In this document: positions 1 through 64,000 of the stretch, one piece after another
Layout of the letters: the number at the start of each line of letters is the position of its first letter
How positions within the stretch are numbered: position 1 is the first letter of the stretch
Assembly (NCBI RefSeq): GCF_014803385.1
Contig: NZ_JACYFC010000005.1
Location: 124,001 to 188,000 of the forward strand
Direction: 5' to 3'
Source: Marinomonas colpomeniae
Lineage (GTDB): Bacteria; Pseudomonadota; Gammaproteobacteria; Pseudomonadales; Marinomonadaceae
Length of the DNA: 64,000 bases
Program-made: the position numbers and the translations under genes
Notes under the pieces: model-generated
Told to the model about the DNA's origin: nothing
The model's database searches: none
The model's input: only the letters and a program-made list of their open reading frames with translations

Positions 1-161
1 TTATTAATGTGGTCGAGCAGTACCGTCGTGGCGAAGTGAATCTCGCCACTCCGATGACACTACTGCAACATTATTTAAAACATTACGGCAGTGAATACAT
101 TAATCAGCAAAGCTATTTCGCTCCGTACCCAACGCCATTAGGTATTCGTAATACGGTTTAG
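1..161 (+). CDS. C-terminal end of a YbgA-like (DUF1722) protein, partial
   Basis: An open frame runs in from the left edge (codons starting at base 3) and stops with TAG at 159-161, giving about 52 residues. The segment EQYRRGEVNLATPMTLLQHY followed by a PYPTPLGIRNTV ending resembles the tail of DUF1722/YbgA proteins, where a YRRG-x-PLT-LL stretch is followed by a P-x-P-x-x-L-x-LRN terminus. In E. coli ybgA lies directly upstream of the photolyase gene, the same arrangement as here, with 13 bases between the genes. The biochemical role of the family is not settled. Only the end of the gene is in the window, so the identity rests on this short tail plus synteny. Confidence 0.6.
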   Translation, partial: INVVEQYRRGEVNLATPMTLLQHYLKHYGSEYINQQSYFAPYPTPLGIRNTV

Positions 162-174
162 GACTCAAAAAACA

Positions 175-1572
175 ATGAAAATTGAACACCTTGTTTGGCT
201 AAGAAACGATCTTCGCAGCTTAGATAACCCAGCTCTTTACCATGCCTCCCAGCAAGGTAATGTTGCTGTGGTTGTCGCAGTAACACCACAACAATGGGCA
301 GAGCATAACGAATCAGATGCCAAAACAGGTCTGCGAGCAGGCCTTATTCAAACGCTTGCTAATACCTTAGCGACACTTGGTATTCCATTGCATCTCATTC
401 ACGCAGACACTTTTTCACAAATGCCAGATGAGATAACTGATTTCTGTTTAAAGCAAGGCATCAAACATCTCTGGTTTAACCGTGATTTACCGATACACGA
501 AAAACAAAGAGACAAATCTGTCTGTCTGTCTCTAAAAAACCACAATATAGATGTACACGTTCAGGGTGCTGATTTAATCGTCCCTCAATCCGTACTGAGT
601 CAACAAGGCACACCTTTTAAAGTGTTCACGCCTTTCTTTAAACGCTGGGTAACCTTACTTGCCCAACAAGACCTAACACCGTTACCGGCTCCTGAATCAC
701 AAGCCGAGCCAATTGACCCAATATTGCTTAACTTAGACTGGAGTAAGCCTTTTAGGGAAGATTTATGGCCTGCAGACCAAGACACAGCCAAAAAGCGTCT
801 TTGGCAATTCTGCCACCATAAAGAGCGTCACTACCAAACAGGTAGAGATTACCCAATACAGCCTGCTACCAGTACGATTTCCCCTTATCTTGCATTGGGC
901 GCATTGGGTCCAAGACAATGCTTAGAGGCTATTTTTTACACTTGCGATCAAGAGGAAAAAAAATGGCAAGACAGTATTTGGCTCAAAGAGCTCGCGTGGC
1001 GTGATTTCTATCGTCAGTTAATGGAACATTTCCCTTCGCTCTCGATGAATCAGCCGTTCAAACCTAATACTAATTTCCTACGCTGGCGTAATAACCAAGA
1101 TGAGTTTTATGCTTGGTGTGAAGGTAAGACCGGATTCCCTATTGTTGATGCGGCCATGAGGCAGCTCAATCAAACAGGTTGGATGCATAACCGTCTCAGA
1201 ATGATTACGGCAAGTTTCTTTACCAAGCTGCTTTTTGCTGATTGGCGAAAAGGCGAAGCCTACTTTATGAGTAAGTTAATTGACGGTGAATTTGCAGCCA
1301 ACAATGGCGGTTGGCAATGGAGTGCATCGACAGGTTGCGATGCCGCGCCATACTTTCGAGTCTTTAACCCAACCAGACAATCTGAAACTTACGATAAAGC
1401 AGGTGATTTTATCCGCCGATTCGTACCTGAACTGGCTGAGTTAGATGCGAAGTCCATACATAGTCCAAGCTCAGAACAAAGAAAACGATGCAATTACCCA
1501 GAGCCTATCATTGATTACAAGCCAGCAAGATTGGCAGCTATCGATGCATTTCACGAACTAAAAATGCTCTAG
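175..1572 (+). CDS. phrB: Deoxyribodipyrimidine photo-lyase (class I CPD photolyase)
   Basis: This light-driven flavoprotein splits cyclobutane pyrimidine dimers in DNA. The 465 residues match the usual class I length. Residues 1-165 form the antenna-binding alpha/beta domain, opening with VWLRNDLRSLDNPAL. Residues 200-460 form the helical FAD domain, with WLKELAWRDFYR near 269-280, W357 in FADWRKGEAY, and the FAD/DNA signature NNGGWQWSASTG at 377-388 followed by PYFRVFNP. The tryptophans around 315, 357 and 380 fit the electron-transfer triad. The gene follows a YbgA-like gene as in enterobacteria. The start ATG at 175 has only a weak ribosome site, suggesting translation coupled to the upstream gene. 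A cryptochrome is less likely because of the ybgA linkage and full motif set. Confidence 0.95.
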   Translation: MKIEHLVWLRNDLRSLDNPALYHASQQGNVAVVVAVTPQQWAEHNESDAKTGLRAGLIQTLANTLATLGIPLHLIHADTFSQMPDEITDFCLKQGIKHLWFNRDLPIHEKQRDKSVCLSLKNHNIDVHVQGADLIVPQSVLSQQGTPFKVFTPFFKRWVTLLAQQDLTPLPAPESQAEPIDPILLNLDWSKPFREDLWPADQDTAKKRLWQFCHHKERHYQTGRDYPIQPATSTISPYLALGALGPRQCLEAIFYTCDQEEKKWQDSIWLKELAWRDFYRQLMEHFPSLSMNQPFKPNTNFLRWRNNQDEFYAWCEGKTGFPIVDAAMRQLNQTGWMHNRLRMITASFFTKLLFADWRKGEAYFMSKLIDGEFAANNGGWQWSASTGCDAAPYFRVFNPTRQSETYDKAGDFIRRFVPELAELDAKSIHSPSSEQRKRCNYPEPIIDYKPARLAAIDAFHELKML

Positions 1573-1750
1573 TAACAGTTTTAACAAAAGCTCTGCTACT
1601 GGAGCCTTTCTTCATAGAAAATTTACCTTACTGGCTTTCTAATGATGTAGAGTCTGTCTATACTTTGAGCTGTAACAAACTAAAACTTAGCTTTTATCAG
1701 CTCTGACAACACTATATAATTCGGAAAATTTTTTAGGTCTATTTATCTTT

Positions 1751-2242
1751 ATGTCTGATCCACAGCACTTACACGACGTTTTAGTTCATCTACGACGCAT
1801 TATTCGAGCAACAGACCTACAATCAAAACGTGTTGTAAAAGCCTGCGGCTTAACCATTCCTCAAATTATGGTACTTAGATCCATTGAAGAACTTGGTGAT
1901 GTTACTGTGCGCCGTATTTCAGACAGCGTATCGTTAAGCCAAGCCACAGTAACAACTATCCTTAACCGCTTAGAAGACAGAAAATACGTAGAGCGCGTAA
2001 GAGCACAAAAAGATAAACGCATAGTTAATGCACGCCTTACAGAGCTCGGCATTAATATACTCAAAACGACACCACCTTTATTACACGAAAAATTTATAGG
2101 CGAATTTGAGTCATTAGAAGGATGGGAACAAACGCAAGTTTTGTCTTCGTTACAGCGCATTGCAGTGATGATGGATGCTGAATCATTAGATGCAGCGCCT
2201 TTGCTATACATCAATCCCCCTAATGCTGAATCGATCATTTAA
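1751..2242 (+). CDS. MarR-family transcriptional regulator, CosR/EctR-like
   Basis: A 163-residue winged-helix repressor. The core holds a MarR fold with helix-turn-helix around residues 50-85 (RRISDSVSLSQATVTTILNR) and a wing ending in DKRIVNARLTELG. The N-terminal LRRIIRATDLQSKR segment resembles the osmoregulatory MarR branch (CosR of Vibrio, EctR of methylotrophs), which represses compatible-solute genes at low salt. It sits just upstream, on the same strand, of a glycine-betaine/choline ABC transporter, which supports an osmotic or betaine-linked role. A strong terminator separates it from that operon, so it is transcribed independently. Family membership is clear; the CosR-like specificity is inferred from memory of the family and from context. 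Confidence 0.85.
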   Translation: MSDPQHLHDVLVHLRRIIRATDLQSKRVVKACGLTIPQIMVLRSIEELGDVTVRRISDSVSLSQATVTTILNRLEDRKYVERVRAQKDKRIVNARLTELGINILKTTPPLLHEKFIGEFESLEGWEQTQVLSSLQRIAVMMDAESLDAAPLLYINPPNAESII

Positions 2243-2257
2243 ATTCACTTAAATACT

Positions 2258-2299
2258 AAAATAGCCCTAAAAATACTAGTAGATTTTTAGGGCTATTTT
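2258..2299 (+). terminator. Rho-independent terminator after the marR gene
   Basis: Seventeen-base inverted repeat: AAAATAGCCCTAAAAAT (2258-2274) pairs with ATTTTTAGGGCTATTTT (2283-2299), with an 8-base loop and a T-rich right arm. It separates the regulator from the transporter operon. Confidence 0.9.
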
Positions 2300-2577
2300 G
2301 TTTCTACCTATACGATCTATTTCTTCATGATTTAAAACTGTATTTTCCCTACACTTTTCCCTGTTCTCTTATACTAAAACACCATTCTTCTCTAAGCATA
2401 TTGTCTATCAAACATATCGCAGTGATATAGGAAAGCTCAACAAAACAGGCCCTCTCAACAACTAAATATAAAACTAATCATACAAATAAATTTGATGTAT
2501 AAACATTAGATCTATAAACTAAATACAGTTTGATCACTAATTATTATAATATTTATAACATTAAAAGGAACCAAACC
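2300..2577 (+). promoter_or_regulatory. Leader/promoter region of the betaine transporter operon
   Basis: The stretch from 2243 to 2577 has no gene. After the terminator it is AT-rich. A possible sigma-70 promoter is TTGATG (2492-2497) and TAAACT (2515-2520) with a 17-base spacer, each matching the consensus at four of six positions. The ribosome site AAAAGGAA lies at 2563-2570, just before ATG 2578. I see no clean regulator palindrome; the adjacent MarR protein is the obvious candidate to bind here, but that is inference. Confidence 0.35.
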
Positions 2578-3576
2578 ATGTACTTAAAGACCCTTTCTGC
2601 ACTTACTGTGATGCTTTCTGCGTCGTCTGCGTTTGCTGCAAATGACAATTGTGGCGATCTAACCATTGCTGACATGACGTGGAGCTCAGCGACATTAATA
2701 GCCAACATTGATAGCTTTATTCTTACTGAAGGTTATAACTGTAACGTCGAGTTAGTTCCAGGTGATACGAATGCGACAGGCGCTTCTATCATTGAAAGAG
2801 GTGAGCCTGATATAGCACCAGAGCTATGGTCAAATGCTCTAGCTGAAGCGATATCGAAAGGTATTGCAGAAAAACGCATTCGCGTCGCAGGCAAAGCACT
2901 TTCTGATGGCGGTGAAGAAGGTTTTTGGATACCTAAATACCTAGTCGATGAAAATCCAGCACTTGCATCAATGGAAGAAATCCTAAAACACCCCGAGCTA
3001 TTCAAGCACCCAGAAGATGACTCATTAGGCGCTCTATATAGCTGTCCTGCAGGTTGGAACTGTCAAATTTCTACAGGCCATTTATTTGAAGCCTTTAATA
3101 TGGAAGAGCGTGGTTTTGATTTAATTGATCCCGGTTCTGCTGCAGGCCTTTCTGGTTCTATTGCTAAAGCTTACGAACGTAAAGAAGGTTGGTTAGGCTA
3201 CTATTGGGCTCCTACTGCTGTTTTAGGTAAATATGAAATGGTAAAAGTAGACTTTGGCTCTGGCATTGATTTAAAACACTTCCAAACCTGCCTTACACAA
3301 GAATATTGTGAAGATCCAAAACCTAGCATGTACCCACCATCACCTGTAGATACAGTAACAACGGAAGCATTAGCAAGTGAAAAACCTGCTGTTTATGAGT
3401 ATTTAACTAAACGCTCATTTACTAATGCAAAAATGAATACTCTATTAGCATGGATGGAAGAGAATCAAGCTCAAGGAGACTTTGCTGCTGAATACTTTCT
3501 AAAGAATAATGAAGCAATTTGGTCTACTTGGGTTTCTGCTGATGCTGCCAAAAAGATAAAAGCAGCTCTTAACTAA
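2578..3576 (+). CDS. Glycine betaine/choline ABC transporter, periplasmic substrate-binding protein
   Basis: A 332-residue ProX/OpuAC-type binding protein that delivers a quaternary ammonium compound to the inner-membrane permease encoded next. The ORF is open further upstream, but ATG 2578 is chosen because AAAAGGAA precedes it and it directly starts a signal peptide (MYLKTLSALTVMLSASSAFA, cleavage near residue 20). The mature protein opens with CGDLTIADMTWSSATLIANI, the usual OpuAC strand order, and is rich in aromatic positions suited to a cation-pi cage (WSN, GYYWAPT). Ligand could be betaine, choline or proline betaine; the sequence does not decide. It is first in a three-gene operon with a possible attenuating hairpin before the permease. 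Confidence 0.9.
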   Translation: MYLKTLSALTVMLSASSAFAANDNCGDLTIADMTWSSATLIANIDSFILTEGYNCNVELVPGDTNATGASIIERGEPDIAPELWSNALAEAISKGIAEKRIRVAGKALSDGGEEGFWIPKYLVDENPALASMEEILKHPELFKHPEDDSLGALYSCPAGWNCQISTGHLFEAFNMEERGFDLIDPGSAAGLSGSIAKAYERKEGWLGYYWAPTAVLGKYEMVKVDFGSGIDLKHFQTCLTQEYCEDPKPSMYPPSPVDTVTTEALASEKPAVYEYLTKRSFTNAKMNTLLAWMEENQAQGDFAAEYFLKNNEAIWSTWVSADAAKKIKAALN

Positions 3577-3593
3577 AAGCACACCTATACTAC

Positions 3594-3634
3594 AAGCACT
3601 AGAGCCTTAAATTAACGGTGATAGTGCTTTTCAC
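3594..3634 (+). terminator. Possible attenuator between binding protein and permease genes
   Basis: AAGCACTA (3594-3601) pairs with TAGTGCTT (3622-3629), followed by the T-rich stretch TTTCACTTTTCTTT. A partial terminator here would make the binding protein in excess over the membrane parts, a common design. The long loop (20 bases) makes it only moderately convincing. Confidence 0.4.
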
Positions 3635-3666
3635 TTTTCTTTATAAAAAACAAGGTTCCAATACAA

Positions 3667-4563
3667 ATGGCAGATAGCTCTTGGTTTACTAGCTTCCCAC
3701 AGTTAGATAGGAAAGATCTAACTATCTTCAAAAGAACATTAGATGGTGCCTATCGAGAATTTTCCCGTAATTACGGTGAATTAATTGAAGGCTTTTTTGA
3801 TCCATTACTTACCTTTTTAATTTGGTTCGAAAAATTGCTATTAGCCTCTCCTTGGTGGCTAACCATGGGAATAATTGTTGCTATTGTCTATAGCGCCACA
3901 CGCTCATGGAAACTCTGTACCGGCGTACTCGCATCACTTATTGCCATTGGTATTTTTGGTATGTGGGACGATACCATGCGTACCTTAAGCATCATTACCA
4001 TTTGTACCCTACTCTCTATCGTTATAGGTGTACCTACTGGTATTTTGATGTCTCGTTCAAATAGAATGCAGTCCCTCATAACGCCTATTCTAGACGTCAT
4101 GCAGACCATGCCTGCATTTGTCTACTTAATACCGGTTGTCATGCTATTAGGCATTGGTAAAATTCCAGGTGTTATCGCGGTTATTGTTTACGCTGTTCCT
4201 CCGGTTATCCGCCTAACTAATTTGGGTATTCGTTTAGTCGACAAAGAAATCATGGAGGCCGCAACCGCATTTGGAGCGACCAATACACAGAAGCTATTTG
4301 GTGTTCAATTACCCCTCGCAATGCCAACTATTATGGCAGGTATAAACCAAACTATTATGATGGCACTAGCGATGGTTGTTGTGGCGTCAATGATAGGTGT
4401 TAAAGGCTTAGGACAACCTGTTTTACAGTCGATTACCAACCAATACTTTACGTTAGGTTTATTGAATGGGTTGGCCATTGTAGCCCTTGCGATTATTTTT
4501 GACCGAGTCTCTCAGGCTTATGCTAAACGCTCACAAAAACACCTAGGAAATCGTCATGACTAG
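3667..4563 (+). CDS. Glycine betaine/choline ABC transporter permease (ProW-like)
   Basis: Inner-membrane permease of 298 residues. Residues 1-60 are cytoplasmic or amphipathic, followed by several hydrophobic segments (about 62-80, 85-105, 108-130, 145-165, 210-235, 260-280). The BPD permease signature reads EAATAFGATNTQKLFGVQLP, the EAA loop that contacts the ATPase. It lies between the binding protein and the ATPase and overlaps the ATPase start by 8 bases, implying translational coupling. The length and single-permease arrangement are those of ProW rather than the split OpuBB/BD type. Confidence 0.92.
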   Translation: MADSSWFTSFPQLDRKDLTIFKRTLDGAYREFSRNYGELIEGFFDPLLTFLIWFEKLLLASPWWLTMGIIVAIVYSATRSWKLCTGVLASLIAIGIFGMWDDTMRTLSIITICTLLSIVIGVPTGILMSRSNRMQSLITPILDVMQTMPAFVYLIPVVMLLGIGKIPGVIAVIVYAVPPVIRLTNLGIRLVDKEIMEAATAFGATNTQKLFGVQLPLAMPTIMAGINQTIMMALAMVVVASMIGVKGLGQPVLQSITNQYFTLGLLNGLAIVALAIIFDRVSQAYAKRSQKHLGNRHD

Positions 4564-5764
4564 TATAAACACAAATAACCAAACGACGAGCCCTCTTATA
4601 GAAATCAATGGTTTATATAAAGTCTTTGGCCCTAAAGAACAAAGTATTTTACCGCTACTAGAAACAGGCAAGAGCAAGAAAGATGTATTGGCAGAAACGG
4701 GTCACACTGTTGGTTTACGTGATATTAACTTAGATGTACAACAAGGCGAAATCTTTGTCATCATGGGACTTTCGGGTTCTGGTAAATCTACGCTTATTCG
4801 ACACTTCAACCGCTTAATTGACCCTACTTCAGGTCAAATAAAAGTTGAAGGTGAAGACATTATGCAACTGTCTAAAGACGAATTAATCGAATTTAGACGC
4901 CACAAAATGTCTATGGTATTTCAAAATTTCGGACTCATGCCACATCGAACTGTTTTAGAAAATGTTGCCTATGGTTTACAAATTCAGAAAGTTCCAAAAA
5001 AAGAGCGATCCGAGAAAGCAGTAACATGGCTTGAAACAGTAGGCCTAGCTGGATACGAAGAACAGTATCCTGGGCAACTTTCTGGTGGTCAACAACAGCG
5101 TGTTGGTTTAGCTAGAGCGTTATGTACAGACGCAGAGATTCTTCTGATGGATGAGGCGTTTTCTGCACTTGACCCTCTTATACGAAGTGAGATGCAAGGT
5201 CAGCTGCTTGAGCTACAAGAAAAACTAAAGAAAACCATTATCTTTATCACTCACGATCTGGATGAAGCCTTGCGCATCGGTGACCGTATTGCCATTTTAA
5301 ATGATGGTGTAGTATCACAAATAGGCACACCTGTAGATATTCTTCTTAACCCTGCAGACGACTACGTAGAAGCTTTTGTTAAAGATGTAAACCGTGCCCG
5401 TGCAGTGCCTGTTAAGACTATTATGCAACAGTCAGTACCTATTATAAAATCGGCCAATCTAGCAGAAGCTATTGCTAAACTACCTAAACAAGGCTATGCA
5501 TTTTATCAAAATGAATCTGGGTTCCATGGCCTTCTAACTCGTAAGAAACTGGAAGCTGCCATTAAGCTACGTCCAGAAGGCAACATAACGCCTGAAGATG
5601 TAACTGAGATTCCTAATTTAATGCCTGACATGCTCTTACAAGAAGCTTTATCTGACTCATTAACATCGGAATATTCTCTACCAGTTCTAGATGAAGACGG
5701 GCGATATGTTGGTGATCTTAGCTCAGAAAGTTTAGCTGAAACACTTGAATATACAGCAGAGTAA
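4556..5764 (+). CDS. Glycine betaine/choline ABC transporter ATP-binding protein (ProV-like, with CBS domains)
   Basis: ATPase subunit of the betaine transporter, 402 residues. Walker A is GLSGSGKST at 71-79, the signature LSGGQQQ begins at 175, and Walker B is ILLMDEAFSALD from 195. The switch histidine lies in FITHDLDEA. Residues about 285-400 form the tandem CBS regulatory region typical of ProV/OpuAA, which senses ionic strength or nucleotides in characterised members. The N-terminal insert before Walker A (residues 20-55) is also ProV-like. It is last in the operon and is followed by a strong terminator. Confidence 0.93.
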   Translation: MTSINTNNQTTSPLIEINGLYKVFGPKEQSILPLLETGKSKKDVLAETGHTVGLRDINLDVQQGEIFVIMGLSGSGKSTLIRHFNRLIDPTSGQIKVEGEDIMQLSKDELIEFRRHKMSMVFQNFGLMPHRTVLENVAYGLQIQKVPKKERSEKAVTWLETVGLAGYEEQYPGQLSGGQQQRVGLARALCTDAEILLMDEAFSALDPLIRSEMQGQLLELQEKLKKTIIFITHDLDEALRIGDRIAILNDGVVSQIGTPVDILLNPADDYVEAFVKDVNRARAVPVKTIMQQSVPIIKSANLAEAIAKLPKQGYAFYQNESGFHGLLTRKKLEAAIKLRPEGNITPEDVTEIPNLMPDMLLQEALSDSLTSEYSLPVLDEDGRYVGDLSSESLAETLEYTAE

Positions 5765-5780
5765 AGCTTAAAAAGAAACA

Positions 5781-5823
5781 AAAAAAACCGTATTCATTTT
5801 AATCTATGAATACGGTTTTTTTT
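5781..5823. terminator. Bidirectional terminator between proV-like gene and dapB
   Basis: ACCGTATTCAT (from 5787) and ATGAATACGGT (to 5816) pair, flanked by seven A on the left and eight T on the right (5781-5823). It can stop transcription of the transporter operon on the plus strand and of dapB on the minus strand. Confidence 0.92.
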
Positions 5824-5882
5824 GATTAAGCTCAACATTCAAGCTCAACTATGAACAGAATAAAGAACACTACTCACTTCTC

Positions 5883-6772
<890 letters not shown>

Positions 6773-6790
6773 AGGTATTAAAGTGTCGTT

Positions 6791-7783
6791 CTAAAAAATT
6801 TCATTAGGCGCTAATTCTTCAACACTCAATAGATCAAACTCAATAACACCTTCTTCAGGCAAATCATCAGGGCTTTCTCGCATTTGAGGTCGTGAATTAT
6901 CATTTTGCTTAATCACAATTTCAACACGTCTATTCGTTGCTCGATTATCAGAAGTGTCGTTTGGCACTAAAGGGCGAGTATCCGCATAACCCGTCACAGC
7001 AAAGCGGCTTTGATCAAGCTGACCTGTGGCAAAAAGCTCTTCCGCAACAGAAATTGCACGCGCAGAAGATAATTGCCAATTAGAACGGAATTGACGGCTA
7101 TCTATAGGAATATTGTCGGTATTTCCCTCTACTGAAATAGTTCCTTGAATCCCAACCAGTACATCTCGGATTAAATCTATAACTGGAATAAAGTCGTAAT
7201 TCAGTTCAGCAGATCCAGAACTAAACGACCCTTTATCTTTTATACGTATGGTGATGGTTTCTTCTTGCGTTTCGATTTCTACTGTACCTTTTGAGATCTC
7301 TTCTCGTAATACAGACGCTATTTGTTGAGCATCACCTTCTGTTTCTTGAATTTTTTGCTGCCTATCAATATCAGCCTGAGATTTATTAACAAAAGTCACA
7401 GGAGCTGGTGCTCCAGAATCACTTGCTTGTTTTAATGTAGCGTCATCAGGTTTACAAAGAACCTCTAAAGTATTCTCAGGTATACTATCTACTTTTTGCC
7501 TCACTTCATTAATTGGCGTAGGTTCTGGACGCCCTGGACTAAACTCTTGTGCAATAACAGACGTTCCCATTGGTATAGCTTCCGCCCTTACTTCAGCCTG
7601 CACACCAAAAGCCAACTTTAAAGAACCAGCAAGTTGTTTAAATTTTGTCACATCCATTTCTGCAAATGACAATAAAAGTACAAAGAAACACAACAACAAA
7701 GACATGAGATCCGCAAAGGTTCCCATGTAAGCTGGCAAGCCCTCTATGCATTCAGGGCAATCTGATTCTTCTTCATCACTCAT
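6791..7783 (-). CDS. pomB: Flagellar stator protein PomB (MotB family, sodium type)
   Basis: Stator subunit that anchors the ion channel of the flagellar motor to peptidoglycan. It has 330 residues with a short cytoplasmic N-terminus and one membrane helix (21-40, GTFADLMSLLLCFFVLLLSF) carrying the essential aspartate D25. A plug/linker region follows, with the conserved FSPGRPEPTPI. A C-terminal OmpA-like peptidoglycan-binding domain (about 195-300) contains NTDNIPI, RSNWQLSSARA and RATNRRVEI. Similarity to Vibrio PomB through the TM and linker favours sodium coupling. It is 24 bases downstream of pomA, co-transcribed. Confidence 0.93.
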   Translation of the reverse strand: MSDEEESDCPECIEGLPAYMGTFADLMSLLLCFFVLLLSFAEMDVTKFKQLAGSLKLAFGVQAEVRAEAIPMGTSVIAQEFSPGRPEPTPINEVRQKVDSIPENTLEVLCKPDDATLKQASDSGAPAPVTFVNKSQADIDRQQKIQETEGDAQQIASVLREEISKGTVEIETQEETITIRIKDKGSFSSGSAELNYDFIPVIDLIRDVLVGIQGTISVEGNTDNIPIDSRQFRSNWQLSSARAISVAEELFATGQLDQSRFAVTGYADTRPLVPNDTSDNRATNRRVEIVIKQNDNSRPQMRESPDDLPEEGVIEFDLLSVEELAPNEIF

Positions 7784-7807
7784 TATAGAATCCGTTTATC
7801 ACTAAAT

Positions 7808-8563
7808 TTATTCACGCTCAGTACGCTTACCTTCAGCTAGGTAAGTTTTAAGAGAGCCATCTAATATCCGAGGGTTTTGGCCTGATTGAATGGCCAATAA
7901 AGCATCTAATATAAGCTTTTGATTAAGTAACTCTTCATCCGCTCGAGCATTGAGCTTGGCTTGTATAGGAAGAAACATCATATTTGCCAAGATAGCACCA
8001 TAAAGTGTTGTCAAAAGTGCTATAGCCATCGCAGGGCCAATCGAATCAGGGTCAGACATATTAGACAACATCTGTACCAAACCCACCAAGGTTCCTATCA
8101 TTCCCATCGCAGGGGCAACATCACCTAAAGCTTTAAATATTTTTGCGCCATTATTATGACGTATATAGGATTGAGTCATTTCCTTAGAAAGTTGAGCTTT
8201 TACAATCGTACCATCGTGACCATCGACCAGCATCTGAATACCTTTTGATAAAAAAGGATGCCCCACTTCTTTACCCTCTAAGGACAGTAATCCACCTTTT
8301 CGTGCTTCATCCGCTAATCCGTATATTTCATCAATCAAAGTATCCATTGGAACACTTTTAAACATAAACGCTTTCGCAGCAATTTTACCTGCTCCAAGAA
8401 ACTGCCCCAAAGGGTATTGCATTAATGCAACAAGCAGTGAGCCCGTCACTACAATAAGTATTGAGGTGGTATCTACGAACATCCCAGCTGATCCGCCTAA
8501 CACAATAGCAGTAATAACAACTAAAAAAGATCCAACAAGTCCTATTAACGTTGCGATATCCAC
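7808..8563 (-). CDS. pomA: Flagellar stator protein PomA (MotA family, sodium type)
   Basis: Four-helix channel subunit of the flagellar stator, 251 residues. It opens MDIATLIGLVGSF, has GMFVDTTSILIVVTGS at the second helix, and carries the conserved GDVAPAMGMIGTLVGLV and ALLTTLYGAILANM blocks of the PomA branch (H+-type MotA has a much longer cytoplasmic loop). The start codon is GTG at 8563, supported by TAGGAGA upstream and by alignment with PomA starts. The gene is divergent from xseB-ispA-dxs, the arrangement found in vibrios. Confidence 0.94.
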   Translation of the reverse strand: MDIATLIGLVGSFLVVITAIVLGGSAGMFVDTTSILIVVTGSLLVALMQYPLGQFLGAGKIAAKAFMFKSVPMDTLIDEIYGLADEARKGGLLSLEGKEVGHPFLSKGIQMLVDGHDGTIVKAQLSKEMTQSYIRHNNGAKIFKALGDVAPAMGMIGTLVGLVQMLSNMSDPDSIGPAMAIALLTTLYGAILANMMFLPIQAKLNARADEELLNQKLILDALLAIQSGQNPRILDGSLKTYLAEGKRTERE

Positions 8564-8737
8564 ACACGTCTCCTAACAAAAAAGCTATAATACAATCTAT
8601 ACGTAGGTATGATTCTATACGAAAGAAGGACCAAGGATCACACCTTCTTACATGATTTTTGTAATTTTCTTTAACTCAGCCTCGAAGAGTTGGTCTTTTT
8701 CTGTTAAAAACCTTGGATACTATAAGAGTAACTATAC

Positions 8738-8980
8738 ATGTCTCGAAAAAGCAGCGTTCGCCATTTTGAAGAAAATCTAGGCGATTTAGATACCATTGTC
8801 ACCCAACTTGAATCTAATCAACTTTCTCTTGAAGAGGCACTAAAAGCCTTTGAAAAAGGTGTTAAACTGAGTCAAGAATGTCAGTTAGTTCTCACTCAGG
8901 CAGAACAAAAAGTTCAAATACTGCTCGAAAAGCAAGATGGAGAACATTTAGAAACTTTTGATCCGGAATCCAATTCGTGA
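8738..8980 (+). CDS. xseB: Exodeoxyribonuclease VII small subunit
   Basis: The 80-residue small subunit binds several-fold to XseA to form exonuclease VII, which degrades single-stranded DNA to oligonucleotides. The family core FEENLGDLDTIVTQLESNQLSLEEALKAFEKGVKLSQECQ is present (residues 9-48 in pieces), a helical hairpin. The stop codon overlaps the GTG start of ispA by four bases (GTGA), so the two are translationally coupled. This xseB-ispA-dxs order is standard in gammaproteobacteria. Confidence 0.96.
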   Translation: MSRKSSVRHFEENLGDLDTIVTQLESNQLSLEEALKAFEKGVKLSQECQLVLTQAEQKVQILLEKQDGEHLETFDPESNS

Positions 8981-9858
8981 CTTTAGACGATTTTTCTCAA
9001 TACGCTCGTCGTCGAGTAGATCATTATCTTACGCAGAACCTAAAAAAATACGAGCCTGCCACGCAATTACAAAGCGCCATGGCATATAGCTTATTTAATG
9101 GTGGTAAGCGTGTTCGCCCTATGCTGACTTATGCCTCTGCATCATTATTTGGCGAAGTTAATACACTAACAGATGCCAGTGCTGCAGCCATTGAATCAAT
9201 TCACGCTTACTCTTTAATTCATGACGATCTCCCTGCTATGGATAATGATGACCTACGCAGAGGTAAGCCCACTTGTCATAAACAATATGATGAAGCAACG
9301 GCAATATTAGCTGGTGATGCACTACAAACCTTTGCTTTTGAATTATTGAGCACACCTGAGCACCATGAAACAGCGATTCAATTACAATTAATCCAAGAAC
9401 TTGTTCACGCTTCTGGACGCCACGGTATGGTAACAGGTCAAATGATTGATTTAGCAAATGTTGGGAAAGGCATCAATATAGAAGCACTTGAACAAATGCA
9501 CCAACACAAAACTGGTGCGTTAATTCGAGCTAGCGTTCGAATGGGAGCGATCAGTACAGGCGCCAAAGATAATAAAGACTTAGCCGCTATTGACGCTTAC
9601 GCCAACGCGATTGGGTTAGCCTTTCAAGTTCAAGACGACATCATAGATATTACAAGTGATACAGCAACATTAGGGAAGACTCAGTTTTCAGATGAGGATG
9701 CCAATAAGCCTACCTACCCTAAACTACTAGGATTAGATGGAGCTCAAACACTTGCGCAACAACTGCATGACCAAGCAATCGATGCCATTTCACCTTTTGG
9801 TGACACTGCTCAACCTTTAGTTGAGCTTGCGAGCTATATTATTGGTCGCAACCACTGA
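8977..9858 (+). CDS. ispA: Farnesyl diphosphate synthase / polyprenyl synthetase
   Basis: Condenses isopentenyl diphosphate with dimethylallyl and geranyl diphosphate to farnesyl diphosphate for quinones and undecaprenyl lipids. It has 293 residues (E. coli 299). The first aspartate-rich motif is DDLPAMDNDD at 83-92 and the second is DDIID at 220-224. NGGKRVRP (41-48) binds the diphosphate. The start is GTG at 8977 inside the xseB stop. It is the middle gene of xseB-ispA-dxs. Confidence 0.96.
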   Translation: MTLDDFSQYARRRVDHYLTQNLKKYEPATQLQSAMAYSLFNGGKRVRPMLTYASASLFGEVNTLTDASAAAIESIHAYSLIHDDLPAMDNDDLRRGKPTCHKQYDEATAILAGDALQTFAFELLSTPEHHETAIQLQLIQELVHASGRHGMVTGQMIDLANVGKGINIEALEQMHQHKTGALIRASVRMGAISTGAKDNKDLAAIDAYANAIGLAFQVQDDIIDITSDTATLGKTQFSDEDANKPTYPKLLGLDGAQTLAQQLHDQAIDAISPFGDTAQPLVELASYIIGRNH

Positions 9859-9890
9859 TATACTTATGCACTTTTTTAGATTAACTGTAT

Positions 9891-11795
9891 GTGACCCAAT
9901 CTGTGCCAATATTTGAAGAAATACCAACTACGCGACCTGATACTCCACTACTTGACCTAGTCAATGAACCATCAGATTTACGCGCATTAAAAAAAGAACA
10001 ACTACCAACACTTATCCGTGAATTAAGAGAATTCATGCTATACAGCGTTGGACAAACCGGTGGTCACTTTGGTGCAGGTCTTGGCGTTGTCGAATTAACC
10101 GTTGCTCTTCATTACATATACAACACACCAGAAGATCGTATTGTTTGGGATGTTGGTCATCAAGCTTATCCTCATAAAATACTCACAGGCCGCCGAGAGG
10201 CGCTATTAAGCATTCGCCAAGAAAACGGAATATCGGGTTTTCCTAAACGTGACGAAAGTAAATATGATGCTTTTGGCGTTGGTCATTCAAGTACATCTAT
10301 TGGCGCTGCATTAGGCATGTCCCTTGCTGCCAGACAACTGAAATCAGACCGAAAAGCCGTTGCTATTATTGGCGATGGCGCTATGTCCGCCGGTATGGCC
10401 TTCGAAGCGCTTAATCACGCAGGTGATGTAAAAGCCGATATGCTGGTTATTTTAAATGACAATGAAATGTCAATTTCTCAACCTGTTGGTGCACTATCTA
10501 GTTATTTTGCTCGTATTTGGGCTAGCAAGACTTACGATCATATTCGCAAAGGTGGACAAAAAGTTTTCTCTGGACTGCCCTCTGCATTAGAACTTGCCCG
10601 TAAAGCCGAAGAACACATGAAAGGCATGGTGTCTCCAGGCATGATGTTTGAAGAGCTAGGCTTCAACTATATTGGCCCTATTGATGGCCATGATTTAGAC
10701 CATTTGTTAACTACTATTAATAATCTTAAAGATCGCTCTGGTCCACAATTCCTTCATGTCATGACAAAGAAAGGCAAAGGCTTCGAGCCAGCTGAGGGTG
10801 ACCCAATTGGTTACCACGCTATCAATAAGATTGAGCCAGAACAAAAAACTGACATTCCAAAAAGTACGCTACCTAAATACTGTAATGTCTTTAGCCAATG
10901 GATTTGTGACGCAGCAGCGCAAGATGAAAAGCTTGCAGCGATTACACCTGCAATGAAAGAAGGTTCAGATCTGATCGCTTTTTCAGAACGCTTCCCTGAT
11001 CGATATTTTGACGTAGCAATCGCAGAACAACATGCAGTGACATTGGCCGCAGGTATGGCTTGCGAAGGCGTAAAACCAGTTGTCGCGATTTATTCGACAT
11101 TTTTACAACGCGCTTATGATCAGTTGATTCACGATATCGCTTTGCAAAACCTAGATGTACTCTTTGCTATTGATCGGGCAGGATTAGTCGGTGAAGACGG
11201 ACCTACTCATGCAGGCGTATATGATTTGAGCTACCTTCGCTGTATTCCAAACATGATCGTTATGGCTCCATCTGATGAAGATGAGTGCCGTAAAATGCTA
11301 CAAACAGGTTACGAATATAAAGGCCCTGCGGCAGTACGTTATCCGCGAGGAACAGGCCAAGGTGTCACAATAGAGTCAGAATTATCAATAATAGATATTG
11401 GTCGCTCACGTACATTACATACAGGTAAATCTGGTGTGGTGATTTGTGCTTTTGGTCGCCCTACTTACGATGCACTCCAAGCTGCAGAACACTTAGATGC
11501 GACGCTAATTGATATGCGATTCATAAAACCAATTGATGAAGTCGCTTTGTTGGCTCAACGAGAAGCAAAACTCATCGTTACCGTAGAAGAAAATGCCATT
11601 ATGGGTGGCGCCGGATCGGCAGTAAGTGAGTTCTTGCATGCAAACCATATTCGTATTCCAGTTCTTCATATTGGCTTACCAGATCAATATGAAGAACACG
11701 CCAGCCATAGCTCTATGCTCAAACACGTAGGACTAGACGCAGACGGTATTCAATCTGCTATTGAAAAGAAACTAGTGTCATTAAACTTGCCTTAA
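9891..11795 (+). CDS. dxs: 1-deoxy-D-xylulose-5-phosphate synthase
   Basis: First enzyme of the methylerythritol phosphate isoprenoid pathway; it joins pyruvate and glyceraldehyde-3-phosphate using thiamine diphosphate. It has 634 residues (E. coli 620). Visible motifs are [14 protein letters not shown], the [12 protein letters not shown] loop, and the ThDP-binding [19 protein letters not shown]. In the transketolase-like middle domain [13 protein letters not shown] carries the catalytic Glu, followed by [15 protein letters not shown]. The C-terminal domain ends GLPDQYEEH. The start is GTG 9891 with little ribosome site; coupling to ispA 32 bases upstream is likely. Confidence 0.96.
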
Positions 11796-11822
11796 TTCGA
11801 TAACACATTTAGTACAATATTT

Positions 11823-11855
11823 AAAAAGCGAGACACCTTTGTGTTTCGCTTTTTT
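11823..11855 (+). terminator. Terminator after dxs
   Basis: AAAAAGCGAGACAC pairs with GTGTTTCGCTTTTT around a short CTTT loop, ending in six T. It lies 27 bases after the dxs stop and 17 bases before the end of the convergent LysR gene. Confidence 0.9.
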
Positions 11856-11871
11856 ATTATCCAATAACGAC

Positions 11872-12744
11872 TTACATTAAACATTGTTCAGCCACTTCGA
11901 TAACTGTTTGCTGTCGGTTAGTCAGTCGTTTATTACGAAGTCTAGCCAGGTACAGTGTTTCACTAACAGGTGTGGCAAGCTGATGAATAAATATATTTTC
12001 AGGTTTTCCATAAGCTGACACTGCGTGACGTGGCAAAACAGTAAAACCAAGCCCCGATCCAACAGGGTCTAAAATCAAGGTAATCTGATTACAAAAACCA
12101 CTGCGTTTAAACGCTTCATCGTGCTCAAATTCCACATAATTAGCTCCCAATAGTAACGATGCATGATGAGCCCCATCAGGGTGATCAATAAAGCCTAATG
12201 TCTGTAATTGCTTCCAACTTGAGCTCTGTATGTTATGAGGTGTGATAAGCAATAGCTCTTCTGTCGCTATTGGCTTTACATGCACATCACCCAATGTCGA
12301 TGGTCGAGTCATGAAACCTAAATCGACTTTATTCTCTGCCACCAACCTTTCTACCTCATGGTTAGATGCAAATCGATAATCTATCACTAGCTTAGGATAT
12401 TTTTTTTGCAGCAATAAAAGTTGTGTATATAACTTCAATCCCACACTACCAGGCGACACCACCCTCACTGAACCTTCATAAGCAGGGTCATCACCAATAC
12501 TCATCTCAAGCTCTGATAAACGGCCAAGAAGCTCTCCGCCTTCTTTATAAAGGCGTTCACCTGCATCTGTCAGCGTAAACTGCTTTCCCTTACGAATCAG
12601 CAATGCCTGGCCAAGCAGATCCTCTAACTTACGAACCTGCTGACTTACCCCTGATTGCGTCATATTCAAATGCTCCGCGGTACGAGTGAAGTGTGAGATA
12701 TCAACAAGCGTACAGAAAGTACGTAACCAGAGTGGATTTATCAT
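11872..12744 (-). CDS. LysR-family transcriptional regulator
   Basis: A 290-residue LysR-type regulator. The N-terminal helix-turn-helix spans residues about 15-60 (FTRTAEHLNMTQSGVSQQVRKLE), followed by the linker helix and a periplasmic-binding-protein-like effector domain (about 90-285). It is divergent from a VOC-family gene with 91 bases between the starts, the classic LysR geometry, so that gene is the most likely target. The effector is unknown. Confidence 0.92.
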   Translation of the reverse strand: MINPLWLRTFCTLVDISHFTRTAEHLNMTQSGVSQQVRKLEDLLGQALLIRKGKQFTLTDAGERLYKEGGELLGRLSELEMSIGDDPAYEGSVRVVSPGSVGLKLYTQLLLLQKKYPKLVIDYRFASNHEVERLVAENKVDLGFMTRPSTLGDVHVKPIATEELLLITPHNIQSSSWKQLQTLGFIDHPDGAHHASLLLGANYVEFEHDEAFKRSGFCNQITLILDPVGSGLGFTVLPRHAVSAYGKPENIFIHQLATPVSETLYLARLRNKRLTNRQQTVIEVAEQCLM

Positions 12745-12835
12745 TACAAAAAATACTCATAATAATTTCAAACGATAATTTTACTTAATCATCATCAATT
12801 TGTAACCTACTGACATCAAAATACAGGAGAGAATT

Positions 12836-13336
12836 ATGAACAATGTTTACCCACGCAACTTTTCACATATTGGTATCTCTGTACCAGATTTAGAAAAAGC
12901 TGTGCAGTTTTATACTCAAGTAATGGGTTGGTATTTAATTATGAAGCCAACTGAAATTGTCGAAGATGACAGTGCTATTGGTGAAATGTGCACCGATGTT
13001 TTTGGTCAAGGCTGGGATAAATTCCGAATCGCTCATTTGTCTACAGGTGACCGTATTGGCGTTGAGTTATTTGAATTTAAAGGTCAGGAAAACCCAGAAA
13101 ACAACTTCGAATATTGGAAAACAGGAATTTTTCACTTCTGTGTACAAGATCCAAATGTAGAAGAGTTAGCCGAAAAAATTGTAGCGGCTGGTGGTAAAAA
13201 ACGCATGGAAAAACCACGTTACTATTATCCAGGCGAAAAACCTTATCGCATGATTTATATGGAAGACCCATTTGGCAATATTCTAGAAATCTATAGCCAC
13301 AGCTATGAATTAGTTTATGGCGAAGGTGCCTACTAA
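12836..13336 (+). CDS. VOC-family (glyoxalase/dioxygenase superfamily) protein
   Basis: A 166-residue protein with the paired beta-alpha-beta-beta-beta VOC fold. Candidate metal ligands sit at the expected places: His in NFSHIGISV, Glu in GVELFEF, His in GIFHFCV and Glu in GNILEIYSH. The full set of four suggests a metal-dependent lyase, isomerase or hydrolase rather than an antibiotic-binding protein. The start ATG 12836 has a good ribosome site (AGGAGAGA). It is divergent from the LysR gene and terminated immediately after, so it acts as a single-gene unit. Substrate unknown. Confidence 0.85.
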   Translation: MNNVYPRNFSHIGISVPDLEKAVQFYTQVMGWYLIMKPTEIVEDDSAIGEMCTDVFGQGWDKFRIAHLSTGDRIGVELFEFKGQENPENNFEYWKTGIFHFCVQDPNVEELAEKIVAAGGKKRMEKPRYYYPGEKPYRMIYMEDPFGNILEIYSHSYELVYGEGAY

Positions 13337-13351
13337 GTTAGAACCAAAAAC

Positions 13352-13392
13352 AATAAAGCCCTGCCACTTCATCAGTAGCAGGGCTTTATTTT
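13352..13392. terminator. Bidirectional terminator between VOC gene and DUF1499 gene
   Basis: AATAAAGCCCTGC (13352-13364) and GCAGGGCTTTATT (13378-13390) form a 13-bp stem with a 13-base loop. A/T flanks on both sides serve both convergent genes. Confidence 0.92.
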
Positions 13393-13400
13393 GTTCGAAT

Positions 13401-14138
13401 TTACCCTTCAAATGTTTCAATGAAAGTTCGGACTCGAGCGGCATTTACGCCGCGATCGCCTCGTCCAATACGTGATACGCTACGAATATCAATTCGACTC
13501 GCATCGCCTACTGGCGTTACTACAACGACAACATCATCGACAAAGCCATAAACCGAAGTACGAGCGGTTGCTTCATAACGTAGACTCTCTACGTCTTGCG
13601 CAACCAACTCCCACCCCATAACATCAGCGACACGTAATGCTTCATTAAAGGCTTCAGCGGCAGACAAACCAGACTCAATTGGCGTAATATCTGAATAAGC
13701 TTTTTTCTGCAAGGCCGCGACTTCTGACCCACCGTAAACGAGCGTATTTCTAGCACCGACTCGATTATCGTCTAAGACAATAAACTCAGGCGGTGTTACC
13801 GTATTCGTTGAAATGTCATGAATAGGAGGAAGGCGTACTGGCGGATTAATTTTTCCATACAAAGTTGGCGTCAGCATAGCCAAACCAATCAACGCAGTGA
13901 ACGCAGACTTGATGGCACCATAAGAATTTTTCGCCATTCTCTGCTGAACCAAACCTAATACACCAAGACCAAGCAAACCATAAGCAATAGGGTTCATATA
14001 GCTTCGAACCAAGCCGAAACCAACAATAGGTTGCCATAAACCTAACTTAGCACCGAACATCATTGTTCCTATAACCACTACGGCAACAGCAGCAATCACA
14101 AGTAGAATCGTTCCCAAACGGGAGGACTTTTTCTTCAT
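13401..14138 (-). CDS. DUF1499 membrane protein
   Basis: A 245-residue protein of unknown function. Three hydrophobic segments lie in the N-terminal half (about 9-30, 48-65, 80-95). From about residue 110 a soluble DUF1499 domain follows, with RNTLVYGGSEVAALQKKAY and the ending SRIGRGDRGVNAARVRTFIE. The start is preceded by AAGG. It stands alone between two terminated units. Confidence 0.85.
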   Translation of the reverse strand: MKKKSSRLGTILLVIAAVAVVVIGTMMFGAKLGLWQPIVGFGLVRSYMNPIAYGLLGLGVLGLVQQRMAKNSYGAIKSAFTALIGLAMLTPTLYGKINPPVRLPPIHDISTNTVTPPEFIVLDDNRVGARNTLVYGGSEVAALQKKAYSDITPIESGLSAAEAFNEALRVADVMGWELVAQDVESLRYEATARTSVYGFVDDVVVVVTPVGDASRIDIRSVSRIGRGDRGVNAARVRTFIETFEG

Positions 14139-14244
14139 TTTTTATACCTTTTCTTAAGCACTAACGACTATTAAAAAGCATACAACTGATTAACCACTGC
14201 TCGCACTAGATAAAGAATATGTGATCGATCAGTAAAACAAAACA

Positions 14245-14279
14245 AAAAACTCACCGCCTAAGAAAAGACGATGAGTTTT
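14245..14279 (-). terminator. Terminator after the hyu/SDR operon
   Basis: On the minus strand AAAACTCATCG pairs with CGGTGAGTTTT and is followed by TTGTTTTG. It closes the operon that ends with the SDR gene at 14343. Confidence 0.75.
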
Positions 14280-14342
14280 AAATAAACACTTATTAAAGAC
14301 TATAAAGTGAGCTTAAAGCTCATTCACAAAAGCAGTAGAAAC

Positions 14343-15098
14343 TTAGCACGTATAATTAAGACCAAGACGACCACCATCCACGTAGATAGTCTCCCCCGTG
14401 ATATAACTGGCTTTTTCACTGGCTAAGAAAGCAACAGTATCACCAATTTCACGAGGCGAGCCCACACGGCCTAATGGTGTTCGACTTAATACATTCTTCA
14501 TCGCTTCAGGGTTTGAGTTAACACCAGCCATCATTTCAGTATCAATGGAACCTGGCCCTACTGCATTCACTCGAATACCATTTTTAGCAAGAGCTAAAGC
14601 GGCTACTTTTGTAAGCTGCATAACACCACCTTTCGATGAGCAGTAAGCAGCAATACTAGGAATAGCAACTCGTGCATTAACAGAACTCATATTCACAATC
14701 GAGCCATGGATCTTATTTTCTACCATGGTTTTTGCTGCGCGCTGTAGTGCAATGAAAGTACCCGTTAAGTTAACATCAATAACCTTGCGAAATTGCGCTT
14801 CAGTTAATTCTAGAAAATCACCTGGATTGGCAATACCAGCATTATTAACCAGCACACTAACAGGACCGTGTTCTGCTTCAATACGATCAAACATGGCTAG
14901 GATTTGTTCTGATTCGCCCATATCACAATGGTACGCTGCGGCACCATTACCTATCTTTTTAATCGACTCAGCCATCACATCATCTTTTATATCGGCCAAT
15001 ATGATAGTAAACCCATCTTCTGCTAATGCTTCAGCACAAGCCAATCCAATTCCTTGAGCACCACCCGTAATTAACGCTATTTTTTTTGCATTTGTCAT
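14343..15098 (-). CDS. Short-chain dehydrogenase/reductase (SDR family)
   Basis: A classical 251-residue SDR. The Rossmann glycine motif is TGGAQGIG (residues 11-18), NNAG follows near 88-91, and the active-site pattern has Ser in NMSSVNAR and YCSSK with the catalytic Tyr/Lys. It ends with GETIYVDGGRLG, the usual FabG-like C-terminus. It is last in the minus-strand operon with hyuB, hyuA and the FAD oxidoreductase (28-base gap to hyuB), so it probably oxidises or reduces an alcohol/ketone intermediate of that pathway. Substrate unknown. Confidence 0.92.
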   Translation of the reverse strand: MTNAKKIALITGGAQGIGLACAEALAEDGFTIILADIKDDVMAESIKKIGNGAAAYHCDMGESEQILAMFDRIEAEHGPVSVLVNNAGIANPGDFLELTEAQFRKVIDVNLTGTFIALQRAAKTMVENKIHGSIVNMSSVNARVAIPSIAAYCSSKGGVMQLTKVAALALAKNGIRVNAVGPGSIDTEMMAGVNSNPEAMKNVLSRTPLGRVGSPREIGDTVAFLASEKASYITGETIYVDGGRLGLNYTC

Positions 15099-15126
15099 AA
15101 TTTTTCTCGAATCTTATTAAATTAGT

Positions 15127-16773
15127 TTATACATCAAGACCGTAGTCATTTTTAGCCTGATCTAACGTAATATAGCCAGCGTCTAAATCAGCACGAACTT
15201 GTTGAGAATCTCGTTTTTTAGGATCGCCATAACCACCACCGCCAGGCAATTCAAGGATAAGCTTTCTTCCAGCAGGAATGAGCTGACGTCCTTTACCATT
15301 TAGAATGGTGCCATCATCCAGCATCACACTACCAGCACGGCCATCCTTACCGCCTTCTCGTCCGCGGGCAGGATATTTAATACGGTCAAACATGGCATTA
15401 AAATACAACTCATAGCCTTCATTCGCGCTAATAACAATCGTCTGACCTAAGCCACCGCGAAACTCGCCACTGCCACCCGAACCTTCCAACAAGTCTTTTT
15501 GCCAGATTGTTAGTGGCCCTACATTCTCTGTCGCTTCAGCAGACATGGTACTCACACCTGATGGAAAAGCTGTCGCGCTCAAGCCATCAAGAGTCGCTCT
15601 CGCTCCCATGCCTCCAGAGTTAAACATAAGAATTTCTGATGGTGGTAAACCAGAGAAAGGGTCAACAGGTCGTGCGCTTAGTAAAACGTTCCACAATGCA
15701 CTCGCACCTTCCGCAGGTACGATACCCGGAATACATTCATGTAATGCACCCAACACAACATCTGGCACCAAATGCCCCAGCACATGACGAACCGACACGG
15801 GTGCTGGATGCGGCGCATTCAAGATACAACCTTCTGGCGCAGTGACTGAGAAAGGTAATAACGAGCCGGTATTATTCGGAATATCAGGAGCGATCGCGCA
15901 TTTCAAACCGTAACAAGCATAAGCTCGGGTGTATACCATAGGCACATTCACGCCAAATTTACTCGGTCCAGATGTACCCGCAAAATCAGCAAGTAAGGTG
16001 TCACCAGCAATCGTTAAGGCTACCTTCATATCAACGGGTGCTTCATAACCATCAACCATCATTTCATTATGATAAGTGCCATCAGGTAAATCAGCGATTC
16101 TCTGTAATGTTGCTGCACGACTGTTATCAATAATGAAGTCAGATAAAGCTTCTAATTCATCCAGCTTAAATTCACTCATCATATCCATGAGTCGAGCATC
16201 ACCCGCTGCGTTACAAGCCGCGAGTGAGTACAAATCACCAATGACCTGATCCTGCTCTCGCACATTATTTCGGATGATATTAACCAGTCCTTTATTTACT
16301 TGGCCTTTTTCGATGAACTTCATGATGGGAACTAGCAGTCCCTCTTCATATACTTCGTTCGCATCAGGTCCATAGCCACGACCACCAATATCTACAACAT
16401 GGGCGGTCGCTGCAAAAAAGCCGATATGCTTCCCTTGGTAAAAAGCTGGTGACACCATAGTAAAATCATGTAAATGGCCAGTTCCTTTCCAAGGATCATT
16501 TGTCAAGTAGACATCACCCTCGAAAATATTATCCCGACCAATTTCTTCAATAAAATGAGGAACAGACTCTGCCATTGCATTCACATGTCCCGGTGTGCCC
16601 GTTACGGCTTGTGCAATCATTCGACCACGACGATCAAATACGCCTGCCGATAAGTCACCTGCCTCACGCACCGATGTCGAAAAAGCAGTACGAATTAACG
16701 TCGTCGCTTGTTCTTCCACAACAGCCACAAGGCGGTTCCACATAATTTGATAATCAACATTACTTAATTTCAT
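15127..16773 (-). CDS. hyuB: Hydantoinase B / oxoprolinase-type subunit
   Basis: The 548-residue HyuB subunit works with HyuA as an ATP-dependent amidohydrolase or carboxylase (N-methylhydantoinase, 5-oxoprolinase, acetone/acetophenone carboxylase relatives). Typical blocks are seen: AFSTSVREAGDLSAGVFD near the N-terminus, FEGDVYLTNDPWKGTGHLHD, then GGGGYGDP near the C-terminus. It starts one base after the hyuA stop, so the two subunits are tightly coupled. The name reflects the family; which cyclic amide or ketone is used cannot be read from sequence. Confidence 0.9.
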   Translation of the reverse strand: MKLSNVDYQIMWNRLVAVVEEQATTLIRTAFSTSVREAGDLSAGVFDRRGRMIAQAVTGTPGHVNAMAESVPHFIEEIGRDNIFEGDVYLTNDPWKGTGHLHDFTMVSPAFYQGKHIGFFAATAHVVDIGGRGYGPDANEVYEEGLLVPIMKFIEKGQVNKGLVNIIRNNVREQDQVIGDLYSLAACNAAGDARLMDMMSEFKLDELEALSDFIIDNSRAATLQRIADLPDGTYHNEMMVDGYEAPVDMKVALTIAGDTLLADFAGTSGPSKFGVNVPMVYTRAYACYGLKCAIAPDIPNNTGSLLPFSVTAPEGCILNAPHPAPVSVRHVLGHLVPDVVLGALHECIPGIVPAEGASALWNVLLSARPVDPFSGLPPSEILMFNSGGMGARATLDGLSATAFPSGVSTMSAEATENVGPLTIWQKDLLEGSGGSGEFRGGLGQTIVISANEGYELYFNAMFDRIKYPARGREGGKDGRAGSVMLDDGTILNGKGRQLIPAGRKLILELPGGGGYGDPKKRDSQQVRADLDAGYITLDQAKNDYGLDV

Positions 16774-16774
16774 A

Positions 16775-18868
16775 TTACACAGCCTCCATTGTCTTTTTAT
16801 TCACCAGCAACATAGATTTATCATCTTGTGCGACAAGGGTATAACCCGATGTGACGACCGTTGATGTTTCATCTTCAACAATCACAGCAGGGCCTGAAAC
16901 CGCATCACCTGGAGAAAGAGAATCACGTTGTATTTCACTAGCAGTAACAAATTTTCGTAACGCAGCATCAAAGAATTCACGTGTTTTAGTGACGTCAACT
17001 TGTGAACCAGAGCGGCGCAAAGCAATAGGCGTGGATGGCTCCAATTTAGAGGCCACAGTAATTGACCAGTTAGTAATTTCAATACCTAAACCATCAATGG
17101 TTCGGCCAAATAATTTATGGTAACCCGTTTCAAATTTTTCACGGAAAACATCCACATCGGCATCAACATAATCCTTGTAGGAGATATCAACACCAATTTC
17201 ACCACCCTGTCCGGTATAACGCATGAAGGCTTGAACCGTTGTTGTCGTTTCTATTTCACCAGCACCACGTTCAACAAAAGCCAACGCCTCTGCTCTTAAT
17301 TCACTTAACAATTGATTAATGCGCTCAGGATCAAAGTTATTTAAACGTTGATACATACCTTTTGTTGCTTCATAAGAGAAAGGCGCATTCAAAAAGCCGA
17401 TAGCAGAACCAACACCGGCACCGGGTGGAATAATCAAATAATCCACGTCCAGTTTTTCACACAAACGACAGGCGTGTAGTGGCGCACCACCACCAAAAGC
17501 AATCATTGCGAAGTTTGAAATTTCTTTGCCGTTTTCGACTGTATGCACTCGTGCCGCATTCGCCATATTTTCATCAACTACTTCAGTAACACCAAAAGCC
17601 GCTTGCTCTTCGTTTAAGTCTGCTTTAGAAGCCACCTTTTGACGCATAGCTTCTTTCGCCATCGGAACAGACAGCTTAATTTCACCACCTGCAAATAAGT
17701 CGGGATCTAAACGACCCAATAGCAAATTAGCATCGGTTACTGTTGGGTGTTCACCACCTCTTTGATAACAAGCAGGGCCCGGTTCAGAACCAGCAGATTT
17801 TGGTCCAACACGAATTTGTCTCATATCGTCTACATGTGCGATAGAACCACCGCCCGCTCCAATTTCAACCATTTCAACAACCGGTGTTGAAAGCGGCATT
17901 CCTGAGCCTTTCGCAAAACGATAAGTACGAGCGACTTCAAACGTATTGGCTGTTTTAGGTTTTCCACCTTCGATAAGACAAATCTTCGCCGTTGTGCCAC
18001 CCATATCAAACGACACAACTTGGTTTTCGCCATAACTACTGGCAAATTTAGCCGCAAAAATAGCACCGCCAGCTGGACCTGATTCAAGCAATCGAACAGG
18101 AAATTCAGATGCTGTATCAACACTGATAAGACCACCAGCGGAATGCATCATGAAGACAGGACAGCTAATGCCTATTTCGATAAGACGAGTCACCAAACGA
18201 CCTAGGTATTCAGAAACTTGTGGACGTACATAAGCATTGGCAATAACGGTATTGAAACGCTGAAACTCTCGCATTTGAGGCGATACGTGACTGGAAATAG
18301 AGACACAAAGCTCTGGTGCAGCCGCTTCAAACGCTTTCTGCACTTGAACTTCGTGAATGTCATTCGTATAGGAATGGACAAAACCAACAGCAACGGCTTC
18401 ATAGCCTTCTGCAATAATGTCTTTTACTAATGCATTTAATTCATTTTGATCAATCTTGGTAAGAACTTCACCTTCCGCACTAATGCGCTCTTTTAATGTA
18501 TAGCGATCTGTACGCTTAACCAAAGGTGTCGGTAACGATAAATTCAAATCATATTGTTCGAATCGATTCTCTGTACGCATTTCAACAACATCTCGAAAAC
18601 CGTCTGTTGTAATAAAAGCAGTACGAGCGCCACGACGTTCAATCAATGAGTTGGTGACTAATGTTGTACCGTGAATAACAGTAGTGATTTCTTTTACATC
18701 AATGCCTGCACGCTTACACACTAGATGAATGCCATCAAGAATCGCTTGCTCTGGTTGCAAGTAATTTGTCAGCACCTTTCCAGTATATAGTGCTCCGCTA
18801 AGATCCAAAGCAACATCAGTAAAGGTGCCACCAATGTCTACCCCTACTCGCACATTGTTTTGCGCCAT
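16775..18868 (-). CDS. hyuA: Hydantoinase A / oxoprolinase-type ATPase subunit
   Basis: A 697-residue HyuA subunit. The N-terminal actin-like fold begins VGVDIGGTFTDVALD (phosphate loop), and the second phosphate motif is SFDMGGTTAKICLIEGG. MVEIGAGGGSIAHVD and the GPKSAGSEPGPACYQRGG segment are family hallmarks. It phosphorylates the substrate carbonyl for hydrolysis or carboxylation carried out with HyuB. It lies 26 bases after the FAD oxidoreductase in one operon. Candidate substrates are hydantoins, 5-oxoproline or a ketone. Confidence 0.92.
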   Translation of the reverse strand: MAQNNVRVGVDIGGTFTDVALDLSGALYTGKVLTNYLQPEQAILDGIHLVCKRAGIDVKEITTVIHGTTLVTNSLIERRGARTAFITTDGFRDVVEMRTENRFEQYDLNLSLPTPLVKRTDRYTLKERISAEGEVLTKIDQNELNALVKDIIAEGYEAVAVGFVHSYTNDIHEVQVQKAFEAAAPELCVSISSHVSPQMREFQRFNTVIANAYVRPQVSEYLGRLVTRLIEIGISCPVFMMHSAGGLISVDTASEFPVRLLESGPAGGAIFAAKFASSYGENQVVSFDMGGTTAKICLIEGGKPKTANTFEVARTYRFAKGSGMPLSTPVVEMVEIGAGGGSIAHVDDMRQIRVGPKSAGSEPGPACYQRGGEHPTVTDANLLLGRLDPDLFAGGEIKLSVPMAKEAMRQKVASKADLNEEQAAFGVTEVVDENMANAARVHTVENGKEISNFAMIAFGGGAPLHACRLCEKLDVDYLIIPPGAGVGSAIGFLNAPFSYEATKGMYQRLNNFDPERINQLLSELRAEALAFVERGAGEIETTTTVQAFMRYTGQGGEIGVDISYKDYVDADVDVFREKFETGYHKLFGRTIDGLGIEITNWSITVASKLEPSTPIALRRSGSQVDVTKTREFFDAALRKFVTASEIQRDSLSPGDAVSGPAVIVEDETSTVVTSGYTLVAQDDKSMLLVNKKTMEAV

Positions 18869-18894
18869 ATTGACTCTCCAAACTTTATAATATG

Positions 18895-20187
18895 TTAAAT
18901 ACTTTTATAACGGCGCCATGCTTTAAAGCAGCCTTCATACACTGGCTCACGAATAAAGGCACCAAGGTCTTTTTTCATCGTTGTGACTGGCAGCATAATT
19001 TCTTGCTCTGGCGTACCTGTCAATAATTGCGCCATGGCTTGTCCGCAAGCCGTTCCCGTTGTAATTCCACGACCGTTATAACCTATTGGTGTGTACAAGC
19101 CAGGAGCTGGATTATGGATATGAGGTAAATGGTCTGGTGTCAGCGCCATTTTACCGTGCCATGATTTTTCAAATTTCACTGTCCCAAGAAAAGGAAACAT
19201 TTTATTAATCTGTTTCTGAGCCCAAGACTCTGAAGCTGAGTCATTTTTTCCAGCCAATTTACCCATGCTGCCAATAATTAATCGTCCAAATTTATCTTTC
19301 CGAATGGAAAACATCACCAAGCCAGTATCCCAAACGCTTTGTTCTTCTGGCAAGATTTTATCGGCCAAATCACCAAGAGGCTCTGTCGCTACTTGATAAA
19401 AATGAATAGAGGTAAAGGTTTGTTTTAAACCTGGCCACAGATCATCCGTATAAGCATTAGTTGCAATAATCACTTTATTAGCAGTTACTGTGCCACGATC
19501 TGTTTCAATCAGCCATTTATCTCCAACTTGACTGAGTTTTTGTGCTCGTGTTTCAGAATGAATTGTTGCTCCAGAGGCCATGGCGGCTTCGGCAAGGCCT
19601 TGTGCGTATCCCATTGGGTTTATTGTTCCTGCTTGAGGATCAAGCAAACCACCATAAAAACGCGGCGTGCCTATTTTTTCTTCTGCCTCACGTGCACTTA
19701 AAAGCTTCACATCACGTCCTCGACGCTGCCATTCTTGTGCACGGGCGGCAAGTTCTTTATAGCCTGCAGCTGAATGCGCCGCATGAATAGTGCCATTACG
19801 TGTGGCTTCACATTGCATATTGAAACGTTCAATTAATGAAAAAACAGTATCTGGTGCCTTTCCCATAGCATCAAGGAAACGATTAGCAACTCTTTCCCCT
19901 AATACAGTACGGACATCTTGTGGCGGCAGCCAAATACCAGGATTAACCATGCCACAATTTCGACCTGAACCACCAAACCCTACTTTTTCTCCTTCAAGAA
20001 CTAAACACTCAACACCTTTTTCTGCCAAATGTAACGCTGTTGATGAACCAGTGTATCCACCACCGATAATCGCAACGTCTGTAACCTTATCACCGTCTAA
20101 AGGTATTGCTGTAGGAGCGACTGGTGCAGATATATCCCACAAAGAAATTGCATACTGTGTCGAGCCCAATACTGCGCCTCTATTCAT
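18895..20187 (-). CDS. FAD-dependent amine/amino-acid oxidoreductase (DadA/PuuB-like)
   Basis: A 430-residue DAO-fold flavoprotein. The dinucleotide-binding motif is VAIIGGGYTGSSTALHLAEKG (residues about 36-56), followed by GFGGSGRNCGMVNPG, resembling gamma-glutamylputrescine oxidase and sarcosine oxidase-type enzymes. A C-terminal GYNGRGITTGTACG completes the FAD site. The start at 20187 is preferred over the longer open frame because AGGTGG lies just upstream. It is the first gene of the operon with hyuA-hyuB-SDR, so it may oxidise the N-substituted amino acid released by the hydantoinase; that coupling is inference. Confidence 0.88.
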   Translation of the reverse strand: MNRGAVLGSTQYAISLWDISAPVAPTAIPLDGDKVTDVAIIGGGYTGSSTALHLAEKGVECLVLEGEKVGFGGSGRNCGMVNPGIWLPPQDVRTVLGERVANRFLDAMGKAPDTVFSLIERFNMQCEATRNGTIHAAHSAAGYKELAARAQEWQRRGRDVKLLSAREAEEKIGTPRFYGGLLDPQAGTINPMGYAQGLAEAAMASGATIHSETRAQKLSQVGDKWLIETDRGTVTANKVIIATNAYTDDLWPGLKQTFTSIHFYQVATEPLGDLADKILPEEQSVWDTGLVMFSIRKDKFGRLIIGSMGKLAGKNDSASESWAQKQINKMFPFLGTVKFEKSWHGKMALTPDHLPHIHNPAPGLYTPIGYNGRGITTGTACGQAMAQLLTGTPEQEIMLPVTTMKKDLGAFIREPVYEGCFKAWRRYKSI

Positions 20188-20512
20188 ACTTACCACCTGA
20201 ATTAATGTTTCTATATGCAGAACAATCATATCAACATACAAAACATTATCTTAGTTTTTAATAAAAATCTACTGCCCTAAAACAAATTTCTCGATCAATT
20301 CAATTTTTTTAGTTTTAGGTCAAACCAATTTTGGAAATAAAACTATAAACATGGAAAAGCGCTCATTTTTTTATAAAAATGAGTCATATACTGAGAGATA
20401 CGCTATTGAGTTATAAACAAATAACGATGAAAAATGCTACTTAGGTAAATGAAATATACGCTTTTGTGAATCAGTCAAAGACGTCATCACACGGTAATAA
20501 AGTGTCACTCTA
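20188..20512. other. Intergenic region upstream of the FAD-hyuAB-SDR operon
   Basis: This 325-base AT-rich gap must hold the minus-strand promoter of the hyu operon and the end of the ATPase operon transcript. The only structure I can see is a short AT-rich inverted repeat, CTCATTTTT (20362-20370) with AAAAATGAG (20375-20383). No clear promoter or operator was found. Confidence 0.3.
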
Positions 20513-21277
20513 TTAATGATTTAGAATTTGACTCAAAAACGTTTTCGCTCTTTCTGATTGAGGGTTATCAAAAAACGCTTGTGGTGAGTTTTCTTCGATA
20601 ATTTGTCCTGCATCCATAAAGATCACTCGATCAGCCACTTTACGGGCAAAACCCATTTCATGGGTAACACATAACATTGTCATTCCTGTCTCAGCCAAAC
20701 TCACCATGACATCTAGCACTTCAGCGATCATTTCAGGATCTAAAGCCGAGGTAGGCTCATCAAAAAGCATAATGGAAGGATTCATACACAAAGAACGAGC
20801 AATCGCGACACGTTGTTGTTGGCCGCCAGATAATTGGCCTGGAAATTTATCCGCTTGATTATCAATACACACTTTCTTCAAATACGCCATTGCGGCACCT
20901 TCAGCATCAACTTTTGAGAGTCCGCGAACCAACATAGGCGCTAAAGTACAGTTATCTAAAACCGTCATATGAGGAAATAGGTTAAAGTGTTGAAAGCACA
21001 TACCAACATCTTTTCGGATGGATTGGATATTGGAGAGGTTCCCATTTAGTTGTGTTCCAAGCACATTGATGTCGCCAGCTTGATGCTCTTCCAAATGATT
21101 AAGACAGCGAATCATCGTAGACTTCCCTGAACCCGATGGCCCGCAAATGACAATTCTTTCGCCTTTTTTAACCTTTAAATTTACATCTTTTAAAACATGA
21201 AAATCGCCATACCACTTATTCATATCCGTAATAGAAATGGCGATTTCTTCAGGGGAAGTATTTGATATTGTATTCAT
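20513..21277 (-). CDS. Amino-acid ABC transporter ATP-binding protein (AapP-like)
   Basis: A 254-residue polar amino-acid transporter ATPase. Walker A is GPSGSGKST (46-54), the signature LSGGQQQ begins at 148, Walker B is [13 protein letters not shown] from 168, and the switch His is in VTHEMGF. No cognate permease lies in the same operon. The AapJ-AapQ-AapM-like genes at 24587-27882, on the other strand, lack an ATPase, so this is very probably their missing subunit. It follows the C-S lyase and VOC genes on the minus strand. A 12-bp tandem repeat lies in its leader. Confidence 0.9.
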
Positions 21278-21293
21278 TTGCCTATCCTGCCTT

Positions 21294-21324
21294 GTTAAAT
21301 CAAATGTTAAATCAAATGTTAAAT
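21294..21324 (-). repeat. 12-bp tandem repeat, about 2.6 copies, in the leader of the ATPase gene
   Basis: On the plus strand GTTAAATCAAAT occurs at 21294-21305 and 21306-21317, then GTTAAAT at 21318-21324. It lies 17-47 bases upstream of the ATPase start codon on the minus strand, between it and the VOC gene. Confidence 0.9.
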
Positions 21325-21373
21325 TTTTACTGTCTTATAACGGTTTCTTAGAACCAAAAAATGAGTACTTTAT

Positions 21374-22021
21374 TTATTTAAGGAAAACCGTATCGCCACT
21401 TGGCACTTTCATATTAAAAGAGACACTTTTCTGATCACCTTTAATGATGGAAGCAAGTTGAGAAACACCGAGTGCTTGAAGAACGTCTTCTAGCTTTTCA
21501 GGATCAGGGTGAGTCAAAACAACACTTTCAAGTGTTAAGCCTAATTCCTTCATGCCTGTTGATGGGTGTGCACCTGGCGACCATTCGATAAAGGTTGGTA
21601 TTAATCCGTTTTCCGAAAGGGAGCCATCTTTAGGGATATTTAAACGCCAACTTCTCTCACCTCGAGTAAATGTGACCACTTCACCCATATCAATTGGGCT
21701 ATTCGCCATTACAGCATCAAGGTCAGTGGTACCAACAACCCAATGATAAGCGCACGCACTCTTTTTAAAACGAGCTTGAACGTGTGGATTGTCCATATCA
21801 AACCAACGAGCTCGGTTAGGCATCGGTGCGTCAGGATCCACGGAAAGAATTTCAATAAAACTTTCATTGCCAACAGGGGCAACACAGTTATGTGTGCTCA
21901 TTGCGTCATGTTTACTCGCTTTTGGTAACACAACGCCTAATATTTTTTGTAAAGCATCCATACCTTGTTCAAGGCTGTCTGCACCAATTACTATATGATC
22001 AATTTTATTTTTTACCGTCAT
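21374..22021 (-). CDS. VOC-family glyoxalase-like protein
   Basis: About 215 residues, opening KIDHIVIGADSLEQGMDAL, typical of the Glyoxalase_3-like (PF13468) group, with a second half starting around GLTLESVVLTHPDPEKLEDV. The ATG at 22021 is preferred to the GTG six bases earlier because of spacing to AGAG. It begins 23 bases after the C-S lyase stop and precedes the transporter ATPase, so it probably handles a metabolite of the same pathway, perhaps an alpha-keto or aldehyde product. Function not known. Confidence 0.8.
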   Translation of the reverse strand: MTVKNKIDHIVIGADSLEQGMDALQKILGVVLPKASKHDAMSTHNCVAPVGNESFIEILSVDPDAPMPNRARWFDMDNPHVQARFKKSACAYHWVVGTTDLDAVMANSPIDMGEVVTFTRGERSWRLNIPKDGSLSENGLIPTFIEWSPGAHPSTGMKELGLTLESVVLTHPDPEKLEDVLQALGVSQLASIIKGDQKSVSFNMKVPSGDTVFLK

Positions 22022-22044
22022 CGTCACTGTCTCTATTCAATGTA

Positions 22045-23226
22045 TTATTTAAGAAATTTAAAACCCGTTTGCAAATCGCTGATCAAGGAAGAACTGTCTT
22101 CAAGACCAATATTGAATCGAACAACGGGTCCTACTGAATTCCAACTTGTCGCTGTTCTAAATGGCGTTGGATCAACGGGAAGAATTAAACTTTCAAATCC
22201 TCCCCAACTTAAACCTATGCCAAACATTTCTAAGCTGTTGATCATGGCTCGTATTTTATTTTCTGTCCCTGATCGAAAAACCACACTAAACAAACCTGCT
22301 ACGCCGTTAAAATCACGTTGCCAAAATTCATGCCCTGGACAATCTTGATGGGCGGGGTGCAGAATGCGTTCGACTTCTGGTTGCTGCTCTAACCATTCAA
22401 TACACTGTAAAGTACTCTCAGCATGTTGACGTAATCGAACAGACAAGGTTCGCAAGCCACGTAACGCAAGAAAAACATCGTTTGCCCCTGCGCGATCGCC
22501 AATCGACAAGCTCATTTTTCTGACGGTTTGATAATTCTCTTCTGACGTAGCAACAATCAAACCCAGCATGGCATCAGAATGTCCACTGATGTACTTCGAA
22601 CCAGAATGCACAACCACATCGACACCTAATAGCAGAGGCTGACAAAGCAAAGGCGTCGCCCACGTTCCATCCAAAATAGTGACAACACTGGCTTGTTTTG
22701 CAACTTGTGCAATGGCAGGAATATCAGGTACTTCAAATGTTGCTGAACCAGGCGCTTCGAAAAAGACAACATGAGTATTGTCTTGAATCAGCCCTGCTAA
22801 CGCTTCACCCATCATAGGATCGAAATACGTAACACTGACGCCATACTGTTTGAGCACATTGTCACAAAAAGCACGCGTAGGGCCGTAAACGGTATCGGCG
22901 ACAAGGACATGGGAACCGGCATTCAAAAATGCCATTAAAGAAACAACGCAGGCAGTCAAACCAGAAGATACCGCTACACAGCCTGCTCCCTGTTCAAGCT
23001 CAGCCATCATACTTTCTAATTCAAAGGTGGCTGGATTTCCATAACGACCGTAATACAAGGTGCCTTTCTGATAGCGAGAATCCCGAGCTTGCTCAAATTC
23101 TTCTAGAGTATTGAACAACATGGTAGACGCCTGATGCATTGGCAAATTTACCGATCTACCATTACTTACTGTATCGCGTCCCAAATGAATCAGTGCATTT
23201 GTTAAATTTTCATTATTTTTTTTCAA
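22045..23226 (-). CDS. PLP-dependent C-S lyase, cystathionine beta-lyase (MetC) type
   Basis: A Cys/Met-metabolism PLP enzyme. The TTG at 23226 is chosen as start because GAAGGA sits eight bases before it and no suitable ATG exists; the product is then 393 residues, against 395 for E. coli MetC. The PLP lysine is K211 in HSGSKYISGHSDAML (E. coli K210), the pyridine-N aspartate is D186 in ILDGTWATP, and RYGNPAT and SSGLTA bind phosphate. Such enzymes release pyruvate, ammonia and a thiol from cystathionine, cystine or S-alkylcysteines. Location in an operon with an amino-acid transporter ATPase, next to an IclR gene, suggests a catabolic C-S lyase rather than methionine biosynthesis; that is inference. 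Confidence 0.9.
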   Translation of the reverse strand: MKKNNENLTNALIHLGRDTVSNGRSVNLPMHQASTMLFNTLEEFEQARDSRYQKGTLYYGRYGNPATFELESMMAELEQGAGCVAVSSGLTACVVSLMAFLNAGSHVLVADTVYGPTRAFCDNVLKQYGVSVTYFDPMMGEALAGLIQDNTHVVFFEAPGSATFEVPDIPAIAQVAKQASVVTILDGTWATPLLCQPLLLGVDVVVHSGSKYISGHSDAMLGLIVATSEENYQTVRKMSLSIGDRAGANDVFLALRGLRTLSVRLRQHAESTLQCIEWLEQQPEVERILHPAHQDCPGHEFWQRDFNGVAGLFSVVFRSGTENKIRAMINSLEMFGIGLSWGGFESLILPVDPTPFRTATSWNSVGPVVRFNIGLEDSSSLISDLQTGFKFLK

Positions 23227-23580
23227 TGCCAATATCCTTCTTCGATGTTGATGCACTTTAAAACACAACGACAAATCGTGTCAATATTCGGAACAAAAGT
23301 TTTAATATGAGAACCGATTTTGTGCATTTTTAAATACACTGCACCATAAAGGTGTCTTTATACGATGCATCCTTGGCGTTTCAGCTTTAATTCAACATAC
23401 GATCTCTTTATACTGACTGCATCTGAACACTTATAAATTTGGGCACACAAAAGCAAAAGATGGCATTGACCATCTGAAGTATTGATTCTATCAACAGTGT
23501 TTTTCTCGTTTTCAGTCGGTATTCCAATGAGTTACCTATACTGACGATTAATGTTTTATTAAAACTAAGGTTAAAAATTC
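23227..23580. promoter_or_regulatory. Divergent control region between C-S lyase and IclR genes
   Basis: A 354-base gap between divergently read genes, AT-rich, so it must carry promoters for both. I see a small hairpin CACC-ATAAA-GGTG near 23341-23353 and a weak, interrupted inverted repeat (TCAGT at 23512, ACTGA at 23540). Neither is strong enough to call an IclR operator. Confidence 0.3.
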
Positions 23581-24333
23581 ATGACTGGAAGGGTAGATTC
23601 AACACTGTCAAAAGGACTGTCCGTTATTGAAGCGCTTGCAGCAGCAGACAAAGGAATAGGCGTATCCGAGCTGGCACGTAACCTAAACCTTACGAAATCT
23701 AATACATTTAGACTGTTACAGACCTTAATTATTCATGGATATGTAAAACAAGATCAAAATAAGCAGTACTCAGCGACAATGAAGGCATGGAAAATTGGCC
23801 AAATGATCATGGAAAAGCTTGATCTACCGCGCCTATCGATTAGTCAGATGCAATACCTTTCTAGCATTACTGGTGAAGCGGTTTATTTGTCAGTACTTGA
23901 TGGTTTATCTACTCTTTATATTGAAAAGGTAGAAAGCACAAAAGCAATCCGAACCTACACTCCCAAAGGCGGTAATGCGCCTATTCATTGTGTTGCAACG
24001 GGGAAAGCATTACTGGCTTTTAACTACGATACCCTAAGAGAAAAGTTAATCGGCAACCTTGGTTCTTACACAGACAAAACCATCACAACGATAGAAGCGC
24101 TGGACGTTGAAGTCGACAACATTAGAGAGCGTGGTGTTGCCATTGATTTAGGAGAATACCGAGCGGAAGTATTGAGTATTGCCGCGCCTGTCTTCTCTTC
24201 AAACAATGAAGCCATTGCTTCAATTGGTATTTCTGCCCCAGCAATCAACCTATCCGAAGAAGACATTGAGAAGATCATACATACCGTAAAACAGGCAGCA
24301 CAGAGCCTGAGCAGTACACTCAAAGACATCTAA
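23581..24333 (+). CDS. IclR-family transcriptional regulator
   Basis: A 250-residue regulator. The N-terminal winged helix (residues 5-65, GVSELARNLNLTKSNTFRLL) is followed by an IclR effector domain (about 75-245) with YLSVLDGLSTLYIEKVES, the PIHCVATGKALLA block and RGVAIDLGEYRAEVLSIAAPVF. It lies between the minus-strand lyase operon and the plus-strand transporter operon, and is the natural regulator of both. A terminator follows it. The effector is unknown. Confidence 0.93.
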   Translation: MTGRVDSTLSKGLSVIEALAAADKGIGVSELARNLNLTKSNTFRLLQTLIIHGYVKQDQNKQYSATMKAWKIGQMIMEKLDLPRLSISQMQYLSSITGEAVYLSVLDGLSTLYIEKVESTKAIRTYTPKGGNAPIHCVATGKALLAFNYDTLREKLIGNLGSYTDKTITTIEALDVEVDNIRERGVAIDLGEYRAEVLSIAAPVFSSNNEAIASIGISAPAINLSEEDIEKIIHTVKQAAQSLSSTLKDI

Positions 24334-24352
24334 GCACCAATTTCCTCGCTAT

Positions 24353-24384
24353 AAAAAAACCACCTCATTTCGGGTGGTTTTTTT
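24353..24384 (+). terminator. Terminator after iclR gene
   Basis: Seven A plus CCACC (24353-24364) pair with GGTGG plus seven T (24373-24384), with an 8-base loop. Confidence 0.92.
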
Positions 24385-24586
24385 ATTTTCTAACCGCCCT
24401 CCATAAAATTCAAAACCTTTTATCTTAAATAATAAACATAGGGTTTGCTCTAGGCTCACTCAGATTTAGTCAATCGATATTGCTTGATAACGACAAGAAC
24501 AACATTTTAATTTGACATACATCACGAGTTATTATATCACTAAATAGAACAAGCATTTCACTATATGAAACAAAAGGGATGATAAA

Positions 24587-25627
24587 ATGGTAAAAATACT
24601 AAAACCAGTCTTAACTACCGCCGTTGCTATATGTTCAATTTCAGCGACTCAAATGTCATTTGCAGAAAGTCCTACAGTTAAAACCATTCAAGATCGAGAC
24701 ACTATGTTGTGTAGTGGTCATAACGGAAGTTATTTTGGTTTTGTCGAAGTAAACGATAAAAATGAATGGAAAGGATTGGATATAGATATTTGTCACGCTG
24801 TGACTACCGCCATTTTAGGCGATCCAAGCAAAGCTAAAATCATTCCTCTAAGTTGGGCACAACGTTTCCCTGCTTTGCAATCAGGTGATGTGGATATCAT
24901 TATCAAAGCGACTGGTTGGACAATGGGAAGGGATACAGAATTAGGTTTGCAATTTAGTATGCCTTACTTTTTTGGTGGCACTCAGATGATGGCAAAAGCT
25001 GAACTTGGCGTCACCGAAGCGAAAGATCTAGAAGGCGGCACCATTTGTGTTGAAGCAGGTACAACGAACGAGCGCTTAATCGCAGATAAAATGGCGACTC
25101 TTGGCGTTGACTACAACATTGTTTCTTACGAAAAAAATTCCGAAGTCATGGCAGCTTATCAATCAGGTCGTTGTGATGCTTTTGGTGGTTGGGGCCCAAG
25201 CCTAGCCGTTCTTCGCTCTAGTCAAATGGGTAACCCAAACGACAACGTTATTCTTAGCGACACATTATCCAACGAACCTATTGCCGCCGCGATGAGACAA
25301 GGTGACGAAGGCTTTGTGGATACCGTCAACTGGACTCTAGCCGCTTTATTGCTCGCAGAAGAACATGGTATTACCCAAGCTAACGTTGACGACATGGCGG
25401 CGAACCCAACAAACCCAACGGTTGCACGTTTATTGGGCAGTACGCCAGGTATTGGTGAAAGACTCAACTTACGTGAAACATGGGCTAAAGACGTGATCAA
25501 GGCAGTCGGGAACTTCTCTGAAATCTATGAGCGTAACTTAGGCATGAATTCTCCTTATAAGCTAGAGCGTGGCTTAAATAATCTTTGGAGTCATGGTGGT
25601 TTGCTTTACGCGCCAATTTTAGACTAA
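24587..25627 (+). CDS. General amino-acid ABC transporter substrate-binding protein (AapJ-like)
   Basis: Periplasmic binding protein of 346 residues with a signal peptide (MVKILKPVLTTAVAICSISA, cleavage near residue 26 after MSFA). Mature family hallmarks are LCSGHNGSYFGF, WKGLDIDICHAV, DVDIIIKATGWTMGRDTELGLQF, and the long C-terminal extension ending GGLLYAPI, which separates AapJ/BztA proteins from short binding proteins. The ribosome site AAGGGATG precedes ATG 24587. It heads an operon with two permeases and a molybdoenzyme. Ligand unknown: AapJ homologues accept broad L-amino acids. Confidence 0.9.
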   Translation: MVKILKPVLTTAVAICSISATQMSFAESPTVKTIQDRDTMLCSGHNGSYFGFVEVNDKNEWKGLDIDICHAVTTAILGDPSKAKIIPLSWAQRFPALQSGDVDIIIKATGWTMGRDTELGLQFSMPYFFGGTQMMAKAELGVTEAKDLEGGTICVEAGTTNERLIADKMATLGVDYNIVSYEKNSEVMAAYQSGRCDAFGGWGPSLAVLRSSQMGNPNDNVILSDTLSNEPIAAAMRQGDEGFVDTVNWTLAALLLAEEHGITQANVDDMAANPTNPTVARLLGSTPGIGERLNLRETWAKDVIKAVGNFSEIYERNLGMNSPYKLERGLNNLWSHGGLLYAPILD

Positions 25628-25655
25628 ATCCAACCGGTCAAGGGGCGAGTAAATA

Positions 25656-26777
25656 ATGTCTACCTATATAAAGAAAACGTTTAACGCCAAAAATCAACTC
25701 ATTCAAGTTGCATTTCTCTTGGCCGTCATTGTGATCATTGCGGGCGCTTATATTAGCGCCCGTGATAATTTAGCCGAGTTAGGTATATCGAGTGGATTCG
25801 ACTTTTTAAATCGAGCTACAGGTTGGGGTTATGGTTTTTCTCTGTTAGAAACATCGATCGAAGATCCATATAAATGGACTTTATTTTCTGGCTTCATAAA
25901 CACCTTATTTCTAGGATCAATCACAATTATTTTGCCCACTGCCCTTGGTTTTATTATTGGTACAGCAAGGGACTCATACAACATCACAGTACAAGCAATG
26001 GCAACCTTGTTTATCCAAACTTTCCGTAACATCCCATTAATCCTACAGCTGGTATTTTGGTATGCCGTTTTAATCCATATGCCAAGTCCACGACAAGCAC
26101 ATGCTTTGTTTGATGTCGCCTACTTATCAAATCGAGGCATGATGATACCGAGCCTAAAAATATCGCTGTTTATGCCGATCATCTTGGTTCTAATTCTTAC
26201 GTTTTATTGGACATTCAAAAACAAAATCAATGCGCTGAAAACATTACCTTCATTTTGGGTATATGGCATTCTGTTGGTAGGTACTGCTCTCTATTTACTG
26301 AGTGTTGAAGGCCAGCTTTTATCCATACCGAACCTGAAAGGTTTACGGTTTGTAGGGGGCACAACTATTCCTATTGAATTAATCACCATGATTATCAGTA
26401 CCTCACTTTACGGTGCTGCCTACATTGCTGAAGTCGTTCGAGGCGGATTGAATGAAGTCCCTAAAGGGTTAGTCGAGGCAGGAAAATCATTAGGGTTGAG
26501 TGAGCGCATGATCTGGTTAAGAATAAAGATGCCTATGGCACTCCGCACTATCATTCCACCACTGGGGAACCAATGGGTATTTATGATGAAAGCCACTACC
26601 GTTGGTGTTGCCATCGGCTTTAGCGATCTCTTTATGCTTATTTCCACTTCAATCACTCAATCCGGACAAACGCTCGAATTAATCGCTATTTTAATGGGCT
26701 CTTTCCTGTTAATAAACTTTTCTCTTGCTCAGTTTATTAACTATTTAAACTCTCGAATGACATTAAAAGGACATTAA
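25656..26777 (+). CDS. General amino-acid ABC transporter permease (AapQ-like)
   Basis: A 373-residue inner-membrane permease with the extended N-terminal half typical of AapQ/BztB. Hydrophobic segments occur at about 16-35, 85-105, 120-140, 165-190, 200-215, 245-260 and 335-365. The EAA loop reads EAGKSLGLSERMIWLRIKMP. RNIPLILQLVFWY is a family signature. The ribosome site AAGGGGCGAG is strong. It ends one base before the next permease gene. Confidence 0.92.
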   Translation: MSTYIKKTFNAKNQLIQVAFLLAVIVIIAGAYISARDNLAELGISSGFDFLNRATGWGYGFSLLETSIEDPYKWTLFSGFINTLFLGSITIILPTALGFIIGTARDSYNITVQAMATLFIQTFRNIPLILQLVFWYAVLIHMPSPRQAHALFDVAYLSNRGMMIPSLKISLFMPIILVLILTFYWTFKNKINALKTLPSFWVYGILLVGTALYLLSVEGQLLSIPNLKGLRFVGGTTIPIELITMIISTSLYGAAYIAEVVRGGLNEVPKGLVEAGKSLGLSERMIWLRIKMPMALRTIIPPLGNQWVFMMKATTVGVAIGFSDLFMLISTSITQSGQTLELIAILMGSFLLINFSLAQFINYLNSRMTLKGH

Positions 26778-26778
26778 T

Positions 26779-27882
26779 ATGAGCACTCGAACTCACTCTG
26801 CCTTAGCCCATAAATCAACCTTCAATGTCATCACGAAACGTCTCTTACATTTTTTAAAAACAAGAGCTTTTTTCTCAAAAACAGACAGTATCATTAGTCT
26901 TTGTTTTTTTACTGCCTTGTTCGTTATTATTTATACCATTCTAAGCTGGGCAATATTTGATGCGGTGTGGACAAAGGAAAATGTTGCACAATGTCAGGAT
27001 GCAGTAGGTGCCTGTTGGTCTGTTATTGATGCTCGCTACCGGTTGATCATGTTTGGCCTGTATCCATATGATCTCCATTGGCGGCCCAGTCTGGCATGCC
27101 TAACAATTGTCTCCACCATCATACTTTCTTGCCTACCAAAATTATGGGAGGCAAAACGCCTTTCTTTGCTTTGGCTTGTGGGGTTTACGACTTTTTTCCT
27201 ACTAATGGAAGGCAGTTTGCTTGGGCTTAAACAAGTGACAACCGATCAATGGGGCGGACTGGCATTAACCCTTTTTCTGTTTGCCTCCGTTGTTTTAGTT
27301 GGCATGCCAATGGGGTTAGGTCTGGCATTAGCTCGTCGCTCTAAACTTCCATTAATACGTTATGGCGCGTCCATTTTTATTGATTTGATACGATCTTTGC
27401 CTTTATTGACCACTTTATTTATCGCTGCTGTAGTGATGCCTATTGTCCTTCCAGACTGGATGACTGGTGATAAAATTTGGCGTGTCATTATCGCTTTTTC
27501 ACTGTTCTTTGCCTGTTATCAAGCAGAGGTTTTTCGGGGCGGTTTTCAAGCCATTCCTAAAGGACAATTCGAAGCGGGCGATGCATTAGGGTTAAGCTAT
27601 TTTCAAATTTTAAGTCACATCATAATGCCACAAGTATTTCGCCATTCACTACCTGGCACCATTAATATGGTCGTGATCACCTTTAAAGAAACCGCTATTG
27701 TTATCATCATCGGGTTTTTCGATGTACTCGCCTCGGCAAATGCGGCATTCGGTAGCGGTGAATGGGCGCCGTATTATATGGAAGTCTATGCGTTCGTTGC
27801 GCTTATTTATTGGAGCTTTATTTTTTCACTCAGTCAGTACGGTGCTTATTTGAAAAAGAGAATGCGCATCGCCATTCATTAA
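26779..27882 (+). CDS. General amino-acid ABC transporter permease (AapM-like)
   Basis: Partner permease of 367 residues. Early hydrophobic segment about 40-60, then the conserved FIDLIRSLPLLTTLFIAAVV, and an EAA loop EAGDALGLSYFQILSHIIMP. The pair AapQ-AapM is coupled with one base between them. Both need an ATPase, supplied most likely by the gene at 20513-21277. Confidence 0.92.
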   Translation: MSTRTHSALAHKSTFNVITKRLLHFLKTRAFFSKTDSIISLCFFTALFVIIYTILSWAIFDAVWTKENVAQCQDAVGACWSVIDARYRLIMFGLYPYDLHWRPSLACLTIVSTIILSCLPKLWEAKRLSLLWLVGFTTFFLLMEGSLLGLKQVTTDQWGGLALTLFLFASVVLVGMPMGLGLALARRSKLPLIRYGASIFIDLIRSLPLLTTLFIAAVVMPIVLPDWMTGDKIWRVIIAFSLFFACYQAEVFRGGFQAIPKGQFEAGDALGLSYFQILSHIIMPQVFRHSLPGTINMVVITFKETAIVIIIGFFDVLASANAAFGSGEWAPYYMEVYAFVALIYWSFIFSLSQYGAYLKKRMRIAIH

Positions 27883-28008
27883 AATCACTCTACTTTTCTG
27901 GCGGTTTAATACTGTATGCCGTCAGAAAATATTATTCTGACTAGACAATATGTACTTCATAGAATTCCATTATCTCTGAACAATATTTTAAAAGGTGTCC
28001 ACTTTATA

Positions 28009-30309
28009 ATGAATAAAAAAACAGGCCCGCATATTACCTCTAATCATTGGGGACCAAGTGTTATTAATGTGGATGGTGAACAGCTTTCAGTCACGCCTCA
28101 TCCTGACGATCCAAACCCTTCCCGTATTAATGAAAATATTCCTGGTGCACTAAAAGGCCAATCTCGAATTCGTCATCCTGCGGTTCGAGAGAGTTATTTA
28201 AAAAATGGTCCTTTAGCGAATCAAGGTGAAAGGGGCGAAGAAAAATTCGTCGAAGTAAGCTGGGAAATGGCTTTAGACTTGATTGCCTCAGAATTAAATA
28301 GAGTGCGTGAAGATCATGGCAACCAATCCATTTTTGCGGGTTCTTATGGTTGGTCAAGTGCAGGACGTTTTCATCATGCACAAAGCCAATTAAAACGTTT
28401 TATGAATAGTATCGGCGGCTTTGTTCGCTCCGAAGGAAATTACAGTTACAACGCTGCTTTGATACTGATGCCTTATATTGTCGGTAACTTTCGAGATCAT
28501 GTGAAACAAGCCACCCGTTGGAACACAGTGAAAGATGAAGGTGAATTAGTCATTATGTTTGGCGGTATTCCCTTACGTAATACGCAGGTTTCTGGCGGTG
28601 GAATTGCTAAACATACGTTAAAAGACGATATGAAAGCATGTGTTGACGCTGGCGTTCGTTTTGTCAATTTCAGCCCTCTTAAAAACGATGCGGCTACCGA
28701 ACTAAAAGCACAATGGTTGGCGCCTCGTCCAGGGTCTGACACCGCGTTAATGATGGGAATGGCTCATACTCTGCTTGTTGAAAACCTTTACGACCAGAAT
28801 TTTATTAATAACTACACTGTTGGCTTCAAACAAGTATCTGACTATTTATTAGGTAAATCAGATGGTGTAATCAAAGACGCGAGCTGGGCTGAAAAACAAT
28901 CTGGCATACCACAAGAAGAGATTGTTAAGCTCTCCCGCGAGATGGCTTCCAAACGAACACTGCTCTGCACTGCCGTCGGTCTTCAACGAGCAGAACATGG
29001 CGAGCAACCTTTGTGGATGACGGTTCTTTTGGCGTCCATGTTAGGCCAAATTGGTTTGCCAGGGAGTGGATTTGGAATTGGTTATGGCGCAGATGCAAGC
29101 ATTGGCGTGGTCGACCGACCTATGCGTTGGCCTTCTTTTTCTCAAGGTAAAAACGCGGTAGAAGATTTTATCCCCGTCGCCATGATATCGGAGATGTTAC
29201 TGTCCCCAGGAACTCGTTATGAATACAACGGACAGACTCGCACCTTTCCTAATATTAAAATGATCTGGTGGGCAGGCGGTAATCCATTTCATCACCACCA
29301 AGATTTAAACAGATTAAGAAAAGCCTTCCAACAGCCTCAAACCATCATAGTAAATGAAATAAGTTGGACCGCTACGGCAAGGCATGCAGACATAGTCTTA
29401 CCTGTTGCCTCGACGATTGAACGAACGGACATAGGTGCCGGTACACAAGATAATTCGATCATTCCTATGCCACAGATTATTCCCACTCAATTTGAAGCAA
29501 GAACAGAGTTCGAGATTTTTACAGCGTTAGAAAAAAAACTTGGACTCAATACTGATTTCAGCCGTAAAATGACATCAGAGCAATGGTTAGAAGAAATGTG
29601 GGACTCGTTAAAAACTGAAGCCAAAAAACATGAAAGAGACTTACCTAGCCTTCAGGAATTTCTAAAAGGTGACATTATCAGTTTTGATGATCCATCACCT
29701 AAAAACGTGTTTTTAGCAGATTTTCGCAAAGACCCAAATCAATCCCCTCTTACAACACCGAGCGGAAAAATAGAACTATTTTCAGAAACGATTGCCAGCT
29801 TTCAATATGAAGACTGTCCCGGTCATCCAACTTGGTTACCGCCACGAGAATGGTTAGGCGCGGATACATCTCATTTCAGCCTACACATGATTTCAGGCCA
29901 ACCAGCAACTCGTTTACACAGTCAGCTGGATGAGGGCTCCTATTCTAAAAGTATGAAAATTCAGGGCCGTGAACCAATTTTAATGCATCCTGATGATGCA
30001 CAGGAGCGCGGTATAAAAGATGGTGATGTTGTTATCGTCTTTAACAATCGAGGACAATGCTTAGCAGGCGCAAAAATCACCCATGACATATGCAAAAATA
30101 CGGTATTTCTATGGACAGGTGCTTGGTATGACCCCAACTTAAAAAATGAAAGCCATCAAGATAGGCATGGTAATCCTAACGTCTTAACTCATGACTATCG
30201 AACCTCACGATTATCACAAGGTCCAGCGGCTCAGTCCGCATTGGTTGAGATCAAAAAACACATAGGAGAGTTGCCAATTATTGAGGCTTTTACACCGCCT
30301 ATTAGCTAG
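28009..30309 (+). CDS. Cytosolic molybdopterin S/N-oxide reductase (BisC/TorA family)
   Basis: Molybdenum bis-MGD enzyme of the DMSO reductase family. ATG 28009 is preferred (AAGGTG upstream; the longer frame adds nothing conserved), giving 766 residues, close to E. coli BisC at 777. There is no twin-arginine signal and no iron-sulfur cysteine motif, so it is a cytosolic, cluster-free reductase. SYGWSSAGRFHHAQ lies at 112-125 and the Mo-ligand serine is S146 in EGNYSYNAA. WWAGGNPFHHHQD and HADIVLPVAS are family hallmarks. BisC reduces biotin sulfoxide and methionine-S-sulfoxide, while TorA takes TMAO. It is 126 bases downstream of the amino-acid permeases, so a sulfoxide or N-oxide amino acid is a reasonable substrate guess. 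Confidence 0.9.
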   Translation: MNKKTGPHITSNHWGPSVINVDGEQLSVTPHPDDPNPSRINENIPGALKGQSRIRHPAVRESYLKNGPLANQGERGEEKFVEVSWEMALDLIASELNRVREDHGNQSIFAGSYGWSSAGRFHHAQSQLKRFMNSIGGFVRSEGNYSYNAALILMPYIVGNFRDHVKQATRWNTVKDEGELVIMFGGIPLRNTQVSGGGIAKHTLKDDMKACVDAGVRFVNFSPLKNDAATELKAQWLAPRPGSDTALMMGMAHTLLVENLYDQNFINNYTVGFKQVSDYLLGKSDGVIKDASWAEKQSGIPQEEIVKLSREMASKRTLLCTAVGLQRAEHGEQPLWMTVLLASMLGQIGLPGSGFGIGYGADASIGVVDRPMRWPSFSQGKNAVEDFIPVAMISEMLLSPGTRYEYNGQTRTFPNIKMIWWAGGNPFHHHQDLNRLRKAFQQPQTIIVNEISWTATARHADIVLPVASTIERTDIGAGTQDNSIIPMPQIIPTQFEARTEFEIFTALEKKLGLNTDFSRKMTSEQWLEEMWDSLKTEAKKHERDLPSLQEFLKGDIISFDDPSPKNVFLADFRKDPNQSPLTTPSGKIELFSETIASFQYEDCPGHPTWLPPREWLGADTSHFSLHMISGQPATRLHSQLDEGSYSKSMKIQGREPILMHPDDAQERGIKDGDVVIVFNNRGQCLAGAKITHDICKNTVFLWTGAWYDPNLKNESHQDRHGNPNVLTHDYRTSRLSQGPAAQSALVEIKKHIGELPIIEAFTPPIS

Positions 30310-30420
30310 TCAAAAACCAAAAGTAATAAATTCAACAGAACATACATTCGAGCAGTGAAAGGGTTAATTGCTGCTTAAATGTGTGTCGCCTTTCTTTTCC
30401 AGAACAGCTCTATAAACCAT

Positions 30421-30460
30421 AAACTCTCTTTTATCCGTTTCTCAAAACAAAAGAGGGTTT
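30421..30460. terminator. Probable bidirectional terminator
   Basis: AAACTCTCTTTT (30421-30432) pairs, with one G-T wobble, with AAAAGAGGGTTT (30449-30460). It lies between the convergent molybdoenzyme and acyl-CoA synthetase genes, 23 bases past the latter's stop on the minus strand. Confidence 0.55.
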
Positions 30461-30483
30461 AGTACACATGATTATAGATTCCG

Positions 30484-32082
30484 TTAGCTTTGCTGGCGAA
30501 GCTTATACTTTTGAACCTTCCCGGCTGATGTTCTTGGTATTTCACCAAAATCGATTTCTTTTGGACATTTGTAGTTTGATAAACGAGATTTACAAAAGAC
30601 GATGAGCTCTCGCTCTGTCACTTCATGACCTGGTTTTAGGTGAACTAAGGCTTTTACGAGTTCACCCCATTCTTCATCTGGCTTGCCATAACACACGGCT
30701 TCGTAAACGGCTGGATGTTCATAAAGAATATTTTCAACCTCTACGCTAATCACATTTTCTCCGCCTGTGATAATGACATCCTTAAATCGGTCTTTCACTT
30801 CGATATAGCCACCTGGGTGCATCACACCGCCGTCACCACTGTAAAACCAACCATTCTTAAAGGCTTTAGCCGTTTCTTCTGGCGACTTGTAATAGCCCTG
30901 AATCACGTCATTTCCACGCATGATAATTTCACCTACGGTTTCCCCATCTGCAGGTACGTCTTCATCATTTTCATTCACCACACGCACGTAACCCGCAGTG
31001 ATATCAGGCACACCTTGACGCATTTTTAAGTTAATTCTTTCCACTTCAGATAAGCTGTCCCAAGCAGGCTGCCATTCACAAATTGTAAAAGGACCATAGG
31101 TCTCTGTCAGACCATACGCATGGTGAATCACGCCACCTCTTTTCTCCATGTCTAATAACATGCCTTTTGGTGGTGGTGCTGCAGCAACATCAATAATCAA
31201 TTTATTAGGAAAAGAAGAGATCGAATTTTCATTCATATAGCGGCTTAATCGGTGAAAAACAATCGGGGCGCCAGCCATGTGCGTGACGTTATGTTGCTGA
31301 ATAAGCGTTGATATCTCTTTAGCATCCGGCGTTGGCATACATACATTTGTTGCTCCAGTTGCGGTTGTTGTCCAAGTCCAACACCAACCATTGCAATGAA
31401 ACATCGGCAATGTCCAAAGGTTAACCGAATAAGCATCTACCTTGTGTTCAATTACATTCGCCAAAACATGCAAATACACACTACGATGCGAGTAAATACA
31501 ACCTTTTGGCATGCCCGTTGTACCGCTAGTGTAATCAATAGCAATCGGCGTATTTTCATCGTCTAAGTGTAAACGCTTATACTCATCACTAGCATGCTCT
31601 AGTAATGTTTCGTAATCCATACCTTCAATATTAGCTTTTGGTGCTTCCTGATAACTTATCACACCGTTGTTGATCAGTATGTAATGTTCGACATTAGGTA
31701 ACTTTTCCTTATCAATACGATCAGCAACCCCCATATCAACCAAGAGTACTTTCGCCTCACTCAGGTTAACTATGGTGCTGACTTCATCGGCAGAAAGACG
31801 ATAGTTGATTGCCACTATGGCAGCCCCCGTCATTGGGATACCGTAATGGGCCTCTAACATCGGGGAAAAATTTCTAGAGATAATAGCGACATGATCTCCA
31901 TTACTAATACCAAGACCTTTAAGACCATTACTGAGACGGTTAACACGATTAAAAAAATCTGCCCATGTCCAGCTTTTATCTTTTTCTATCACAGCTATTT
32001 CATTGGGCATCACCTTAGCAGTACGTTCTAAAAAGCTAAGGGGAGTAAGAGGTTCGTAGCTAGCACTTGGCATCTTAGACAT
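30484..32082 (-). CDS. Acyl-CoA synthetase (AMP-binding family)
   Basis: A 532-residue adenylate-forming ligase that activates a carboxylic acid to its CoA ester. The AMP-binding P-loop is DYTSGTTGMPKGC (about 180-192), then HAYGLTETYGPF, YSGDGGVMHPGGYIEVKDRFKD and the C-terminal catalytic lysine in PRTSAGKVQKYKL. The group covers medium-chain fatty acids and substituted propionates such as methylmercaptopropionate; specificity is not visible. It is divergent from an AraC gene. A 40-bp element about 100 bases upstream (32182-32221) is duplicated upstream of the rhodanese gene. Confidence 0.92.
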   Translation of the reverse strand: MSKMPSASYEPLTPLSFLERTAKVMPNEIAVIEKDKSWTWADFFNRVNRLSNGLKGLGISNGDHVAIISRNFSPMLEAHYGIPMTGAAIVAINYRLSADEVSTIVNLSEAKVLLVDMGVADRIDKEKLPNVEHYILINNGVISYQEAPKANIEGMDYETLLEHASDEYKRLHLDDENTPIAIDYTSGTTGMPKGCIYSHRSVYLHVLANVIEHKVDAYSVNLWTLPMFHCNGWCWTWTTTATGATNVCMPTPDAKEISTLIQQHNVTHMAGAPIVFHRLSRYMNENSISSFPNKLIIDVAAAPPPKGMLLDMEKRGGVIHHAYGLTETYGPFTICEWQPAWDSLSEVERINLKMRQGVPDITAGYVRVVNENDEDVPADGETVGEIIMRGNDVIQGYYKSPEETAKAFKNGWFYSGDGGVMHPGGYIEVKDRFKDVIITGGENVISVEVENILYEHPAVYEAVCYGKPDEEWGELVKALVHLKPGHEVTERELIVFCKSRLSNYKCPKEIDFGEIPRTSAGKVQKYKLRQQS

Positions 32083-32181
32083 AGTAAAAATTTCCTTAGT
32101 TTCGCCTATTAAAATAGGTCTATTTATTCATTAAAAAATAATGAGCTAAGGCAATATGGTGTCAGGTTTGACAGGCTAAAA

Positions 32182-32221
32182 AATACACGATATTTTGACA
32201 CAATATATCGATAAAGAGACA
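32182..32221 (-). promoter_or_regulatory. AraC-type operator upstream of the acyl-CoA synthetase gene
   Basis: Read toward the synthetase, two half-sites begin TGTC with exactly 21 bp between their starts and share the pattern TGTCNNNNTATCGNNNNNTT. The first 20 bases (plus-strand 32202-32221) are identical to those of a second copy at 33211-33250, and TTGACA and AATACAC on the plus strand are also shared. Both copies have the same orientation relative to their downstream gene. Two direct half-sites one helical turn pair apart is the standard AraC/XylS layout. Confidence 0.8.
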
Positions 32222-32228
32222 GATTCTT

Positions 32229-33041
32229 ATGCATTACCAATACGATCAATGGCAAACATTAACGCCACCCGATATGGTGACACTACCTCGACCTGTTTAT
32301 TTTCGTTCGAACACTATCCCAGAAAAAACACGCTACCCTACACACAAGCACGATTGGCATCAATTAATCTACGCTAGCAGTGGCATTTTAATTGTCGACT
32401 TTAACCAACAAAGCTTCATTATCACACCAGAACAAGCCATTCTGATTCCTGCTCATACAGAGCACTCAACAAGGTCCTATAGTGGCGCAGTATTTCGTAG
32501 TCTTTATATTGAAAGCAATATCAGCCTTCTTTCAAATCTAACAACAAAGTTATCAAAAATTATTTTGGTCTCGCCTTTATTGAGAGAACTGATAAACAAA
32601 GCCGCCAGCTTCGACACAAACTACCAAGAAACCAGCTACGAAAATCGTATTATTCAAATACTCTTAGAAGAAATGATACAGATGCCCGAAGCAGGGTTAT
32701 TGTTGCCATGGCCACATAGCAAGAAGTTACAAATTATGTGTGAAGCATTACGCCAAGAACCAGCAGATAACAAAAATCTTGTACAGTGGGCACAACAGCT
32801 GGGGACTTCAAGCCGCACATTAACTCGGTATTTTGAAGCAGAAATGGGAATATCTCATAGGGAATGGCGACGCCGTTTAAAATTGATCAAGGCACTAGAA
32901 TATTTTGCAGAGGGCGACAGCGTGACTCGAGTAAGTCTAAGGCTAGGCTATCGCTCTACATCCGCCTTTATTTATGTTTTTAAAGAAGAATATAAAACGT
33001 CACCCCTTCAATTTTTGAAAGAAAACGGAATACGTGTCTAA
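32229..33041 (+). CDS. AraC-family transcriptional regulator with cupin-type sensor domain
   Basis: A 270-residue regulator. Residues about 15-110 form a cupin-like sensor (TRYPTHKHDWHQLIYASSG, HTEHSTRSYSG). Residues about 165-265 carry the two helix-turn-helix units: LVQWAQQLGTSSRTLTRYFE and VTRVSLRLGYRSTSAFIYVF. It is divergent from the acyl-CoA synthetase and followed, 278 bases on, by a rhodanese gene. Matching operators flank it on both sides (32182-32221 and 33211-33250), so it is the likely regulator of both neighbours, and the first site abuts its own start codon, suggesting autoregulation. Confidence 0.92.
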   Translation: MHYQYDQWQTLTPPDMVTLPRPVYFRSNTIPEKTRYPTHKHDWHQLIYASSGILIVDFNQQSFIITPEQAILIPAHTEHSTRSYSGAVFRSLYIESNISLLSNLTTKLSKIILVSPLLRELINKAASFDTNYQETSYENRIIQILLEEMIQMPEAGLLLPWPHSKKLQIMCEALRQEPADNKNLVQWAQQLGTSSRTLTRYFEAEMGISHREWRRRLKLIKALEYFAEGDSVTRVSLRLGYRSTSAFIYVFKEEYKTSPLQFLKENGIRV

Positions 33042-33210
33042 GAAAAAGCGATATGTTCAAGACAATGTTGAATTGAAGCTGAAATTTTAACGTATATAAG
33101 AGCTAAAATCTCATGCCTTCTTTAATTTTTTAGCAATGCTAACATGATTAAAAATCTATAGAACATCAAATTAAGCTTTTCTGCGTAGCTCAATTCTAAA
33201 GACAACACAA

Positions 33211-33250
33211 TGTCTCTTTATCGATATATTCTGTCAATATAGTGTGTATT
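33211..33250 (+). promoter_or_regulatory. AraC-type operator upstream of the rhodanese gene
   Basis: Second copy of the 40-bp element at 32182-32221, in inverted orientation. The first half-site (33211-33230) is identical at all 20 positions; then come one variable base, TGTCAA, six variable bases and GTGTATT. The half-site starts are 21 bp apart. It lies about 70 bases before the rhodanese start codon. Confidence 0.8.
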
Positions 33251-33318
33251 TTAATGATCTTAAAATTGAGATTATTAAGCTGCTTTTGTGACGAAATATT
33301 ATAAAAGGTAGATGAAAG

Positions 33319-33723
33319 ATGACTAAGAAACTTAAAACCGGCGTTGCCCAAATGGTTGCCAATGCTCGATCTGCCATCGAAGAAATCGATGCGAAAGACA
33401 TGCTCGATATGATTGACAATGGCGCAGTGGTAATCGTAGATATTAGAGACATTCGTGAACGTCAACGAGGCTTCATTCCTAATAGTTTTCACTGCCCTCG
33501 TGGCATGGTTGAATTTTGGGTAGACCCTGAAAGCCCTTATTACAAAGAGATTTTTGGTGAAGATAAAAAATTCATTTTTCATTGCGCTTCAGGCTGGCGA
33601 TCAGCATTAACAACACAAATATTACAAGAGATGGGCATGGATAATATTGCTCATATGAAAGACGGTTTCATGTCATGGAAAGACGCCGGTGGCACCATTG
33701 AATTTCCAGATAAGAGAAATTAA
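33319..33723 (+). CDS. Rhodanese-like (sulfurtransferase) protein
   Basis: A single-domain rhodanese of 134 residues. VVIVDIRDIRERQRGFIPNS is the conserved entry strand, and the active-site cysteine is C89 in the loop CASGWRSAL, the six-residue loop expected for persulfide transfer rather than the longer Cdc25 loop. The ending DGFMSWKDAGG is typical. Likely carries or transfers sulfane sulfur in the cytosol. It shares an operator with the acyl-CoA synthetase, suggesting a sulfur-containing acid as the common substrate; that is inference. Confidence 0.92.
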   Translation: MTKKLKTGVAQMVANARSAIEEIDAKDMLDMIDNGAVVIVDIRDIRERQRGFIPNSFHCPRGMVEFWVDPESPYYKEIFGEDKKFIFHCASGWRSALTTQILQEMGMDNIAHMKDGFMSWKDAGGTIEFPDKRN

Positions 33724-34031
33724 AAACACCGAATACGTGTTAATGAGTCAGAGTTAAGTAACACGTATTCAACATAATCATCCATAGTGAATAACTCAAA
33801 CTAAAAAATAAATCTAAACAAAGCTATTAATAAAACTCTTCCCCTCATCCTTAGCACTTTAGTTACTTACCCCAACGAAAAATAGCGGTTACTTAAAGAA
33901 ACCTTTTACTTATAACGTATCGAATAAAATTATCTTACTATAATAAAAAATCGTCCTTCTCTATAAAAAATAAAAACACTTGAATTCAAGTCAAAATACG
34001 AATTGAATCACAAAAATTAAGAATTGAGACT
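33724..34031. promoter_or_regulatory. Intergenic region with a 12-bp stem-loop and a 14-bp palindrome
   Basis: This 308-base AT-rich gap holds two structures. GAATACGTGTTA (33731-33742) pairs perfectly with TAACACGTATTC (33759-33770), right after the rhodanese stop but with no T run, so it is a weak terminator or an RNA-end stabiliser. ACTTGAATTCAAGT (33978-33991) is a perfect 14-bp palindrome 41 bases upstream of the GGDEF-EAL gene, in operator position. Confidence 0.55.
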
Positions 34032-35960
34032 ATGCCTGTAGATTTACAGAAATTGCATACCGCTATTTGGATTTATGACATTGACCATTCCTGTGTTGTG
34101 TGGGCCAACCAAGCTGCACTCAAACTATGGAATAGCCCTTCTCTTGATGAACTGGTCAATCGAGATATAAAAACAGGCCAATCCGTTGCTGTAAAAGAAA
34201 GTCTTCTACAATATCAGCAAGCCTTTAAAAAAGGTCAAGTTATCCAAGAAAACTGGTCTTACTCTCCGAAAGGGAAAAATATTGAAGCTTTTTGTCAATT
34301 CTCCGGTATAGAAACAGAAGATGGGAGAATGGCAATGTTAGTAGAAGCGACGACTAGTGAACTCAATTCACATATAAAGCTTGGCGCTACAACAATACTC
34401 TCAGTCCATTCAATGGAAGGCCAGTTTATAAGTGGTAACCCTCCTTTTATAAAAAGCTTTGGAGAGGAAGGTTTAAGCTTAAGTCAATTATTCTGTGATC
34501 CGGACACATTTATAGACCTAAAAGACTCTACTTTGGAAGGGCATCGTTTTGAGAAAGACGTGCTGATGAATACACCTAAAGGAGAAACCTGGTTTAGAGT
34601 TTTTGCCATTCACAATCATAACGAGCAAGAACAAAGCACACTTTTACTACATCACTACAATATTCATGAAAGAAAAACATTAGAACAAAACTTACGCCAG
34701 CAAGCTTGGTCAGACCCTTTAACAGGCTTATTAAACCGACGAGGATTGACTCATAAGCTAGAAAAAAATATAGAGAATGAGACGCCATTCTCTATATTTT
34801 ATATTGATTTAGATGGTTTCAAAATGGTCAATGATTCTCTTGGACATAATTTAGGTGATGACGTTTTAATTGAAGTTTGCCAACGATTAAAACAAGCATG
34901 TCATCAAACAGATACACTTTGCCGTTTTGGCGGTGATGAATTCATTGTCGTGTCTTATCAAAATACATCGAGACCCAATAACGAAGAACGCTATCAAGTA
35001 TTCCTAGATTGTCTTTCTGATACTTACCAGACGCTACAAGGTAAAAGACTATCTATTTCGGCCAGCATAGGGATCGCTCATTACCCTACAGATGGAATAG
35101 ACATCCAACATATTATTACTTGCGCCGATGCAGCAATGTATCAAGCTAAAAAGCAAGGCAAAAAATGTTGGGTTGAGTATCAAAATGGAATGGAACTGAA
35201 ATTAAAACGTATAAGCCATCTGTCTCAAAATCTAGCATTGGCAGATAAAAACGAAGAGTTTACGTTGCACTACCAGCCTATAGTTGATGTCTCAAGTGGG
35301 AGAATAGTCTCTTTTGAAGCACTATTACGCTGGAGTAATGAAGAACTTGGCGAAGTAGGTCCAGAAGAAGTTATTCGTATAGCAGAGGAAACAGGCCTCA
35401 TTTATGAGCTAGAAGACTGGGTACTAGATAGGGCCATATGTGATTTAGTTAAATTAAAAGAGCTAGTTACACCTGATGTAACTATGGCGGTTAATTTATC
35501 TGGACTACACCTTTTAGACATAAATCTTGCTGAGCGTATATTACAGATATTAAGTAAAAACAGTTTAAAGCCTCATGATTTAACCATTGAGCTAACGGAA
35601 ACGGTACTAGTATGTAATATAAACTCAGAAAGTAGCCCAACCAGAACACTTATCGAGAGCGGCATCAAAGTCAGCATAGATGATTTTGGCACAGGTTATT
35701 CATCTCTCGCTTATCTTCACACTATTCCAGCGTCAACGGTCAAGATTGACAAATCTTTTCTTGATAGCACAAAATACAATACAACCACGTTAGAATGTAT
35801 TTATCGTTTAGTAACCACATTAAATATGGATTGCCTGATTGAAGGAATAGAAACACAACAACAAGCTGACTTGCTAAGATCTATTGGTTATAACCTTCAA
35901 CAAGGTTATTTTCACGGTAAACCAAAGCCTATTGAGTACTATCACAAATCAAAAATCTAG
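34032..35960 (+). CDS. Cyclic-di-GMP signalling protein with GGDEF and EAL domains
   Basis: A 642-residue bifunctional protein. Residues 1-215 look PAS-like (IWIYDIDHSCVVWANQAA at the start) with no membrane segment or signal. The GGDEF domain (about 222-385) has the intact motif GGDEF at 300-304; the inhibitory I-site position reads HQTD (291-294) in place of RxxD, so product inhibition is probably absent. The EAL domain (about 395-640) has EALLRW at 429-434, plus DDFGTGYSSL and VKIDKSF, so phosphodiesterase residues look intact. Net direction of activity cannot be read. A 14-bp palindrome lies in its promoter. Confidence 0.93.
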   Translation: MPVDLQKLHTAIWIYDIDHSCVVWANQAALKLWNSPSLDELVNRDIKTGQSVAVKESLLQYQQAFKKGQVIQENWSYSPKGKNIEAFCQFSGIETEDGRMAMLVEATTSELNSHIKLGATTILSVHSMEGQFISGNPPFIKSFGEEGLSLSQLFCDPDTFIDLKDSTLEGHRFEKDVLMNTPKGETWFRVFAIHNHNEQEQSTLLLHHYNIHERKTLEQNLRQQAWSDPLTGLLNRRGLTHKLEKNIENETPFSIFYIDLDGFKMVNDSLGHNLGDDVLIEVCQRLKQACHQTDTLCRFGGDEFIVVSYQNTSRPNNEERYQVFLDCLSDTYQTLQGKRLSISASIGIAHYPTDGIDIQHIITCADAAMYQAKKQGKKCWVEYQNGMELKLKRISHLSQNLALADKNEEFTLHYQPIVDVSSGRIVSFEALLRWSNEELGEVGPEEVIRIAEETGLIYELEDWVLDRAICDLVKLKELVTPDVTMAVNLSGLHLLDINLAERILQILSKNSLKPHDLTIELTETVLVCNINSESSPTRTLIESGIKVSIDDFGTGYSSLAYLHTIPASTVKIDKSFLDSTKYNTTTLECIYRLVTTLNMDCLIEGIETQQQADLLRSIGYNLQQGYFHGKPKPIEYYHKSKI

Positions 35961-35976
35961 GATACTTACGGATGGT

Positions 35977-36309
35977 TTATGCAGAACGCGGTGCGAACAT
36001 TATAATTGCCATCCCTAAAAGCGCGACACCAGAGCCAACAATATCCCAAGTAGTTGGACGAATCCCATCGATTACCCATAACCACAGTATTGCGACAAAT
36101 ATATAAACCCCACCGTAGGCTGCATACACTCTTCCTGCAGCGGATGGCTGTAAAGTAAGTAGCCAAGCAAATACAATCAAACTTAAGCCAGCTGGTACTA
36201 ATAACCAAATAGATTTGTCTTCACGCAGCCAAAGATAAGGCAAATAGCAGCCAAGTATTTCAGCGACCGCCGTAAGCATAAAAAGACCGACCACTTTTAT
36301 TTCAGGCAC
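35977..36309 (-). CDS. ynfA: YnfA-family (UPF0060) small membrane protein
   Basis: A 110-residue protein with four predicted membrane helices, related to small multidrug-resistance-type transporters. [18 protein letters not shown] in helix 1-2 and [20 protein letters not shown] in helix 3 are UPF0060 hallmarks. The start is GTG at 36309 with GGAG seven bases before it. It is convergent with the GGDEF-EAL gene, 16 bases apart. Confidence 0.93.
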
Positions 36310-36417
36310 GATTCATCTCCATCAAGGTTATCGAATAGCAAACTGAGCTATGCAATAGATTCTACATGATGGTGATCATAAAAAGAGGTTTATCTAGAAA
36401 GGAAAAAGCAAGTAGAT

Positions 36418-36663
36418 CTAAATAAAAGACATGATTTTAAAATGAGGATTTTCAACACAAATTTCTAGCTTCCAAATCGAAGTCAGTACGACCAAACGAT
36501 CAGAGCCTTCTATTTTCACCTTGATACACTCTTCGCCATTCGCATTTCGCTGAGTATCCATTGCTTTACACGCAAGTTCATCACCGGATTTGAGCGTCAG
36601 CTTAATCGGATAAAAGTACATGCATACGATTTCAATCGCGTCATATTGAGCACAACTAATCAA
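36418..36663 (-). CDS. rof: Rof-like (YaeO) Rho-binding antiterminator
   Basis: An 81-residue protein matching the Rof/YaeO family, which binds Rho and inhibits transcription termination. The conserved opening is ISCAQYDAIEIVCMY (family: C-x-x-YD-x-x-E-x-x-C), followed by a beta-rich core LTLKSGDELACKAMDTQ and IWKLEI. The start is TTG at 36663 because no in-frame ATG covers the conserved N-terminus; the next Met is residue 15, inside the fold. It is 43 bases downstream of the TIGR03643 gene on the same strand, possibly co-transcribed. Confidence 0.75.
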   Translation of the reverse strand: MISCAQYDAIEIVCMYFYPIKLTLKSGDELACKAMDTQRNANGEECIKVKIEGSDRLVVLTSIWKLEICVENPHFKIMSFI

Positions 36664-36706
36664 TGATTCACCATATAAATTAAAGGTAGAAAAAACGCCT
36701 AAAAAA

Positions 36707-36958
36707 CTAACGCGGTTTATATTGAGTAGGACAGTATCCTCTGCTTACATCAGGCGATCTAAGCATCAAGTGTTTGGTTTTACGACCATTAGTCCGCGCT
36801 CGCCATAATCTAAAACTACTGGATTTCAGGCTTTTGCGCATTAGTTTAATAACGGCTTGTTCATTCAAACCGAATTGCAACTCGATTGCTTCAAACGGCG
36901 TTCTGTCTTCCCACGCCATCTCTACGATTCTTGATTGTTCATGACTGTAAAATTGCAT
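36707..36958 (-). CDS. TIGR03643/DUF2805 family protein
   Basis: An 83-residue conserved protein of unknown function. The family pattern RIVEMAWEDRTPFEAIELQFGL followed by EQAVIKLMRKSL and SSFRLWRARTNGRKTKH is clear; it looks like a small helix-turn-helix, and the basic C-terminus could bind nucleic acid. AGAGG precedes the ATG. It lies just upstream of the rof-like gene. Confidence 0.88.
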   Translation of the reverse strand: MQFYSHEQSRIVEMAWEDRTPFEAIELQFGLNEQAVIKLMRKSLKSSSFRLWRARTNGRKTKHLMLRSPDVSRGYCPTQYKPR

Positions 36959-37086
36959 ACTACCTCTCCAGTTTTGATCAACGCAGAAGTATTACGTACA
37001 GACTCTGATTTTAGATCAATCTAAATATTATGATGTAAAAACAGACCAACATAAGCTATCAAGTTCCTATTTTCAAAATCTCGATT

Positions 37087-37656
37087 TCAAATATTCAATA
37101 TTTTAGGCTCAACTACAGGTTGACCATTATCATTAAAAAAAACTGATGGCTTGTGTAGACCTTTGATTTTCCAGTTTATTAAATTAAAAACAATTTTAGA
37201 CATAACAAAAAATTGAGAAGCTTGTTGATCTGAATACACTGTTTTTCTAGCAAATTTGGTTTGAAGGTAACCTAGATTATCACTCAATTTAGCGTCTTTA
37301 ATTGATGAATTATCTATAAAAGAATGAATCAGCCCAATAAAAGGAATACCTGCTGTCATTGTGTTACCAATTGGCGTATTACAACATTGAGCATACCAAC
37401 GATACATGCCTTTTTTACTCAAACGCATACATGCAATTTGCTCATTACCTTCTGTGATTTTCACGTAAGACAAAGGAATTTGAAAGATTTCAGTTGCACC
37501 ATAGCTGTCTAATACATTGCCTTCTTGTTCCAGAAATTTAGCAAAGGATTGGCAATCATTACAACAGCACATAATCCTTGTTCCTGTTTTTCCATTCATG
37601 TCCGAGGTTGTGCCGCGAACTGTGCCACATGAACAAGTCAATTGTAATTTAGCCAT
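37087..37656 (-). CDS. DUF6151 / GFA-like zinc-binding protein
   Basis: A 189-residue protein related to glutathione-dependent formaldehyde-activating enzymes. Likely zinc ligands are the cysteines of LTCSCGTVRG (residues 7-16), MCCCNDCQSFA (about 29-39) and the CCNTPIG segment (about 92-98). GAGG lies upstream of the ATG. Activity unproven: the GFA fold is often found without formaldehyde activity. Confidence 0.75.
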   Translation of the reverse strand: MAKLQLTCSCGTVRGTTSDMNGKTGTRIMCCCNDCQSFAKFLEQEGNVLDSYGATEIFQIPLSYVKITEGNEQIACMRLSKKGMYRWYAQCCNTPIGNTMTAGIPFIGLIHSFIDNSSIKDAKLSDNLGYLQTKFARKTVYSDQQASQFFVMSKIVFNLINWKIKGLHKPSVFFNDNGQPVVEPKILNI

Positions 37657-37686
37657 TTGATTAGCCTCTTACATTCAAATTAAAAG

Positions 37687-37723
37687 AAAACCAATAATAC
37701 GTTATCCACATATCATTGGTTTT
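37687..37723 (-). terminator. Terminator after the DUF302 gene
   Basis: On the minus strand AAAACCAAT pairs with ATTGGTTTT and continues into CTTTTAA; arms are at 37687-37695 and 37715-37723. It sits 14 bases beyond the DUF302 stop and before the DUF6151 start. Confidence 0.75.
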
Positions 37724-37736
37724 TTAGCAGTATGAA

Positions 37737-38189
37737 TTATTTAGTAACAGCGGCCGAAGACAATGCCTTTAATACATTTGAGACCTTATCAATAACGGCA
37801 TCACAACCTTGGATATTATGGCGCTCTTTAAGGTATTGCTGATTGTTATAAGAAAGCCATACCTGTTTATTCGCATCTTCGGAGATCAGTACTTTTTGAG
37901 GAAGATCGATAGCAACGTCTTGTGCACATGTCATAAGTGGCGTTCCAACTTTAGGATTACCAAAAATAATTACTTGAGTGGGTCTTAATTCTAAACCAAC
38001 ACTCTGAGCATTCTTCTGGTGGTCAATTCTAGCGAACACATTCAACCCTTTGCTCTTCGCAATCGACTCGAATCGGTCAGCAGTTTCTTGTACTGAGTAT
38101 TGGCTTTCATATTTTAACAAACTTTCTGTCGCATTAAGAGAAAGAGACGTGCATAAAACTACTGCGCCAAGTGACATTAACTTAATCAT
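37737..38189 (-). CDS. DUF302 secreted protein
   Basis: A 150-residue protein with a signal peptide (MIKLMSLGAVVLCTSLSLNA). The DUF302 core reads YSVQETADRFESIAKSKGLNVFARIDHQ then PTQVIIFGNPKVGTPLM and DLPQKVLI. Likely periplasmic, function unknown; members often sit near redox or metal genes. AAGGAT precedes the ATG. Confidence 0.88.
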   Translation of the reverse strand: MIKLMSLGAVVLCTSLSLNATESLLKYESQYSVQETADRFESIAKSKGLNVFARIDHQKNAQSVGLELRPTQVIIFGNPKVGTPLMTCAQDVAIDLPQKVLISEDANKQVWLSYNNQQYLKERHNIQGCDAVIDKVSNVLKALSSAAVTK

Positions 38190-38420
38190 AGAAGTACATC
38201 CTTTTTATTAGTAATAACAATTCAAGTAATATTAATTTCAAAGTCTTGAACTCAGATAACACCAACGCCACTAGCTTTGAAAGTAATATTGCCACGCATG
38301 CACATTCATTCCTTTTTTATTTTTATACGTTTTCTGCGAAATACGTCATAATTTTGTATTGGATTATACTTTTAAAAAAAGCATAGCATTCACAAAAAAA
38401 CACTAGTTTTTTGGATTTAA

Positions 38421-38786
38421 TTAAGCCCACATAGCAAGAGATTTGATATATAGAATCCAACCTGAAAGGGCGAATGTCGCCATTGAAAAGAAACCGTTTT
38501 TCCACGAACCAAAACGGGCATGGCCATAAATAACCATTGCAGAAATAGCACACAAAATCCAAACACCGACAATCCCAGCATAGTTTGGAAGCCATAATGC
38601 AATCGCGCCAAATAGCTCAGCGGCTCCAATAAAAGTAACCATATTTTGGCTTAATCCGAATTTACTGAAAAAATCCAGCTGTGTGTTATATCTTTCTTTT
38701 GGCCAACCAAAAATTTTTATGCTGCCAGAAGCGATAAAAAACAATGTTAGCTCTAAGATCAAAATGACTAAAATAAGTGTATTCAT
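38421..38786 (-). CDS. DoxX-family membrane protein
   Basis: A 121-residue, four-helix protein. LFFIASGSIKIFGWPKER and FIGAAELFGAIALWLP are DoxX/DoxX-like hallmarks, with further helices at about 73-90 and 98-118. The role of the family is loosely defined (quinone-linked redox, oxidative stress). Single gene with no clear operon. Confidence 0.85.
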   Translation of the reverse strand: MNTLILVILILELTLFFIASGSIKIFGWPKERYNTQLDFFSKFGLSQNMVTFIGAAELFGAIALWLPNYAGIVGVWILCAISAMVIYGHARFGSWKNGFFSMATFALSGWILYIKSLAMWA

Positions 38787-38889
38787 TTTTTATTATTCCA
38801 ATATTTATTCTTTGTATTGAAGCCTTTTAAATTTGTAAAAAACCTAAAATTAACGCTATAACCAGCACCTAGTTTTATTACTAGGTTCA

Positions 38890-39045
38890 TCATAAGCAAT
38901 AGAAAACACCACTTACAACTAATATAAGAGTTTTTCTTGATCGATGTGGATCTACCCTTAGTTTAGATTGATAGAAATTGAACATAGCAGCAAGAATAAT
39001 ACATGCCTCAACACCAAAAATTAAAAAACTAAATAAAAAGTGCAT
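38890..39045 (-). CDS. Possible small two-helix membrane protein (51 aa)
   Basis: This open frame fills most of the 390-base gap between DoxX and the hydroxylase. It starts ATG at 39045 and ends TGA at 38890. Two hydrophobic stretches (MHFLFSFLIFGVEACIILAA and about 39-51) flank a basic loop, QSKLRVDPHRSRKT, which fits a hairpin with a positively charged cytoplasmic turn. No strong ribosome site is seen. No family recognised. The rest of the gap shows only an inverted repeat, ACCTAGT (38867-38873) with ACTAGGT (38880-38886), without a T run. Confidence 0.35.
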   Translation of the reverse strand: MHFLFSFLIFGVEACIILAAMFNFYQSKLRVDPHRSRKTLILVVSGVFYCL

Positions 39046-39176
39046 ATGACACCATCAGCAATGATAAATACAACGGGGGAATGGGATTTTAAGCTTGAAG
39101 AATTTAGGCGGATTGAAACCTGACAAACCAATTTTTTATTTAAATTAGCTTCTATTTTCTCTGTATTTTTTGATGG

Positions 39177-40184
39177 CTAAGATTGATTAGCAGTAGGTCT
39201 ATGATTCTTCTTACGTTTTTTGAACAAAGATATCACTCGATGACTAACCAGACTAAAAAAGGATGTAAAAGGCTGAGTATATTGTCCCCAAGGCCCTAAA
39301 TGGTCGATAGTTTGCCCTGTTCCAAAACAAATAGTTTGATCATCGCTTCCAGCAAACCAAGAACCAAATATTCGATCCCAAACTGCCAACATCACACCAA
39401 AATTACGATCATAATGATGTAGTGCATTAGAGTGATGGATTTGATGTTGAGCAGGAGAAATCAACCATTTTTCGATTTTTTCACCATAACTCAGAACAAC
39501 CCCAGAATGACGCAAATTGGCTCCCAACGCGTTAAATAAAAAGGTCGTGACGAGCACACCAAACACTTGAACTAAGCTGACTTGATAAGGAAAAAAGACT
39601 AGAAATACACTAATAACAACACTTTGAACCAACAACGAACGAAAGAAAAACAATAAACCTTCTACTGGATGAGTACGAAAAACGGTAAAGGGGGTCAGTA
39701 CTGTTGCGCTGTGATGCACTTGATGAAACGCCCATAAGAAAGGGCTTTTATGCATGCACCAGTGAACAAAGAAACGAGAGAAATCATCTGCGAGAAAATA
39801 ACAAAGAGTGAAGATAGCTACGACGAGCATATCTGGCCAACCTAAAGCCAAGTTCGATAAACCCTGCTCTTGCCAGAAAAAAAACAACCAACTTATCCAT
39901 ACAGTTTGTGTCAGTGTTTTAGGGATAATAACAGAGAGTAATAATCGATTAATCAACCATAAAACATAATCCGTTCGGGACGAAGAATGCCACCAAATGC
40001 GCCATGAAAAGTAAGTACGTAATCTATTTAAACCTGTATTTCCATATCGCCACCACAATAATACAAAAGCTACGATAGATGCAGAAATAAGATACACAAA
40101 CGAAACTCGTTTGCTTAAGTCAAACAAGGAAGAGCCGGCATTAGCCAGCTCTTCCAATAACCAAAATGCAAAGGCGTCAAACAT
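39177..40184 (-). CDS. Fatty acid hydroxylase / sterol desaturase family membrane protein
   Basis: A 335-residue integral membrane di-iron oxygenase. Several hydrophobic segments occur (about 25-45, 80-95, 120-135, 185-215). The histidine boxes are HWCMHKS (about 141-147), FHQVHHS (about 154-160) and, later, HQIHHSNALHHYDRNFG (about 252-268). These ligate the diiron site that hydroxylates or desaturates a lipid. The gene starts 17 bases after the DUF4856 stop and belongs to the same iron-responsive operon. Confidence 0.9.
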   Translation of the reverse strand: MFDAFAFWLLEELANAGSSLFDLSKRVSFVYLISASIVAFVLLWWRYGNTGLNRLRTYFSWRIWWHSSSRTDYVLWLINRLLLSVIIPKTLTQTVWISWLFFFWQEQGLSNLALGWPDMLVVAIFTLCYFLADDFSRFFVHWCMHKSPFLWAFHQVHHSATVLTPFTVFRTHPVEGLLFFFRSLLVQSVVISVFLVFFPYQVSLVQVFGVLVTTFLFNALGANLRHSGVVLSYGEKIEKWLISPAQHQIHHSNALHHYDRNFGVMLAVWDRIFGSWFAGSDDQTICFGTGQTIDHLGPWGQYTQPFTSFFSLVSHRVISLFKKRKKNHRPTANQS

Positions 40185-40201
40185 TGCCTAAAAATACTTA
40201 G

Positions 40202-41572
40202 TTAATCATTTTCAGCACTGTTACCTGCTTTATTGATTTGATCAAGTACTGCACTCATACCTGCTGTGCGATCATTCAATTTTGCTTTTAAGCCGAATGA
40301 TTTATCAAGTAGGTTCTGCGTTTTAATCATATTCAATTTGTATTCTTGCATTGCGATTGAATCGCCTTGAATAAATCCACCTTTACCATCTACCGCCAAC
40401 ACTTGAGTATTGCCAAATAAAATCGGACTAAAGCCAATAAGTCGATCTAAACCTGCTTGAGCATTTCCTAAATCACGACCTGCAGCTTCAAGTGCAAGAG
40501 CGAATCCTTTTAGTTCGCCCCAATGTTTCACATAACTACTGTAGGCTTTAGCTACTTCACCATGCGCTTCTTCAATCACAGCAATTTTTTCCAAATCGGC
40601 ATAAACACTACCAGCGTATTTATAAGCGGCTTCAGCAATCACTTGCTGCCACGCCGTCGCAATTGTTTTAGCGTAAGCTTTTAGTTCAGCATGCTGAGCC
40701 TTGGTAAGCTCTTTTCCTTTGGCGTCGGCAATTAACTGACGACCATCAACAAAGGCTTGCATAATAGTATGGAAATAATTCGTACCAGCGCTAGAATCAA
40801 TGCTTGCTGCGTAATAAGCATGAGCAAAGGCCATTTCAGATTTCAGATCAATCACACCATCGCCATTCGCATCCGCTTTAGAAAACACCGCAGAATCTAG
40901 TTTGGTTAACTGAACAACTTCTTTCGCCGTTAAAGACAGACCGTTTGCTGGCGCGCCAAAGTAACCAAAAGCTTCATCCCAAACATGTTCTTTACCAGTA
41001 TACACAGTGCCTTTTTTATATGGCTTATTGTTTGGATACTGGCCAACTTCTAATTTTTCATCAAGATAGTGATTTACAGCACGGTTATAAAACACAGCAC
41101 CCATAGAAAATTTAGAGATAAGCTGAACATAGTTATAACCGTTTACTGGGTCATAACCTTCTTTAGTTTTCCCAGCAAGTTCAACAAGTTGTTCTAACAA
41201 CTCTTGCCCTGTTGGGTTACCTGGCCAACCCGTAATTACGCCGTCATAAGCACTAGATAGTAAATCCTTACCTTTAGAAAGTTCATCAATTTTAGTTTGT
41301 TTAACAGGGAAACCATCTTTTGATACTGGGTCAAGAATGCTCAGACCTGACTCTTTACTTGAGAAGTAAGCAGACATCAAATCAGCATCGCCTTTGCCCG
41401 CTGCTTTTTTCAAAGAGTTATGCAAGACATGGCGGGCAATCTGGCCACCATAAGAAACAGAAGAGGAAGCGTCGCCTTGATAACCCTTTAAGGTGACATC
41501 AAAAGCGTAGTCCTGTGCTGCTATAGCATTGACAGAAAACGCGACACACAAACTAAGAATGGTTTTTTTCAC
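40202..41572 (-). CDS. DUF4856 secreted protein, imelysin-like
   Basis: A 456-residue protein with a signal peptide (MKKTILSLCVAFSVNAIAA). The DUF4856 core includes YDPVNGYNYVQLISKFSMG, KEHVWDEAFGYFGAPANG and SSYVKHWGELKGFALALE. HVWDEAFGYFG resembles the HxxxE-type metal motif of imelysins, which are iron-regulated periplasmic or surface proteins. A DANGDGVIDLKSE stretch looks like an EF-hand calcium loop. A good Fur box lies 84-98 bases upstream. Probable role: iron acquisition or homeostasis at the cell envelope; this is inference. Confidence 0.8.
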   Translation of the reverse strand: MKKTILSLCVAFSVNAIAAQDYAFDVTLKGYQGDASSSVSYGGQIARHVLHNSLKKAAGKGDADLMSAYFSSKESGLSILDPVSKDGFPVKQTKIDELSKGKDLLSSAYDGVITGWPGNPTGQELLEQLVELAGKTKEGYDPVNGYNYVQLISKFSMGAVFYNRAVNHYLDEKLEVGQYPNNKPYKKGTVYTGKEHVWDEAFGYFGAPANGLSLTAKEVVQLTKLDSAVFSKADANGDGVIDLKSEMAFAHAYYAASIDSSAGTNYFHTIMQAFVDGRQLIADAKGKELTKAQHAELKAYAKTIATAWQQVIAEAAYKYAGSVYADLEKIAVIEEAHGEVAKAYSSYVKHWGELKGFALALEAAGRDLGNAQAGLDRLIGFSPILFGNTQVLAVDGKGGFIQGDSIAMQEYKLNMIKTQNLLDKSFGLKAKLNDRTAGMSAVLDQINKAGNSAEND

Positions 41573-41597
41573 TGTTATTTTTCCTATTTTTCAATCA

Positions 41598-41615
41598 ACA
41601 AAATGATTATTTTGT
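41598..41615 (-). promoter_or_regulatory. Second, weak Fur-like box
   Basis: Near-palindrome ACAAAATGATTATTTTGT just upstream of the DUF4856 start. Against the 7-1-7 Fur consensus it matches at 9 of 14 positions, so it could be a secondary site or only a hairpin in the leader. Confidence 0.3.
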
Positions 41616-41655
41616 GCCTGTACAAACACAAAGAATGAAAGAAAAATACCATTAA

Positions 41656-41670
41656 CAATAATGATTATCA
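41656..41670 (-). promoter_or_regulatory. Fur box upstream of DUF4856-hydroxylase operon
   Basis: CAATAAT-G-ATTATCA matches the 7-1-7 Fur consensus TGATAATNATTATCA at 12 of 14 positions; the right half is perfect. Position fits repression of the DUF4856 gene. Confidence 0.65.
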
Positions 41671-41699
41671 ACAATAATTTAAATCTTATTTACATAAAT

Positions 41700-42110
41700 T
41701 TACTTAGAGATAGAATACCCATCACCTTTTGATGAGGAGATATCGACAACAATCCCCTGACCACCAAAACCATGTAAATTGCATTTCGCTCGCACGGTTA
41801 CTTTGGTCACATTAGCTGGAATTTTCACATCACATAAACGGCGAGTAAAAGGCTGCTCGTTATCATGAGGATGAAACAGAGTCCTTTCACCTAATACATC
41901 ACCTTGTTGATTAACTACTTGCCAGGCATCCGCATAATGCTGCCAACCCTCATCGTTATGGCGAACTTGTGTGTCGAAACACCAACTCCCATTTAAACTC
42001 TGTGATGCCTTTACGTAGGTTACTTGAGCGTAATCTAATGACTCAGAGAAATTGCCTGTACTATAAGCCATTGAAGAAAATAAGAACGTCATTAACCAAT
42101 ATTTCATCAT
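41700..42110 (-). CDS. Small secreted protein of unknown function
   Basis: About 136 residues with a signal peptide (MMKYWLMTFLFSSMAYS). The mature part contains SWCFDTQVRHNDEGWQHYAD, AWQVVNQQGDVLGERTLFHP and PFTRRLCDVKIPANVTKVTV. I recognise this only as a conserved exported family without a name. The two central cysteines may pair. The start is at 42110 because GAAGG precedes ATGATG. It is upstream of the DUF4856 gene, whose Fur boxes lie in the gap between them. Confidence 0.7.
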   Translation of the reverse strand: MMKYWLMTFLFSSMAYSTGNFSESLDYAQVTYVKASQSLNGSWCFDTQVRHNDEGWQHYADAWQVVNQQGDVLGERTLFHPHDNEQPFTRRLCDVKIPANVTKVTVRAKCNLHGFGGQGIVVDISSSKGDGYSISK

Positions 42111-42262
42111 AGTTACCTTCCGTCTAACCATTAAATTAAGAATATCTCATAGATATAAGACAACCCAAAACAAAGTAAATTATGTACTTTCTCTTACTTT
42201 CTAACTGATAACCAATAACTCTTTCTTTGCTCTAATTAGATAAAAACCATTCATTTAGGCAT

Positions 42263-42299
42263 AAAAAAGCACATCTAAAATATCACTTCTAGATGTGCT
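42263..42299 (-). terminator. Terminator after the chemoreceptor gene
   Basis: On the minus strand AGCACATCTA pairs with TAGATGTGCT and is followed by TTTTTA. Arms on the plus strand are at 42269-42278 and 42290-42299. Confidence 0.88.
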
Positions 42300-42323
42300 C
42301 TTCTGTTTATTTATTTTGGCTTA

Positions 42324-43946
42324 TCATTTTACTACAAAATAATTAATATCTTGTTTTAACTTACCTGACAGCTGCTCAAGCGAAACAGCCTCTTCAGAGT
42401 TACTCTTCAATGAAAGGCTGCTTTCTTTCGCCATATTAGCTACTTCTTCAACGCTTTTTGTAATTTCCTCTACGGTGGACACTTGCTTAGAAGTCGCCTG
42501 TACAACTTCCAAAACTTTTTCTAATGAGTCATTTGCTTGTGTTTGGATGTCATTCAATAATTGATTAGCTTCATTTGTTAACAACAAACCATTTTCAACT
42601 TGAGGAACCGTTGCTTCCATCGCTTTCACAGATGCTCGCGTATCCTCTTGAACCTGTTGAATCATTTTTTCAATATCACCTGTCGCTTCACCGGTTCGCT
42701 TAGCAAGCTGCCTTACTTCGTCTGCAACCACTGCAAAACCTCGACCATATTCACCTGCTCGGGCTGCTTCAATCGCAGCGTTCAACGCAAGCAAATTAGT
42801 TTGATCAGAGATACTATAAATAACATTAACAATATCACCAATCTCACTGGTTCGTTCTTGCAATACATTAACTTGATCAACCGTTGTCCTAACTGTCGTC
42901 GAAATTCTTTCTATTTCACTCGCAACCTTCTGCACCGCAACTCGACCTTTAAGGGAAAGCTCCGCTGTTATTTTCGAATTATTTTCTGTTTGATGTACTG
43001 TATCTGCTACAGAGTTAATACTGTGACTCATTTCGGCCAAGCTATTCACTGCCGAGCGTGTATAGGTAACTTGAGCTTCTGCAGCCACCAAAGCTTGCTG
43101 AGAGCCTGAAGCAACAATAGAAGACCGTTGTGACAATTCATCAGACGAACTGATAATACTATTTACTATTCTCTCAAGCTTCGCCTGCATAATCTGTACA
43201 GAGGACATCATGCTATTTTCACAACAAGAATTAACTTTACCAGTCAAATCCCCTTGAGCAATTTTAGCAATGACTTTTGCTGCTTCCTGTGGCTCACCAC
43301 CAACAGCATTGCGGATTCTTATACTAATAAAGTAAGCAAGAGTAATACCGATTATAATGGCGATACTTGTCAATGCGATCATCCAACCTGCAAAAGTACT
43401 GGCAACTTCACGCACTTCAATGGTTGCAGCCTGATTACGAGTCTCTTCTAAATCAATAAACTGATTGATTGTCGCAAGCCATTCTATAAACGCAGGCTTA
43501 GCATCATTCAACAATACAAGCGTTGCAGCCTCTAAATTATTAGACGCTCGATCTTTAATGATTTGCTCAATCAATGGCAAGGTTTTCTGCTCAATGTTTT
43601 TGATTTTATTGTAGATAGTCATTTCTTCAGAGGACATTGATATTTTGGCTGGGGTAAGCAATTGAGCAGAGTCTTGATAAAACTTATCAAGTACTCTAAT
43701 TTCTTTTACCGTGTCATTAAGCTCCTGCTGATTACGAGAAAAAACCACGTCTCTAATCGCGATCGCTCGATCATGAACACTGCCACGAAAATTAATGGCA
43801 TAGCGTTGTTTTACAGAATTCACATCGTTTATTTGTGTAATTGAGTTATCAATGAAGTTAACTCGTTGAATACCGATACCTGTTAAAATCAGCATCATCA
43901 ATAATATGCTGCCAAATCCTATCGCCAAACGCAGGTTAATTGTCAT
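42324..43946 (-). CDS. Methyl-accepting chemotaxis protein
   Basis: A 540-residue chemoreceptor. TM1 about 9-29 and TM2 about 187-210 bracket a periplasmic domain of about 155 residues, of the four-helix-bundle type ([17 protein letters not shown] within it). A HAMP region follows, then the signalling tip, [20 protein letters not shown] near 365-385 with [16 protein letters not shown]. No C-terminal NWETF tether is visible. Ligand unknown. Transcribed alone. Confidence 0.93.
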
Positions 43947-44507
43947 AATTTATAATCCATAGGTATTTTAAGTCTAAAAAAATGATTGTGAATAGTACAT
44001 GCGATGATAACTAATACAACAACACTCTTAATTAGTCTTAGTTTATGCGCTATTCAAAGAACGTAGAGCTACTTCTTGTATGCTTTAGTAAATATAGTCA
44101 CTAGCTCTTCTTCATTAGAATTTTTTTTGTAAAACGTTCTTTTCTTATGATTCTTTAAATTTTTGAAAAAGAGTGCTTACATGCTTACTGAAAACTGATC
44201 TCAATACACTTCATGTAATAACATATTCCAACGGTGTACATACATCCTAATGGTTCGCTAAAGCATTAGAAAAAAAACAGATCGATACAAGACCTCTTAT
44301 TTAAAATAAGCTTCTTATGATGGAGAGAGTTTCTGGCAAAAAACTTGTAATAGACTTCAATTTTTACAAGTAAGCACGCTGGTTTAAAGGACAAATAATT
44401 ACTCTAAATCAAATGCAAACTGCGCCCTTATAGGACAATTATAAAAAAGCCGCTCAATATGAGCGACTAAGTTTCTATTACAGCCTCTTTGCGACAATCC
44501 CTTTTAA
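43947..44507. other. Long intergenic region between chemoreceptor and hisC
   Basis: 561 bases, AT-rich, with no convincing gene on either strand. It contains the hisC terminator at its right end and an 8-bp inverted repeat, ACTTGTAA (44343-44350) with TTACAAGT (44364-44371). The chemoreceptor promoter must lie at the left end on the minus strand. I checked for a sigma-28 promoter (TAAA plus GCCGATAA) and found none. Confidence 0.4.
44443..44467 (-). terminator. Terminator after hisC
   Basis: On the minus strand GTCGCTCA pairs with TGAGCGGC (one wobble) and is followed by six T. Confidence 0.88.
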
Positions 44508-45566
44508 CTAGAGTTTTTTCAATACTGAAGTCAAGGCAGCCATTTCCTCATCTGTACCAATCGTGATGCGAAGGTGATTGCCAATTCTTGGTTTTTTACC
44601 AAAATAACGAACCAATATGCCCTTCTCTTTCAATGCGAGATAAATAGCTTCTGCATCTTTTTCTGGATGAGTAACAAATATAAAGTTAGTCGCAGACGGA
44701 ACAATATGAAAACCAAGTGCTTCAAGATCTTTAATAGATTGTTCACGAGTCGTTATAGTTTTCTCGCAAATTTCTTGCAAGTAAGTTTCGTCTTCCACTG
44801 CCGCTGTTGCGCCAGCCAGCGCAATACGATCGATTGGATAAGAGTTGAAAGAGTTCTTCAAACGCTCTAAACCTTCAATCAATTCAGAGTTACCTAATGC
44901 GTAACCTACGCGAATTCCAGCCAAAGCACGAGATTTAGACAAGGTCTGAACAACCAATAAATTTGGATATTGGTTCACTAAAGACGCTGCACTTTGTGCA
45001 CCAAAGTCTACATAAGCTTCATCCACCAGCACGACAACATCTGGGTTGGCTTTTAAAATGTACTCGATGTCCGTCAAAGGCAGAGCTTTGCCTGTTGGCG
45101 CATTTGGGTTCGTCACAACAACACCAGACACGTCTAAGTTCTGGTAATCTGCTGGAACAATGTCAAAGTTATCGTTCAGCGGAATCAATTTTGGCTCGAT
45201 ACCATACAAACCTGCGTACACTTTATAAAAACTGTAGGTAATGTCTGCAAAAGCCAATGGTTTCCCATCCGCGAAATACCCCATAAATGCCAACGCCAAA
45301 ACCTCATCTGAACCATTACCAACGAAAACCTGATTCGCATTCAATGAGTAATTTTTAGCTAAGGCGTTTTTTAACGTGGCACAATTTGGGTCTGGGTAAA
45401 GACGTAAGCTCTCGCTCACTTCTGCTGCCATAGCCGACAAGGCTTTTGGCGACGGTGCGTAGGGACTTTCGTTAGTATTTAGTTTTATGTACTTTTTATC
45501 TTGTGGTTGCTCGCCCGGCACATAAGGGTCAAGAGAGGCAATTTTATCTGTCCAAAAACGACTCAT
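44508..45566 (-). CDS. hisC: Histidinol-phosphate aminotransferase
   Basis: A 352-residue class I/II PLP aminotransferase that converts imidazole-acetol phosphate to histidinol phosphate. Motifs: NTNESPYAPSPKAL near the N-terminus, VTNPNAPTGKAL, VDEAYVDF, and the PLP lysine in TLSKSRALAGIRVGYALG. The start has GGAG upstream. It is separate from a his operon and separated by a terminator from lysS. Paralogues in this family can also act on aromatic amino acids. Confidence 0.92.
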   Translation of the reverse strand: MSRFWTDKIASLDPYVPGEQPQDKKYIKLNTNESPYAPSPKALSAMAAEVSESLRLYPDPNCATLKNALAKNYSLNANQVFVGNGSDEVLALAFMGYFADGKPLAFADITYSFYKVYAGLYGIEPKLIPLNDNFDIVPADYQNLDVSGVVVTNPNAPTGKALPLTDIEYILKANPDVVVLVDEAYVDFGAQSAASLVNQYPNLLVVQTLSKSRALAGIRVGYALGNSELIEGLERLKNSFNSYPIDRIALAGATAAVEDETYLQEICEKTITTREQSIKDLEALGFHIVPSATNFIFVTHPEKDAEAIYLALKEKGILVRYFGKKPRIGNHLRITIGTDEEMAALTSVLKKL

Positions 45567-45590
45567 GGAATGCTCCGTTACTTTTCATAA

Positions 45591-45615
45591 AATAAGGCCT
45601 CAGAAGAGGCCTTAT
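45591..45615 (-). terminator. Terminator after lysS
   Basis: AATAAGGCCTC (45591-45601) pairs with GAGGCCTTATT (45605-45615) around a short loop; T-rich on the minus strand exit. Confidence 0.85.
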
Positions 45616-45648
45616 TGATTCAATCACATACAGTGAACTGGCCTAGGT

Positions 45649-47148
45649 TTAATCCTGGGGCTTCATATGTGGGAACAATAAAACATCGCGGATTGATGGC
45701 GCATCAGTGAATAACATCACCAAGCGATCAATACCAATACCTTCACCTGCAGTCGGTGGCAAACCGTATTCCAAAGCATTGATGTAGTCCGCATCGTAAT
45801 GCATCGCTTCATCATCACCGGCATCTTTTTCAGCCACTTGAAGTTTGAAACGCTCTGCTTGGTCTTCTGGATCATTTAACTCCGAGAAGCCGTTCGCAAT
45901 TTCACGTCCACCCACGAAGAATTCAAAACGATCTGTGATGAAATCATCATGGTCATTACGACGAGCCAATGGCGATACTTCCGCTGGGTATTCTGTAATG
46001 AAAGTTGGCTGATCTAGTTTGCTTTCAGCTGTTTCTTCGAAAATCTCAGTCCAAAGCTTACCTAAACCCCAAATCGGTTTTACATCAATTTTTAGACTCT
46101 TCGCGACAGCGGTTGCACTTTCTATTGTTTCCAAATCTTTCGCAGTCAATTCTGGGTTGTAGTGCAAGATAGACTCAAGCATGGTCATGCGAACAAATGG
46201 CGCACCAAAGTCATATTCAGAACCTTGGTAAGTTACGGTCGTTGTACCTAACACTTTCTCTGCAACATCACGCAACATGGCTTCTGTCAGATCCATTAGA
46301 TCTTTGTAGTCAGCGTACGCTTGGTAAAACTCAATCATGGTGAATTCTGGATTATGACGAGTTGATGTCCCTTCGTTACGGAAGTTACGGTTGATTTCAA
46401 ACACACGTTCAAAACCACCCACAACCAAACGCTTCAAGTAAAGCTCAGGTGCAATACGCAAATACATGCTCATGTCCATCGCATTATGATGTGTAACGAA
46501 AGGTCGCGCTGTTGCACCACCTGGAATTGTTTGTAGCATTGGCGTTTCCACTTCCATAAAACGACGGTCTTCTAAGAAGCGACGAATAGTAGAAATGATT
46601 TTTGAACGCATTTGAAACGTATCACGAGATTCTTCGTTTACAATCAAATCCACATAACGTTGACGGTAACGCATTTCCATATCAGATAAACCATGATGTT
46701 TATCTGGTAACGGACGCAATGCTTTCGTTAATAGTTTTGCTTCTTGCATGTCGACATACAAATCGCCTTTGCCTGATTTATGAACAGGGCCAGTAATACC
46801 AATAATGTCACCTAAGTCCCATGTTTTTTGCTCAGCAAGCAACTCAGGAGACAAGGTTTTACGGTTTACATAAGCCTGAATTTGCCCTGTCATGTCTTGT
46901 AATAACATGAAAGACCCACGGTTACGCACGATACGACCCGCGATACTGACTTTATGATCTTTTTCTACCAATTCTGGCTTTTCAAATTCACCAAACTCAG
47001 CCTGTAAATCTGCTGCATAAGCGTTTGGGCGAAAGTCATTCGGATACGCATTACGCTCTTCACGAATGGCAGCCAATTTTGCACGACGCTCCGCAACTAA
47101 GCGGTTATCGTCTAATTGTGTTGATTCTGTATTATTTTCGTTAGCCAT
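45649..47148 (-). CDS. lysS: Lysyl-tRNA synthetase (class II)
   Basis: A 499-residue class II enzyme. An N-terminal OB fold (about 60-150) carries [20 protein letters not shown]. Motif 2 is [20 protein letters not shown] and motif 3 ends [20 protein letters not shown]. It lies 61 bases downstream of prfB, the conserved prfB-lysS pair. Confidence 0.97.
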
Positions 47149-47209
47149 GATTTTGCTATTACTCTTTAATATTAAATAATTTAATAATTTTTAAAAATAA
47201 GAACGCGCG

Positions 47210-48305
47210 TTATAAGCCCTGTTTTAAACTTGCAACGATAAACTGATCTAGGTTGCCATCAAGAACAGCACCCGTGTTAGAGCTTTCCACTCCAGTACGC
47301 AAATCTTTAATACGTGATGCATCCAATACATAAGAACGAATTTGACTGCCCCAACCAATATCGGATTTATTATCTTCTACAGCTTGTGCCGCTTCATTAC
47401 GCTTCATCATTTCAAATTCATATAACTTAGCGCGCAGCTGCTTCATCGCAAAATCACGGTTAGCATGTTGAGAACGCTGATTTTGACATTGCACCACTAT
47501 ATTGGTTGGCACATGGGTAATACGTACCGCAGAGTCTGTGGTGTTTACGTGCTGTCCACCAGCTCCAGAAGAACGATATGTATCAGTGCGAATATCCGCA
47601 GGATTAATTTCAATCTCAACATTGTCATCGACTTCAGGCGAAACAAATACAGACGCGAAAGACGTATGACGACGACTACCTGAGTCAAACGGTGACTTAC
47701 GAACTAAGCGGTGCACACCCGTTTCAGTTCGTAACCAGCCAAAAGCATATTCACCCTCAAAGCGAATTGTCGCAGATTTAATACCTGCAACATCACCAGC
47801 AGAAACTTCCATAAGCTCAACTTTAAAGCCTTTGTCTTCGCCCCAACGTAAGTACATACGCAAAATCATGCTAGCCCAATCTTGCGCTTCTGTACCGCCA
47901 GAACCAGACTGTATGTCTAGGAAAGCGCTACTCTCATCCATATCTTTGGAAAACATACGGCGGAATTCTAGCTTAGCTAACGACTCATCTAATTCATCTA
48001 ACTCAAGCTGAACCGCTTCTACTGAATCCTCATCGTTTTCTTCTACGGCAAGGTCTAACAGCTCTTTGGAATCATTTACACCTAACTCCAAACTGTCTAA
48101 TGTCTCAACAATGGCTTCTAATGAAGACCGTTCTTTGCCAAGTTTTTGTGCGTAATCTGCATCGTTCCAAATTTCTGGATCTTCTAATTCGCGGTTAACT
48201 TCTTCTAGTCGCTCTTTCTTTGAATCGTAGTCAAAGATACCCCCGAAGGGTTAAAGCTCGTTCAGAAAGGTCTTTGATCTTTGAAACTATCGGGTTTATT
48301 TCCAT
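47210..48305 (-). CDS. prfB: Peptide chain release factor 2, with programmed +1 frameshift
   Basis: Release factor for UAA and UGA, about 364 residues when the frameshift is included (E. coli 365). The reading begins with ATG at 48305 and runs 24 codons to an in-frame TGA at 48233-48231. Translation must shift +1 at CTT-TGA-C to continue from 48232 to the stop at 47210. The SPF anticodon-like motif ([10 protein letters not shown]) and the GGQ catalytic motif ([10 protein letters not shown]) are present. It is followed by lysS. Confidence 0.97.
48228..48247 (-). promoter_or_regulatory. prfB programmed frameshift site
   Basis: On the minus strand the order is GGGGGT, then ATCTTTGAC: a Shine-Dalgarno-like G-rich element just before the slippery CTT codon and the TGA stop. 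This is the classic RF2 autoregulatory layout: low RF2 favours the shift, high RF2 favours termination. Confidence 0.95.
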
Positions 48306-48448
48306 ATTGGCGTCAATTTGCTATAAACAGTGTGAATTAAAGTTATTACGAATTGTAACGAATTTACTCGCAGCATAAAATGCCATTCGCTACTCAATGA
48401 TGGAAAAATAGACCATTTTTGTGAGCTTTGCTATCAAATGGAGTTTAT

Positions 48449-48748
48449 ATGGATAAGCCAACCGTGTCAGTCACCATACTGGGACAGAGTTATAAGATAA
48501 ATTGCCCTAAAGGACATGAAGAAGATTTAAAAGAAGCCGCTGATTATTTAAATGAACAAATGAATGACATCAAAGCCAGCGGTAAAAATGCAGGCTCTGA
48601 AAAAATTGCAGTCCTAGCGGCATTGAATATTACTCACGATATGCTTTCGAATCGAAAATACGCACGTTCTAACGAACAACAGCTGCGAGAACTGACGTCA
48701 CAGCTTGATGCAGCTTTAACACATGAAACTAAGTTGGTTAACGAATAA
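48449..48748 (+). CDS. zapA: Cell division protein ZapA
   Basis: A 99-residue FtsZ-associated protein that bundles FtsZ filaments. Start at 48449 (GGAG at 48440-48443), not the longer frame. VSVTILGQSYKINCPKGHEE begins the beta globular head and the helical tail contains AVLAALNITHDML. zapA is followed by 6S RNA and ygfA, as in E. coli. Confidence 0.93.
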   Translation: MDKPTVSVTILGQSYKINCPKGHEEDLKEAADYLNEQMNDIKASGKNAGSEKIAVLAALNITHDMLSNRKYARSNEQQLRELTSQLDAALTHETKLVNE

Positions 48749-48864
48749 CCACCCATGGTTTATTCTTTGACCTACTTTTTTGATTGCAAGCGTAGAACAC
48801 GAATTTTCTTCATACAGGGTCAAAAACGAATAAGTCTATTAAGTGATTTCCAGAATAAATTACT

Positions 48865-48870
48865 CTATAC
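48865..48870 (+). promoter_or_regulatory. Probable -10 element of 6S RNA
   Basis: TATACT at 48865-48870 sits about seven bases before the likely 5' end. A matching -35 is not obvious. Confidence 0.5.
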
Positions 48871-48876
48871 TTTAGT

Positions 48877-49055
48877 TTGTTTCCTGGGTTGTTCGAAGCG
48901 GCTTAACGCCCTTGAGCCTATGAGTAATACCCCGGAGAGAGCCTGTTGGTTTGGTGTGCATGTCCGTGCGTCGGAAAGCCTAAAAAGCCACAGTTCTTTC
49001 CACCTTGAACCACTGGGTTCAAGGCCAATAGCCGACACGGCAACTTGGGAAACTC
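48877..49055 (+). ncRNA. ssrS: 6S RNA
   Basis: A regulator that binds sigma-70 RNA polymerase. The closing stem is visible: GTTTCCTGGGTTG near the 5' end pairs with CAACTTGGGAAAC near the 3' end. The conserved ACCTTGAACCACTGGGTTCA block and the CCTTGAGCC element match the known family, and the gene lies between zapA and the 5-formyl-THF cyclo-ligase as in enterobacteria. Ends are approximate. Confidence 0.9.
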
Positions 49056-49059
49056 TTTT

Positions 49060-49665
49060 ATGACCTCTCATCTCGACCCTAGACAAACACTACGTCGTCA
49101 GTTGCGTCAAACTAGACGAAACTTATCTTCTGATGAACAAGTTAATGGGGCACAAAATCTATTACCTTGTTTCGCTCAATACCTTAATGATTTACAAACT
49201 CAGAACCTAGATAAGCGTATACAGCACCCCAGAAAAATCGCCTTATACCTTTCTAATGATGGTGAAATTTCCCCCCATGTATTATGCGAACATTTTTGGC
49301 AACAGAATATTGAAACCTACCTTCCTGTCATTCAAGGAAAAGAACTCGTCTTTGCTCTGTATTCTAAAGATACCATATGGCAAGACAATCAATTCGGTAT
49401 CAAGGAGCCCGTCACAAGTAGTATTTTATCAGGCAATGAACTAGATATTATTTTTTTACCTTTAGTTGGGTTTGATGTTAAAGGTGGACGTCTTGGAATG
49501 GGTGGGGGTTTTTATGATAGAACCTTTGAAGGCAAAAGGGCGGATCAAGCGCCTTTACTAGTAGGGCTTGCTCATGACTGCCAACAAGTAAAGTCACTAC
49601 CGATTGAAGGTTGGGATGTCCCTTTGCAAGCCTTTATAACTCCAACGCAGGTCATTAGAGTATAA
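49060..49665 (+). CDS. ygfA: 5-formyltetrahydrofolate cyclo-ligase
   Basis: A 201-residue cytosolic enzyme that converts 5-formyl-THF to 5,10-methenyl-THF with ATP. MTSHLDPRQTLRRQLRQTRR is the N-terminus (ATG at 49060), then KIALYLSNDGEISP, and the ATP-binding GGRLGMGGGFYDRTFEG near the end. The start codon lies a few bases beyond the 3' end of 6S RNA, so both are read from one transcript. Confidence 0.95.
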   Translation: MTSHLDPRQTLRRQLRQTRRNLSSDEQVNGAQNLLPCFAQYLNDLQTQNLDKRIQHPRKIALYLSNDGEISPHVLCEHFWQQNIETYLPVIQGKELVFALYSKDTIWQDNQFGIKEPVTSSILSGNELDIIFLPLVGFDVKGGRLGMGGGFYDRTFEGKRADQAPLLVGLAHDCQQVKSLPIEGWDVPLQAFITPTQVIRV

Positions 49666-49686
49666 AAAGGTTCAGTTGGTACCTAG

Positions 49687-51096
49687 TTAGAAAACAAGAC
49701 TATAGCCAACTGACAAAAATGCACCTGAATTGCCATCATCATTTTCTGCGGCATAAGCAAGATCAACATCTAAACGTCGAAAAAAGGTTGTTCCTACTGT
49801 TAGATAACTCAACTCTGTACCAACCATATTTTTACGAATACCAACACGAAAGCCAGGAACTAAAAGGTAATCACTGAACACAGATAAAGACACAACAGAC
49901 CATTGATACTCATCCCCAAGAGGGTCTTTTATAGCATTAAGGTCATAGGATCCCGCCAGAGAAAAATTTTGATCTTTACTTTTAATGGCTCCATCTATGG
50001 TTATTTGAGACCTCATTTTATATTCTTCATTGAGTGAAATAACGCCTGCATCGGCAAAACTTACCGCAGCATTACAACTACTCAAATCAGCCCCACTCAA
50101 ACCACTGCAATTACCTAGTGCGTCGTAATCAAAGGTAGGTTCATTCACATTCGCCATGGAAATACCTAGCTGATAATCCCGAGCAACCAAAATTGCCCCT
50201 ATATCTAATGAAATACCTGACGAAACAGAACTACGACTCGAAAAGAAATCGCCGTAAGAAACACTAGAGTCATCGTCTTCTGTTATTACTGTCAGCTTTT
50301 GCCCTAACGCAAGCTGATGGAAGTTTATGCGTCCACCAAGAATCAATGCATTAGTCTCTGTTCTAGATACCATTTCACTGTAACCAAAACTAAAGCGATA
50401 ATCTGATGCTCTCTTAATATAAACCGATGTCTCGGTTTCAACGTCTGCTGAGCTTATGTCTGCACTTGTAAGGTCCGAAACTGTAGAAACATTTTCTATG
50501 TCATCTAATCCTGTATAGGTAAGGTTATCCGCCAATACATTCACACGACCAACCAATGAAGCACCAGCATCAAAGGTAAAAACACCACGACGTCTGGTTT
50601 TATAAATTATCGGTAAAAAAGGCGCTTGAGTTGTCACTGCAACCTTTGCATACAGTGTATTGCTAATATCAGTAACAATGCCGTCAACATCGCTTAATAC
50701 CGCATCAAAATCTGTTAATAACGTTTCTGCGGCATCGACAGCATCAGCGTCACTAAAAGACGAAGAATTAGATTGAGCATTTTGCAAGGTCGTCTCAAAA
50801 TTTTCCAAAAAGCTTGCATCCAATGCCTCAGTAAGATCATCAATTTTATCATTAATACCATTAACACCACCGCCTTCCAAAGCGATACCCACTGGCCCCA
50901 AAAATCCTGTCCGAAAACCTTCGAGATTAGCCATAAGATAAGAAGACGCTGGATTACCAGACGCTGTAGATAAAGCATGACGATTACCATAGCCACCCAA
51001 GACAATGCTAGAGCCAATGGGTTGATAGGGGTACATAGATGCCATAGCAAAAGAGCTAAATACACCAAAAAATATAATGATTAAATACTTTCTCAT
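49687..51096 (-). CDS. TraF-like (PF13729) outer-membrane protein, first copy
   Basis: A 469-residue protein with a signal peptide (MRKYLIIIFFGVFSSFAMAS). The mature start MYPYQPIGSSIVLGGYGNRHALSTASGNPA is typical of the TraF_2 family, and the rest is rich in beta-strand patterns with aromatic ends, ending FLSVGYSLVF, consistent with an outer-membrane barrel. The conjugation name is misleading: no conjugation gene lies nearby. It is a tandem paralogue of the gene upstream. Confidence 0.8.
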   Translation of the reverse strand: MRKYLIIIFFGVFSSFAMASMYPYQPIGSSIVLGGYGNRHALSTASGNPASSYLMANLEGFRTGFLGPVGIALEGGGVNGINDKIDDLTEALDASFLENFETTLQNAQSNSSSFSDADAVDAAETLLTDFDAVLSDVDGIVTDISNTLYAKVAVTTQAPFLPIIYKTRRRGVFTFDAGASLVGRVNVLADNLTYTGLDDIENVSTVSDLTSADISSADVETETSVYIKRASDYRFSFGYSEMVSRTETNALILGGRINFHQLALGQKLTVITEDDDSSVSYGDFFSSRSSVSSGISLDIGAILVARDYQLGISMANVNEPTFDYDALGNCSGLSGADLSSCNAAVSFADAGVISLNEEYKMRSQITIDGAIKSKDQNFSLAGSYDLNAIKDPLGDEYQWSVVSLSVFSDYLLVPGFRVGIRKNMVGTELSYLTVGTTFFRRLDVDLAYAAENDDGNSGAFLSVGYSLVF

Positions 51097-51160
51097 AATC
51101 TACTTATACCAAAAAAAACCATTCATTCGGTTACATTATCCGCAAAGGCGATAGAAACAA

Positions 51161-51195
51161 AAAAAGTCGAGAACTATGCGCGTTATCGACTTTTT
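51161..51195 (-). terminator. Terminator after the second TraF-like gene
   Basis: AAAAAGTCGA (51161-51170) pairs with TCGACTTTTT (51186-51195). It separates the two paralogues, so they are not a simple operon. Confidence 0.75.
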
Positions 51196-51214
51196 ATCGT
51201 TGCCTTACTTTTCT

Positions 51215-52435
51215 TTAGAAAGCGGTATCATAACCTAAAGAAACATAGAAACTACGAGGGGATGAACTACCTTCATCGTCTTCTACTGTATCCAATGAAA
51301 CGGCTAAATCCAAATTTAAACGCTTAAACAAAGTCACTCCCCCAGAAACATAGCTAAGTTCTGACCCTGCTAAGTTCTGACGGAAGCCGGCTCGAATACC
51401 TGGTAAGAAATGTGAGTCACCGTAATAAGACAAAGAAACGGCAGCCCATTGGTATTCATCGCCAACCGCATCTTCTACAGAGTTAGCATCATACGTCATA
51501 CCCAACATGACTTGCTTATTAGACAATGCGACAGCTAAATCAATTGTTGCTTGCATTTCCATTGTGTAAGAGTCTGTTGAACCAATACCGTAATTATTTG
51601 ATGCCGTGTTCGCAACAATAGTGGCAGAATCAAAGTCTGGTTCATTGATATTGGCAAGCGTTAAGCCAGCTTGATAATGCTCAGCTACCCAAATCGCCCC
51701 TAAATCCAAACCAATACCAGTACTGCTAACAGAATTATCAGATAATCCATCAGAAATAGCATCATCTACATCTGTTGAGTCATCTAGCTTTGCCAATGCG
51801 CGTTCTGATGAAATTCGGTGTAGGTTCGCTTTAACCCCACCAACTAATACACCTTGTGAATTCTTTAGGATTGCTTGGCTATATCCAAAACCAATATTCA
51901 AATCTGTTGCTGTTTGTGCATAAAGAGAAGTTTCAGTATTCAAGCTTGCGTCAACTTCATCTGCTAATAGACTTCCTTTAGCAATAGCAGAGATACTCGC
52001 ATCCAACATGAAAGCACCACTATTTTTAGTTTTATAAATAATAGGCATCAGTGGAATTTGTAAACTAATGGATGTTTTTATATACGCAGTATTGCCAATT
52101 TCATCTAGAATAGCGTTAGCCTTTGCTTGATCAGTAGCACCAGACCCATTATCGAGTATATCTTCCAAATCTTCTATTTGATCATCTAAATCACTTACAT
52201 CACCCATTTCAGCACTAATACTTAACGGACCTAAAATACCAAAACGAAAGCTGTCATTGTCTTGTTCATTAACCATTAAAAAAGGCGCTGCTGGGTTATT
52301 CAAAGAAGTAGCTAATGCTCTCTGATTTGGTGCACTACTTAAGGTAAAACTCGATCCAATAGGTTGATTCACAGGCATCGCAGCCATAACAGCAGTACTT
52401 AATAAACTAGTAGAAATAACCAACAACTTTTTCAT
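51215..52435 (-). CDS. TraF-like (PF13729) outer-membrane protein, second copy
   Basis: A 406-residue paralogue of the neighbouring gene. Start at 52435 because AAGGA precedes it and a signal peptide begins (MKKLLVISTSLLSTAVMAAM). Shared segments are QPIGSSFTLSSAPNQRAL, MPIIYKTKNSGAFMLDASIS, VGDEYQWAAVSLSYYGD and the C-terminal YVSLGYDTAF. Function unknown. Confidence 0.8.
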   Translation of the reverse strand: MKKLLVISTSLLSTAVMAAMPVNQPIGSSFTLSSAPNQRALATSLNNPAAPFLMVNEQDNDSFRFGILGPLSISAEMGDVSDLDDQIEDLEDILDNGSGATDQAKANAILDEIGNTAYIKTSISLQIPLMPIIYKTKNSGAFMLDASISAIAKGSLLADEVDASLNTETSLYAQTATDLNIGFGYSQAILKNSQGVLVGGVKANLHRISSERALAKLDDSTDVDDAISDGLSDNSVSSTGIGLDLGAIWVAEHYQAGLTLANINEPDFDSATIVANTASNNYGIGSTDSYTMEMQATIDLAVALSNKQVMLGMTYDANSVEDAVGDEYQWAAVSLSYYGDSHFLPGIRAGFRQNLAGSELSYVSGGVTLFKRLNLDLAVSLDTVEDDEGSSSPRSFYVSLGYDTAF

Positions 52436-52532
52436 AACCCAATCCTTATGCGAATAAATCAAACAGTAAAGTATTGTAATAAATTAGCATAAAACTGACA
52501 TTTTTGAACACTTTACTTACACTTAACGCACA

Positions 52533-52568
52533 AAAAAAGCAGTGATTCAATAGAGTACCACTGCTTTT
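52533..52568 (-). terminator. Terminator after kdsB
   Basis: AAAAGCAGTG (left arm ending 52544) pairs with CACTGCTTTT (52559-52568), closing the KDO operon. Confidence 0.82.
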
Positions 52569-52611
52569 AATTGTATTTAAGTAGAACTAAGTAGTGCCGA
52601 TTAAAATTGGC

Positions 52612-53427
52612 TTAAGGTAATTTTTTTCGTAATTTTTCTAGATCTTCTGGTGTGTCAACACCATGAGTAGGCAAACCATCAGCTAACGCAACTTGCACTT
52701 TAATACCTTGATGTAAGAACCTTAATTGCTCTAATTTCTCCCAACGCTCTAATGGTGACATGGGTAAGTCTGCGTATTTTGCCAATAAGCTTGCTCGATA
52801 TACATACAAACCAATATGACGCAGCGCTGGAAAATCGGCAGGTAGCTTGCCACCTTCTCGATCAATATTGATAAAACCATCACGATCCCAAGGCATTGGC
52901 GCACGACTAAAATAAAGCGCCCTTTGCATTTCGTCACAAACCACTTTAACAACATTGGGATTAAAAAAGTCCGTGACATCGTCAATCACACAAGCCACCG
53001 TTGCCATTTCAGCTTCTTTATCTCGATGCAATGCGGCAACACAAGAATGAATCAAAGCAACAGGTAAAAAAGGTTCATCACCTTGTACATTCACAATAAT
53101 TTCGTCTGCCTTCCAACCCATTTTATCTGCGACTTCAGCAAGACGCTCTGTGCCATTTTCATGGTCATCACGAGTCATTACCACAGAAGCACCAAAGTCC
53201 AATGCAGCTTGATAGATAACATCATGATCAGTTGCTACTGTAACGGATTTCGCGCCAGCTTTGAGCGACAGTTCATAAACCCATTGCAGTACAGGTTTGC
53301 CACCTAAATCGGCCATCAGTTTTTGAGGAAAACGTTGCGATGCATAACGAGCAGGAACCACGATGTGAAATTCAGGAAGGTTATCCATGCTTACAGAGCC
53401 CTTCATTGTACCTAAAGAGTCAGCCAT
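52612..53427 (-). CDS. kdsB: CMP-KDO synthetase (3-deoxy-manno-octulosonate cytidylyltransferase)
   Basis: Activates KDO with CTP before transfer to lipid A. As called it has 271 residues; E. coli has 248, so the true start may be the internal Met at 53388, just before FHIVVPARYASQRFPQKL. ATG 53427 is favoured because it overlaps the kdsC stop (TAATG) with GGAG upstream. Motifs: VPARYAS at the nucleotide site, then NVQGDEPFLP and LYFSRAPMPWDRD. Confidence 0.94.
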   Translation of the reverse strand: MADSLGTMKGSVSMDNLPEFHIVVPARYASQRFPQKLMADLGGKPVLQWVYELSLKAGAKSVTVATDHDVIYQAALDFGASVVMTRDDHENGTERLAEVADKMGWKADEIIVNVQGDEPFLPVALIHSCVAALHRDKEAEMATVACVIDDVTDFFNPNVVKVVCDEMQRALYFSRAPMPWDRDGFINIDREGGKLPADFPALRHIGLYVYRASLLAKYADLPMSPLERWEKLEQLRFLHQGIKVQVALADGLPTHGVDTPEDLEKLRKKLP

Positions 53428-54008
53428 TATTTTTCAAACTCCGGTTTTTGCGCCAATTCGTAAGCTTCTTCCAATGACATTCGCGATGCTAGCACCATAT
53501 CAGCCACTTCCCTTGCAACACCTTCACCCGCTGATTTATTAAGCACAATAGGACAATGACGTTGCAATAAAATATGTGCATCGGCAGGACACAATGCCAC
53601 ACCCACTTTTGGCATCACCTGGAGATCAATGACATCATCACCAACATAAGCGGCTTCGTTAGGCTCAACCCCAAGGCGAGATATTAAATCATCAAATGCT
53701 TCGGCCTTGTTGTGACAGCCAGGATAAAAGTGCTCAACATTAAGATCTTTCATTCTCAGCCTTAAAGGCGCTGAATCTTTCGCTGTAATGACGGCAATCT
53801 GAATCCCCCACTTAGGAAGCAACTTCATTGCTACGCCATCTTTCACATTGAAACATTTGATACTCTCGCCTTGCTCGGTATAAAGTAAACGACCATCAGT
53901 AAGAACGCCATCAACATCAAAAACAACAAGCTTGAGCGACTGCAACGTAGACATCAATGATTTGTCATTCAGCAACGCTGGATAAGAAGAAAGAAAAACC
54001 GAATCCAT
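53427..54008 (-). CDS. kdsC: KDO-8-phosphate phosphatase
   Basis: A 193-residue HAD-superfamily phosphatase, C0 subclass. The catalytic DxD is D31/D33 in VVFDVDGVLTDG, the threonine motif is VITAKDS, and AYVGDDVIDL closes the Mg site. Removes phosphate from KDO-8-P. A later Met (residue 19) could be the real start. Coupled tightly on both sides to kdsA (3 bases) and kdsB (overlap). Confidence 0.94.
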   Translation of the reverse strand: MDSVFLSSYPALLNDKSLMSTLQSLKLVVFDVDGVLTDGRLLYTEQGESIKCFNVKDGVAMKLLPKWGIQIAVITAKDSAPLRLRMKDLNVEHFYPGCHNKAEAFDDLISRLGVEPNEAAYVGDDVIDLQVMPKVGVALCPADAHILLQRHCPIVLNKSAGEGVAREVADMVLASRMSLEEAYELAQKPEFEK

Positions 54009-54011
54009 TAC

Positions 54012-54902
<891 letters not shown>

Positions 54903-54952
54903 TCAGTTAGCTCACTCCAATAAGAACAGAGTAGCAAAATTAATATGATCGT

Positions 54953-55927
54953 TTAGCGGTCGTAAATTTCTAAAATACCAGACACATTCTGAGCATCGTC
55001 GACAACAATTAATAAAGTAATCTTGTCGTGTAACATCTGTTCTTCGGCCTGTACTATCATGGTATTTTCATTAATCGTTTTAGGATTTGGTGTCATCAAT
55101 GCCGCCATGGTTTTATGTATCATGCCTTCGCTTTCTTTCAACATGGCACGACGTAAATCACCATCGGTGAAGATCCCCAATAACTTGTCTTCATCCTGAA
55201 TTAAAACCACACCCATTCGTCCATGTGTCATCACAGAAATAGCATCTTTTAGACTAGTCTGCGAAGTACAGATTGGAAGATCATCTTTGTGCATTAAATC
55301 TTTGACTCGCGTTAAGAGCTTGCGACCTAAACTTCCACCTGGATGAAACCGTGCGAAGTCTTGTGGCTGAAAATTCCGACACTCCATCAAAGCAACTGCT
55401 AAGGCATCGCCCATTGCTGTTGTCATCGTGGTTGATGTGGTTGGTGCTAAATTATTAGGGCAGGTTTCGCGATCAATCGAAATATCCAATACGCAATCAC
55501 AATGCTTTGCTAGCGTAGAGTTCATATTACCAACGAGTGCAATACTTGGATTGCCAAAACTTTTAAGAGACGGGAGTAAACGCATTAGCTCTTCGGTTTC
55601 GCCAGAATAACTAATCAGAATGAGAGTGTCTTCCGCCTGAATCATGCCTAGATCGCCATGGAATGCTTCGCCAGGATGAAGAAAAAAACTGGGGGTTCCT
55701 GTTGATGCCAAGGTTGCAGCGATTTTCTTACCAATCAGACCTGATTTTCCCATACCACAGATGATGGTCCTGCCTTTACTGGCAAGAATCATTCTTACCG
55801 CTTTGGCGAACTCTTCTGTCACTTGATTAGATAAGTTAGCAAGAGCTTGAGCTTGAATAGATAAGGTACGACGAGCACTCTCGATAAGAACATTGGAGTC
55901 AATATTCATATTAGATGAATCGCACAT
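54953..55927 (-). CDS. kdsD: D-arabinose-5-phosphate isomerase
   Basis: Interconverts ribulose-5-phosphate and arabinose-5-phosphate, the first step toward KDO. 324 residues: an SIS sugar-isomerase domain (about 38-190: GMGKSGLIGKKIAATLASTG, SYSGETEELMRLLP) and two CBS domains (about 205-324). AGAGAGG sits four bases before ATG 55927. First gene of the KDO operon. Confidence 0.95.
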   Translation of the reverse strand: MCDSSNMNIDSNVLIESARRTLSIQAQALANLSNQVTEEFAKAVRMILASKGRTIICGMGKSGLIGKKIAATLASTGTPSFFLHPGEAFHGDLGMIQAEDTLILISYSGETEELMRLLPSLKSFGNPSIALVGNMNSTLAKHCDCVLDISIDRETCPNNLAPTTSTTMTTAMGDALAVALMECRNFQPQDFARFHPGGSLGRKLLTRVKDLMHKDDLPICTSQTSLKDAISVMTHGRMGVVLIQDEDKLLGIFTDGDLRRAMLKESEGMIHKTMAALMTPNPKTINENTMIVQAEEQMLHDKITLLIVVDDAQNVSGILEIYDR

Positions 55928-55990
55928 AAAACCTCTCTGATTTTTATAATAAACGTGAAGTGAGATTATTATACAGAGGAAGTAAAGCGC

Positions 55991-56030
55991 CTACCAAAGA
56001 AAGAGGCAATAAAGCGCCTTTCTTTGGTAG
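55991..56030 (-). terminator. Hairpin between kdsD upstream region and znuA
   Basis: CTACCAAAGAAAG (55991-56003) and CTTTCTTTGGTAG (56018-56030) form a perfect 13-bp stem. It follows the znuA stop on the minus strand but lacks a good T run (exit reads GCGCTTTACTT), so it may end or protect the znuA transcript. Confidence 0.55.
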
Positions 56031-56037
56031 GGTTTAT

Positions 56038-57075
56038 TTAACTTAAGCATCTAAGGAACTGGCCACTCAATGTTTTCAAGAAAGAAAAATACGCATTTTG
56101 ATTCAGCTTAATCTCACCACCTAAAGGATCAAGAGGTGCGGTTTTCACATTAGAACCATCTAATAAGCTTTTCACAATGGCTGGACTAAATTGCGGCTCA
56201 CTGAAAACACATTGGACATTGTGCTCTTCAATTTCATGACGAAGTTCAGCAACCTTTTTCGCGCCAGGCTTACGTTCTGGGCTCACAGTAACTTCCCCAG
56301 CATGACTCAAACCGTAATGCTCTTCAAAATACGTGTAGCCATCATGAAAAACGATGTAAGGCACAGTTTTTACCTTATCAAGAGATTTACGAATTTCAGC
56401 ATCGGTTACAGCAAGACCTTTTACAAACTTAGCTAAATTACCTTTGTAGTAAGATGCATTATCAGAATCCAAGTAAACAAGACGCATAGTGACAGCTTCT
56501 GCTAATACTCTCGCATTATCAGGAGATAACCAAACATGAGGATCTACACCATCATGGTTGTGACCTGCATGACCTGCATGATCTGCATGATCTTCATGAT
56601 CTTCATGATCTTCATGATCTTCATGATCTTCATGATCTTCATGATCTTCATGATCTTCATGATCTTCATGATCTTCATGATCTTCATGATCTTCATGATC
56701 TTCATGTTCTTCATGATCTTCATGTTCTTCATGTTCTTCTGCAAAATTGTGAAGTTTCACACCTTTTAATGCGAGCCACTCAATAGACGACTCTTCTTTA
56801 TTTGCATTTTCAAGTGGCTTTTCTAAAAAGCTTTCTAATGACTCACCAACCCAAACTACAGCATCTGCATTAACTATCTTTCTAAGATCTGAAGGGCGCA
56901 AAGCAAAGTCATGTGGTGACGCAGTACTAGATACAATTTGTTGAATGTCTGCTTTATCGCCAGTAATCGCAGCAACCACCATAGAAACAGGTTTAATACT
57001 TGTGACAATAACAGGCTTAGCCAGAGCAAGAGGAGACAAAGCTGAGACACCAAGAGTAAGCAATAGTTTGTTCAT
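56038..57075 (-). CDS. znuA: Zinc ABC transporter substrate-binding protein with a long His-rich loop
   Basis: Periplasmic zinc-binding protein of cluster A-I, 345 residues from the start at 57075, which begins a signal peptide (MNKLLLTLGVSALSPLALA). VTSIKPVSMVVAAI, SPHDFALRPSDL, VDPHVWLSPDNARVLA and HDGYTYFEEHYGL carry the expected metal-site histidines. A loop of HED triplets lies between SPHD and DPHVW, here at least 13 perfect copies, ending HADHAGHAGHNHDG. Such loops capture or buffer zinc. No permease or ATPase gene is beside it, so the rest of the transporter is elsewhere. A likely Zur box lies just upstream. Confidence 0.93.
   Translation of the reverse strand: MNKLLLTLGVSALSPLALAKPVIVTSIKPVSMVVAAITGDKADIQQIVSSTASPHDFALRPSDLRKIVNADAVVWVGESLESFLEKPLENANKEESSIEWLALKGVKLHNFAEEHEEHEDHEEHEDHEDHEDHEDHEDHEDHEDHEDHEDHEDHEDHEDHEDHADHAGHAGHNHDGVDPHVWLSPDNARVLAEAVTMRLVYLDSDNASYYKGNLAKFVKGLAVTDAEIRKSLDKVKTVPYIVFHDGYTYFEEHYGLSHAGEVTVSPERKPGAKKVAELRHEIEEHNVQCVFSEPQFSPAIVKSLLDGSNVKTAPLDPLGGEIKLNQNAYFSFLKTLSGQFLRCLS
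56590..56733. repeat. 9-bp tandem repeat in znuA encoding His-Glu-Asp triplets
   Basis: The 9-mer ATCTTCATG (plus strand) repeats 13 times without change from 56590 to 56706, then three further copies follow with a few substitutions to 56733. It keeps the znuA frame. Copy number could vary by slippage between strains. Confidence 0.95.
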
Positions 57076-57100
57076 TATTTGATACCAACAATTAAAGAAA

Positions 57101-57118
57101 ACGTTATAACGTAACAAT
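57101..57118 (-). promoter_or_regulatory. Probable Zur box upstream of znuA
   Basis: On the minus strand GTTACGTTATAAC, an imperfect palindrome, resembles the gammaproteobacterial Zur site GTTATAATATAAC (10 of 13 positions). It lies about 30 bases before the znuA start, where binding would repress. Confidence 0.5.
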
Positions 57119-57203
57119 ACATTACAAAAAAAAGAGATTCAAGCCATTCAACTAAAATCTCTATTTAATAGAGCTCTACATTTTTTCTCTGGATACTCAA
57201 ATA

Positions 57204-58220
57204 TTAATTCAACGCTAAATCGCTTAAAGATACAGGACGAACAATCAAACCAGCCCTTTGCCCAATAGGTAGCTTAATATTAGGAAAAACAATCGCATCT
57301 CCAGTTTTCTCAACGTGGTATTCACTCTTTTGTGAATGAGCCAATACATAGCCTTTTTCAAACTGAGTAAAGTTTTTAACATCGTCAGCAATGCTTAGCT
57401 CATAACTTTCGTCATCTTTTACCAAAGCATTTAATACCGAAAAAATATGCATATCAGATAAAGGAGATTGAGCCAATACACCAGTCTGCATCAATAAAGC
57501 TAGACTCTTCTCAATATCGGCAAAACGCGATAAATTGTTCTGGCCAAAAGGGAAAACCTTACCCAACTCAACTGTAAATGCATAAGCTCGATGCACTGCA
57601 TAGCTATAATAAGAAAACGTTGTAGTAGGTTGATGCGACAGCAAAATAGCTTGGATACCACTGGCGGCTAAAAACGCTAACTGGGTTTGACTATATATTG
57701 AGTTCTCAACAAAAGGGCAAACAGCAAACTTCTCATGCACTGAACCTCGAATAGCAGTATGCAGATCATAGTGCAAACGCATTTGCTTTGCGCTACTACC
57801 TACTGCGGAATAAAAATCGCTCACAGCCAGCTCAAGTCTTTTTGCTCTTTTAGCTTCAAACCCTTCGTAATTTTTCCAAGCACCGCTGAACAATCTGTTT
57901 AAGTTCACGTCACAAAAACGCTTTGCTAAATTGGCAGCAACAGGGTTGCCAATGATCACTAAAAGACGGACCTTCAATGTCAGTTGTCCATTTAAAATCG
58001 ATGCAACCAATTTATTAAGTAACTCCATTGGCCCTGTTTCGTTACCATGAATACCAACAGATAAAACAAGACTAATAGATGATTCCTGATTGGGCTCAAG
58101 CCTTAGAATACCAGTCTCTTCAACAAAACCTGTGCCACTAGGAAATAAGAACTGAAAAGGAGCAAGCTCATCTTGATTAGCTAATGTTAAAGCTAAAAAA
58201 TCGTTATTCAAAATAGTCAT
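57204..58220 (-). CDS. astE: Succinylglutamate desuccinylase
   Basis: A 338-residue zinc carboxypeptidase-like enzyme that hydrolyses N-succinylglutamate in the arginine succinyltransferase pathway. The zinc site reads GIHGNETGP (His/Glu) and LHYDLHTAIRGS (second His), with VELGKVFPFGQN later. Here it is away from other ast genes, beside znuA on the same strand. Family relatives include aspartoacylases; length and motifs fit AstE. Confidence 0.88.
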   Translation of the reverse strand: MTILNNDFLALTLANQDELAPFQFLFPSGTGFVEETGILRLEPNQESSISLVLSVGIHGNETGPMELLNKLVASILNGQLTLKVRLLVIIGNPVAANLAKRFCDVNLNRLFSGAWKNYEGFEAKRAKRLELAVSDFYSAVGSSAKQMRLHYDLHTAIRGSVHEKFAVCPFVENSIYSQTQLAFLAASGIQAILLSHQPTTTFSYYSYAVHRAYAFTVELGKVFPFGQNNLSRFADIEKSLALLMQTGVLAQSPLSDMHIFSVLNALVKDDESYELSIADDVKNFTQFEKGYVLAHSQKSEYHVEKTGDAIVFPNIKLPIGQRAGLIVRPVSLSDLALN

Positions 58221-58437
58221 TACTCTTCGCCTAAAGAAACCCTAAAATAAGCGTCTATCATATCAACTTTCCTAACACTGTAACCTGCATTATTTTAACG
58301 GGTGGATAAAATTGAAAAACAGGTCGCTTATTTATAATGACAAGAGCAAAAAGCAAACTAGGAGAAACCTTTTCTTTCTAACAAAATGCCGATACCCTTT
58401 ATTTTTAGATTAATACATTATTTCTGTAGAGTACCTT

Positions 58438-58974
58438 ATGCCAAAGCCTGACGAAGTCATTATATTAGTCGATAAGCACAACACGATAATTGGTGATATC
58501 CCAAGACGTTTAATGAATTTTGATACAGACTTTCATCGTGTTACTTATATTTTTGTGATTAATAAAGCAGGCAATTTACTTGTTCAGAAGCGAACCGATA
58601 ATAAAGCATTTTGCCCTGGATATTATGGAGTTACTACAGGCGGTGTTGTGGATAAAGGTGAATCGTATATTGATTCTGCACACCGTGAACTGCAGGAAGA
58701 ACTCGGTTTCGATGCACCACTAGAAAGCCAAGGTGTTTTCATGACGCAAGGTAAAGGCTTCAATATCTGGGGGAAACTCTACACCTGTCACTATGATCAA
58801 AAGCTACATGGTGAGTTAACACTGCAACCAAAAGAAGTCGCTTCTGTCCACGAAATGAGTATCGAGTACATTTTAAACAATAAAGATAATCTTTTGTTTA
58901 CCCCAGACACCTTAGATGCGCTTCACCATTATACAAACAAGCTTACCAAGGCTCAAAATGATGACCCGTTTTAG
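58438..58974 (+). CDS. NUDIX hydrolase (YfcD-like)
   Basis: A 178-residue hydrolase of nucleotide-diphosphate-linked compounds. The Nudix box is GGVVDKGESYIDSAHRELQEELGF in sequence order (from about residue 67; Glu-Glu pair ends it). FHRVTYIFVINKAGNLLVQKR is the isoprenyl-isomerase-like opening seen in YfcD/Idi relatives. Substrate unknown. Its end overlaps the next gene by 17 bases. Confidence 0.9.
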   Translation: MPKPDEVIILVDKHNTIIGDIPRRLMNFDTDFHRVTYIFVINKAGNLLVQKRTDNKAFCPGYYGVTTGGVVDKGESYIDSAHRELQEELGFDAPLESQGVFMTQGKGFNIWGKLYTCHYDQKLHGELTLQPKEVASVHEMSIEYILNNKDNLLFTPDTLDALHHYTNKLTKAQNDDPF

Positions 58975-59740
58975 CATTTATTTTTTAGCATTTACTATCT
59001 CCTTTCATGCAGGAGCTACAGAGCCCTGGCAGACTGACAGCTATATTCAAGACAGCTTTATAAAAATTGCATTAGAACGAGAATACAAAGAAACTAACAA
59101 CCCAAAAATCATACGTTGGAACAAACCTATTAAAATTTTCTTTGAAAGCGAGAGTGGCGACTCTGTTTTTCAAAAAGAACTACTCAGCGTTCATGCCAAA
59201 CACCTTTCATACATCACAGATTTATCGATTGAGTTCACTAACGACCCGAAAGAAGCTAACCTGTTTGCCATATTTACCACTTATGAAAATATGGAGAACA
59301 AAGTACAGCAATACATTGGAGACCCGGAAAAAATCCGCACGGCATTAGATGAAGCTATCTGTCTCGGTAATTTTAGGCGAAACTCTCGTTATGAAATCAC
59401 CAGAGGAAGCATTATTATCCCTGTTGATTACGCCCGAGAAAAATCCCGTTTTTTAGATTGTATTGTAGAAGAAATAACGCAATTCCTAGGACTCCCTAAC
59501 GATTCAAAAGATGTTTTCCCCTCTATTTTTAACGATGTAAGTATAGATATTTACTTAAGTCCACTAGACTATATTCTATTAAAAGCACTTTACTCCCCTT
59601 ACTTAACTCCAGGTATGGACGTTAAACAAACTAAGAAAGCCTTCCCACAGGTATTAGCCGATTTACATAGCAAAAAAGAAATAGAAAATTCGCTAAAAAA
59701 TGTACAAAAAAATAGCTTAAAAACTTATCTAGGTGATTGA
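58958..59740 (+). CDS. DUF2927 secreted protein
   Basis: A 260-residue protein with a signal peptide (MMTRFSIYFLAFTISFHAGA). The start is 58958: AAGG lies six bases before the first of two ATGs. The DUF2927 core shows IIRWNKPIKIFFES, then CIVEEITQFLGLPNDSKDVFPSIFND. The EEITQFLGL helix resembles a degenerate metalloprotease helix. Function unknown. Overlap with the NUDIX gene suggests coupled translation. Confidence 0.78.
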   Translation: MMTRFSIYFLAFTISFHAGATEPWQTDSYIQDSFIKIALEREYKETNNPKIIRWNKPIKIFFESESGDSVFQKELLSVHAKHLSYITDLSIEFTNDPKEANLFAIFTTYENMENKVQQYIGDPEKIRTALDEAICLGNFRRNSRYEITRGSIIIPVDYAREKSRFLDCIVEEITQFLGLPNDSKDVFPSIFNDVSIDIYLSPLDYILLKALYSPYLTPGMDVKQTKKAFPQVLADLHSKKEIENSLKNVQKNSLKTYLGD

Positions 59741-59892
59741 TTTTTTTACCTATAGTTATTAATAAACCCTGTCATAGGTCAATATTATTAGCATTTGAAT
59801 ACACCTTCCCATAAATTGTATTTATTCAATCTGCTTTTTTTTCACAAGTTAGGTAAAATGCGCCCATTAATTTTTCACACTGGAGAGTCCAA

Positions 59893-60993
59893 ATGTTTCC
59901 TGAGCTAAAAAATGATCGCTTTTTGCGTGCATTACTCAAACAACCTGTTGATACCACCCCTGTATGGATGATGAGACAGGCAGGACGTTATCTACCAGAA
60001 TACAGAGCTAGCCGATCTACTGCGGGTGATTTTTTGAGCCTCTGCAAAAATGATTCGTTTGCTTGTGAAGTAACCTTGCAACCACTAAAACGCTACGATC
60101 TTGATGCTGCAATTTTATTTTCAGACATTCTAACAATACCAGATGCAATGGGATTAGGTCTGTATTTTGAAGCTGGCGAAGGCCCTAAATTCAAACATGT
60201 CATCCGTAATAAAGCAGATGTTGATGCTATAGAAGCTATCACTGCAAGCGATTTAGATTACGTAATGAAAGCGGTAACTACCATCCGTCATGCGCTTAAC
60301 GGTGATGTACCTCTTATTGGGTTCTCTGGCAGCCCGTGGACATTAGCTACATATATGATTGAAGGTGGCTCTAGTAAAGACTTCCGCCACATCAAAGCAA
60401 TGATGTATAAATCGCCCGAAACATTACATGCATTATTGAGCAAGCTGGCGAAATCAGTTACTGCGTATCTGAACGGCCAAATATTAGCTGGGGCGCAGGC
60501 TCTACAAATTTTTGACACATGGGGCGGAATATTAAGCGGCCCGATGTATCAACAGTTCTCTTTGCTTTATATGAAAGAAATTTTAGATGGTCTTATTCGT
60601 GAACACGAAGGACAAAAAATTCCAGTTATTGTGTTTACTAAAAACGGTGGTCAATGGTTAGAAAACATCGCGGCTACAGGACCTGATGCCATTGGCTTAG
60701 ATTGGACCACTGATATTTCGGAAGCTAGAGCTCGTGTCGGTCATCAAGTTGCCTTACAGGGTAATATTGATCCTTGTGTTCTTTACGCGGGTAAAGAGGT
60801 TATAGAACGAGAAGTAGAAAATGTGTTATCTGGATTTGGCCACGGTAGTGGTCATGTCTTTAACCTCGGTCATGGTATTCATCAGTTTGTGAATCCGGAT
60901 CATCCGAAGTATTTAATTGATGCGGTTCATAATTTAGGCCAAAAATATCACGACCCTCAGTTTGATGATCTAGATGCAATGAATGGTCTTTAG
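59893..60993 (+). CDS. hemE: Uroporphyrinogen decarboxylase
   Basis: Removes four carboxylates from uroporphyrinogen III to give coproporphyrinogen III in heme synthesis. 366 residues. The signature near the N-terminus is [19 protein letters not shown], with the substrate-binding Asp in [14 protein letters not shown] and [17 protein letters not shown]. The ribosome site TGGAGAG precedes ATG 59893. Confidence 0.97.
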
Positions 60994-61015
60994 GCAATGC
61001 AGTAACTAGTTATCT

Positions 61016-61050
61016 AGCTAGACATACTAACGACTGAACTATGTCTAGCT
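61016..61050. repeat. Stem-loop after hemE
   Basis: AGCTAGACATA (61016-61026) pairs perfectly with TATGTCTAGCT (61040-61050) 22 bases after the hemE stop. No T run follows, so it is not a clear intrinsic terminator. Confidence 0.6.
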
Positions 61051-61212
61051 GGACTTGATCTTATGAATTAAAATTATTTGAACTAAAATCAATAGGTTGA
61101 ATTAGGTTCTTCCTTACTAAGACTCATCTTCAAATAATTTTTATATCTGTATTAAATATAAGCAGAAATCATCAATCATGTGGCGACTTCTATAATAGAG
61201 TGGTATTTTTAG

Positions 61213-61587
<375 letters not shown>

Positions 61588-61635
61588 TCACTAAATATCT
61601 ATATCTGTCATTGTATAAGAGCACCACACCAAAAC

Positions 61636-61662
61636 AAAAAAAGAGGCATAAGCCTCTTTTTT
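61636..61662. terminator. Terminator between PII and the art operon
   Basis: AAAAAAGAGGC and GCCTCTTTTTT form a stem with an ATAA loop (GAGGC 61643-61647, GCCTC 61652-61656). It serves the PII gene and possibly, from the other side, artM. Confidence 0.92.
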
Positions 61663-61727
61663 AGTTTGTAACTCTTTTTTATATCTGGCCTATAAGATAT
61701 AGAGTATTAAAGGCCCTTTATTCAGGT

Positions 61728-62438
61728 TTAGCCTTTCTCTGGAACCTTAATTGATAAAGTACCTAAGTATCGATTTTGACGAAGCTCTATCTGTCGGAAC
61801 AACGCAATAATAACGATACTAATCACTAGATAAATAGCACCTGCCGCTAAAAAAATCTCCATCGGTGTATAGGTTCTGGCAATGATAGTTCTTGCCATTC
61901 CAGTTAGGTCTAAAATAGTAATAGTACTTGCTAATGCACTACCTTTTAGCATTAAGATAATTTCATTACCATACGCAGGCAACACAATACCAAATGCGCG
62001 AGGTAATAAAACTCGACGATACATTTGCACCTTACTCATACCGACAACTTTACAAGCCTCAACCTCTCCTTGAGGAATTGCTTGAATAGCGCCACGAAAA
62101 ATTTCTGCAGTATAAGCAGAGGTATTCAAAGTAAAAGCAATAATCGCACACCAAAAAGGCTCTTCGAGTATTGGCCAAAAAATACTTTCTCTCACTACTT
62201 CAAATTGCGATGCGCCATAATACACCAAGAATATTTGCACCAATAAAGGCGTACCACGAAAGAAAAAGATATAGGCAAAAGGGATGGCCCTGACCCAAGC
62301 AATAGGTGAAATTCTTGCCAAAGCAATAGGCAATGCAAATACACCACCCAATACAACTGATAGGATAACTAATTGAAAACTTACCCAAGCGCCCTCTAAC
62401 AAGCGAGGAAAGTATTCAACAACAACTGAAAAGTCCAT
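61728..62438 (-). CDS. artM: Arginine/polar amino-acid ABC transporter permease (ArtM-like)
   Basis: A 236-residue inner-membrane permease of the polar amino-acid family. RGTPLLVQIFLVYYGAS is the family signature, and the EAA loop reads EACKVVGMSKVQMYRRVLLP. About five hydrophobic segments. It follows artQ after three bases and is last in the operon. No ATPase gene is seen in the window for this transporter. Confidence 0.88.
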   Translation of the reverse strand: MDFSVVVEYFPRLLEGAWVSFQLVILSVVLGGVFALPIALARISPIAWVRAIPFAYIFFFRGTPLLVQIFLVYYGASQFEVVRESIFWPILEEPFWCAIIAFTLNTSAYTAEIFRGAIQAIPQGEVEACKVVGMSKVQMYRRVLLPRAFGIVLPAYGNEIILMLKGSALASTITILDLTGMARTIIARTYTPMEIFLAAGAIYLVISIVIIALFRQIELRQNRYLGTLSIKVPEKG

Positions 62439-62441
62439 TCC

Positions 62442-63131
62442 TTATCCTCTCGTTATGCCTCGGCTGGCACGCTTTTCCATATAGGAAACGAGCAGCATAG
62501 AAACAATAGTCAAAGCCAAATACATAAAAGCTGCCACCAAATAAAACAAGAATGCTTGCTTGGTACTGCTCACTGCGATATTAGCTTTACGCATAATATC
62601 TTCTAATCCAACAACGGATACTAAAGCGGTGTCTTTCAATAACACCAAAAATAAATTCCCAAGCCCAGGTAAAGCAATTCGCCATACCTGCGGCAAAATA
62701 ATACGATAAAACCGTCTAACTGGCCCCATACCTAATGCAATTGCAGATTCATGCTGACCTTGAGGTATTGATTGCAACGCACCACGAAACACCTCAGTAG
62801 CATAAGCGCCAAATGTAAGACCAAGCGCTGTAACGCCTGCTGCGAATGCGCCAACCTCAATGTATTCTTCATAACCAAATAATCCAGCGATTGCCATTAA
62901 AACGCTGGTTGCTCCGAAGTAAATAATCAGAACGGTTAACAACTCAGGAATACCGCGAATAATAGTGGTATAGCCATGAGCAATCCATCGGATGGTTTTT
63001 ATAGAGGACAGTTTGGCCGAAGCCCCTAACAGTCCCAATATTAAACCAACAAACAGAGAACACAGTGCTAGCTCTAGGGTAACAACAGCACCTTGCAGAA
63101 GCTGATCACCGAACCCATGAAGATCAATCAT
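62442..63131 (-). CDS. artQ: Arginine/polar amino-acid ABC transporter permease (ArtQ-like)
   Basis: A 229-residue permease partner of ArtM. TIIRGIPELLTVLIIYFGA is the signature region and the EAA loop is ESAIALGMGPVRRFYRIILP. Histidine or ornithine specificity is also possible for this family. It is preceded by a hairpin that may hold down its expression relative to the binding protein. Confidence 0.88.
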   Translation of the reverse strand: MIDLHGFGDQLLQGAVVTLELALCSLFVGLILGLLGASAKLSSIKTIRWIAHGYTTIIRGIPELLTVLIIYFGATSVLMAIAGLFGYEEYIEVGAFAAGVTALGLTFGAYATEVFRGALQSIPQGQHESAIALGMGPVRRFYRIILPQVWRIALPGLGNLFLVLLKDTALVSVVGLEDIMRKANIAVSSTKQAFLFYLVAAFMYLALTIVSMLLVSYMEKRASRGITRG

Positions 63132-63161
63132 AGTTTTTTCTCAGAGTAAGCGGAAAGTAAA

Positions 63162-63187
63162 TTCCTCGGTGTTTTAACACCGAGGAA
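63162..63187 (-). terminator. Hairpin between binding-protein and permease genes
   Basis: TTCCTCGGTGTT (63162-63173) pairs with AACACCGAGGAA (63176-63187), a perfect 12-bp stem, followed on the minus strand by TTTACTTTCC. Probably an attenuator or RNA stabiliser that gives more binding protein than permease. Confidence 0.65.
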
Positions 63188-63248
63188 CTTTCAGATAGGT
63201 CATGCTAAGCACATTGAAAATCAATTATTCAAAACTTAGCGTTCAGAC

Positions 63249-64000
63249 CTAGTAGATAGAGAACGGGAAGTAACGACCATTGATTTTTGCGTAAGTACCA
63301 TCCGCAATAATAGCATCAAGTGCTTTATTCAATTTCGCTTTTAGCTCACTGTCACCTTTACGAACAGCAATACCAATTTCGTCATTCTTCATGAAGGAAT
63401 TGCCTTTGAACTCAAATTTAGAAGCGCCTTCAGCAGTCTTCAACCAATTATATGTTGGAAGCTCATCAGACAATACGATGTCTAAACGACCAGAAATAAG
63501 GTCTAGATAAACATTGTCTTGGTTATCGTAAAATTTAAGATCTGCTTTACCAGTAAAGTTATCTTCTAGATATTGCGCACCCAAAGTAGCACGTTGAGCA
63601 CCGATTGTTTTACCTTCTAATGCATCTAGATCAAATGTCTCACCAACACGGCCCATGAAACGTAAGCCACCAGAGTAGTATTTATTGGTAAAATCAACGA
63701 CTTTCATACGCTCTTCAGTAATAGACATAGACGCGATGATGGCATCGAATTTACGTACTTTTAAGCCAGGAATAAGACCATCCCAATCTTGAGTTACTAT
63801 TTCACAATCCGCTTCCATTCTTGAACAAAGCGCACGAGCGATGTCGACATCAAAACCCTGAGCGTTGCCTGAAGAGTCAATAAAATTAAAAGGAGCCCAA
63901 GCACCTTCTGTCGCAAAGCGTACTTTATCTGCAGCTTGAACAGAAACAGATGAAATAGCGGCTGTTAGCAATAGAGCTGAGCCTAAAACGATTTTTTTTA
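63249..64000 (-). CDS. artJ: Arginine/polar amino-acid ABC transporter binding protein, 5' end cut by the window
   Basis: The periplasmic receptor for the ArtQM permease. The frame stays open to the right edge, reading KKIVLGSALLLTAAISSVSVQA before the mature protein ADKVRFATEGAWAPFNFID; this is a signal peptide whose first codons lie outside the window. SBP_bac_3 motifs: GFDVDIARALC, DWDGLIPGLKVRKFDAIIAS and MSITEERMKVVDFTNKYY. Ligand most likely arginine or a similar basic amino acid; histidine or lysine binding cannot be excluded. Confidence 0.9.
   Translation of the reverse strand, partial: KKIVLGSALLLTAAISSVSVQAADKVRFATEGAWAPFNFIDSSGNAQGFDVDIARALCSRMEADCEIVTQDWDGLIPGLKVRKFDAIIASMSITEERMKVVDFTNKYYSGGLRFMGRVGETFDLDALEGKTIGAQRATLGAQYLEDNFTGKADLKFYDNQDNVYLDLISGRLDIVLSDELPTYNWLKTAEGASKFEFKGNSFMKNDEIGIAVRKGDSELKAKLNKALDAIIADGTYAKINGRYFPFSIY

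Follow-up and report, generated by a model that had tools for sequence, protein, structure and literature searches.

A conserved gene cluster of Marinomonas and Rhodobacteraceae with a putative role in the catabolism of a cyclic sulfur amino-acid S-oxide

The 64,000-nucleotide stretch of Marinomonas colpomeniae DNA analysed here (the window) contains a conserved set of about thirteen genes, in which an amino-acid ABC transporter is combined with a BisC-type molybdoenzyme, a MetC-type C-S lyase, an ATP-dependent cyclic-amide hydrolase and a relative of L-pipecolate oxidase. As judged from the sequence, the core function of this cluster is still best read as S-oxide reduction together with C-S cleavage. 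Among the explanations considered below, we tentatively prefer catabolism of the S-oxide of a six-membered cyclic sulfur imino acid, a reading that we place somewhat short of an even chance. Its leading candidate is chondrine (1,4-thiazane-3-carboxylic acid S-oxide), an amino acid of algae (seaweeds); the choice of chondrine as substrate is hypothetical and speculative. An open-library literature search found no paper on the cluster or on chondrine catabolism.

Organization of the gene cluster

The preliminary description had covered an ABC transporter ATPase, a VOC protein and the lyase on the minus strand, followed by an IclR regulator, AapJQM and BisC on the plus strand. All of these ORFs are present at the positions then given, and their family assignments hold. 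The minus-strand run extends further via a DAO-family oxidase, HyuA, HyuB and a short-chain oxidoreductase (SDR) down to position 14343. The conserved set is larger than first reported, with the addition of the SDR, the HyuA-HyuB pair, the DAO and, usually, a rhodanese. An acyl-CoA synthetase gene adjoining BisC (30484..32082, minus strand; best model PRK08162) is a possible member only; its product shares only about 21% identity with the PrpE-type ligase clustered elsewhere, which is a different ligase.

Conservation and co-occurrence

The genes for the lyase, VOC protein, IclR, AapJQM and BisC have clustered orthologues in Marinomonas and at five loci of Rhodobacteraceae. Four of these five are intact; in the fifth (G590), BisC is interrupted by a stop and AapJ is cut by the contig end. 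With identity thresholds that we set for each gene (40-60%), all 13 scored genes were matched in the window, in the five Rhodobacteraceae genomes and in P. seriniphilus, in which the cluster is split over two plasmids. The IclR-family regulator (23581..24333, plus strand), assigned by its family match, neighbors either the lyase or BisC both in Marinomonas and at the five Rhodobacteraceae loci. The gene order varies among these, and in the Rhodobacteraceae BisC directly adjoins IclR and the lyase. According to the preliminary description, absence of such co-occurrence in related genomes would speak against its proposal; conservation of the transporter, molybdoenzyme and C-S lyase as a group extends across classes, and therefore this objection does not arise.

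Among 390 Rhodobacterales genomes, the VOC orthologue and the BisC clade were both found in eight, VOC alone in two, BisC alone in three and neither in 377 (Fisher p = 5.9e-13, a value that ignores relatedness and depends on cut-offs chosen after the gaps in the hit lists had been seen), so that the arrangement is more than chance. The VOC orthologues comprise eight long matches of at least 46% identity and two partial ones (G637 and G652); 244 of the 390 genomes passed the search at E 1e-25, and the remaining listed matches, at 29-38% identity, were excluded. The BisC clade comprises 11 matches of at least 54% identity out of the 20 genomes passing E 1e-240. As a control, we examined the surroundings (14-20 kb) of BisC relatives that do not belong to the clade; these 34 stretches contained no VOC match, one lyase (45%) and one HyuA/HyuB pair (37/31%). 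VOC was found only in the window genome among 293 genomes of the order and 394 of the phylum; therefore the cluster is patchy.

Two of the five Marinomonas genomes with an orthologous lyase (G002 and G047) lack BisC and the cluster transporter and keep the degradative part, which counts against a tight bond between BisC and the lyase; a lyase match in Marinomonas G038 (37% identity, internal stop) was excluded from the orthologues. Moreover, BisC-clade members occur in two Vibrio, G634 and G594, with the rest of the cluster absent from the stretches read. The degradation module by itself in G002 and G047, the separate plasmids of P. seriniphilus and the lone BisC of Vibrio would all suit two independent modules, namely a degradation operon (SDR-HyuBA-DAO-VOC-lyase-IclR) and a BisC-transporter cassette that reclaims methionine or biotin sulfoxide. 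However, the two parts are interleaved in varying order in Marinomonas and the five Rhodobacteraceae clusters, with BisC next to IclR and the lyase in the latter, and the VOC marker also occurs in 8 of the 11 BisC-clade Rhodobacterales; we thus regard independence of the modules as improbable.

The BisC-clade molybdoenzyme

The molybdoenzyme gene (28009..30309, plus strand) encodes a predicted cytosolic S-oxide reductase of the BisC clade, as indicated by model TIGR00509, the nearest solved structures and the tree. The TIGR00509 (BisC family) match reaches 908 bits over residues 43-795, below the cutoff of 1017.55. The longest ORF spans 27916-30309; translation seems more likely to begin at 28009. 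As first described, Tat signal and Fe-S motif are both lacking: the N-terminus has no twin-Arg, and none of the 60 residues starting at HWG is a Cys. The nearest solved structures are 7l5i and DMSO reductases, and the SYGW and NYS segments of the enzyme align with SYGW and DYS of these structures, which we take to hold the active-site Tyr/Trp and the Mo-ligand Ser of DMSO reductases. SYGW was present in all 15 BisC-clade rows inspected, of 17 in the tree. The 17 rows fall on one side of a branch with an SH-aLRT of 100; in this tree, L141, L206 and L207, which carry an internal stop, are each represented by their longest open piece.

An excerpt of PMC5122715 describes the reduction of methionine and biotin sulfoxides by BisC/MtsZ. 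The cluster enzyme resembles BisC, MtsZ (TorZ) and DorA in full-length similarity, the lack of a visible export signal and the SYGW and NYS segments, but it forms its own clade, scores below the curated TIGR00509 cutoff and sits in a catabolic cluster instead of a repair or respiratory locus. An isolated BisC for ordinary methionine or biotin sulfoxide repair is weakened as an explanation by this separate and linked clade. Opine catabolism, considered because BisC occurs on Agrobacterium plasmids, was set aside; in the single region read, BisC sits with NtaA/DmoA-type monooxygenases and a different transporter. Biotin catabolism was likewise disfavored because, judging from the families, the PLP beta-lyase would require an alpha-amino acid as its substrate and the transporter is of the amino-acid type. 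A BioY system does lie near BisC in P. seriniphilus.

The transporter and the altered AapJ binding site

The ATPase AapP (20513..21277, minus strand), the periplasmic binding protein AapJ (24587..25627, plus strand) and the permeases AapQ (25656..26777, plus strand) and AapM (26779..27882, plus strand) are all of the polar amino-acid type by family models. AapP shares 89% identity with its counterparts in Marinomonas G003 and G041, and 65-70% with those of the other clusters holding AapP. Alignment of AapJ to 4z9n and a motif comparison revealed Trp in place of Asp at one position of the binding site in 11 of 11 cluster copies, compared to Asp kept in 20 of 20 paralogues, whereas an Arg is retained in all 10 cluster copies covering its position. 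By analogy to GlnBP-type receptors, we take the Arg to bind the carboxylate and the Asp to bind the amine of the ligand. Thus, despite sharing subunits and family with the general L-amino acid transporter AapJQMP, the cluster system differs in its binding site, having lost the Asp of the Arg and Asp pair that marks a general L-amino acid receptor. The host genome has another, separate AapJ copy of 40% identity.

These findings bear on the preliminary proposal, in which the cell imports the sulfoxide of an S-alkylcysteine (for instance S-methylcysteine sulfoxide), BisC reduces it and the lyase splits it to pyruvate, ammonia and a thiol. On this view, HyuAB, DAO and SDR would have to serve something else. 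The joint conservation of transporter, BisC-type reductase and MetC-type lyase upholds the general outline of a sulfur amino-acid S-oxide route, and the reported BisC/MtsZ substrates and the acceptance of S-alkylcysteines by MetC-type lyases also agree with it. The specific substrate and the three-step pathway fare worse. S-methylcysteine sulfoxide fits poorly, because it needs neither a ring-amide opener nor a cyclic-imino-acid oxidase and the amine-binding Asp is lost. Moreover, HyuAB, DAO and SDR go with the lyase-VOC pair in the P. seriniphilus and Rhodobacteraceae clusters, and stay with it even where BisC and the transporter are absent. We therefore consider this proposal quite improbable. 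Because of the Asp-to-Trp change and the additional HyuAB, DAO, SDR and rhodanese, a sulfur amino acid that is cyclic or N-blocked would fit better.

HyuAB, DAO and SDR

HyuA (16775..18868, minus strand) and HyuB (15127..16773, minus strand) are the putative large and small subunits of an ATP-dependent cyclic-amide hydrolase, with Hydant_A_N, Hydantoinase_A and Hydantoinase_B domains in adjacent subunits as in the HyuA/HyuB family. Among caprolactamase CapAB, 5-oxoprolinase and hydantoinase HyuAB, the best NCBIfam models are CapA (445 bits) and CapB (175 bits), both far below their equivalog cutoffs of 1000, so that a different substrate is expected; caprolactamase itself requires bicarbonate. 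The best PDB matches of HyuA are 7hk5 (labelled N-methylhydantoinase, 1288 aa) and 6yra, ahead of acetone/acetophenone carboxylases. Hydrolases of the caprolactamase and HyuAB type act on cyclic amides, as stated in an excerpt of PMC8453981.

The FAD-dependent DAO-family oxidase (18895..20241, minus strand) scores 469.6 bits against NF050086 (L-pipecolate oxidase AmaA), short of the cutoff of 600, and 135.5 bits against the next model. Pipecolate oxidase was the best family by over 330 bits in all three cluster copies tested (the window and two orthologues). It was also the best for a DAO outside the cluster (L100; 303 versus 137 bits), and therefore the match of the cluster DAO is partly a subfamily trait. 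Unlike AmaA in pipecolate catabolism, the cluster DAO neighbors an S-oxide reductase, a C-S lyase and a lactamase.

The order of HyuAB and DAO could also be reversed. The imported compound might be a sulfur-containing lactam or N-substituted ring S-oxide, which BisC reduces and HyuAB opens first, followed by oxidation of the freed amine by DAO and release of sulfur by the lyase. This sequence of HyuAB then DAO is known for N-methylpyrrolidone (a literature search for its genes found no paper), and the action of such hydrolases on cyclic amides and a receptor without the amine-binding Asp would agree with it. However, the DAO scores far higher to the pipecolate oxidase than to the sarcosine or N-methyltryptophan oxidase models, and we know of no natural compound of this kind, which makes such a substrate somewhat unlikely.

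The SDR (14343..15098, minus strand; Pfam adh_short_C2) has orthologues of 69-84% identity in G002, G047, P. seriniphilus and six Rhodobacteraceae genomes; the stretches of G003 and G041 do not cover its position. In P. seriniphilus, the gene lying between those for BisC and AapJ scores highest against a model for delta1-pyrroline/delta1-piperideine-2-carboxylate reductase (219.9 bits against a cutoff of 322), with a general ornithine cyclodeaminase model only 3 bits behind; it may give a weak hint of a cyclic imino acid.

The lyase, VOC protein and sulfur-handling genes

The MetC-type PLP C-S beta-lyase (22045..23274, minus strand) matches the cystathionine beta-lyase model TIGR01324 at 434.6 bits, above the cutoff of 365.9. 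Its PLP-site residues Lys227 and Asp202 in the longest ORF are intact, and correspond to the Lys211 and Asp186 first reported if the start lies 16 codons later. The SKY lysine and the YGR, VY, SWGG and RF motifs, which presumably provide the PLP lysine and the active-site residues, are present in 12 of 12 aligned cluster lyases, with the broken or truncated copies of G637, G655 and G751 left out.

The VOC protein (21374..22027, minus strand; Glyoxalase_3, PF13468) shares 46-59% identity with its Rhodobacterales orthologues, and is suggested to handle the thiol product. Its AlphaFold model, with a mean pLDDT of 38, was unusable. The rhodanese-like sulfurtransferase (33319..33723, plus strand) is an orthologue of the rhodaneses of the P. 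seriniphilus and Rhodobacteraceae clusters (58-66% identity), mostly located between IclR and DAO there; no match was found in the Marinomonas stretches G002, G003, G041 and G047. Neither a persulfide dioxygenase nor RidA is clustered in the window. Persulfide dioxygenase is clustered only in some Rhodobacteraceae, and was ruled out as a defining member, as all nine Marinomonas genomes searched have a homologue, with or without the cluster.

A putative pathway

Returning to the cyclic imino acid S-oxide, the protein families would allow the following route. The AapJ variant would bind the ring carboxylate with no need for a free primary amine, and AapQMP would import the compound, the sulfoxide of which might be reduced by BisC to thiomorpholine-3-carboxylate. 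The DAO may then oxidize the ring C-N bond to an imine/hemiaminal; more speculatively, the SDR might oxidize the cyclic hemiaminal to a lactam or catalyze another alcohol or aldehyde step. ATP-dependent opening of the lactam by HyuAB would yield S-carboxymethylcysteine, which the PLP lyase would split into thioglycolate, ammonia and pyruvate, with RidA, where present, deaminating 2-aminoacrylate. The thiol sulfur could finally be handled by the VOC protein, rhodanese and persulfide dioxygenase, a step that is also speculative.

The cluster might thus represent the first genetically visible pathway by which chondrine, or a closely similar S-oxide of a cyclic sulfur imino acid, is fully broken down, one in which a molybdoenzyme strips the S-oxide and an ATP-dependent lactamase opens the thia-ring for a PLP lyase, common to Marinomonas and Rhodobacteraceae presumably by horizontal transfer; this full claim we hold to be doubtful. 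If true, BisC-type enzymes would gain a new role at the entry of a catabolic pathway, and a little-known section of the marine sulfur cycle would become testable, in which cyclic sulfur amino acids of algae are converted to pyruvate and inorganic sulfur. Bacterial sulfur release from S-substituted cysteines is also seen in the S-alkylcysteine salvage of Bacillus (CmoO/CmoJ), in which, according to an excerpt of PMC10863075, the substrate is N-acetylated and flavoenzymes make the sulfoxide. By contrast, the Marinomonas cluster would reduce an S-oxide by a molybdoenzyme and cut the product by a PLP lyase. The conserved cluster, at present annotated gene by gene (in P. seriniphilus as cystathionine beta-lyase, hydantoinase/oxoprolinase and FAD-binding oxidoreductase), would thereby also receive a function.

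Gene content of the cluster

All ORFs of the preliminary description were recovered within 20513-30309, with AapP, the Glyoxalase_3 (VOC) protein and the MetC-type lyase on the minus strand, followed by IclR and then by AapJ, AapQ, AapM and the BisC-type molybdoenzyme on the plus strand. The lyase assignment is borne out by a score above the curated TIGR01324 cutoff. The minus-strand run extends beyond this gene set to an FAD-dependent pipecolate-oxidase-like oxidase (DAO), the cyclic-amide hydrolase pair HyuA and HyuB, and an oxidoreductase (SDR) at 14343-20241. In addition, the CoA ligase adjoining BisC in the window is non-orthologous to the PrpE-type ligase of other clusters. Nothing on this cluster was found in open-licence full text.

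The cluster BisC and its genomic linkage

The TIGR00509 model gives the window BisC 908 bits, under its cutoff of 1017.55, and the closest solved structures are DMSO reductases and 7l5i, labelled trimethylamine-N-oxide reductase, which we take to be H. influenzae MtsZ. In agreement with the preliminary description, which gave the protein neither Tat signal nor Fe-S motif, no twin-arginine N-terminus is seen in the window protein, and the 60 residues starting at HWG contain no cysteine. An RR pair upstream of HWG occurs in two of the 15 clade rows shown (L209 and L206), both from stretches in which the start codon is uncertain. In a quick tree, 17 rows fall on one side of a branch with an SH-aLRT of 100, versus 41 other BisC-like rows; the cluster BisC is a kind of its own. 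In the regions read around them, four of the 17 (two from Vibrio, G634 and G594) lack orthologue-level matches to any other cluster gene. The Vibrio pelagius copy (L103:12342-17316), unlike other clade members read, adjoins a pterin run (folM-folE-folX-folK), and genes for ectoine and betaine lie nearby.

For a control, we read 34 regions of 14-20 kb surrounding non-clade BisC relatives from the phylum search. None of the 34 has a VOC match, and the matches to other cluster genes are a lyase in L084 (45%), HyuA/HyuB in L074 (37/31%), and a DAO (40%) with an amino-acid transporter in L100. The association is thus specific to the cluster BisC clade rather than to BisC generally. L100:4665-11288, from another proteobacterial family (G262), holds a compact cluster in which a pipecolate-oxidase-like DAO (303 bits) lies with a different BisC (45%) and an amino-acid ABC transporter, which suggests that the grouping of BisC, cyclic-amine oxidase and transporter may recur. 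On a Bosea vestrisii plasmid (L106:9971-12672), a RidA-family gene directly follows a BisC relative (50%).

Distribution of the cluster

The window-type BisC is present in three of 48 Marinomonas genomes, and a copy 80% identical to that of the window lies on an uncultured Marinomonas contig. Within the regions covered, the two other BisC-bearing Marinomonas share the gene order of the window. The lyase occurs at 76% or more in five of the 48, besides one 37% match with an internal stop. Two genomes, G002 and G047, carry HyuB, HyuA, DAO, VOC, lyase and IclR at 73-92% and SDR at 84%; AapP, AapJQM and BisC are absent from their cluster stretch, no BisC was found genome-wide at E 1e-50, and the best AapJ is a 39-41% paralogue. 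Thus, transporter and BisC were gained or lost as one block, and the lyase goes with HyuAB, DAO, SDR and VOC. Rhodanese has no match in the other Marinomonas stretches, and the persulfide dioxygenase of Marinomonas is not specific to the cluster.

Beyond the window genome, no VOC orthologue was found in even samples of its order (293 genomes) and phylum (394 genomes). In a set of 390 Rhodobacterales genomes, ten have distinct VOC orthologues (eight long at 46-59%, two partial), and 11 have a member of the BisC clade, with identities of at least 54% against 49% for the next match. Both are found in eight genomes of seven genera, VOC only in two, BisC only in three and neither in 377 (Fisher p = 5.9e-13, a value that ignores relatedness and uses cut-offs chosen after viewing the match lists). 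The lyase-IclR-Aap-BisC set, whose co-occurrence the preliminary description had proposed to check, is found together in both Marinomonas and Rhodobacteraceae clusters.

All 13 scored genes are matched in G554, G608, G613, G590 and G656, four of which are intact; G590 has an internal stop in BisC and an AapJ cut by the contig end. G699 has 12 genes in three separate places on one chromosome, the G637 and G655 clusters are degraded, and the G751 lyase is truncated at a contig end. The kept order comprises AapJ-AapQ-AapM, VOC-lyase opposite, BisC-IclR, rhodanese opposite, and DAO-HyuA-HyuB-SDR-ligase-(RidA)-AapP. The RidA-like gene precedes AapP in G554, G613, G590 and G656 (62 of 106 bits in the last) and is missing there in G608. 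A persulfide-dioxygenase-like gene adjoins VOC in G554, G613, G656 (Blh model, 375 of 625 bits), G699 and G637, with none in the G608 or G590 stretches. In two related Rhodobacteraceae, decaying clusters (L147:8294-15472 and L207:8597-13166) retain a long BisC, while the AapJ remnant runs into the AapM remnant and the lyase is broken or nearly gone.

In P. seriniphilus, one plasmid carries propionyl-CoA synthetase, SDR, HyuB, HyuA, DAO, rhodanese, IclR, lyase (58%) and VOC (58%), and a second plasmid carries BisC (62%) together with AapJQMP and a gene of the ornithine cyclodeaminase family. Next to this second cassette lies a biotin ECF transporter of the BioY type (L102:22830-24744).

Putative catabolic enzymes and the AapJ receptor site

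The best models of HyuA and HyuB are caprolactamase subunits, with scores far under cutoff, and the PDB ranking of HyuA places 6yra and a 1288-residue chain labelled N-methylhydantoinase above carboxylases. According to the paper on caprolactamase (PMC8453981), all hydrolases of this kind have cyclic amides as substrates. The best DAO model is L-pipecolate oxidase, more than 330 bits ahead of the next in all three cluster copies tested (window, G608, P. seriniphilus), and an unrelated DadA has a different best model. The non-cluster DAO of L100 also ranks L-pipecolate oxidase first (gap ~166 bits), which cautions against over-reading this match. NikD, presumably a piperideine-2-carboxylate oxidase, is among the weak PDB matches of DAO, where glycine oxidase scores equally. 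In P. seriniphilus, BisC and AapJ are separated by a gene whose best model is delta1-pyrroline/delta1-piperideine-2-carboxylate reductase (219.9 bits, cutoff 322), only 3 bits above the general ornithine cyclodeaminase model. Taken together, these HyuAB, DAO and reductase-like matches hint, to a moderate degree, at a cyclic imino acid. The presence of BisC, lyase and rhodanese points to sulfur, and that of BisC to an S-oxide or, less probably, an N-oxide.

Cluster AapJ was aligned to 4z9n and all 20 paralogues found. Arg occupies what we take to be the carboxylate-holding position in all ten cluster copies covering it and in 19 of the 20 paralogues. The presumed alpha-ammonium-holding Asp is present in 20/20 paralogues but replaced by Trp in 11/11 cluster copies. 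An open-chain amino acid sulfoxide, such as the S-methylcysteine sulfoxide given as an example in the preliminary description, would be expected to need this Asp for binding.

Proposed pathway

The algal amino acid chondrine (1,4-thiazane-3-carboxylic acid S-oxide) has a reduced form that corresponds to pipecolate with sulfur replacing one ring carbon. On homology and gene neighbourhood, with several family scores under cutoff, we propose that BisC would reduce the S-oxide of chondrine, and DAO would then oxidize the reduced ring next to its nitrogen. SDR, as a guess, would convert the hydrated imine to a lactam, which HyuAB would open to S-carboxymethylcysteine for putative cleavage by the lyase to thioglycolate, ammonia and pyruvate. 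Such a route would employ every one of these conserved enzymes once; the fate of thioglycolate and the role of VOC are guesses. If it is true, the substrate of strains G002 and G047 would be the reduced ring or the lactam.
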